Source: Verrucomicrobiota bacterium
GTDB lineage: Bacteria; Verrucomicrobiota; Verrucomicrobiia; Methylacidiphilales; Verrucolacustridaceae
Reading direction: 5' to 3'
Assembly: GCA_009927835.1 (NCBI GenBank)
Contig: RFMG01000161.1
Coordinates: 1-36,172, forward strand
Length of the DNA stretch: 36,172 nucleotides
Below, one piece after another: positions 1 through 36,172 of the stretch; position 1 is the first letter of the stretch; each line of letters opens with the position of its first letter. Both the position numbers and the translations under genes were made by a program. The notes below the pieces were generated by a model. The model was not told the DNA's origin and did not search any database. It saw nothing but the letters and a program-made list of their open reading frames with translations.

Positions 1-1333
1 TCAGCGGCAAACCCTCCGCCTTGAGTTTTTGAACCTCCCCAACGTGTTGCCGTATGAAGTAACTCCGGCTTTGCTGGTCGCCACGCAGCAAACAGGGGTC
101 GGAACTTTGGCAACGCCGCTCTGCCATCCCGTTTTCCGCGATCAGGATGGGAAGATCCGGGTACTCGGTGGCATAGCGCTCCACAAAAAAACGCAACCCC
201 CGGGGGAGGGCCTTCCAATCCCACCACTTCGTGGTCAGGCTCTGCGTCAACCACTCCCGTAAACCGACCCGACCCAGGCGAAGATCGGAGAAGGTGGGAA
301 GGCGCACCGCATTACCAACGAACGGGTCGTAGTAGTCGAAGGATATGAAATCCACCACCGGCTCCTCCCTTCGTTCCCTCACCAACGGAACAAGCCGGGA
401 AAACGTGCTTTCATGCAGAAACTTCCGGCTCAGACCGTGCTGAATCTGCTTGAGAAACTCCCCGATTGCCTCCGAAAAAAGGCCGTGGTGGGGGAAATCC
501 ATGGCCCTGTACGCACGGGTAAATTCCCGGTACCGGTCGGTCAGAAATGCGAGGATCGGCTCTCCCCCCTCCGTTTGTCGCGCCGCCTCCAACACATCGA
601 CAAGCATCTTATCCATCCAGTACAGGTCACTGGCAAAGGTGTTGAAACTGAGCCTCGGAAATCCCCAATCCGGATGCAGCGAATACAGATCGTGGATTTC
701 CCTTCGAACCCGAACATGCGCCTCCAGCATCGTCTGCAAGGCACACAAAGCCGCCGCCCACCATGCTCTCCTCCCCGCTGGGAATGCGCCCACATTATAG
801 GTGCAGGCCGCCAACATGTTCGGTTCGTTCATGGTGATGAACCATGTGGGCGGCGCGACTCCCCGTTCGGTGAGCTTCCGGTTCAGAACCTCCCAGAGTT
901 TTCTTTCAAATTGGCTGAATATGAGCGGGGTTCTTTCGTCCAACCAAGGATCGGTTCCCAACCATTTTGGGGTCGTGAAATGACAAAGGGTGATTAACGG
1001 TTCCAGGTGCCGCTTTCGGAGCGCCGCGATCATGTCCACATAGCGGTTCAGTGCCGCCTCCTGGAACACAGCCGGTTCAGGGTCAGGCTGGACTCTCGTC
1101 CAGTCCACCCCCAGGCGATACCCCGTCAACCCCATCATTTCCGCACGGTCGAAATCCTCCTCGTAGCGGTTCCAGAAGTCGACCGACCGACCGGAACGGG
1201 AAACTTTTCCCGACCTCTCCCACTCCGCCCAGTTATTTTGCGGCTCCCCTTCCCCATTGTATCCCCCCTCATGTTGGTAGGGACACGAGGACACCCCCCA
1301 GAGAAACTTCTCCGACCTCCAATCGTTTTTCAT
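1..1333 (-). CDS. Glycoside hydrolase family 1 (beta-glucosidase-like), 3' partial
   Basis: This gene is absent from the ORF track because it runs off the left edge without a stop. I translated the minus strand from the ATG at 1333 and obtained 444 residues. The N-terminus carries the GH1 opening FLWGVSSCPYQHEGGYN. The acid/base motif TMNEPN places Glu near residue 170, and LIAENGM places the nucleophile Glu near residue 400. GH1 proteins are usually 450-500 aa, so only the last few tens of residues, including the W-x-x-x-DN-x-EW region, should be missing. The family hydrolyses or transfers beta-linked glucose, galactose or similar sugars by a retaining mechanism. No signal peptide is seen, so it is probably cytosolic. 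Its ATG overlaps the stop of the upstream glycolipid glycosyltransferase gene by 4 nt, so the two are likely co-translated. The substrate is unknown. A role in glycolipid remodelling, as in the plant GH1 enzyme SFR2, is inference from context. Confidence 0.9.
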   Translation of the reverse strand, partial: MKNDWRSEKFLWGVSSCPYQHEGGYNGEGEPQNNWAEWERSGKVSRSGRSVDFWNRYEEDFDRAEMMGLTGYRLGVDWTRVQPDPEPAVFQEAALNRYVDMIAALRKRHLEPLITLCHFTTPKWLGTDPWLDERTPLIFSQFERKLWEVLNRKLTERGVAPPTWFITMNEPNMLAACTYNVGAFPAGRRAWWAAALCALQTMLEAHVRVRREIHDLYSLHPDWGFPRLSFNTFASDLYWMDKMLVDVLEAARQTEGGEPILAFLTDRYREFTRAYRAMDFPHHGLFSEAIGEFLKQIQHGLSRKFLHESTFSRLVPLVRERREEPVVDFISFDYYDPFVGNAVRLPTFSDLRLGRVGLREWLTQSLTTKWWDWKALPRGLRFFVERYATEYPDLPILIAENGMAERRCQSSDPCLLRGDQQSRSYFIRQHVGEVQKLKAEGLPL

Positions 1334-2529
1334 CGCTTCCGAACCTGCTCTGCCATCTCCTCCTGTTGGTCGTTGTTCACCTCGACCGGAACGGGGTCCG
1401 ATTCGGCCAAAAGGGTCCGAACCACCGTCTCAGCCGCCTTGGGACGCCCCATTCTTTGCGCCGATACCCTCATTCTCTTCAGCCGTTCGGGATCCGAGAG
1501 CAAACCACCCACCTTGTATCCCAACGTCATGATCTCATTGCATTTGATCGCCACCCCATTTTCCAATAGTTGGTCGCTGTTTCTCTCCTCCTGCCCCGGG
1601 ATGGGGTCATAAATGGCCATCGGCAGATGACAAACCATCGCCTCGGCCGAGGTCATGCCTCCCGGCTTGCTGATGAGAAGATCCGCGGCAGCCATCCACT
1701 CCGACATGTTCTCCACATACCCCTGCACCCGGAAGTCCACTTCCCCCGCATCCGTTCGGGCCACCTCCTGCTCCACCAAGGCTTTTGCATCGGGATTTTT
1801 TCCGCAAATCACCACGACCTGGGTCTTGCGATTCAGTTGCCGCAACGACTTCACCACCTGTTCGGCAGGGTTCACCCCCAACGCCCCGGCCGAAACCAGA
1901 ACGACGGGGCAGTCAACCGCCAGACCCAGTCTTTTCCGAAGAGCCAATGGATCCAGTGAGGGGCCGAACGTGGGATCCACGGGGATGCCGCTCACGGTGA
2001 CGCGATCGGCCGGGAGACCCAGCATGGTCAAATAGGCCTTCGTCTCGTCCAGCGCCACAAAGTACCTGTGAAACGCCCGTGATAGCCACATTGCATGGAA
2101 ATCATAATCGGTCACCACGATGGAGAGTTTGGCGCGAATCGTCTTCTGGGTGATCAGATGGGAGATGATTTCCGCGGGCATGAAGTGGGTGCACACGGTG
2201 ATGTCGGGCTGAAGCTGGGCAATCAGACGCACGAGGGGGCGGGTGTTGAGGCGATCCAAAAGAAGCCTCATCTTGTCGGTTTTCCAAGGCTCGTCGCTCT
2301 TGTCATACCACCACCCCAGCAGGGTGGGAGCGTCCTGAACAAGCGTCAGGTAAAGTTTGGAATAGAAATCCCGGAAGAGTTTGTTCGTGAAGGCCAAGGC
2401 ATCCACATTCACCACCTCCCCGATCCCGGGGGTGGCGCGGCATACGGATTCGATCGCGGCCGCCGCCCGAAGATGTCCGGTTCCCGCACTCGCGGATAAA
2501 ATAAGAACTTTTTTGGGACGATTCACCAT
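1330..2529 (-). CDS. UgtP/MGDG-synthase-like diacylglycerol glycosyltransferase (GT28)
   Basis: This 399-aa protein has the two-domain GT28 layout of MGDG synthases and processive diacylglycerol glucosyltransferases. The N-terminal MGDG_synth domain (about residues 18-185) starts with SASAGTGHLRAAAAIE. The C-terminal UDP-sugar binding half has ISKPGGMTSAEAM followed by PIPGQEERNSDQLLENG, close to the UgtP signature. The family transfers glucose or galactose from a UDP-sugar to diacylglycerol at the inner face of the cytoplasmic membrane. The ATG at 2529 follows the mutS stop by 36 nt with no strong Shine-Dalgarno sequence. The downstream GH1 gene overlaps its stop by 4 nt. The donor (UDP-Glc or UDP-Gal) and processivity cannot be read from sequence. 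MurG is a distant GT28 relative but lacks this N-terminal domain. Confidence 0.87.
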   Translation of the reverse strand: MVNRPKKVLILSASAGTGHLRAAAAIESVCRATPGIGEVVNVDALAFTNKLFRDFYSKLYLTLVQDAPTLLGWWYDKSDEPWKTDKMRLLLDRLNTRPLVRLIAQLQPDITVCTHFMPAEIISHLITQKTIRAKLSIVVTDYDFHAMWLSRAFHRYFVALDETKAYLTMLGLPADRVTVSGIPVDPTFGPSLDPLALRKRLGLAVDCPVVLVSAGALGVNPAEQVVKSLRQLNRKTQVVVICGKNPDAKALVEQEVARTDAGEVDFRVQGYVENMSEWMAAADLLISKPGGMTSAEAMVCHLPMAIYDPIPGQEERNSDQLLENGVAIKCNEIMTLGYKVGGLLSDPERLKRMRVSAQRMGRPKAAETVVRTLLAESDPVPVEVNNDQQEEMAEQVRKR

Positions 2530-2565
2530 TCTTCAGCCTACCCGACGAAACACACCGAGGAATCC

Positions 2566-5076
2566 CTAAAAAGAGTTCCCTCGCTCCGCGAATAGGTCGG
2601 GTTGCAGTTTCGGACTTTTTCCCTGCTTGGGATTCTTGGGCTTGATTCGGGCCGGTTTGCCGGAAGCGTCGGTCTCCCCCTCCTCCAATCCCTTCAATAT
2701 TTCACCCGCTCGATTCAGGACCGTTTCGGGCAGGCCGGCCAACCGGGCCACCTGAATCCCATAACTGCGGTCCGCTTCCCCCTCCACGATCCTGCGCAAA
2801 AAGACCACCCGGTCTTTCTCCTCCCGAACGTCGACACGGTAGTTCCTCACCCCCTTTCGTGTCAGCGCGAGCTCGGCCAGCTCATGGTAATGGGTGGCGA
2901 ACAGGGTCTTCGCCTTGACCTCGTCATGAAGGTGCTCCCCCACCGCCCATGCGATGCTGAGTCCGTCCAAGGTGCTCGTCCCGCGACCGATCTCATCCAA
3001 AATCACCAAACTATCCTCCGTGGCGTGATGCAGAATCATGGCTGTTTCGTTCATCTCCACCAAAAAAGTGCTCTGCCCCCTGGCCAAATCATCTCCGGCA
3101 CCAATTCTTGTAAAGATCCGGTCCAGGATCGGCAGTTCGGCCGACGCGGCCGGCACGAAGGAGCCGATTTGTGCCAGGAGACAGATGAGGGCTGCCTGCC
3201 TCAAATACGTGCTTTTTCCGGCCATATTGGGACCGGTCAGGATCATCAGCGTTCCCTGTTCTCCCCCGATCCACAGGTCATTCGGAACAAACGGATCCGC
3301 CCCCCCCGCCAGCAACTGCTCCACGACCGGATGCCTCCCTGCCACAATGTGGAGACAACGATCCTCCCTCATGGTGGGGCGCACATATCCCCATCGGCGT
3401 GCGGTCGTTGCCAGCCCGGCCAAAGCATCCAAAGTCCCCAGGGCCGAGGCGGTTTTCTGCAGGGACTCACTCCGTGAGAGAACCGACTCCCGAAGTTGTC
3501 CGAAGAGTTCCAACTCCCGCGCAGTCGACTTCTCCTCCGCACCCAGGATTTTTGACTCCATCTCCTTGAGTTCGGGTGTCACATATCTCTCGGCCTGGGC
3601 CAGGGTTTGCTTTCTCTGATACTCCTTGGGCACCTGATCCAGGTGGGTCTTGGTGACTTCGATCCCGTATCCGCTGATGTTATTAAAGCGGATCTTCAGG
3701 CTTTTGATTCCGGTCCTTTCGATCTCTTTAGCCTGGAGTTCCGCAATCCATGATCTCCCCTCGCGCATGGCCGTGCGGTGCGAGTCGAGAATCTTGTCAT
3801 ACCCATCACGTATCATCCCTCCCTCCCGAAGGGACGCAGGGGGATCATCTGCCACGGCACGACTCAGCTCCTGGGCCAAGGATTCCTGCAAATCGATTGA
3901 TTCACTGATCCTTCGATTCAGTTTTCCCGCCAACGCCAGTCCCTTGCTTTGGATGACGGGAAGGACGTTGAGGGTCGTTCGCAACGCCAAAAGATCCCTT
4001 GCCGTGCCCGAACCCCCAGCCAAACGCCCGACAAGTCGGCCCAGATCCCTTACTTCCAAGAGAGTCTCCCGAAAATCGTCCATCGCCCCCACATCATCCA
4101 GAAAGCCAGCCACGGCATCATGCCGCTCCTCCACCTCGGTTCTGTTCCGCAAAGGTCTCAGCAGCCAGGAACGCAGCTCCCGGCCTCCCATCGCGGTCTG
4201 GGTCTGGTCGATCGCCCGCAGCAGGCTTGTCGAGACCCCGGGCGAAGCCGAATCAAAGATCTCCAGATTCCTTTGGGTTGCCGAATCAACCTGCAGATAT
4301 CCCTCGGACAGGAGAGGCTTGGGGACCTGCCAGTGTCGCATCCCCCCTTTCAGGGTTTCCCTGACATAACGCACCAAGGCGCCGCCCGCACCCACTGCCG
4401 GACCCATTCCCCTGCAGCCGAAGCCATCCAGGCTCTGGACGCGGTAGTGCTCACACAGCACCGTTCGTCCGGCATCCTCCTCCAACGACCATTCGGGAAT
4501 CCGGGTTACCGTTGTTCGGGCATCCATCCACGCAGGAATCTCTGTCTCCTCCTCCGAAACCAGAATCTCCGCAGGATGGGTTTTTTTAATCTCATCTTTG
4601 CACGCGACCTCATCCCTCGGCTCCGACAACCGAAACTCCCCCGTGCTTGCGTCCAACAAGGCAAAGCCCCAAGGCCTTTTTTTCCCGTCCCCCCGACGGA
4701 CCGCCCCAAGCCATCGGGGCAATTTGGGGTCGGTCAACTCCAGCCCCGTGGCACACCCCGGACTTAGGATCTTGGTGATCGCCCGATCCACCATCTGCCC
4801 GCTTTTGGCCTCCCCCATCTGGTCACACAGCGCAACTCTTCGCCCTGCGGCCAGCACCTTGGCGATGTACCCCTCCGCCGCATGGTACGGCAACCCACAC
4901 ATGGGGATACCATTCCTCTTGGTGAGGGTAAGGTTCAGCAAACGAGACCCCTCATCCGCATCTTCAAAAAACAGCTCATAAAAGTCCCCCAGGCGGAAGA
5001 AGAGGAATGTGTCCTTGGGAACCTGCGCGCGAAGCCCACGGTACTGGCGCATCATCGGGGTGGATCCATCGGACAT
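2566..5076 (-). CDS. mutS: DNA mismatch repair protein MutS
   Basis: MutS binds base mismatches and small loops in DNA and uses ATP to recruit the rest of the repair machinery. The mismatch-reading Phe-x-Glu motif is in FFRLGDFYELF near the N-terminus. The C-terminal ATPase has Walker A GPNMAGKSTYLRQ, Walker B LVILDEIGRGTSTLDG and the ATHYHEL helix. The tail ends in QPDLF, which resembles a beta-clamp binding box (QxxLF). The ORF track begins at a TTG (5118). I prefer the ATG at 5076, giving 836 aa, because it starts MSDGSTPMMRQY as MutS proteins usually do. An AAGGAGGA sequence abuts this ATG, but the 1-nt spacing is unusually short, so an alternative start remains possible. No mutL is visible nearby. 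Confidence 0.96.
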   Translation of the reverse strand: MSDGSTPMMRQYRGLRAQVPKDTFLFFRLGDFYELFFEDADEGSRLLNLTLTKRNGIPMCGLPYHAAEGYIAKVLAAGRRVALCDQMGEAKSGQMVDRAITKILSPGCATGLELTDPKLPRWLGAVRRGDGKKRPWGFALLDASTGEFRLSEPRDEVACKDEIKKTHPAEILVSEEETEIPAWMDARTTVTRIPEWSLEEDAGRTVLCEHYRVQSLDGFGCRGMGPAVGAGGALVRYVRETLKGGMRHWQVPKPLLSEGYLQVDSATQRNLEIFDSASPGVSTSLLRAIDQTQTAMGGRELRSWLLRPLRNRTEVEERHDAVAGFLDDVGAMDDFRETLLEVRDLGRLVGRLAGGSGTARDLLALRTTLNVLPVIQSKGLALAGKLNRRISESIDLQESLAQELSRAVADDPPASLREGGMIRDGYDKILDSHRTAMREGRSWIAELQAKEIERTGIKSLKIRFNNISGYGIEVTKTHLDQVPKEYQRKQTLAQAERYVTPELKEMESKILGAEEKSTARELELFGQLRESVLSRSESLQKTASALGTLDALAGLATTARRWGYVRPTMREDRCLHIVAGRHPVVEQLLAGGADPFVPNDLWIGGEQGTLMILTGPNMAGKSTYLRQAALICLLAQIGSFVPAASAELPILDRIFTRIGAGDDLARGQSTFLVEMNETAMILHHATEDSLVILDEIGRGTSTLDGLSIAWAVGEHLHDEVKAKTLFATHYHELAELALTRKGVRNYRVDVREEKDRVVFLRRIVEGEADRSYGIQVARLAGLPETVLNRAGEILKGLEEGETDASGKPARIKPKNPKQGKSPKLQPDLFAERGNSF

Positions 5077-5162
5077 TCCTCCTTTTTCCCTGACTCGTCC
5101 TCCCAGCTCAATCCACAAGGATGCAAGCTGTGCATAGTGTGGAAAACTTATAAACTCGGTTT

Positions 5163-6311
5163 GTGCGCGTCATCATCACGGGTCTGGTCGGGCAATATCC
5201 CTTTGGGGGAGTGATCTGGGACTACCTCCAATACCTGCTCGGCTTCCGTTCCCTGGGCCACCAGGTCCTCTATTTGGAGGACTCCGGCGCATGGCCTTAC
5301 GATCCCGAGGCCGGAACAATCACATCGGACTGCTCCTTCGCGCTCCAATCCCTGGAAAAAATCTTCCACGATTTCGACCTCGATCATGCCTGGGTTTACC
5401 GGAACGGTGCCGATGGAAAGTTTTACGGAGCCGGGGAAACGGTAGCCCGCGAGTGGCTCCGCCACGGGGACCTGTTGGTCAACGTCTCCAGTGCGGGTTG
5501 GCTGCGGGATTACGACCTCCGCGTGGGACACAAAATGTTTATCGATGGGGATCCCATGTTTTGCCAAATCGGTCTCCTGGATGGATCGAACCCGCTCTAC
5601 GCAGGTCGGCTGCGCAACCACGACAGCCACTTCACTTTCGGACTTTCCGTGGGGCAACCCGGTTGTCCCGTTCCCTTGGACGGGATCACCTGGCACCCCA
5701 CCGTTCAGCCGATTGCCATCGATCAGTGGCCTGTCACGCCGGTCTCAGCCGATGCACCTTGGACTACGGTGATGAACTGGTCCAGTTATCAGCCCAAGGT
5801 CTGGGAGGGACGAACCTACGGGCAGAAGAGCCTGGAGTTTCATCAATTTCGGGATTTGCCATCCAGGACGAACGCTCCTCTTCGGCTGGCCATGGGGCTC
5901 GGCGTGGACGGACAACGCCCCGCCCAAGAGTTGCGTCAACTCGGCTGGGACCTGGTCGAACCCCAAGAGGTCGTTCCGGATCACAGATCCTACCGCTCTT
6001 TTCTCACCTCCTCACGCGGGGAGTGGAGTGTTGCCAAACACGGATACGTGGAGGCAAAGACCGGTTGGTTTAGCTGCCGGACGGCTTGTTACCTCGCGGC
6101 TGGCCGACCGGCGGTTGTTCAGGATACAGGCTGGAGTCGTCATCTTCCTTCCACGCGGGGGGTTCTCTCCTTCACCACCCTCCAAGAGTCGGCAGAACGC
6201 CTGGCCGAGGCGAACCGCGACTACTCAGAACACTCCAAAGCCGCTCGGGAAATTGCCCTTGAGTTTTTTGATGCAAAGAAAGTATGCCGTGAGCTGCTGA
6301 ACAAGGTCTGA
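5163..6311 (+). CDS. Putative GT-B fold glycosyltransferase
   Basis: This 382-aa protein starts at a GTG (MRVIITGLVGQYPFGG), a Gly-rich N-terminal strand-loop typical of GT-B folds. The C-terminal part, with WFSCRTACYLAAGRPAVVQDTGWSRHLP and a closing EFFDAKKVCRELL helix, matches the nucleotide-sugar binding half of GT4/GT1-like transferases (selection of a new acceptor, avoidance of stale state in AxGRPxVVQDTGW). No signal peptide or membrane segment is seen, so it is probably cytosolic. It stands alone on the plus strand between divergent mutS and a convergent small gene, so context gives no substrate. A TATAAA sits at 5149-5154, only 8 nt before the GTG, which would imply a very short or absent leader. 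Many relatives are annotated only as hypothetical, and the exact family is uncertain. Confidence 0.65.
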   Translation: MRVIITGLVGQYPFGGVIWDYLQYLLGFRSLGHQVLYLEDSGAWPYDPEAGTITSDCSFALQSLEKIFHDFDLDHAWVYRNGADGKFYGAGETVAREWLRHGDLLVNVSSAGWLRDYDLRVGHKMFIDGDPMFCQIGLLDGSNPLYAGRLRNHDSHFTFGLSVGQPGCPVPLDGITWHPTVQPIAIDQWPVTPVSADAPWTTVMNWSSYQPKVWEGRTYGQKSLEFHQFRDLPSRTNAPLRLAMGLGVDGQRPAQELRQLGWDLVEPQEVVPDHRSYRSFLTSSRGEWSVAKHGYVEAKTGWFSCRTACYLAAGRPAVVQDTGWSRHLPSTRGVLSFTTLQESAERLAEANRDYSEHSKAAREIALEFFDAKKVCRELLNKV

Positions 6312-6336
6312 CCCAGGTGAAGGTCGCCTCTCCAAT

Positions 6337-6480
6337 TCAGCGTTTCCAGGCAAAATACAAAACCAGGAAGAGGAAGAACCAAAAAAGCAAGCTGATGCCG
6401 ATTGAAATCAGCAGGACCAAAGTACGGTTCTTCACCGGTTTCCCCTGCGCCTCTTGATCCTGTGGGGAGAATCTTATCAT
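6337..6480 (-). CDS. 47-aa single-pass membrane protein
   Basis: This gene is too short for the ORF track. Translating the minus strand from the ATG at 6480 gives 47 residues, beginning MIRFSPQDQEAQGKPVKNRT. A long hydrophobic stretch, LVLLISIGISLLFWFFLF, follows and the protein ends YFAWKR. The layout is a charged N-terminus, one transmembrane helix and a short basic tail. Its ATG overlaps the stop of the LuxR-type regulator gene by 4 nt (ATGA), the same coupling used elsewhere in this window, which supports real translation. I do not recognise a family. It could be a membrane partner of the regulator or an unrelated small protein sharing its transcript. Confidence 0.6.
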   Translation of the reverse strand: MIRFSPQDQEAQGKPVKNRTLVLLISIGISLLFWFFLFLVLYFAWKR

Positions 6481-7115
6481 GGGGATCCGACCCCATTCCC
6501 CATGGCCCATGGTAGTTGGGTGGCACGGACAATTTTCAATTTTTGATAAATCGCTTTTCTCTGGTTTTTGATCGTCCCCTCGGTTGTGCCCAGTTTTTTG
6601 GCCACCTGTTGAGCGGAGCTCCCGCGTACCAACATCTGGGCGACCTGCATTTCCCGCGGGCTCAGATGCTGGAGACCGTGTTTCGAGTCCTGGGTCTCAA
6701 GGGCAAGATTCACCGTGGGGGTCGCACTCGACCTGCCCTCGAGCACTTGATGGATGCAGTGCAACCACTCCTCGGGACTATCCCGGAAATCGAGAAGACC
6801 TTTCGCGCCCCGCTCTTTCCACCAAACCGCCGTCCGCGGGGTAAAGTTGTCATCAAAAATGATCGGGTCACCTTTGCAGCGCTTGGGCAGGATGGATCCT
6901 TCCGCGGGAGAGATTCGGGTGGATACAAAGACCAACCGGACCGGGGCCTCGGCGGTGCGCAGTTCACTTGGATGCGAGACCCTCAGAAGCCGACAAGGAA
7001 ACCGGGCTTCGAGCCACTCATGAAAAAGGGTCCCAAGAAAACTTCGATCCTCGCAAATGGCGAAATACAAGGCCTCGCCCGAAGCTTCAGGGGGAGATGA
7101 ATTTCCATGTTCCAT
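6477..7115 (-). CDS. LuxR-family regulator with degenerate receiver domain
   Basis: This is a 212-aa two-domain transcription regulator. The C-terminus (about 148-195) is a LuxR/NarL-type helix-turn-helix: LSPREMQVAQMLVRGSSAQQVA then TEGTIKNQRKAIYQKL. The N-terminal 120 residues have the order and spacing of a response-regulator receiver, with an acidic pair at E22-D23 and a Lys near K105. The strand that should end in the phospho-accepting Asp reads RLVFVSTRIS, with Ser (about residue 65) in its place. It therefore probably does not work by standard Asp phosphorylation. It is divergent from the MASE1 histidine kinase and LytTR regulator genes across a 246-nt gap, so cross-regulation is possible. 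TATAAA lies immediately upstream of the ATG and no Shine-Dalgarno sequence is visible. Confidence 0.8.
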   Translation of the reverse strand: MEHGNSSPPEASGEALYFAICEDRSFLGTLFHEWLEARFPCRLLRVSHPSELRTAEAPVRLVFVSTRISPAEGSILPKRCKGDPIIFDDNFTPRTAVWWKERGAKGLLDFRDSPEEWLHCIHQVLEGRSSATPTVNLALETQDSKHGLQHLSPREMQVAQMLVRGSSAQQVAKKLGTTEGTIKNQRKAIYQKLKIVRATQLPWAMGNGVGSP

Positions 7116-7361
7116 TTTATATCAGGCGATTGCTTTAGGCTTGGATTGCCGAAGGTGTTACTTTCATGCACAGTTTAACGATGTTATTTCGCGAGGAAAC
7201 GGGTGAATCAGATGCTGTTTTTTGGCCATTAGAAGAGTCTGTATGCATCTGTGAATTCTTCCTCAAGTTTGGGATAAGCGGTGCAAATAATGTGACCAGC
7301 GGAACACCCGGCGCCACCCTGCCTAAGCCAAGATAGACAAAAGCCTCGTCTCGCTACCCGA
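7116..7361. promoter_or_regulatory. Divergent intergenic region between LuxR-like and MASE1-kinase genes
   Basis: This 246-nt stretch separates two divergently transcribed signalling genes and must hold both start signals. It is more AT-rich than its neighbours. I see no convincing pair of -35 and -10 boxes, no long ORF and no tRNA-like fold. The TATAAA just before the LuxR-like ATG (minus strand) is the only clear -10-like box. Confidence 0.4.
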
Positions 7362-9230
7362 ATGACTGCATCAACCAGCACCAAGCTCTCGGCAACAGCG
7401 CAAGGGGTTTTCGTGACCACACTTGCCCAACTTGCCATGGGTGCCTGTTCCCAATGGCTGCATCACGTCTCCCCACACTGGTCATCATCCCTTTGGTTCG
7501 GCTCAGGAGCTGCCCTGGGTTGCGTCCTTTTAGGCGGACCTTGGATGCTCCTGGGGGTCTATCTTGGACTTATCGCATACCATTTCCTCATCACAGGAAC
7601 CCTGCCGGTTTGGATGGCTTTGCTTTTGCCGCTGGCAAACGTCGCGGAGACCTCGTTGGCCTGGTTTCTTCTCACCAAGGTGGCTCGCGGTTTTCAACCG
7701 TGGATGCGAGAACAACGGGATATCGTCATCTTTCTCATCGCAGCCCCTTGGATCCCCGCACTTGTCAGCGCCCTGACCGCACAAATCCTTCTATCCATCC
7801 CTCATATCATCCCCCGCGTAGATTTTCAGGGTGAGTTGATAACGTACGCGCTGGGAAACGCGGGTGGGATCATTCTCATTACCCCCTTGATTCTACTTTG
7901 GCGGGATATACGCAAGTATGACTGGACTTCGCCCCGGGGGCGTCAAATGGTCACCTTTAATCTTTTCACCCTAATCCTGATATCCATGTTTTTCCAGGCC
8001 CCGGCTTTTCGCGCGATACTCATTGCCCTTTTGCTCCCCCAGGTCGTATGGGGCGTATGGATCAATGGACTCAAAGGGGCAACGATTTCGTTTTTTTTAC
8101 TCTCTTTCCTTTTTGTTTCCCTCAAGAACGAACATGAATCGTCCCACTACCAACGATGGTTGAAAAAATATTCGGTTACGGAGAGCGCGGAAAAAGGCCG
8201 CTTCCCATCCCCAGATCTGCCATCCCAGGCTCTCAGGGGAACGCGCAGAACAGAGGAGGTCGGTATCTTGATTCTTTTTTGCATCACCATGTTTCCGCTC
8301 GGCTTGGCGGCGGATACGCTTCGTGCCAAATCTCAGAGAGATAGTTGGGTGATGGATTCGATCGACTCCTCCCTCTGGACCTGGAGTGCCGTTACGGGCT
8401 ACAGGATCGATCAGGGATCTGTTTCTGAGAAGATTTCCAAAAAATACGCCCTCTTTAGCGGCAAGGCGCGAACAGGGCAGATCAAAATTCCGTCCAAGGA
8501 CCCCTCCAAGCCTGCGTACTTATCCCACTGGCGGATTACTCAGGTTTCCGCAACGGGCGAACCGCTCGAGGTGACCGGACTTCTTCACTGCCTTCGTCTT
8601 GAGGAGAGGGCCGAAAAAGCGGAGCACCATGCGGAAATATCCAGGATGGAGGTGGCTACCCTCCGATCCAGGTTCAACCCTCACTTGCTCTTCAACTGCC
8701 TTACTGGCCTGCGCGCCGTCATTCAGCGCAACCCGTCCCACGCACGGGACTTTGTCACACGCCTCGCAAGGTTTCTCAGGACAGCAGTCGACTCCCAACT
8801 CCATCCTCTGATTCCCATCGAGCAGGAGGTGGCTCTTTGCCTTCAATACCTCGAGCTTGAGAACATCCGGGGGAAAAAGATCACCTGCAAAACCAACATT
8901 TCCCGGCACGTCCGCAATAACCACATCCCCCCGATGAGTATCCAGACTTTGGTCGAGAATGCGGTTCAGCACGGGCACTACACCCCAAAACGATCGTTAT
9001 GGATCCGAATCTCGGCCCGAGTACGAGCTGACGGAAAATTGTGCGTGTCGGTCTCCCAACCGGGAAAGCTGAACTCATCCTCTGAAGGAAAAACATCGGC
9101 AGGAATCGCACTCGTCCGACATCACCTGGCTCTTCTTTATCATAGCGAGGGAACGGTTGAGCTCTGTGAAAAACAGAAGGGGGTGGTTACAGCAACCATC
9201 CTCGTGCCCATGGAGCGAGATCCGATATGA
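7362..9230 (+). CDS. MASE1-PAS-LytS-type sensor histidine kinase
   Basis: This 622-aa membrane kinase has three parts. Residues 1 to about 320 are a MASE1-like sensor with many hydrophobic helices, ending after LILFCITMFPLGLAADTL. Residues of about 340-415 look like a degenerate PAS domain: it opens SSLWTWSAVTGYRID and closes GEPLEVTGLLHCLRLEERAEKAE, the shape of a PAS-to-linker junction. The C-terminus is a His_kinase/HATPase pair of the LytS class, with the phospho-acceptor motif RSRFNPHLLFNCL and N-box LVENAVQHG. The nucleotide-binding G box (SAGIALVRHHL) departs from the usual GxGxGL. It should autophosphorylate and pass phosphate to the LytTR regulator encoded next, whose ATG overlaps its stop by 4 nt. 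The ligand of the MASE1 domain is unknown. Confidence 0.87.
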   Translation: MTASTSTKLSATAQGVFVTTLAQLAMGACSQWLHHVSPHWSSSLWFGSGAALGCVLLGGPWMLLGVYLGLIAYHFLITGTLPVWMALLLPLANVAETSLAWFLLTKVARGFQPWMREQRDIVIFLIAAPWIPALVSALTAQILLSIPHIIPRVDFQGELITYALGNAGGIILITPLILLWRDIRKYDWTSPRGRQMVTFNLFTLILISMFFQAPAFRAILIALLLPQVVWGVWINGLKGATISFFLLSFLFVSLKNEHESSHYQRWLKKYSVTESAEKGRFPSPDLPSQALRGTRRTEEVGILILFCITMFPLGLAADTLRAKSQRDSWVMDSIDSSLWTWSAVTGYRIDQGSVSEKISKKYALFSGKARTGQIKIPSKDPSKPAYLSHWRITQVSATGEPLEVTGLLHCLRLEERAEKAEHHAEISRMEVATLRSRFNPHLLFNCLTGLRAVIQRNPSHARDFVTRLARFLRTAVDSQLHPLIPIEQEVALCLQYLELENIRGKKITCKTNISRHVRNNHIPPMSIQTLVENAVQHGHYTPKRSLWIRISARVRADGKLCVSVSQPGKLNSSSEGKTSAGIALVRHHLALLYHSEGTVELCEKQKGVVTATILVPMERDPI

Positions 9231-9937
9231 AGCAGTTGTCGGTGGTGGTCATCGATGATGAACCACTGTGCCGCCAGGATTTGCGGGATGTCCTTGGTAA
9301 ATTTCCCCATGTGAATTTTCTCGGTGAGGCTGAAACGTTGCCCGAGGCCACGGATCTGATTCACAAGGCAATGCCGGATCTCCTTTTTTTGGACCTTTCC
9401 CTTGGACACAGGAGCGGATTCGATTTCTTTCGATCCATATCGCCCGCCCCATTATGCATCGCGGTGACGGCCGACCCCACACAGGGCGCAACGGCTTTCG
9501 ATTTCGATTTTGTCGACTACCTCGTCAAGCCGGTGGAGGAAGCGCGACTTGGCCAGGCCCTGAAGCGTGCCATACGACGAATCGGCGATGACAGAACGAG
9601 ACAGATGCCGACTTTTCTCGTGGAAATCTCAAAAAAGAAAGTCCTTCTCCAAGGTGCGGAAATTCAGCAGATCGCAGCGATGGGTAACTACGTGGTTCTC
9701 CATTCCGGAAAAGGCAAAGGAATTCTCCGCTCCACCATGCGGGAAACACTCGCTCAATTTCCCAAGGGTTCGTTTCTTCAACTATCCCGGGGGCGGTGGA
9801 TCGCGCATGACCAGATCGAAGGTTGGGAGAAGAAGGCATCCAAACTTTTTTTGTGCCTGAAGGATAAAACTCTCCTGCCTGTCTCCCGTCGCAACAAATC
9901 CTCGCTTCTCAGGTTTCTTACCCCCCCCCAGAAATAG
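9227..9937 (+). CDS. LytTR-family response regulator
   Basis: This 236-aa regulator has a complete receiver: acidic pair D10-D11 (VVIDDEP), phospho-acceptor D56 in LLFLDLSLG, T81 in IAVTADP and K101 in YLVKPVEE. A LytTR DNA-binding domain follows (about 130-232) with IQQIAAMGNYVVLHS and FLQLSRGRWIAHDQIEGW. It is the evident partner of the LytS-type kinase encoded directly upstream, with a 4-nt ATGA overlap. Target genes cannot be inferred, but autoregulation or control of the divergent LuxR-like gene would be typical. The 3' end contains a run of nine C (9921-9929), where slippage would change only the last few residues before a new stop. Confidence 0.9.
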   Translation: MKQLSVVVIDDEPLCRQDLRDVLGKFPHVNFLGEAETLPEATDLIHKAMPDLLFLDLSLGHRSGFDFFRSISPAPLCIAVTADPTQGATAFDFDFVDYLVKPVEEARLGQALKRAIRRIGDDRTRQMPTFLVEISKKKVLLQGAEIQQIAAMGNYVVLHSGKGKGILRSTMRETLAQFPKGSFLQLSRGRWIAHDQIEGWEKKASKLFLCLKDKTLLPVSRRNKSSLLRFLTPPQK

Positions 9938-9972
9938 CGTAAGTAATTACTAGTCATATATCTATACGATTT

Positions 9973-10001
9973 TTGAAAAAATATTCAGGGTTTTTTACGA
10001 A
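9973..10001 (+). promoter_or_regulatory. Weak candidate promoter for the prc gene
   Basis: In the AT-rich gap after the response regulator gene, TTGAAA (9973-9978) is followed after 17 nt by TACGAA (9996-10001). The -35 match is good and the -10 match is poor (about half of consensus). The same gap holds the perfect palindrome AGTAATTACT (9942-9951) and an imperfect hairpin CAGGGTTTT/AAAACCTG (9986-10007). The hairpin has no following T-run, so I do not call it a terminator. Confidence 0.25.
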
Positions 10002-10061
10002 AACCTGGTGAGTGGGCGGAATGGTAGATGCAATTTTATGATCCGGAGGTATACTTTCCAA

Positions 10062-12460
10062 ATGTTGAGAGCTGCATTTCCGATTTTTTTCTCGGCACTT
10101 CTTTGTTTTCAAATCATTGGGGGTCAACTCCGTTCGGAAACATTGCGTCCGAGTCCAGGTTCCCAGGCCACTGCCATGCTGGTTCAAAAACTCCTGCAGG
10201 ATCACCATTTTGCAGGAAAACCGCTCACGGAGGAAAAGGCCAAGGATTGGATCAAGGCGTATATGGAGTCCCTCGACTACAATCATGCCTTCTTTTTGGA
10301 TAGCGATCTGGTCGCCTATCAAAACACCTACGCCTCCCAACTGGCCCAGTTGACTCAACAGGGAAACACCACCCCGGCATTTGAAATTTTTGCGGGATTC
10401 AATGAACGGGTTCGCGACCGTTTGGCGTGGATCAAAAAACGCCTTCTTCTTCCTTTCGATTTCTCATCCGACCAGAGTTACGAAATCGACCGCACAAAAG
10501 TGGGTTGGCCGGTCGACGCCGCCGCCGCCAATGAGCTTTGGGAACGTCGCCTGAAGTTCGACATGCTGAGGGAAAAACTGGCTCCCAAAACGAAAAGCGC
10601 CAAGGAGAAGAAAAAAACCGACGAAGATCCCCTGGCGACGGTGACAAAACGGTACGACCGCCTGATCAAAAACCTTGAGGAGTACGACAACGAGGAAATT
10701 CTCCAACTCTACCTCACCTCGCTGGCCAGCCTGTACGATCCTCACTCCAGTTATATGAGCGCGGCCACCCTGGAGGATTTCTCCATCGGCATCAAATTGG
10801 CTCTCTGCGGGATTGGGGCGGTGCTTGCCTCCGAGGATGGCTACTGCGTCATCAAGGAGCTGGTCCCGGGGGGGCCCGCGGATCTGGACGGGCGATTGAA
10901 GGTGGGCGACAAAATCATCGGCGTGGCCCAAGGGGAAAACGCCTTCGACGACATTGTGGACATGAAGTTGCGGAATGCCGTAAAGAAGATCCGCGGCCCC
11001 AAAAATACCCTTGTGCGTCTTCAGGTGATCCCGGCGGGAAGCAACGCGGGAGAGCAGCGGGAGGTGCAGATCACACGGGACGAGGTCAAATTGGCCGCCC
11101 AACAGGCCACCGCATCAGTTTACGATGTTCCCAAACCAAGCCGCCCCGCAACTGCAGCTGCCGATTCCGCTCCCCCAAAAAAAACGAAGGAAGATCCGAA
11201 TTGGTGGGAGAAGACAGTCAGCAGCCTGACGGGGAAAGAGCCCTCGAAGGACTCCGGGACGCCCCAAAAAGTCACTGAGATCCCCCCCGTTCCTTCCGAC
11301 TCCTGGCGGATCGGCGTCATCGACCTGCCTAGTTTCTACGGTGAGGTCGGAGGCGCCGATTCGGCCGCAAGTGGGAACGGGGCACGCCCTCGCTCCACCT
11401 CCGAGGACGTGGAAGTTCTCCTGAAAAAGCTGAATCAAGCTCAGGTGGATGGAGTCATCCTCGATCTCCGAAAGAACGGAGGGGGCCTTCTGGACGAGGC
11501 GGTGACCCTCACCGGCCTTTTCATTGACCAGGGACCGGTTGTTCAGGTTCGGGACAGCAAGGGGACGGTCATTCAAAGGACCGACGACCATCCTGGCTCC
11601 CTTTATCAAGGCCCCCTGCTGGTACTGACAGGACGCCGCAGCGCCTCTGCCTCTGAAATTGCCGCCGGTGCCCTGCAAAACTACGGCCGTGCCCTGGTGG
11701 TGGGAGAGAAAAGCACCCATGGCAAAGGCACCGTGCAGGCGTCGTCGAACTGGGACGGTTTCTGAAACAGGGCAATGAAAAGGCCCAACCGCAGGCGGGA
11801 GCGGTCAAACTCACCATCCAAAAATTTTACCTTCCCAACGGACACTCGACCCAGAATCGCGGCGTCATCCCCGACATCTCCATTCCCTCCCCTCTGGACT
11901 ACATGAAAATCGGGGAATCCGACCTGCCCAATGCCCTCCCTTGGGACGAGATTGGCCCCAGCCGGTTCTCCGCCACCAAAATCGATCCATCCTTAAAAGG
12001 CGTTCTTCAGGAAAAATCAAAAGATCGGATCGCCTCCGACCGAAATATGGAGTTCCTGAAGGCGGACATCGAGAAAGTCCGTGCGAGGATCGAGTCGGGC
12101 AAGATCTCGCTCAACGAGACGAACCGGATTCAGGAAAAAAATGTGGAGGATCTCCGCAACGACGAACGCAAGAAGATCGAGGAACGGCTGGAGAAGAGCT
12201 CCGAGCCCAAGGCGCGTCTTGTGATCGATGACAAAAAAGGAGTCATCCTCTCGGACAAGGACCCCAAAAAGAAAAAACCCACCCTGGAAGATTCGGCTGA
12301 CGGGGAGTCCGAGGGTGTCACCGATGCGGTCGACTTGGCCGAGGCCTATGAACTTGGTGAGGCTCTCCAAATCATGAAGGATTGGCTCAATTTTCAATCC
12401 ACGCATGGTGGCTCAACGATTGCCAAGGATCGGTCAAATCCCCCCACCGCCTTAAAATAA
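10062..12460 (+). CDS. prc: Tail-specific (C-terminal processing) protease Prc, S41A, with apparent frameshift
   Basis: The protein is a periplasmic Ser/Lys protease that degrades or trims substrates from the C-terminus. In order it has a signal peptide (MLRAAFPIFFSALLCF), an N-terminal Prc domain, a PDZ domain (IKLALCGIGAVLASEDGY to KVGDKIIGVAQ) and the S41 core with nucleophile Ser in SASASEIAAGALQ and catalytic Lys in HGKGTVQ. Just after GKGTVQ the track frame hits a stop (11763-11765). Reading on from 11741 in the next frame gives VVELGRFLKQGNEK, then VKLTIQKFYLPNG, the expected Prc continuation, open to 12460. One base therefore seems missing near 11737-11740. Restored, the protein is about 799 aa, longer than the usual 650-720 because of a low-complexity insert (TAAADSAPPKKTKEDP) and a charged tail. 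The start at 10062 is preferred because GGAGG lies 12 nt upstream; ATG 10038 or GTG 10008 are alternatives. Confidence 0.85.
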
Positions 12461-12463
12461 TCG

Positions 12464-13039
12464 ATGGCTCGCACGGCCTCCACACAACGACTGGTCTTGG
12501 GGACCGCTGCCCCGGATTTCACGCTTCCTGACCCCCATGGGAAGCTCTGGTCCCGGGAGAAGTGCGCGCAGGGAAAGCCCCTTGTCGTGGTTTTTGCCTG
12601 CAACCACTGCCCTTATGTCGTCCACATCCGCGAGGCCCTAGGGCGGATTGCGGCTGAGTTCATCCCCAAAGGGATCTCCTTTGTTGCGATCAACTCCAAC
12701 GACGCCGACCAGTATCCGGAGGATGCACCGGACAAGATGCCTGCCTTCGCCCAGGAAGCTGGATGGCACTTTCCGTACCTGGTGGATTCGAGCCAGACCG
12801 TCGCCCACGCATGGCATGCCGCCTGTACCCCCGACATCTTTGTGCTGGATGCCCTCGGACACCTTGTTTACGCAGGCCAGTTCGATTCAACCCGACCCAA
12901 AAGCGGTGCGGTCGCCTCAGGCGCTGACCTCCGCTCCGTGCTTCAATCCATTCTGGCAGGTCACAGCGTTCCCTCGCCCCAGGTCCCTAGCCTGGGCTGC
13001 AACATCAAGTGGAAGCCCGGGAACGAGCCGAAGTCCTAA
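12464..13039 (+). CDS. Thioredoxin-like (redoxin/AhpC-TSA) family protein
   Basis: This 191-aa protein has a thioredoxin fold. The N-terminal APDFTLPDPHGKLW is typical of peroxiredoxin/redoxin proteins. The active-site motif FACNHCPYV gives a Cys46-x-x-Cys49 pair (C-N-H-C), seen in a widespread family of thioredoxin-like proteins. The cis-proline loop is present in CTPDIFVLD. There is no signal peptide, so it is probably cytosolic. It begins 3 nt after the prc stop and is probably in the same transcript. The likely role is thiol-disulfide exchange or peroxide reduction, but the substrate cannot be assigned. Confidence 0.85.
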   Translation: MARTASTQRLVLGTAAPDFTLPDPHGKLWSREKCAQGKPLVVVFACNHCPYVVHIREALGRIAAEFIPKGISFVAINSNDADQYPEDAPDKMPAFAQEAGWHFPYLVDSSQTVAHAWHAACTPDIFVLDALGHLVYAGQFDSTRPKSGAVASGADLRSVLQSILAGHSVPSPQVPSLGCNIKWKPGNEPKS

Positions 13040-13055
13040 AGCATGGCTCTCCAAG

Positions 13056-13790
13056 TCAGCGTAAAGTTGCGGGCAGAAGGATCAGGAATGTCTGCGCCAC
13101 AAGCAGGCTGGTGATATAGAAAAAAGCCGCCTCCTCCCAGGGCATCTCGCCAGCAATTTTCCAGCCCGTGATCTGTTTTGGATCGAAGTACCAGATCCCT
13201 TTCTGGATCGCGTACCAGTCCGCCAGACAGAGGTAGGTTCCGATCGCCAACGTGGGCACCAGAACATGCCAGGAGTAAGCCAAAAGCATGGGCCCCGCGA
13301 CAATCCACTGAATGAATACAACGGGCAAAAACCAGAACAAGAGGTGCCAGGCATAGTGAATCCGTTGATCTCGGTTGGGCCACTCCTTAAGGGCGACTCC
13401 CACCGCAATCCAACAAACGAACAGGATCCCCAGATGGCGAAGAACCTGGGGCTCCCCAATCCAACGCGGCATCGGCGCCCCTGCGGGGGGTTGGAACCAG
13501 TGAAGAAAACCCCAACTCAGCATCATCACCTCGAGGGACTGGATGACGAAAAAGGCATACTCCTCGACGGGAAGTTTTCCGATGCGGAACCGGATCCGCT
13601 CCGGGGGGAAATCCCAGATTCCTCGAGCGACCGCCCAGTTGTCCCACGGCGAGGTGAAGGCAACCACGATCCCCAGAATCGCCAACATCACGATTACCAT
13701 CTCCCCTGGCCAAAAACCTTTGCCCGAAAAGAAAAAGAGAACCAGAAGCAGGGGAAGATTAAAGGCGAGATGGAATCCACTGTAAGTCAT
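13056..13790 (-). CDS. Lycopene cyclase, fused CrtYc/CrtYd (CarR-like) type
   Basis: This integral membrane protein of about 244 aa has two similar halves, each with about three transmembrane helices and a Pro-x-Glu-Glu motif: LPVEEYAFFVIQS in the first half and MPWEEAAFFYITS in the second. That duplication is the hallmark of the heterodimeric CrtYc/CrtYd lycopene cyclases when fused, as in fungal CarRP and some bacterial single-chain forms. The reaction would close beta-ionone rings on lycopene. The track start at 13949 adds a non-hydrophobic leader overlapping the divergent gene. I prefer the ATG at 13790 (MTYSGFHLAFNLPLL), preceded by GGAG at 6-nt spacing. No other carotenoid gene lies in the window. 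Product and ring type are inferred. Confidence 0.82.
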   Translation of the reverse strand: MTYSGFHLAFNLPLLLVLFFFSGKGFWPGEMVIVMLAILGIVVAFTSPWDNWAVARGIWDFPPERIRFRIGKLPVEEYAFFVIQSLEVMMLSWGFLHWFQPPAGAPMPRWIGEPQVLRHLGILFVCWIAVGVALKEWPNRDQRIHYAWHLLFWFLPVVFIQWIVAGPMLLAYSWHVLVPTLAIGTYLCLADWYAIQKGIWYFDPKQITGWKIAGEMPWEEAAFFYITSLLVAQTFLILLPATLR

Positions 13791-13875
13791 GCGTCTCCTA
13801 TCGGTTTCCACCCTCCCAGCCCGCAGTGCAAGCCTGATGTTTCCCCCGCCGTGATGTTTCGGGTACAAAGGAAAG

Positions 13876-14514
13876 ATGAGCGTCCTTGTCATTGCGGGCC
13901 CCACGCACACACCTCTGGATGCCGCCCGGGAGATTTCCAACCGCTCCACGGGACGAACGGGGTTGCTCGTGGCCGAAGCTCTTCACCGTTCGGGTCTCAC
14001 CCCGCGCCTCTGGCTGGGCGAGAATATCACCCACCCCATCCCGCCGTACTTGCCTACCGATGCCCGTTTTCACACCGTCCATGACCTAAAGAAGCTGATC
14101 GATCACACTCCTCTGGATGGTTTCCAGGCGATTCTTTTGCCGGCAGCCCTGTCCGATTACGACTTTCTCGGGGCAGCAGGCCCCGACCAACGCCCCCTTT
14201 CACAACAAAAATGGCCGGGTTCCCTTTCCAGGATTGATATCCAACTCCGGCCTGCTCCGAGAATTCTGCCGTTACTACGCACTCTGGCGCCGAAGGCGAA
14301 ATTGGTCGGATGGAAGTGGGAGGCGTCAACCAGCCTGAAGGAGGCGGAACAATCAGCCAGGAGACAGAGCGAGGAGAATAAGACCGAAGCCACCGTTCTG
14401 AACGGTCCCTCCTACGGACCGGGCTATCTGTTTCTTCCCAAGGACGCCCCTGGCATCCCCTGCTCGGACGCGGAGGAGCTGGGAAGAGTTCTGGCTTTTT
14501 TTCTTACAACTTAA
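13876..14514 (+). CDS. Stand-alone CoaB-like (phosphopantothenate-cysteine ligase domain) protein
   Basis: This 212-aa protein matches the C-terminal ligase half of CoaBC. It opens VIAGPTHTPLDAAREISNRSTGRTG, aligned with the CoaB nucleotide-binding signature that ends in the SNRS(S/T)G loop. It continues with AALSDYDF, corresponding to the AAVADY segment, and has QKWPGSLSRIDIQLRPAPRIL, corresponding to the Lys-containing loop before the P-x-P-x-IL segment. It lacks the CoaC flavoprotein domain. CoaB joins cysteine to 4'-phosphopantothenate in coenzyme A synthesis. Either this organism has split CoaB and CoaC, or this is a paralogue with another role. It is convergent with cox3 and divergent from the lycopene cyclase, so context is uninformative. 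Confidence 0.75.
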   Translation: MSVLVIAGPTHTPLDAAREISNRSTGRTGLLVAEALHRSGLTPRLWLGENITHPIPPYLPTDARFHTVHDLKKLIDHTPLDGFQAILLPAALSDYDFLGAAGPDQRPLSQQKWPGSLSRIDIQLRPAPRILPLLRTLAPKAKLVGWKWEASTSLKEAEQSARRQSEENKTEATVLNGPSYGPGYLFLPKDAPGIPCSDAEELGRVLAFFLTT

Positions 14515-14521
14515 ATTTTGG

Positions 14522-15175
14522 CTACAGAACGTAGAGGATCGAATAAAGAAAGATCCAAACCACGTCGACAAAGTGCCAGTAGTATCCGGTCAGCTCCTCA
14601 AACGTGTGGGACGGATCGGGGGTTTGGCCTGAGAAAAGTTTCATCTGCCGCAACGCGGACCTCCATACGGTCAAGAGAATCGCCAGCAGGCCCAGAAATA
14701 CGTGCAACCCGTGAAAACCGGTCATGGTGAAAAAGCAGGATCCGTATGTTCCGTAGGTATTGAACCACATGCCTTCATGCTTCAGATGCATCCACTCCCA
14801 GGCCTGGACTCCCAGGAAAATCACCCCAAAAAGCGCGGTAAGGGCATAGCCGATCAGACCGCTCCCCCCTTTCCGCATCCGAACCTCACCCCAATGGTAG
14901 GTCATGCTGCTCGAAAGGAGGATGATGGTGTTGGCAATCATCACCCAGTTCAGGAAGGTCGGGGGTATTTTTACCCCGATCTCAGGTGCCCCGGGGGGTG
15001 GCCAGTTCCCCTGCCCTTGGGCAATTCTCAGCACAATGTAACCGCCAATCAGACCCGCAAAGAGCATCGCCTCCGAAGCCAGGAATACCAGCATGCCGAA
15101 CTTGGGCAGGGTGAAACGCTGGCCGGACGAGGGCGAGGTTATCCCATGGGCAGAGGAGATCACGGTGGTCGACAT
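14522..15175 (-). CDS. ctaE: Cytochrome c oxidase subunit III
   Basis: This 217-aa multi-helix protein is COX3 of the heme-copper oxidase. Recognisable segments are FLASEAMLFAGLIGGYIVLR near the N-terminus, FTMTGFHGLHVFLGL, and the C-terminal GYYWHFVDVVWIFLYSILY with the invariant WHFVDVVW. Subunit III stabilises subunit I and supports proton uptake. The length fits the shorter bacterial form, which lacks the first two helices. It is the last gene of the cox operon, 13 nt after the small membrane protein, and has no obvious Shine-Dalgarno sequence. It is convergent with the CoaB-like gene, with a 7-nt gap between stops. Confidence 0.96.
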   Translation of the reverse strand: MSTTVISSAHGITSPSSGQRFTLPKFGMLVFLASEAMLFAGLIGGYIVLRIAQGQGNWPPPGAPEIGVKIPPTFLNWVMIANTIILLSSSMTYHWGEVRMRKGGSGLIGYALTALFGVIFLGVQAWEWMHLKHEGMWFNTYGTYGSCFFTMTGFHGLHVFLGLLAILLTVWRSALRQMKLFSGQTPDPSHTFEELTGYYWHFVDVVWIFLYSILYVL

Positions 15176-15188
15176 CGTGGGTTTCGAT

Positions 15189-15311
15189 TTAGGGTTGGAT
15201 CGGCTCCTTGGCGATAATGAAATAAACCCAAAATGCGGTCATGATGGCCGCAGCCGCGACAAGAAGGAGGAGGATCCGAAGATTGGCGTTGCGCAAGGAG
15301 GTCATGATCAT
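15189..15311 (-). CDS. 40-aa membrane protein in the cox operon
   Basis: The track shows this only inside a longer shadow ORF (15189-15497). The real gene is likely to start at ATG 15311, giving MIMTSLRNANLRILLLLV and a 20-residue hydrophobic helix, ending IIAKEPIQP. The ATG overlaps the heme O synthase stop by 4 nt (ATGA); ATG 15305 is an in-frame alternative. It is a one-helix protein between ctaB and cox3, where many bacteria encode the copper chaperone CtaG. It is far too small and Cys-free to be CtaG. By position it could be a small oxidase subunit or assembly factor, comparable in size to CcoQ or bacterial subunit IV. I do not recognise a family. Confidence 0.6.
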   Translation of the reverse strand: MIMTSLRNANLRILLLLVAAAAIMTAFWVYFIIAKEPIQP

Positions 15312-16216
15312 CGCGAGTCCGAAACCAGCAGAATCAGTAGGATAGGCAGGTAGAGGATCGAACCAAGAAAGAGATTGCGAGCTGAGGAAGCCGAGGGCTT
15401 CCAGGCAAAGTTTACAGCACAATAGGCATACCCCAGACCAAGAAGAACCGCTCCCGCCCCGTACAGCCATCCCGCAGATTCCAACGTCACCGGCCAAAGT
15501 GAGGCCGGCAGCAAGGCACAGCAGTACAGCACGGAGACCAAACCCGTCACCCTGCCCTCCTCATCCCTGCAGGGCAACATGCGGAATCCCGCGCGCCGAT
15601 AATCCTCCCGGTAGCGCCATGCGATCGCCATAAAGTGCGGAATTTGCCAAAGAAACAGAATTGAGAAAAGGGCCCAACCTTCCATTTCGATCCGGCCGCG
15701 ACCTGCTGAGAAACCGATCAGCGGGGGAATCGCACCCGGAACGGCACCAACGAGGGTGTTGAATGCCGTCCAGCGCTTCATCGGGGTGTAGACAAAAAGA
15801 TAAAGGGCGAACGTCGCTGCCGCTAAAAATGCTGCGGGGGCGTGGACACCGAAATACAACGTGGCCAAACCTACTCCCGCCATCCCAGCTCCTCCGATCA
15901 AAGCCTCATCCGGGCTGACCCTGCCGGCGGGCAAGGGACGGTCCGCGGTGCGGATCATTTTTGCGTCCAGATCCCTTTCCATCCACTCGTTCAAAACGGC
16001 TGCGGCAGCCGCAACCAGAGATGTGCCAAGAAGCGTGCAAAGCGTCCGCCCCAGCTCCAAATGCCCCGCTGCGCCGCAATAGAGCCCCACCAGAGTGGTC
16101 AAAAGCACAAGCAGGCTAAGTCGTGCTTTCGCAAGCTCAGACCAGTCCTGAAGCCAGGCGCGAAGCCCTGCAGCCGTACCTCTCGCAGACGTCAACGCTT
16201 CAGGAGAATGGTTCAT
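15308..16216 (-). CDS. ctaB: Protoheme IX farnesyltransferase (heme O synthase)
   Basis: CtaB/COX10 attaches a farnesyl chain to heme b to make heme O, the first step toward the heme A needed by the oxidase. It is a polytopic UbiA-superfamily membrane protein. The prenyl-diphosphate/Mg binding motif is NEWMERDLDAKMIRTADRPLP, and a second Asp-rich loop follows the IPHFMAIAWRYREDY segment. The track start (16312) overlaps the upstream gene by 100 nt. I prefer ATG 16216 (MNHSPEALTSARG), which overlaps the heme A synthase stop by exactly 4 nt and gives 302 aa, the usual family length. It lies in the cox operon, directly supplying the cofactor. Confidence 0.96.
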   Translation of the reverse strand: MNHSPEALTSARGTAAGLRAWLQDWSELAKARLSLLVLLTTLVGLYCGAAGHLELGRTLCTLLGTSLVAAAAAVLNEWMERDLDAKMIRTADRPLPAGRVSPDEALIGGAGMAGVGLATLYFGVHAPAAFLAAATFALYLFVYTPMKRWTAFNTLVGAVPGAIPPLIGFSAGRGRIEMEGWALFSILFLWQIPHFMAIAWRYREDYRRAGFRMLPCRDEEGRVTGLVSVLYCCALLPASLWPVTLESAGWLYGAGAVLLGLGYAYCAVNFAWKPSASSARNLFLGSILYLPILLILLVSDSR

Positions 16217-17262
16217 TGGGAGACATGCCTCACGGCCTTGATTCGGCTTCGGCTGGCCCTCGTCAACGGCAGATCCTGGGTGGATCGCCAGGAGGCCAAT
16301 CCCAACAACCACCCCGTCAAGGTCAGGGATGCACCCAACAGCACATGGGCGGTCGCGATCTCAGGCAGTCGACCCGTCCAAAGGATCGAAATGCCCAGAA
16401 GCATTTGGGAGACGGCCAGAAAGACCCAAGCCACCATTCCACGGGACCACCATGACGGGGTCATCGCCGAACGCACGCTCCAGATGGCACCCCAAAGAAT
16501 TCCAACGGCTGCCAAAATTCCAAGGGTGCGGTGCAGAATCTGGCAAAGGATGAGGGCTCCCGTCGTCTCCGGCCAGTGCAGTTGGGTGGCCCGAACCTGG
16601 TTGATCTTGCCGAGAACGGCTGAATCCCAAAAAGCGGGCATCCACTCCCCATAAATTTTTGGAAAGTCCGGAACCGATAAAAAGCCAGGTCCCTCATGCC
16701 TCATGAAAGCGCCGAGAATGGTTTGGGTGAAAACAACCGCGGTCATGAACCAGACCATTTTGGCACGGCTTCGGGCAAGATCATCTCCGTGACCCGGATT
16801 TTGCCAGAACCGGGACAAGACCAGCGCCAAACTTCCGGCCACCAGCAGGTACCCCTGCGCGAGACACCCGTGCAGGAGACCCAGCACCGAGGATGCCTGA
16901 AGTACCCTCTGCCCGCCCAAAATCCCCTGCAACACCACCAGGACCGAGGCCGCAAGTGCCAGACGGCGGGCCCATCCCTGGGGCTGGGTGAAAAACACCC
17001 AGGCCGTGACAAACAGCGTGATCAACCCAACTCCTGAGGCAACCAAACGGTGCGAGTGTTCCAAAAAAATAAACACGGAGGATGTCATGCTGGACCATGG
17101 ATAAACGAACAAGTTGTGGCCGAACGTTCCCGGCCAATCCGGAACGGCCATCCCCGCAACACGGGTGGTCACCTGCCCGCCCAGGGTGATCAAAAAAAGG
17201 ATCGCCCCGACCAGGAAGCAGGCCGCACGAAAGAGACCTCGGGACGGGGCGCTCGCCTCCAT
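16213..17262 (-). CDS. ctaA: Heme A synthase (CtaA/COX15)
   Basis: CtaA oxidises a methyl group of heme O to a formyl group, giving heme A. This 349-aa protein has about eight hydrophobic helices in two pseudo-repeats. Expected heme-binding histidines are seen in FLEHSHRLVAS and VLGLLHGCLAQ in the first half and in RATQLHWPETTGALILCQILHRTLG in the second. The segment GGQVTTRVAGMAVPDWPGTFG near the N-terminus is characteristic of COX15 proteins. The ATG directly abuts the cox1 stop with no gap, and its own stop overlaps ctaB. It is therefore part of the cox2-cox1-ctaA-ctaB-cox3 unit. Confidence 0.96.
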   Translation of the reverse strand: MEASAPSRGLFRAACFLVGAILFLITLGGQVTTRVAGMAVPDWPGTFGHNLFVYPWSSMTSSVFIFLEHSHRLVASGVGLITLFVTAWVFFTQPQGWARRLALAASVLVVLQGILGGQRVLQASSVLGLLHGCLAQGYLLVAGSLALVLSRFWQNPGHGDDLARSRAKMVWFMTAVVFTQTILGAFMRHEGPGFLSVPDFPKIYGEWMPAFWDSAVLGKINQVRATQLHWPETTGALILCQILHRTLGILAAVGILWGAIWSVRSAMTPSWWSRGMVAWVFLAVSQMLLGISILWTGRLPEIATAHVLLGASLTLTGWLLGLASWRSTQDLPLTRASRSRIKAVRHVSQ

Positions 17263-19038
17263 TTATCCCACTGCAACCGCGTGTTTCGGCTTGCCCGAGG
17301 GGGATTCGGAGATCGGCGGTTCGTTCTGCATGATGTAATCCCGCACATGCCCCGGAACGCTGTAGTCGTAAGGCCCGCGATAAACGGTGGGTGTGGTCCC
17401 GAAATTCCCGTGTCCCGGAGGGGATGCCACCGTCCACTCGAGAGTGGTCGCCTCCCAAGGGTTGTTCCCTGCGGGAGCGCCAACCTTGAGGCTTCGGAAA
17501 AAGTTCCAAAGGAAGATGAACTGGGAGAAGCCAAGACCGATGGCCGCCAAAGTGATGAACTGGTTGATGGGTTGAAGCGCCCGCAGATGCTCGTACGCCG
17601 TGGGGTCGGCAATCCGACGCATCATTCCCCCCAAACCCACATTGTGCATGGGAAAGAAACAGAGGTTAAAAAAGACGAAGGTGAGGGCGAAGTGAATCTT
17701 TCCCAAGGTCTCGTCCAACATCCGTCCGAACATTTTCGGATACCAAGTGTAGAGGGCGGCAAAGATGCCAAAAATGCTTCCTCCGAACAAAACGTAGTGA
17801 ATGTGAGCGACGATGAAGTATGTGTGATGGACAAAGATATCCACCGGAGTGGAGGCCATGAAGATTCCCGAAAGGCCACCGATAACGAACATCAAAACGA
17901 AGGCCAAGGCATTGAGCATGGCCGTGGTAAAACGAATCGATCCGCCCCAGAGGGTGCCCAGCCAGTTGAACGTTTTGATGGCGGACGGAACGGCGATCAC
18001 CATCGTTGAGACACCAAACGCGGCCGAGAGCACCAGATTCATTCCCGATACGAACATGTGGTGACCCCAGACGATGAACCCCAGGAAACCGATGGCCACC
18101 ATCGCGTAGACCATTGCCCGGTATCCAAAAATCGGTTTTCTGGCAAAAATCGCCAACACATCGCTGACCAGTCCCATGGCGGGAAGGATCATGATGTACA
18201 CCTCCGGGTGGCCGAAAAACCAGAACAGATGCTGCCAAAGAAGGGGTTGCCCCCCGTGCGCCGGATTAAAGAAGTTGGTCCCGGAATTCAGATCCAAAAA
18301 GAGCATGGCGGCGGCTGCGGAAAGAACCGGGACGGCCAACAAAAGTAAAAAGGCCGTAATGAAAAGCGCCCAAACGGCGAGAGGCATCCGGAAGAAGCCC
18401 ATTCCAGGAGCCCTCATGTTGACGATCGTGGTGATGTAGTTGAAGGCCCCCATGATCGAGGCGAGTCCATTGATGAAAATACCCACGCACCAGAGACTCT
18501 GACCGATCTGGGTGTTGTTGTAGGCGGCGACGGAGCTCAACGGTGCGTACGAGGTCCATCCACCCGCAGCAGCTCCCCCGGCGACCAAAAAGCTGGCCAT
18601 CAAAATGATTCCAGACAAGGCGTAGGCCCAGTAGGACAGCTCATTGATCAGTGGAAAGGCCATGTCCCCCGCCCCGATCTTGAGCGGGATAAGGTAATTT
18701 CCAAATGCGCCGATCAAGAGCGGCATCACCACGAGAAACACCATCACCGTGGCGTGCATGGTGAAAAGAGAGTTGTAAAACTGCGGGTTGATGAACGCGA
18801 GGGACATGGGATTGCCAACATCGCCATTCGGCATGACCTGGGTCGACGGATAGGCCAACTGCCAGCGAAGGAGGAGAGCCAACCCTCCCCCGACAAAAAG
18901 GAAAAGAAGCGATGTGAAGAGGTATTGAAGCCCAATGATCTTATGATCCATCGACCAAAGGTATTTCCCCCATCCCGAGGACTCGGTGTGCTCATGGGAG
19001 GAGTGCGTGGCGGCGTGAGGTAAGGTTGCGGTTGTCAT
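17263..19038 (-). CDS. ctaD: Cytochrome c oxidase subunit I (A1-type heme-copper oxidase)
   Basis: This 591-aa subunit holds heme a, heme a3 and CuB and reduces O2 to water while pumping protons. It opens with WSMDHKIIGLQYLF. The low-spin heme ligand lies in TMHATVMVFLVVMPLLIGAFGNY. CuB ligands lie in FFGHPEVYIMILPA and WGHHMFVSG, and the final heme ligands in DIFVHHTYFIVAHIHYVLFGG (H-T-Y...H-I-H). The GHPEVY form, with Glu, indicates the A1 type. A strong AAGGAG lies upstream of the ATG and overlaps the cox2 stop, so translation may be coupled. The C-terminal tail (VPGHVRDYIMQNEPPISES) faces the cytoplasm. It follows cox2 and precedes heme A synthase. Confidence 0.98.
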   Translation of the reverse strand: MTTATLPHAATHSSHEHTESSGWGKYLWSMDHKIIGLQYLFTSLLFLFVGGGLALLLRWQLAYPSTQVMPNGDVGNPMSLAFINPQFYNSLFTMHATVMVFLVVMPLLIGAFGNYLIPLKIGAGDMAFPLINELSYWAYALSGIILMASFLVAGGAAAGGWTSYAPLSSVAAYNNTQIGQSLWCVGIFINGLASIMGAFNYITTIVNMRAPGMGFFRMPLAVWALFITAFLLLLAVPVLSAAAAMLFLDLNSGTNFFNPAHGGQPLLWQHLFWFFGHPEVYIMILPAMGLVSDVLAIFARKPIFGYRAMVYAMVAIGFLGFIVWGHHMFVSGMNLVLSAAFGVSTMVIAVPSAIKTFNWLGTLWGGSIRFTTAMLNALAFVLMFVIGGLSGIFMASTPVDIFVHHTYFIVAHIHYVLFGGSIFGIFAALYTWYPKMFGRMLDETLGKIHFALTFVFFNLCFFPMHNVGLGGMMRRIADPTAYEHLRALQPINQFITLAAIGLGFSQFIFLWNFFRSLKVGAPAGNNPWEATTLEWTVASPPGHGNFGTTPTVYRGPYDYSVPGHVRDYIMQNEPPISESPSGKPKHAVAVG

Positions 19039-19050
19039 GGTTGGATCTCC

Positions 19051-19917
19051 TTATCTTTGATTCAAAACAACGGGGGTCCCGGAGGTTGCGCCGGAGACAG
19101 CGGGTGCGGGGGCTTTCCCCTTCGCCCAGGATTCGTACTCGGCGACGGGGACAACGGACAGCTTGCCGAACATTTTGTAGTGGCCCTGTCCACACAGCTG
19201 GTTGCAGGCCAACTGAAACTTCCCCGTCGCCTCCGCTTTCAGCCAGACAAAGTCGTACACACGTCCGGGCACCATGTCCTGGTAGAGGCGAAACTCGGGC
19301 ACATAAAACGCGTGGATGACATCCTTGGATCCCAGATACAGACGGATCGGTCGGTTGACCGGGAATACGATCTCCCCGTACGTCGTGAAATCGTCCAACC
19401 CGTCCTGATCCGCAGGATCCACCCCGAATGGATTTTCCTTGCTGATTTTTTTGGCGTCCATTTTGGCCAATTTCCCGTCCGCACCGGGATAACGCACATT
19501 CCAACCGAACTGCTCCCCCACAACCGCCACTGGCAGGGCGTCCGCCGGGGGCGTTTGACGCCTCATCCGGCTCCACTCCTCGTTGCCGTAAATGGCCAAT
19601 CCAAGGAAGATAAATACCGGGATCGTGGTCCAAACCACCTCCAAGGTGTTGTTTCCGTGGCTGTGGATGGCCGGAACACCCGGACGCGCACGATATTTTA
19701 CCAAAAAGAAAGCCATGACTGAAAAGACACCGATGAAGGTAACGCCGGTCAAAAGGAGGATCACATAAAAGATAAAATCGATGGCATGCCCGAACATGTT
19801 CACGTTTCGAGGCAACCACCAAACACTGGTTTCCCGGATCTCCGCTTGGGCCGAGGACAAGCCCAAAAGGATCAGGGTTATGAAGATGGAAAGAGGACGC
19901 CCGAAAAGCTTATGCAT
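19051..19917 (-). CDS. ctaC: Cytochrome c oxidase subunit II (CuA)
   Basis: Subunit II takes electrons from cytochrome c at the dinuclear CuA site. After a signal peptide (MHKLFGRPLSIFITLILLGLSSAQA) and two transmembrane helices (including FIFYVILLLTGVTFIGVFSVMAF), the periplasmic cupredoxin domain carries DVIHAFYVPEF and CNQLCGQGHYKMFG, the full C-x3-C-x3-H-x2-M CuA set. EVVWTTIPVFIFLGLA is the conserved second-helix segment. There is no fused cytochrome c domain, so electrons must come from a separate c-type heme protein. The track start at 20109 adds 64 residues without signal features. I prefer ATG 19917, with GGAG 10 nt upstream. It is the first gene of the cox operon and is divergent from actA. 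Confidence 0.96.
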   Translation of the reverse strand: MHKLFGRPLSIFITLILLGLSSAQAEIRETSVWWLPRNVNMFGHAIDFIFYVILLLTGVTFIGVFSVMAFFLVKYRARPGVPAIHSHGNNTLEVVWTTIPVFIFLGLAIYGNEEWSRMRRQTPPADALPVAVVGEQFGWNVRYPGADGKLAKMDAKKISKENPFGVDPADQDGLDDFTTYGEIVFPVNRPIRLYLGSKDVIHAFYVPEFRLYQDMVPGRVYDFVWLKAEATGKFQLACNQLCGQGHYKMFGKLSVVPVAEYESWAKGKAPAPAVSGATSGTPVVLNQR

Positions 19918-20160
19918 GGGGAGCAGTCTCCAATGAATTTTCCACTTTTCAACCCCTTCCCCCGCTTTTTGCCTTGGGCAGCTCACATCCGCCCGTCGAA
20001 TCGGGAAAGTCAGAGGGAAAAAAGCCTTAAACAAAACTAATAAGCCCTGGCTTTGGGTTAATACTTCTAATGCATCCTTGATGAGACACAAAAGAGTCTC
20101 CATTTTCACCTATGCACCATCGTGAGCACGATATTTTGAAAAGTTTCCGCTGATCCCCCT
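19918..20160. promoter_or_regulatory. Divergent control region between cox and ACIII operons
   Basis: This 243-nt gap must carry promoters for both the cox operon (minus) and the ACIII operon (plus), so a common regulator could act here. It contains AT-rich patches (AAACAAAACTAATAAG, GGGTTAATACTTCTAATG) but no convincing -35/-10 pair. It also has two dyads: GAGAC/GTCTC (20083-20100) and ATCGTG-AG-CACGAT (20119-20132). No coding sequence is supported. Confidence 0.45.
20119..20132. promoter_or_regulatory. Perfect dyad, candidate operator upstream of actA
   Basis: ATCGTG and CACGAT form a perfect 6-bp inverted repeat around AG, 28 nt before the actA ATG. Its position and symmetry fit a dimeric regulator site, but it could be chance. 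No regulator is assigned. Confidence 0.3.
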
Positions 20161-20814
20161 ATGGCCAACATATTTCCACGCTTCAGCAACTGGTTGCCGA
20201 TCAAAATTTTGGTCTGCATCACGATTATTGCGGCCAGCGTGGTTTCGGGAATGGCCTACTACTTCACCCCAAAATACACCCGGGTCGGTTATCAGCCCAC
20301 ACAACCTGTAGCCTTTGATCACTCGCTGCATGTGAATCAACTCGGAATGGATTGTCGCTACTGCCACACGGGTGTGGAAAAATCCTCCCACTCCAATGTG
20401 CCCCCCACCCAGACCTGCATGAACTGCCACACGCAGATCAAATCCCAAAGCCCCAAGCTCGCGGCGGTGCGGGAATCATGGAAATCCGGCAACCCCGTTC
20501 CTTGGGTCCGAATCCATAAGGCCCCTGATTACGTCTATTTCAATCACGCCGTTCACGTGAATCGCGGGGTCAGTTGCGTTGCCTGCCACGGCAATGTCAA
20601 CCATATGGAGGTGGTCTACCATGCGAAACCTCACAGCATGGGTTGGTGCCTCGAATGCCACCGCGCTCCGGAAAATTATCTTCGCCCGCTGGATCAGGTC
20701 ACCAATCTGGATTGGGAACCGCCCACAGGAACCACCCAGCGCGAGCTTGGCGAAAAATTTGTCAAAGAGTGGAATGTCAAGCCGCCCGTAAGTTGCAGCG
20801 GGTGCCACCGATAA
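20161..20814 (+). CDS. actA: ACIII subunit ActA, membrane-anchored pentaheme cytochrome c
   Basis: This 217-aa protein starts with one hydrophobic anchor (ILVCITIIAASVVSGMAYYF). It then has five CxxCH heme sites: CRYCH, CMNCH, CVACH, CLECH and CSGCH. That count and the order at the head of an actABCDEF operon identify ActA of alternative complex III, the quinol oxidase that replaces cytochrome bc1 in many bacteria. Its hemes carry electrons from the iron-sulfur subunit toward ActE and the oxidase on the periplasmic side. No Shine-Dalgarno sequence precedes the ATG. The actB ATG begins 3 nt after its stop. Confidence 0.95.
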   Translation: MANIFPRFSNWLPIKILVCITIIAASVVSGMAYYFTPKYTRVGYQPTQPVAFDHSLHVNQLGMDCRYCHTGVEKSSHSNVPPTQTCMNCHTQIKSQSPKLAAVRESWKSGNPVPWVRIHKAPDYVYFNHAVHVNRGVSCVACHGNVNHMEVVYHAKPHSMGWCLECHRAPENYLRPLDQVTNLDWEPPTGTTQRELGEKFVKEWNVKPPVSCSGCHR

Positions 20815-20817
20815 AAC

Positions 20818-23800
20818 ATGAAACGCACTCTTCTTCATCCCTCCTCCTCCCAGGGCCGCACCTACTGGCGGAGCCTTGGTGAATACGCCAAGACCCCGGA
20901 TTTTGAGGAGTGGTTGCACCGTGAGTTTCCTGCCGGAGCGGCGGAGTGGGACAATGATCCACTCTCCAGGCGAAGTTTTATTCGGCTCATGGGGGCCTCG
21001 CTGGCTCTTGCCGGGCTAAGCCTCTCGGGTTGCCGACGACCCGAAGCTCACCTCGTGCCCTTCACGCAATCTCCCGAATGGGTGGTGCCTGGAAAAAAAA
21101 TGTCCTTTGCCACGGCCCAACCCCGGCGCCGAGGTGCCGTGCCCCTTCTGGCGACAACCTTTGACGGCCGCCCGATCAAGATGGAGGGCAATCCCCTCCA
21201 CCCTCTCAGCCAAGGCTCGAGCGATAACCATGCCCAAGCCTCGATCCTTGACCTTTATGACCCGGCCCGGCGCCAACACCTCACTAGGAACGGCAAAAAG
21301 GCCACGGCGAGCGAATGGGAGGAGGAGATCAACCGGATTCGGGCCGAGTCCCTCTCCACTTCCGGATCCTCCTTGGCAATCCTGGCGGATGAGCAACTCT
21401 CCCCCACCCGCGAGAGGCTGCGCGGCGAACTTCAGCGTCAGTTTCCCCAATCCACTTGGGCCACATACGAACCCCTCTCCCCCGGACGGGATCTGGAGGC
21501 TTCCGCCCTCGTTTTTGGGGACAATACCGAATTCCGTCCCAATCTTTCGGCCGCCACTGCCATTCTCTCCGTCGACTGCGATTTTCTGGGATCGGAGGAG
21601 GGAGATTTAAACGACACGCGGGGTTTTGCCTCCGGTCGCCGGACCCGCAAGCCCTCCGATCCAACCAATCGTCTTTATGTGGTCGAGCCCAGGTTCTCCC
21701 TCACCGGCACCATGGCGGATCACCGTCTTCGCCTTCGCCCGAGCGCGATCGGGGCTTTCCTGCTTGAACTCGCCCGTCAAATCCGTGCCGCCAAGCCTGG
21801 CGCCGAACTCAACACGCTCCTCAGCCAATCCCCCGACCTTCCCCTTCCGGAGGGAGTGGATCCGGCCTGGATTCGGGAGTGTGCCGTGGATCTGGTTTCC
21901 CGCGGCAACCACTCCCTTCTGCTCGTCGGTCGCCGACTTCCCGTCTCACTTCAGGCCCTGGCTCTCGCGTTAAACTCCGCGCTCGGCTCGGTCGGCACGA
22001 CCCTTCTTGTGCAGCCCCGCCGTGCCACCACCTCAACCACAATTTCACAACTCGCTGAAAAAATCAGGGGTGGAACCGTTCGCACGTTGATCATCCTGGG
22101 GGGTGACCCGGTTTACAACGCGCCGGCCGACCTGAACTGGGGGGCCCTGCAATCCTCCATTCCAAATACCCTGCATCTGTCCCCGCTCTCCAATGCCACC
22201 TCCAAACAGTCGACCTGGTCGATCCCGGGAACCCATTATCTCGAGTCTTGGGGGGACGGATTGGCCATCGATGGCTCCTACCTGTCGATCCAACCCATGA
22301 TCCAGCCCCTCTGGAACGGACAAAGTCAGCTCCAACTCCTCTCCCGCATTCTTGCTCTCCCCAGCCCGATCGGCCCCTCCCTCATCCGTGAAACATTTGC
22401 CCAACGCACGGGTCTAACTGCTGAAAAGCTGGAGCAGGGCTGGAACGATTTTGTCCGCGAGGGGTTTTGGATAACCCCATCCGCCGCGCCAACACCCCGA
22501 CCCGCAAATCTCAATGGCGTCGCAGGCCTCCTTTCCCAGGTCGCAAACTCTCCCGCAGAGGACCCTTCCTCCTTGGAGGCACTCTTCATCCAGTCGGCCG
22601 CCGTGGATGACGGGCGCTACGCCAATAATGGATGGATGCAGGAGTGGCCGGACCCGATGACCAAACTCACCTGGGATAATGCAATTCTTCTTTCGCCGGA
22701 AACCGCACGGACGCTCGGCCTGAAAAACGATATCATAAAAGGGATCCTTGTGGCCGATGTGGTGCAGGCCACTTTGGCCGGGCGGTCGATCGACGCACCT
22801 GTGGTCATTGCGCCCGGGCATGCCAATTTCTGCGCGAGTCTCCCTCTTGGTTATGGACAGGAATGGGGTGGTCCGATTGCGAAAGGCGCGGGGTTTGACG
22901 CTTATCGTCTGCGAGCCTCCTCGACGGACTATCATGCCCCCGGACTTCAACTGAAACGCACGGGTCGGACACAGCAACTCGCCATCACCCAGGAACACCA
23001 GGTGATGGAGGGTCGCGATCTCGTCCGTGAGGCATCCGTAGATGAGTTTAAGGAAAATCCTGCGTGGGCAAAAACCGTCGGAATGGATGCCCACATTCCG
23101 CCCAATCAAACCTTTTACCCGAATCCGAAATTGGACGGCCAGCACCAGTGGGCGATGGTGGTCGATCTGTCCACCTGCACCGGCTGCAATGCCTGCGTGA
23201 CCGCGTGCACCGCGGAAAACAATGTCCCGATCGTCGGCAAAGACCAGGTCATGAAGGGGCGTGAGATGCACTGGATCAGGGTGGATCGTTACTACACGGG
23301 AGAACCCGAGGCGCCCGAGTCGGTCTCGCAACCCATCGCCTGCATGCAGTGCGAAAATGCCCCATGCGAAACCGTCTGCCCGGTCAATGCGACCGTTCAC
23401 AACGAGGAGGGGTTGAACGTGATGGCCTACAATCGCTGCATCGGCACGCGGTACTGCGCAAACAATTGCCCCTACAAAGTAAGGCGTTTCAACTTCTTCG
23501 ATTACAATCAACGCGCCCTCGACAAGCTGTATTGGGGACCCGTTGCCCCCAAGGGAACCGAGGAAACAATCAAGTTGCAGAAAAATCCGAATGTCACGGT
23601 CCGGATGCGCGGTGTCATGGAAAAGTGCACCTTCTGCGTCCAGAGAATCGAGGACGCAAAGATCGCCGCACGGGTCCGGGCTCGCGACTCCGCCGACCTC
23701 AGGATTCCAACCGGAACGCTCAAGACCGCCTGCCAGCAGGCCTGCCCTGCGGAGGCGATCGTCTTTGGGGACCTGCTCGACGAATCCTCCGAGGTGAAAA

Positions 23801-23973
23801 AGTTGCGGGAACTCCCCCAGAACTACTCCCTTCTGGAATACCTGAATGTTCGTCCCCGGTTGACCTATTTGGGCAGGATACGCAACCCCAACCCAGCCAT
23901 GCCGGGCGCCCGCACCCACTACGCCTCCACCCACGGAGCCTCGTCTCACGCCAAACAAGGGAGCCACGAATGA
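20818..23973 (+). CDS. actB: ACIII subunit ActB, iron-sulfur/molybdopterin-like fusion
   Basis: This 1051-aa protein combines a molybdopterin-oxidoreductase-like half with a C-terminal four-cluster ferredoxin half. The N-terminus has a twin-arginine motif [16 protein letters not shown] (about 51-66) followed by a lipobox-like LSLSGC with Cys72, suggesting Tat export and possibly lipid anchoring. Cluster motifs are [35 protein letters not shown] and CTFC...CQQAC. In known ACIII the Mo-like domain carries no cofactor and the ferredoxin part holds three 4Fe-4S and one 3Fe-4S cluster that lead electrons away from the quinol site in ActC. The stop overlaps the actC ATG by 4 nt. Length fits the family. 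Confidence 0.95.
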
Positions 23974-25433
23974 GAGCGGACAACCCCTCCTCCCAAGCTG
24001 CCTTTGCAAAGGCCGCAGCCTACTTGGAGCGCCAACCCCTCGTTTCCAACCATCGTCCCCTTTCCTGGATCACCCAGCACGTCTGCCAAATTGTGGAGGA
24101 GCGCGCCCCGAAGTGGTGGTGGATTCTCACCTTTCTTTTCGGGGGGATGGCCACCTTGGTTCCGGCGATGTTGACCTACCTCGTATCCACCGGAGTCGGG
24201 GTGTGGGGGCTGAATGTTCCCGTTTGCTGGGCGTGGGACATCACCAACTTCGTGTTCTGGATCGGAATCGGCCACGCGGGAACCCTCATCTCCGCGATTC
24301 TTTTTCTCACCCGCCAAAAGTGGCGCACCTCGATCAATCGCTCGGCAGAGGCGATGACCATTTTCGCCGTGATCTGCGCCGGAATTTTTCCCGCTTTTCA
24401 CGTGGGACGGGTGTGGATGGCGTGGTTCCTGGCCCCCATTCCCAATGCCAATGCCATCTGGCAGAATTTTCGCAGCCCGCTCCTCTGGGACGTTTTTGCC
24501 GTATCCACCTATTTCACCGTCTCCCTCATCTTCTGGTATTTGGGCCTGATCCCCGACCTTGCTTCCCTGCGGGATCGCGCCACCACCCGGCTTCGTCAAA
24601 TGGCATACGGTCTGCTGGCCTTGGGTTGGCGGGGCTCCAACCGTCACTGGACCCATTACGAGAAAACGTATCTCATTCTCGCGGGAATTTCGACCCCGCT
24701 CGTTTTGTCCGTGCACAGTGTCGTGTCTTTCGATTTTGCCACTTCCATCGTTCCCGGATGGCACACCACCATCTTTCCACCGTACTTTGTGGCGGGCGCC
24801 ATCTTTGGCGGTTTCGCTATGGTTCTCACCCTTCTCATTCCCTTTCGCGAGATCTATCACCTTCACGACCTCGTCACCGACAAGCACATCGACAACATGT
24901 GCAAGATCATCCTGCTCACCGGGTCCCTGGTCGGATACGCGTACTCGATGGAGTTCTTTATCGCCTGGTACAGCGGCAACCCTTTTGAAATCTACGCCTT
25001 CACAAACCGTGCCTTTGGTCCCTACTGGTGGGCGTACTGGGCCATGATCACGTGCAACGTCGCTGCTCCCCAGCTTTTCTGGTTCAAGTATTGCCGCCAA
25101 AACCCCTGGGTCGTCCTGGCCATCGTGATGTTTCCCAACACGGGCATGTGGTTCGAAAGGTTTGTCATCATCGTCACGTCGATCCACCGCGATTTCCTCC
25201 CCTCCTCCTGGGGTTACTTCTCCCCGACTTGGGTCGACATCAGCCTCTTTATCGGAACCATCGGTCTCTTTGTTTTCCTTTTCCTCCTTTTCGTCCGTTT
25301 CCTTCCGATCATTAACATGTTTGAGGTGAAGGGCATCACGCCGCAGGCCGATCCCCACGCCCACGACGCGGAGGAGAATCATGCCCACTCTCGGCAGACC
25401 CCCACCCACACACCTTCGCAGGTGCACGCATGA
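23970..25433 (+). CDS. actC: ACIII subunit ActC, NrfD-like quinol-binding membrane protein
   Basis: The track merges this gene with an upstream out-of-gene stretch starting at 23349. The ATG at 23970 ([12 protein letters not shown]) overlaps the actB stop by 4 nt, follows GGGAG and gives 487 aa. The protein is a polytopic NrfD/PsrC-family subunit. Segments such as [34 protein letters not shown] and the helix beginning [19 protein letters not shown] are typical of ActC. In known ACIII structures ActC binds quinol near the periplasmic side and sits under ActB. The His-rich C-terminal tail ([19 protein letters not shown]) is not expected to be part of the core. Confidence 0.94.
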
Positions 25434-26017
25434 TTCAGCCCTCCTCATCTCTATTCGGTTTGGGGGCGGAGTTCTCCTCCGCCGCTGCTCTTCTTGAAGC
25501 TGCCAAAAGGATCCATGCCCACGGTTTTCGCAAATGGGATGTGTACTCCCCTTTCCCGATCCATGGAATGGATCACGCCATGGGTTTCAAACGCTCCCGT
25601 GTTTCCCTTTTTTCACTCCTGGGCGGTTGCACCGGACTGACGGTGGCTTTTGTGCTGATCTACTACACCTCCGCCATCAACTATCCCCTGATCGTGCAAG
25701 GCAAACCCTACTTCGCGCTTGAACCCTCCCTGCCGATCTTCTTTGAACTAACGATTCTTCTGACCGCCTTTGGAACGGTTCTCGGACTGCTCCTTCTGAC
25801 TCTCCTCCCGCGCCTTCATCATCCCGTCTTCAACTGGGATCGCTTCCAAAAAGCCACCGATGACGGCTTCTTTCTCGTCCTGGAATCGACGGATCCCCGG
25901 TTCGAATCGGCTTCGTCGAGGCAACTGCTGGAGCAGATCGGGGGCCTTCACATTACGGAAATATTCCAGGATCCTGAGGAAACCCCCAACCCGGTTCGGC
26001 AGGAGACAACCGCATGA
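25430..26017 (+). CDS. actD: ACIII subunit ActD (DUF3341)
   Basis: This 195-aa protein belongs to the DUF3341/ActD family. An N-terminal cytosolic-type domain ([32 protein letters not shown]) is followed by two transmembrane helices ([17 protein letters not shown] and the helix around [17 protein letters not shown]). The C-terminal domain ([21 protein letters not shown]) resembles the N-terminal part of the family's ferredoxin-like fold. ActD is a structural subunit of alternative complex III. Its ATG overlaps actC and its stop overlaps actE, each by 4 nt. The start is therefore well fixed. Confidence 0.94.
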
Positions 26018-26635
26018 GGGGCCTGATCCGCACTTTCCTCGCCGTGTTTGGAGCCGTGACGGTCACAATCATCGCGATCGCCGGATTCCGGGGGGACTTC
26101 ACGCAGCGAACCCCCATCGAAATCTTCCCTGACATGGATCGTCAACCCAAATACAAGTCGCAAACCCCATCCCACCCTTTTCACGGAGGGCAGAGTCGAC
26201 CGTGTGCCTCCCTACGGCACGATTCCCTTCCAACTCAATACCGATCAACCTTACCGGCTTACCGGGAAGATGGGGAACATGTGGGGCACGGGGATCCCGG
26301 TCACCGTGGATGAAAAGCTCCTTGCGCGTGGTCAGGAGCGATACCAGATCAACTGTCAGGTTTGCCATGGCGCCACGGGCGCGGGAAATGGCATCACCGC
26401 CCAGTACGGACTTGTCGGAGCCGCCAGCTATCACCTCGACAAGTACAGGGAGATGGCCGACGGGGAAATCTTTAACACCATCACCCACGGAAAGGGACAA
26501 ATGGGCCCCTACCACCACATCGATGTCAATGATCGCTGGGCGATCATCGCCTATATTCGGGCCCTCCAGTTGGCGCAAAATGCCCCATCCAAACTTCTCC
26601 CCCCCGAGGTTGCGAAAGCCTCCACCAAGCCATGA
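26014..26635 (+). CDS. actE: ACIII subunit ActE, monoheme cytochrome c, with apparent frameshift
   Basis: The reading frame from ATG 26014 gives a membrane anchor (FLAVFGAVTVTIIAIAG), then the ActE-typical DMDRQPKYKSQTPS. It then loses similarity and reads into a shadow. From 26174 in the next frame the sequence continues TLFTEGRVDRVPPYGT and the heme motif CQVCHGATGAGNG, with a likely Met ligand in GKGQMGPYHH, open to 26635. Deleting one C within TCCCACCC (26170-26177) restores one ORF of 206 aa reading QTPSTLFTEGRVDR. ActE relays electrons from ActA to the oxidase. Either the extra C is an assembly error or the gene is broken. Overlaps with actD and actF (4 nt each) are intact. No lipobox Cys is seen at the anchor, although ActE is a lipoprotein in some species. 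Confidence 0.88.
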
Positions 26636-27876
26636 GCCATAGCCCCTCTCCTTTGCCCTCCGCAGAGAAACTTCGGCTTGAGAGCCTTGGTATCCTGCCG
26701 GTGCTTTTCCCGTTGATCGGCGTGATCGGCCTTGTCTCCGCCTTCGTGTGGGGACTCATGACAAACCCGATGCAACTCGCATTTTCCTATCTCTTCGCCT
26801 TCACCGTCGGGTTCACCATCTGCGCGGGAGCTCTTTTTTGGACCTTGCTTCATCACGCTCTCGATGCCGACTGGTCAGTCCTGATGCGCAGAATTCTCGA
26901 ATCCATCGCCTCCTGTTTTCCCGTTCTCCTTCTTCTCTTCCTCCCGGTCATCTTTCTTTTTTCCAGGGAGCTATGGCACTGGATGACCACCGATCTTTCG
27001 GAAGATCCGCTTCTCGCATGGAAACGACCCTTCCTGAACGAGCCTTTCTTTTATCTTCGATGCGGATTTTACCTTCTCTTTTTTTCCGTCGCCGGAATGC
27101 TCTACCGAAATCTCTCCATGAGACAGGACTTGGATGGGGACCCCAGAATCACCCTCCGCCTCCGTCATACCGCCTATGGGTTCATCCCCCTCTTTGTCCT
27201 GTGCCTGACCTTCGCCGGATTTGATTGGCTGATGTCGCTGGATCATCACTGGTACTCCACCATGTGGGGCGTCTACCTGTTTGCCGGTTGTGCCCAATCC
27301 TCGATGGCGATTCTGATCCTGGTCACGAATGGTCTGGTCCGCACGGGGCACCTCAAGGGTCTTTTCACCGTGGAACATAACCACATCATGGGAATGCTCC
27401 TTTTCGCCTTCACCACATTCTGGGGTTACATCTCCTTCAGCCAATATTTCCTCCAATGGTATGCGAATATCCCCGAGGAAACATGGTTCTTCGTTTACCG
27501 CAACACGGGGAGTTGGTACGCGTACTCGATTTTCCTCGTGGTGGGCCATTTCTTCATCCCCTTCATCCTTCTTCTCACCCAGCCGGCCAAGAGAACTCCA
27601 TGGCGAATCTGCGCCACGGCCGCCTGGGTCGTGTTGATGCACTGCGTCGACATCTACTGGATCATTATGCCCAATCTCCAACTCCAGCAGTCCCGTCACG
27701 CCGGTCATGCGGCCGCCACCACCGGATTTCACCCGCACCTCCTCGATCTTCTTGCCCTGGTCGGGGTCCTCGGAGTCCTTGGCCACACGGTTCTTTGGCT
27801 TCTTTCCCGCGGTTCAATCTTTCCTGCAAGAGACCCTCGCCTCCGCGAGAGCTTGGCGGTGACCAACTGGTTATGA
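26632..27876 (+). CDS. actF: ACIII subunit ActF, NrfD-like membrane protein
   Basis: This 414-aa polytopic membrane protein is the second NrfD-like subunit of alternative complex III, a divergent paralogue of ActC. Typical segments are TFAGFDWLMSLDHHWYSTMWGVY, NHIMGMLLFAFTTFWGYISFSQYFLQWYANIPEET and the helix following RNTGSWYAYS. It has about ten hydrophobic helices. In known structures ActF packs against ActC and may conduct protons rather than bind quinol. The ATG overlaps actE and the stop overlaps the following 157-aa gene, each by 4 nt. Confidence 0.95.
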   Translation: MSHSPSPLPSAEKLRLESLGILPVLFPLIGVIGLVSAFVWGLMTNPMQLAFSYLFAFTVGFTICAGALFWTLLHHALDADWSVLMRRILESIASCFPVLLLLFLPVIFLFSRELWHWMTTDLSEDPLLAWKRPFLNEPFFYLRCGFYLLFFSVAGMLYRNLSMRQDLDGDPRITLRLRHTAYGFIPLFVLCLTFAGFDWLMSLDHHWYSTMWGVYLFAGCAQSSMAILILVTNGLVRTGHLKGLFTVEHNHIMGMLLFAFTTFWGYISFSQYFLQWYANIPEETWFFVYRNTGSWYAYSIFLVVGHFFIPFILLLTQPAKRTPWRICATAAWVVLMHCVDIYWIIMPNLQLQQSRHAGHAAATTGFHPHLLDLLALVGVLGVLGHTVLWLLSRGSIFPARDPRLRESLAVTNWL

Positions 27877-28346
27877 GCGAATCCTCCCACTCCCCCCATC
27901 CAAAGCGGCACCCCTATCCTTCGGGACTTTGGCTTGCAGCGGGATTCCTTGGTCTTGCGAGCCTCGCTCTCCTCCTGCGCCCCCTAGGGATCAGTACCGC
28001 CACCCTTACCCAATCGGCTGCAAAAGTCCGTCTGGAGAAATTGTCAAAACTGCGGACCGAGCAGGACGCTGCCTCTTCCACCTACGGATGGGTGGACAAG
28101 TCGAAAGGTGTCGCTCACATCCCGATCGCGCAGGCCATGGAGCTGATCGTTCCCCAGCTTCGTTCCAATCCACCTCACCCCGCATATCCCATCACAACGA
28201 TCCAACCATCCGCCATCTCCGCGGCGGGTTCTCCTCTTTACCCTGAACTCCCTCCAGTCGACCCAGCTGTTGTATCAGCTGCCTTGAAGGCCGACGGAGG
28301 TGCTGCCTCTGCCACCCCTCCTTCCACGTCCCCAACAAAAAAATAG
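27873..28346 (+). CDS. 157-aa membrane-anchored protein of respiratory operons
   Basis: The track hides this inside a longer ORF starting at 27456. The ATG at 27873 overlaps the actF stop by 4 nt and starts MSESSHSPHPKRHPYP. A single transmembrane helix (LWLAAGFLGLASLALLL) leads to a periplasmic part with YGWVDKSKGVAHIPIAQAMELIV. That YGWVD-x-x-x-GV-x-x-IP-x-x-x-AM pattern resembles, from memory, a small uncharacterised protein often encoded near SCO and cytochrome oxidase genes; a database search would be needed to confirm this. The C-terminal 50 residues are Pro/Ala/Ser rich. Function is unknown; an assembly or linker role between ACIII and an oxidase is inference. The CcoN-like gene starts 2 nt after its stop. 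Confidence 0.72.
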   Translation: MSESSHSPHPKRHPYPSGLWLAAGFLGLASLALLLRPLGISTATLTQSAAKVRLEKLSKLRTEQDAASSTYGWVDKSKGVAHIPIAQAMELIVPQLRSNPPHPAYPITTIQPSAISAAGSPLYPELPPVDPAVVSAALKADGGAASATPPSTSPTKK

Positions 28347-28348
28347 AC

Positions 28349-29779
28349 ATGAACATCCCTTCCAGCTCCAAGACAAACTTATCCGTGGGAATCCTTTTGG
28401 TCGGCTCGGTCAGCTGGGCACTTCTCGGAGCTGGCCTCCAGGTCCTCGCGACCCTGCAACTTCTGGTTCCGTCGCTGGCATATCTCGTTCCCATTCCTTG
28501 GATCGGATATGGCCATATCGCTCCCCTGGTCTCTTTTCTGTTTACCTACGGGTGGATCGCCTCCGGTTTTCTCGGCGTCCTTCTGATATTAATCCCCAGA
28601 ATTTCCGGGATCCTGTCTCCCTCCGGGAGACTTCTTACGGGGGCTGCAATCGTATGGCAATTCGCCGTCCTTGTGGGAATGGCGGAGATTCTCTGGTCCG
28701 GGTCCACAGGACTGATCTCCCTGCCCTTTTCACGTTCGGTGACGGCTCTCTTCCTCTTGTCTTACCTGATTCTGGGATCGGCCCTGTCACGCGGATTGGG
28801 AGGTTCCTGGAAAAGTGGGCCTCTTCTTCCCCGCCTTTATCTCTTGGGCGCTCTTCTTGCTCTTCCCTTGGGATTGGGCACTGCCGAAGTCCTTCTCCGG
28901 GGGGGGCTTGCCCCGGGTGCACTGCAGATCATCATGCAGTTTGTCTGGCACTCCTTTCTGTATCATCTCTGGCTCACCCCCTTGGCTCTCGTTTTTCTGT
29001 TCCAGCTTCTTCCCGCCCTCACAGGTCGCCCGGCGGGAAGTCTCTCACTCGGACTACTTTCCTGGATTGCGACAATCGGTTTTGGAGGATGGGTGGGAAA
29101 CAGTTTGGCAAGTGAGGGTCCCATGCCTTCTTGGCTTCAAAGTGCCGGGGTTATAGCCACCCTCCTTCTTGGGGTTGCTGTCCTGGGGAACACGCTTCTC
29201 CTCAAACCGCTTTTGGACGGGAAATGGGAGGAGTGCCGGCGTCAAGTCTCCCTCCGTTTTTTTGCCGTCGGTTTTTGGTCTTACTTTGCCTCGTATGCTT
29301 GGTTGGCTTTTCTTGCGCTGCCCGGTGTTCGCCAAACAACAACCTTCACCATGGTCGGCCAAGCAACTCAAGCTCTTCTTATTTTCTCCTTTTATGGAAA
29401 TGTCCTTGCGGGTGCCGTCTATTCTCTTCTGCCCGCCTCCCGTTCCATCGGATGGCCGTCTCATCCCGCCCTTACCCTCCACTTTTGGTTCACCACTTTG
29501 GGCGCGGCCCTCATCGCTTTGGCGTACGCACTGGCCGGGATCTTCCAGGGCCTGGCTCTGAATGACCCGGGAGTGCCGATGTCCACGATCTCCAGCTACC
29601 TCCGCCCTTTCCTCGTGGTGGCTTTGGCGGGTCAGCTCTTCTGGTGGCTGGGACAGCTTGCATTTTCCTCCATTTTCTTTGCCAGCCTTCTGAAGCTTTT
29701 CCCATCTGTCGCCCCCGTTGCCATTTTTCCCCCGGATCGGGAGGCTACAAAGCAGTCTCTCACCCCCGCCCACCCATAA
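28349..29779 (+). CDS. CcoN-like membrane protein lacking most heme and copper ligands
   Basis: This 476-aa polytopic protein resembles subunit I of cbb3 oxidases. HFWFTTLGAALIALAYALAGIFQGLALND aligns with the conserved CcoN HFW-x-ATIG...GI-x-QG helix pair, and FSFYGNVLAGAVYSLLP with the preceding helix. The expected ligands are mostly gone. The segment aligned with RPLHT reads APLVS, and the segment aligned with GHVH reads GQAT. No double His for CuB is found; only six His occur, at 56, 201, 206, 372, 378 and 474. H201 could match one CuB ligand. It is therefore unlikely to reduce O2. It lies between the 157-aa protein and CcoO/CcoP-like cytochromes, as if a cbb3 module kept its scaffold but lost its active site. 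The alignment is by eye. Confidence 0.72.
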   Translation: MNIPSSSKTNLSVGILLVGSVSWALLGAGLQVLATLQLLVPSLAYLVPIPWIGYGHIAPLVSFLFTYGWIASGFLGVLLILIPRISGILSPSGRLLTGAAIVWQFAVLVGMAEILWSGSTGLISLPFSRSVTALFLLSYLILGSALSRGLGGSWKSGPLLPRLYLLGALLALPLGLGTAEVLLRGGLAPGALQIIMQFVWHSFLYHLWLTPLALVFLFQLLPALTGRPAGSLSLGLLSWIATIGFGGWVGNSLASEGPMPSWLQSAGVIATLLLGVAVLGNTLLLKPLLDGKWEECRRQVSLRFFAVGFWSYFASYAWLAFLALPGVRQTTTFTMVGQATQALLIFSFYGNVLAGAVYSLLPASRSIGWPSHPALTLHFWFTTLGAALIALAYALAGIFQGLALNDPGVPMSTISSYLRPFLVVALAGQLFWWLGQLAFSSIFFASLLKLFPSVAPVAIFPPDREATKQSLTPAHP

Positions 29780-29783
29780 ACTG

Positions 29784-30386
29784 ATGAAATCCTCCCATGC
29801 CCTCATCTTGGTCTTTCTCCTGCTGCTCTTGACCTGGGCCGGACAGGTTGCCCTGGGATTCTTTCAAGTCGGCAGAATGGAGCCGATTCTGGATGAGGAA
29901 ACAAACTATCCGAAACCCCCTGCAGCCTCAGGCCTCGCCCAGACAGGAGCCCGCGTTTTTGCGAGTGAGGGTTGTCTGGAATGCCACTCTCTTTCCGCCC
30001 GGGGACCCACCGGCTCTGCCGATTTAACGAGAGGATGGGGCCCAAGACGGAGCGTCCCTCGCGACTATTTGTTCCGTGAACCCGCCCTCATCGGCCTGTC
30101 CAGGGTGGGTTCCGATCTTTCCAATATTGGCCTCCGGGTCCCGGAAACGAAGGATTTGATGCTGCATCTCTACAACCCCCGCCAACGAAACGCAAAGTCC
30201 AACTGCCCACCTCATCCATGGCTGTTCGACACACGCTTGGCAGGCACAGGGATCGAAAATGAGGCCCTGCCTCTGCCATCCCGGGACTGGCAGCAACTGC
30301 TGCCCACGTACAAAGCCAAGGCTCTTGTTGCCTATCTCCAGTCGCTGCGAACCGACTATTCCCTTCCCGAGGCACCTCTCAAATGA
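29784..30386 (+). CDS. CcoO-like monoheme cytochrome c with Cys at the expected Met ligand
   Basis: I start at ATG 29784 (MKSSHALILVFL), 4 nt after the preceding stop, rather than the track's 29718 inside the upstream gene, giving 200 aa. After one transmembrane helix, GARVFASEGCLECHSL carries the heme site (CLECH, 64-68). The later segments REPALIGLSRVGSDLSNIG and HLYNPRQRNAKSN parallel the CcoO core (GxKRTGPDL and HLYxPR...SNMP). Where CcoO has the axial Met in SNMPxYPWL, this protein has SNCPPHPWLF, with Cys141 and His144 nearby. The heme could be Cys- or His-ligated or five-coordinate. It is presumably the electron-transfer partner of the CcoN-like protein. The stop overlaps the next gene by 4 nt. 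Confidence 0.75.
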   Translation: MKSSHALILVFLLLLLTWAGQVALGFFQVGRMEPILDEETNYPKPPAASGLAQTGARVFASEGCLECHSLSARGPTGSADLTRGWGPRRSVPRDYLFREPALIGLSRVGSDLSNIGLRVPETKDLMLHLYNPRQRNAKSNCPPHPWLFDTRLAGTGIENEALPLPSRDWQQLLPTYKAKALVAYLQSLRTDYSLPEAPLK

Positions 30387-31021
30387 ACCCTCCTGAACTA
30401 CCCTCTCTTTCCCAAGCCCCAGCCGAACGTCATGCGCCCGTTCCCGGATGGCTCCTGGGCGTGGGGATCATCCTTTCGTTTTGGGCGGGGGGTTATCTGT
30501 TCTTCTACAGCGGCGGGTTTCGCGGGGACGTCTATGATCCGGGCCAAATAACCTGGGGACCTGTCAATACCGGACCCGTGGTTCCTCCGGATCCAAAAGT
30601 GATCGGTAAGCGACTCTTCACGGCGAACTGTGCGCAGTGCCACCAAGCCACTGGATTGGGGCAGGCTGGAGTCTACCCCCCCTTGGCAGGTTCCGAGTGG
30701 GTCACAGGCTCAAAAAACAGGCTGATTTCCATTTTACACAAGGGAATCGCAGGGCCGATCAATGTGAAGGGCCTGCTCTACAACAACAACATGCCTGCCT
30801 GGGGAGATGGCGCTCCGGTTCCCCTAAAAGATGAACAGATTTCAGCCATCCTCACCTATATTCGGAGTGATTGGGGAAATAGCGCCGACCCCGTCACAAC
30901 CGAGGAGGTGGCGGCAAAGCGCAAGGAGCTTGCCGGAATGAACAATCCTTGGAGTGAGGCGGGGTTGCTTGCCCTTCCGGATCAATCCGCCACTCCCCCT
31001 GCTCCTCCTGTCAAAAAATAA
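30383..31021 (+). CDS. CcoP-like monoheme cytochrome c
   Basis: This 212-aa protein has one N-terminal transmembrane helix (WLLGVGIILSFWAGGYLFFY) and a class I cytochrome c domain. The heme motif is CAQCHQATGLGQAGVYPPLAGS and the Met ligand lies in NNNMPAWGD. CcoP of cbb3 oxidases carries two hemes; only one is present here, so it is CcoP-like at most. The C-terminus is Pro/Ala rich. It is the last gene of the ACIII-linked run, with a 4-nt overlap to the CcoO-like gene and only 1 nt between its stop and the convergent DUF2723 gene. It may carry electrons between ACIII, the CcoN/CcoO-like pair and the A-type oxidase. Confidence 0.8.
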   Translation: MNPPELPSLSQAPAERHAPVPGWLLGVGIILSFWAGGYLFFYSGGFRGDVYDPGQITWGPVNTGPVVPPDPKVIGKRLFTANCAQCHQATGLGQAGVYPPLAGSEWVTGSKNRLISILHKGIAGPINVKGLLYNNNMPAWGDGAPVPLKDEQISAILTYIRSDWGNSADPVTTEEVAAKRKELAGMNNPWSEAGLLALPDQSATPPAPPVKK

Positions 31022-31022
31022 G

Positions 31023-33872
31023 TCACGGTCCTGTCTGGGGGGGTTTCAACGAGGATTGAAACTCAGGTTCCCCTTGGATTTTTTGGAACATTCCTTCCGA
31101 CGCAATTTTTTCCCTCATGGGCAAACCTCCCAATCGAATGGCATCTTTCAAGTACCGGTAAAACTCGGACCGGTTGCCGATCGCCATGGAGAACTTTGCC
31201 ATTCCGAGCTTCAAATCAGCATCCTCAGGGGTTAACTTCTCCAGCCGTTTGCCGTATTCGATCGCCGCAGGCACACGGTTCTGGACGGCGTAGTAGTTCA
31301 CAATATCCCGAAGGATCTCGGAATTGGTGGAAAAGAGTGAGGCACCCTCAACCACGAAAGGATCGGCCTTGGTAAGATTTCCTTCCTCCGAATACTTGCC
31401 AAGGAGCTGCTGGAACCGTTTCGGCTCTTTCGGCGATTCCCTCCACTGTTTTTCCAAATCGGTGATTTCCTTCCCCAGGGCAATTCGCCTTTCACAGTTC
31501 GCCAAGAGCATCGTCAGCAAACTGTTATTGGGATCCGCCTTCGACGCCTTCTCCAAAATATCCCGAAGGTCCCCAGCCCTTTTCTGTTTCATCAGAAGGT
31601 CGGAGAAATTATTCAGCGTCTCCGTGTTTCCCGGCCAAAGTTCCAGCGCCTGTCGATAGGCTTTTTCGGCGGCCTCGGGCATCTGCCTCCACTTGTAGAT
31701 GTTTCCACCGGTATTTCTCAATTTGGAAAAGGATCGCTGCGCATCGATGTCGTTCTCAAATCGCGGGTTCTTCTTCAGGTGATCGATATATTCCCTCCAA
31801 TACTTCATGTCCCCTTCCACCTGTTCGGGAGACAACCGTGGAACAGGATCCCTTTTGATCTCGTAACACAATCCGTGCGGCACAGCATTCGGATACGACC
31901 ACTCCATGGGGAAACTCTCTTCCACAAAGAAGTGGCGCTGGTCCTTGTTTCGTTGCCAGATCCACTCTCCCACCATCGAATTGAGCACGGTGGGATCGGA
32001 GTTGGGATCGGGAGCGGACAGATCCTGTTGTCTTCGTTCGATCGCCGCCTGATAGATGGCCATGATGTCCTCCTGCCGGGGCAGGACGAGGGGCGCCTGG
32101 GGGTAGTGTTTGTCTCGCCCCAGCCACTGATCCACCCATCCGCGGGGTGCAGGTCGCTCGGACGAGTAGTGGTTCCGGATGTACTGGTTGTAAAAAGCAT
32201 CGGCCAAGGCGTTCTGAGTGATGATGTACAGATCGCGCCGGTCGAAATTGGGGTCCCGCTTGAACTTCTTCGGCTCAAAACTTTCCGAAAGAATCATGTA
32301 GGTGGGAACAAACCGACCGGGATCGGTTCCGCCATAAACGAAACTGTCTTTGGGAAGATCCGCGAGCATATCCCTTCCATACATCCACCCAAACCAGTGC
32401 TCCCTTTGGCTGCAAAACGTCAAGTTTTGCCGGAAACTGAAGACACTTAATATCAGGGACAACAGAGTCGATACAGCCACGGCCGATGAAATGCTCTTCA
32501 GCCAGCGGTCGACCACCAATCCCGAACCGAAGCCTGCCAACAAGACGAAGAAGGCGTGGGAGTATCCCAGGTAAGGCATCTCGAGGAGCCACGCCGCCTC
32601 ATCGGCGCCTGCCTGGTCAAAGGCCGGTTGAAGGAACCCGGCCAAAAGAAAACCGATGGCGCTGATCTGGATCCATGATCTCACCGGCGGCGGCAAACCA
32701 CCCATAAATGCCACCGCCGCGACCAAGGCGAGGATGGAAAGAGGAGTAAAGTTCTCCACGATCTTTCTCCAATACAGCTGGGCGAACTTTCCCAAAGTTT
32801 CCCGGAAGGAGGGTGGTTTCGGCGTCCCGGGAGGCGGCTCAGGGGGGTTCAGCAGTTCCTGGGGGGCTGCCCCCATGACACGACCCACGGTTTTCAAAAG
32901 TTGATCGGACAGCTTTCCGGAGTACTGGCTGCGGTTGATGGCGTAAAAAAAACCCTCCTTGGTGCTCGTAAAACCCCAATTCATCGGAGGATTGGTCGAG
33001 GAGGCCATCGGCATATACGCATAAGGAGAGAGTCCAATCGCCACTGCAGCCAAAAGCAAAAGTCCTGTTCTCCAGTTGGGCAGACTTCGTTTGACCAACA
33101 TCCAGATGACCAGCGCCACGCCCACCGAGTAAAGGAAGCGGACGGAGGAGTGCCAAGTGGGCTGCTCACCGGAAATACTCCCAAACCCCCAATAGACCAA
33201 GGCGGCAGCGATGCAGAGATACAGCATCCCCTCCGCCAAAAGATCCCTCCGGCGCAATACCATCACCATGACCGGTAGCGGTGCCATCGAGATCATCAGG
33301 TGGTGATCACTCATCCCCAAAGAGAAGAAAAAGGCCGACCAAGCCAACCCATTCGTCCACTCGGGAGCTCTGAGCCAGCGGTACAGCACCCAGACATAAA
33401 ACATCACCATCAGGGAGTGCAGGCCATAAACCTCGGCAATGACCGCCTGGGACCACATGGAGACACTGAATGCCAAGGCGATCGCCCACCCCGCACCCAG
33501 GATCTGGGCCACAACATCCCGTACCCCAGCCCAACGCAGGGAGTTGGATAGAATCAGCGCCACAATTCCAATCGCAATTGCCGTGCAAAAGCCGGAAAAA
33601 AGATTCACCTCCCACGCACCGTTTCCGATCGGGAATAAGGTGAAGAGATGGGAAAAGATGGTCCAAAGCGGGTAGCCGGTCGGATGAGGCACCCCGACAT
33701 GAACCGAAGCGGTGAGAAACTCACCCGAATCCAGCAGACCAACATTGGGCTGGGTCGTCAGGAAATAGACCACTTGGGAAACCAGCCAGGCGAACCCCGC
33801 AGCGATCCAATCTTTACGATCGAAGGGCCAGTCCCAGCGCATCCGGGCAGGTGCAGCTTGTGTCTGGTTCAT
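31023..33872 (-). CDS. DUF2723 membrane protein with C-terminal TPR region (TMEM260-like)
   Basis: This protein of about 949 aa has an N-terminal DUF2723 domain: VVYFLTTQPNVGLLDSGEFLTASVHVGVPHPTGYPLW carries the Asp-Ser-Gly-Glu and HPTGYPL signatures. About ten or more hydrophobic helices follow to roughly residue 510. A soluble region comes next, ending in tetratricopeptide-like repeats (AAEKAYRQALELWPGNTETLNNFSDLL, DILEKASKADPNNSLLTMLLANCERR). Human TMEM260, with the same domain, is an O-mannosyltransferase, and the fold is GT-C-like; bacterial members are uncharacterised. The track start at 34067 overlaps the upstream gene widely. ATG 33872 overlaps that gene's stop by 4 nt. Its neighbour makes polyprenol-phosphate sugar, which would be the matching donor. 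Confidence 0.82.
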   Translation of the reverse strand: MNQTQAAPARMRWDWPFDRKDWIAAGFAWLVSQVVYFLTTQPNVGLLDSGEFLTASVHVGVPHPTGYPLWTIFSHLFTLFPIGNGAWEVNLFSGFCTAIAIGIVALILSNSLRWAGVRDVVAQILGAGWAIALAFSVSMWSQAVIAEVYGLHSLMVMFYVWVLYRWLRAPEWTNGLAWSAFFFSLGMSDHHLMISMAPLPVMVMVLRRRDLLAEGMLYLCIAAALVYWGFGSISGEQPTWHSSVRFLYSVGVALVIWMLVKRSLPNWRTGLLLLAAVAIGLSPYAYMPMASSTNPPMNWGFTSTKEGFFYAINRSQYSGKLSDQLLKTVGRVMGAAPQELLNPPEPPPGTPKPPSFRETLGKFAQLYWRKIVENFTPLSILALVAAVAFMGGLPPPVRSWIQISAIGFLLAGFLQPAFDQAGADEAAWLLEMPYLGYSHAFFVLLAGFGSGLVVDRWLKSISSAVAVSTLLSLILSVFSFRQNLTFCSQREHWFGWMYGRDMLADLPKDSFVYGGTDPGRFVPTYMILSESFEPKKFKRDPNFDRRDLYIITQNALADAFYNQYIRNHYSSERPAPRGWVDQWLGRDKHYPQAPLVLPRQEDIMAIYQAAIERRQQDLSAPDPNSDPTVLNSMVGEWIWQRNKDQRHFFVEESFPMEWSYPNAVPHGLCYEIKRDPVPRLSPEQVEGDMKYWREYIDHLKKNPRFENDIDAQRSFSKLRNTGGNIYKWRQMPEAAEKAYRQALELWPGNTETLNNFSDLLMKQKRAGDLRDILEKASKADPNNSLLTMLLANCERRIALGKEITDLEKQWRESPKEPKRFQQLLGKYSEEGNLTKADPFVVEGASLFSTNSEILRDIVNYYAVQNRVPAAIEYGKRLEKLTPEDADLKLGMAKFSMAIGNRSEFYRYLKDAIRLGGLPMREKIASEGMFQKIQGEPEFQSSLKPPQTGP

Positions 33873-36172
33873 GGAAAGATCCTCCGAACGGCCAGCTGAA
33901 AAACCCGTTTGGCCGCCTCGAGGGCAATGTTGGCCGACATCTTGGAATTCCCCTCCCGACGCTCTGTGAAAACAATCGGAACCTCCTGAATCTTGAATCC
34001 GGACTGCCACGCGAAGAAATGAAGCTCCACCTGAAACCCGTAGCCTTGAGAAGTGAACTGCTCCCAATTCAATCCCTCCAAAACCCGCCGCCGGATGGCC
34101 TTAAAACCACTCGTGGGATCGGTCATCGGCAGGCCCGTCAGGGTCCTGGCATACCAACCGCCAAAGGTGCTGATCCATAGCCGGCTCTGGGGCCAGTTGA
34201 GGATCCGGATTCCATTCAGGTAACGCGATCCAACGGCCAGATCTGCCCCTTCCCCGATTGCCGTCAATAACCGAGGGACATCCGCCGGATCATGGGAAAG
34301 ATCCGCATCCATCTCGACCACGCTGTCGTAACCTTTCTCCAAGGCCCATTGGAAAGCGGCCCGATAGGCAGATCCCAGTCCAGCCTTCCCGGGGCGTTCC
34401 ATTATATGCAACCGCTTCTTAAAATCCGGGTGACTCTTGACTTTAGCCGCCGTCCCATCGGGAGAACCATCGTCCACCACCAGCACCTCCACGCCCGGAG
34501 CTTTCGTCAAAATCTCATCTAAAGCGGTCTGAATCATCTCCGCCTCGTTGTAGGTGGGAAGGATCACCAACGACTTGGAAGGACGATCGGTCCTGGCACT
34601 CTTTTCTTTGGCACTCTTCGCGGTCTTCCGCTCTTGAGCTTGTTCCTTCTCAAACTCCAAATCCTCACCCTCCCACCAATTCCTCCATGGAGCAGGGCAT
34701 GGCGCAAACCTCAGGTAGGCCGACCCACCGAGAACCAACCCCCAGCTGAGGAGCCCCAATCCCAACGAGAGCGAAACCCATGCGGGAGGGGAAAAAACAA
34801 AGCTTACTTCCCTCACCCCCTCCCCGATCCGGACCCCGGTGAAAGCCACCGCCACCCTTCGCAGGTCGCTCTTCACTCCATCCACCCAAACCTGCCAATC
34901 CGGATGCCACGCCTGCGTTAACATCAGCCAACCCGACTGCCCTTGTGGTAAAATCTTCCAGACATTGGGTCCCTCGTGTTGGCAGCTGGATGCATCGAGC
35001 AACCGGAAGGGCTCACCCTCCCGGTCACGAAAGGCTCCGGTCAACTCCACCTCCCCATTCTGGGGATTCATGATACCCGCCAGTGCCGGATCATTCATCT
35101 CCACGCCCGGAATCTCCACCGGCAGGAAGTATAATCGGACCAGACCCAGATCCGCGGTCGCATAATCGTATTTGGCCGGCGGAATCGAAACATAGTTCTT
35201 GGCGAAAAAGCCCGGGGAGAGACAGTTCGGATTCTCGAGAACCGTGAAGAATGGGTTTTCAAAAACCGTGGGGTACTGCTGCTTGAAAGCAGTTTGGAGC
35301 TGTTCGGGCGTGTCCACATCCTTGCGATCCATCAAAATGTAACGAACCCCTTGAAGACTGAGGGAAACCCTCATCAGGTCGGCGTTGGCTCCCCCGGCAT
35401 CTTGCAGGGCCCGCGTGCCTCTGGACATGAAGTAGGCTTGAAACGCCTCGGTGGAAATAGGGCGGCCGGTCAACTGCGGGAGTCGCATGTAAAAATAACG
35501 TCCCGAAAGCGGCAAGACGGATCCGGCCTTGGGTTGGCTTTTCAGGAATGCGGAGGCCTCGAGAAATCCCTCAAATGTCCCTGCCTCCAGTCCGGGTTTG
35601 AAAAATTTCACATAATAGGGACTGAAATCGATGGCTGCGACCAGCAGGACCACGGGTGGAAGCCATGCCATGCTTTTGCCTGGGCAAAAACGCGTCACAG
35701 CGAGTGCCCCGACCCCGGCCAGACAAAAAGATCCTCCCACCTGCCAGAAAGACCAGGGGGCCCGCACCGTACCTGCCAAGGGGATCAACTCAAAGAGACG
35801 GAATCCTGGAACCAGCAAATAGACCGCCAGAGCGATGGCGAACGTGGGCCATTTCCATCGCCCGGCAGGCCAAATCAGCGACAGAACCGCGATCGGGCCT
35901 AAGGCGCTGATCCAAAAAATGGGCAAAACCCAATCCTGGATCCCTTGGGCGGATTTCAGAAACTCTCCCATTCCCCCCAGTCCGTTCCTCGGACCCAGAC
36001 TGAACCATTGGACGAGCAGAAAGAGCGCGATAAAGAGCTTAAGGATTCCATCCAACGGGGATTCCGAACCACGACGGCGAATTTCCAACGCCACGGCCGT
36101 GGCCACCACCACCACCAACCCCAGGTAAAATCCCCCCTCGTCCACCGTGAAGTTGCCCGGCATCCCCTGAAG
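33869..36172 (-). CDS. YfhO-like membrane domain fused to Dpm1-type polyprenol-phosphate mannosyltransferase, 5' partial
   Basis: At least 767 residues are visible and the frame stays open at the right edge (LQG before the first Met), so the true start lies outside. The N-terminal 500 residues have several membrane helices and a YfhO-like extracytoplasmic module (AWHPDWQVWVDGVKSDLRRVAVAF). A charged linker (KEQAQERKTAKSAKEKSA) leads to a GT2 domain of the Dpm1 class: LVILPTYNEAEMIQTAL, VVDDGSPDGTA, EMDADLSHDPADVPRLL and DPTSGFKAIRR. Dpm1 moves mannose from GDP-mannose to a polyprenol phosphate on the cytoplasmic face. The fused membrane part could receive or flip the lipid-linked sugar; this is inference. 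The stop overlaps the DUF2723 gene by 4 nt. Confidence 0.85.
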   Translation of the reverse strand, partial: LQGMPGNFTVDEGGFYLGLVVVVATAVALEIRRRGSESPLDGILKLFIALFLLVQWFSLGPRNGLGGMGEFLKSAQGIQDWVLPIFWISALGPIAVLSLIWPAGRWKWPTFAIALAVYLLVPGFRLFELIPLAGTVRAPWSFWQVGGSFCLAGVGALAVTRFCPGKSMAWLPPVVLLVAAIDFSPYYVKFFKPGLEAGTFEGFLEASAFLKSQPKAGSVLPLSGRYFYMRLPQLTGRPISTEAFQAYFMSRGTRALQDAGGANADLMRVSLSLQGVRYILMDRKDVDTPEQLQTAFKQQYPTVFENPFFTVLENPNCLSPGFFAKNYVSIPPAKYDYATADLGLVRLYFLPVEIPGVEMNDPALAGIMNPQNGEVELTGAFRDREGEPFRLLDASSCQHEGPNVWKILPQGQSGWLMLTQAWHPDWQVWVDGVKSDLRRVAVAFTGVRIGEGVREVSFVFSPPAWVSLSLGLGLLSWGLVLGGSAYLRFAPCPAPWRNWWEGEDLEFEKEQAQERKTAKSAKEKSARTDRPSKSLVILPTYNEAEMIQTALDEILTKAPGVEVLVVDDGSPDGTAAKVKSHPDFKKRLHIMERPGKAGLGSAYRAAFQWALEKGYDSVVEMDADLSHDPADVPRLLTAIGEGADLAVGSRYLNGIRILNWPQSRLWISTFGGWYARTLTGLPMTDPTSGFKAIRRRVLEGLNWEQFTSQGYGFQVELHFFAWQSGFKIQEVPIVFTERREGNSKMSANIALEAAKRVFQLAVRRIFP

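Follow-up and report, generated by a model that had tools for sequence, protein, structure and literature searches.

The window analysed here is the whole of contig C154 (36,172 nt), part of a 1.73-Mb, 96%-complete assembly of a freshwater Verrucomicrobia bacterium whose nearest relatives are genomes from metagenomes that bear the label Verrucomicrobia, in several cases subdivision 6. Two minus-strand genes, P0002 and P0001, fill positions 31023-36172 (Table 1). The 4-nt overlap between them that was described in the earlier note is borne out: in the context CC ATGA AC, the TGA stop of P0002 and the ATG start of P0001 together make up the four shared bases, and the same overlap was read directly from the coordinates of seven loci outside the window. 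The ORF list also offers a TTG-started 1014-aa reading of P0001, which is not the likely start; the ATG in the overlap is preferred. Elsewhere in the window, ORF translations at 14522-31021 read as a cytochrome oxidase and a respiratory cluster of several subunits that includes cytochromes c; these genes converge on the two described here and are partly retained beside them across the genus. A lycopene cyclase-like protein at 13056-13949 falls just under the Pfam cut-off (25.1 vs 27 bits).

Table 1. Features of the two genes at the right end of the window.
Feature	Coordinates	Strand	Details
P0002: YfhO-like membrane region and Dpm1-type GT2 synthase	33869..36172	-	767 aa here, open at contig end
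YfhO (PF09586) C-terminal signature in the fusion	34781..34939	-	E 7.7e-9, 34.9 bits, cut-off 28.5
GT2 / DPM-synthase domain	33872..34576	-	PfDPMS E 1.3e-29; profile E 2.5e-37
DADLSH motif, P0002 residues 622-627	34292..34309	-	aligned to PfDPMS DADLQH 89-94; roles in PMC5526996
ATGA, stop/start overlap of P0002 and P0001	33869..33872	-	4 nt
P0001: TMEM260-like (GT117-type) membrane transferase, C-terminal TPRs	31023..33872	-	949 aa
PF11028 TMEM260-like domain	33246..33731	-	E 6e-28, 98.2 bits vs cut-off 24.2
DSGE motif (D48, E51), putative GT-C catalytic acids	33720..33731	-	aligned with DSGE of human TMEM260
TPR region	31134..31721	-	profile match; helical repeats in model

P0002 had been read as a YfhO-Dpm1 fusion coupled to a DUF2723-TPR protein, with its real start beyond the right edge, and an assembly join had been raised as a possible objection. 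The coupled fusion is real. In addition to PF09586, P0002 matches the GT2 family PF00535 (E 4e-28), and complete fusions of about 1,020-1,068 aa were called as ORFs in ten same-genus genomes, most of them away from contig ends; in these relatives the fusion adjoins TMEM260-like proteins 75-85% identical to P0001. Since ten genomes carry it whole, the fusion was not made by assembly: the contig end cuts it and did not create it. By comparison with the full-length relatives, P0002 is short of some 263-264 N-terminal residues that lie beyond the contig end (263 by the L048 copy, the first compared).

The fusion varies among close relatives. In G005 and G012 the YfhO-GT2 fusion is a paralogue (41-42% identical), and a separate free GT2 directly abuts TMEM260; at 77% identity, this free gene is the GT2 closest to the window's domain. 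Fused domains cluster in a GT2 tree that is unrooted and has long branches, and the fused GT2 may have arisen by one fusion with later splitting or by two fusions. The TMEM260-like gene of G005 is broken over three overlapping frames (L064/L140; C213 6723-9266), through sequencing error or as a pseudogene. In G016, of the same genus, YfhO and TMEM260 are kept and the fusion ORF (L037/L062, 787 aa) has lost its GT2, which provides a natural test for takeover by another synthase.

The best solved match of the GT2 domain is the Pyrococcus furiosus DPM synthase (PfDPMS, 5mlz), at 1e-29 versus 6e-8 for ArnC, and human DPM1 likewise has DADLSH. Equivalents of PfDPMS residues E12, D39, D89, D91, H94, R117, R131, S135, F177, R202 and K208, which bind metal, donor and Dol-P phosphate (PMC5526996), are kept, the corresponding P0002 residues including E543, D568, D622, D624, H627, R650, R664, S668, R738 and K744. 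The differences among the residues checked are Q93 to S and K178 to Q, and the neighbouring G122 is I. With most of the Pyrococcus active-site residues retained, the site appears by sequence to be that of a DPM synthase, in agreement with the Dpm1-type assignment of the earlier note, and mannose is the likely sugar.

A relationship between the DUF2723 region of P0001 and TMEM260 had also been proposed, and it is upheld by the PF11028 score (Table 1) and by a match to human TMEM260 (PDB 9rql) with E 1e-18; elsewhere in the membrane part, two more stretches give short, weak alignments to 9rql. D48 and E51, assigned to the first periplasmic loop, are invariant in 34 sequences, whose source genomes carry the labels Verrucomicrobia, Kiritimatiellae, Lentisphaerae and, in one case, Bacteroidetes. 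An acidic position after TM1 is the catalytic or metal position in GT-C enzymes (PMC7801869). Because both residues are invariant and align with the human DSGE, the active-site comparison suggested earlier speaks against a loss of the GT-C acids. The AlphaFold2 model of P0001 (pLDDT 85.8, pTM 0.80) retrieved mostly TPR superhelices from the PDB; amid these was human OST-A (8pn9_A, E 1.3e-4, TM 0.31/0.42), and 9rql was not among the best 50 matches listed. Human TMEM260 is classified as GT117 and modifies proteins, at IPT domains (PMC11292533); no functional account of a bacterial TMEM260-like protein was found in the literature searched.

The association of GT2 and TMEM260 extends across the phylum. 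Among 115 phylum genomes at least 90% complete, and with a GT2 threshold of E <= 1e-30, 38 have both TMEM260-like and GT2 proteins, two have TMEM260 only, four GT2 only and 71 neither. GT2 is present in 38/40 TMEM260-positive versus 4/75 TMEM260-negative genomes (Fisher p 2e-23, a statistic that ignores kinship) and in 17 of the 19 TMEM260-bearing families; TMEM260 occurs without it in G026 and G065, the match in the latter being weak. YfhO is far less tied to TMEM260 (21 both, 19 TMEM260 only, 14 YfhO only, 61 neither), and the synthase is therefore primarily the partner of TMEM260, with YfhO as a frequent extra.

Outside the genus, GT2 is encoded by a gene of its own (about 245-290 aa) that lies upstream of TMEM260. 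The two lie within a few hundred bases of each other at G033, G041, G047, G050, G054 (where they overlap by 4 nt), G056, G058, L063, L084 and L086, and about 1 kb apart at L083, L085 and G115. At L143 4872-14000 of G115, the DPM-type GT2 is separated by a UbiA-family gene from two TMEM260-like genes in tandem. G063, which belongs to a distant family, has YfhO, GT2 and TMEM260 as three separate genes in direct succession, the YfhO stop overlapping the likely GT2 ATG by 8 nt and the likely TMEM260 ATG lying ~35 nt past GT2; this row is an unfused form of the window's arrangement.

We give slightly better than even chances to the interpretation that the two genes form an inner-membrane glycosylation module, in which a YfhO-type protein tethers a polyprenol-phosphate-mannose synthase that feeds a GT117-like transferase. 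In the first step, suggested by the retained active-site residues, the GT2 domain would work on the cytoplasmic side, kept at the membrane through its fusion to the polytopic YfhO-type protein, and move mannose from GDP-mannose to polyprenyl phosphate. The lipid-sugar would then be flipped, perhaps by the one GtrA-family protein of the genome, an unlinked candidate (G000:C112) and the sole GtrA-type one. Homology and the intact acids point to a third step on the periplasmic side, where the TMEM260-like GT-C enzyme would transfer the sugar, most likely to Ser/Thr of exported proteins, its TPRs perhaps recognising the acceptor. Against the two-gene module stand the G016 fusion without GT2, the TMEM260 genes of G026 and G065 without GT2, two PMT_2 proteins (PF13231) encoded in the genome that could be users of the same donor, and the search of the genome for the IPT/TIG domain targeted by human TMEM260, which detected none. 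From the compact O-mannosylation system that the earlier note envisaged, the fusion, the DPM-like site, the intact acids and the co-inheritance stand, and a bacterial O-mannosylation reading is plausible on these sequence grounds; the system may not be complete in two genes, the flippase candidate being on another contig.

The YfhO part would at the least anchor the synthase, or else be a second GT-C transferase that draws on the same donor. The "membrane module" proposed earlier is present as a multi-helix region in the N-terminal part of P0002, where YfhO is the sole Pfam family found. The PF09586 match spans only 53 positions (profile 775-827), near the C-terminal end of the profile, and full-length relatives of the fusion may score below the cut-off. 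YfhO proteins are GT-C glycosyltransferases for teichoic acids in Gram-positive bacteria (PMC8035078), so the module is more than generic and two transferases may share one synthase. An AlphaFold model built for the whole fusion from the L048 copy and an alignment of 14 rows failed in the YfhO part (pLDDT 45.5, pTM 0.32), for which we therefore make no structural claim. The strongest alternative, to which we assign a real though minority probability, is that YfhO only anchors or stabilises the synthase, like domain 1 of Mycobacterium tuberculosis Ppm1, a protein that joins a membrane domain to a DPM synthase and that is split in M. smegmatis into two ORFs whose products interact (PMC3485146). 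The weak co-occurrence of YfhO with TMEM260 fits such an anchor, as do the free GT2 relatives, in which no extra membrane domain is evident; the catalytic nature of the YfhO family elsewhere argues for an enzyme, and so does the glutamate after the first helix (NQELL), which may stand in place of the canonical YfhO catalytic Asp of the first outer loop and is conserved in all rows reaching that position and in unfused kin.

Teichoic acid glycosylation by YfhO (PMC8035078) also lends some weight to a different acceptor, namely an envelope glycan or lipid (LPS core, O-antigen or exopolysaccharide) decorated as by the Gram-positive CsbB/GtcA/YfhO system. In several same-genus genomes, moreover, a GT2-methyltransferase, an epimerase, a C-methyltransferase and a DegT-type aminotransferase are encoded beyond the fusion. 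We nevertheless regard this acceptor as doubtful, because the tight evolutionary partner of GT2 is TMEM260 (38/40) and not YfhO (21/40), and the characterised TMEM260 modifies proteins (PMC11292533); protein is the acceptor that we infer. As a separate observation, a second, distinct GT2 (31-32% identical) lies upstream of the fusion beside sugar-modifying genes at L034, L036, L038 and L062, and at L038 it is fused to a methyltransferase domain.

Less probable still is a synthase product other than polyprenyl-phosphate mannose, with glucose, galactose or an N-acetylhexosamine, for instance, as the sugar. The NCBIfam models for AglJ, PpgS and dolichyl-P-hexose transferase match about equally, below cut-off, which would leave room for another sugar; however, the equivalents of H94, R131 and S135 are retained, whereas GtrB has Asp for the DPMS His94 and no clear counterpart of R131 or S135 (PMC5526996). 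The genome also encodes, on a different contig, a GDP-mannose pyrophosphorylase (NTP_transferase and ManC_GMP_beta-helix), which favours mannose but, being present in almost all genomes of the phylum (110 of 115), says nothing on the association. An assembly artefact or chance adjacency as the source of the fusion or pairing, prompted by the position of the fusion at a contig end, can practically be discounted given the ten complete same-genus fusions and the two genomes with a 41%-identical paralogous one.

Among known systems, M. tuberculosis Ppm1 (Rv2051c) with Pmt is the nearest precedent for the fusion: a membrane protein is fused N-terminally to a DPM synthase whose product is used by extracytoplasmic GT-C enzymes, and the parts are fused or separate operon genes depending on the genome (PMC3485146). 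Its membrane domain is of the apolipoprotein N-acyltransferase type, which Pfam did not find in the N-terminal part of P0002, and its transferase is a GT39 PMT, whereas here they are YfhO-like and GT117-like. CsbB/GtcA/YfhO is the nearest precedent for YfhO, combining a GT-A lipid-sugar synthase with a YfhO GT-C transferase (here in one gene) and a GtrA-type flippase candidate. In contrast to that system, the synthase here is of the DPMS type and forms one protein with YfhO, the flippase candidate is unlinked, the Pfam YfhO match is confined to a C-terminal stretch, and there is a coupling to TMEM260. Human TMEM260 (GT117) with DPM1 shares PF11028, DSGE, the other membrane stretches aligned with 9rql and the need for a polyprenyl-phosphate-mannose synthase; the present protein differs in being bacterial, in its longer TPR tail, in its genetic coupling to the synthase and in the IPT domains, of which none were found. 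PfDPMS shares the catalytic residues and has its own C-terminal membrane domain, whereas P0002 ends just past GT2 and has its membrane part in the N-terminal YfhO. The arrangement described here joins a DPM-type synthase to a YfhO-type protein and couples the pair with a GT117-like transferase.

A broader and more tentative reading, which we put forward as possible though rather unlikely, is a Verrucomicrobiota-wide protein O-mannosylation pathway, kin to that of TMEM260 in animals. The TMEM260-like transferases would have a DPM synthase dedicated to them and, within the genus, the YfhO-fused synthase would supply two different GT-C transferases. TMEM260-like proteins are widespread in Verrucomicrobiota and present in Bacteroides, and the near one-to-one occurrence of a DPM-type synthase with a TMEM260-like gene in the phylum suggests a concrete donor for these proteins. 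On this basis some Verrucomicrobiota would be expected to export molecules that bear mannose, and the bacterial TMEM260-like proteins may serve as simpler homologues for the study of the human disease enzyme.
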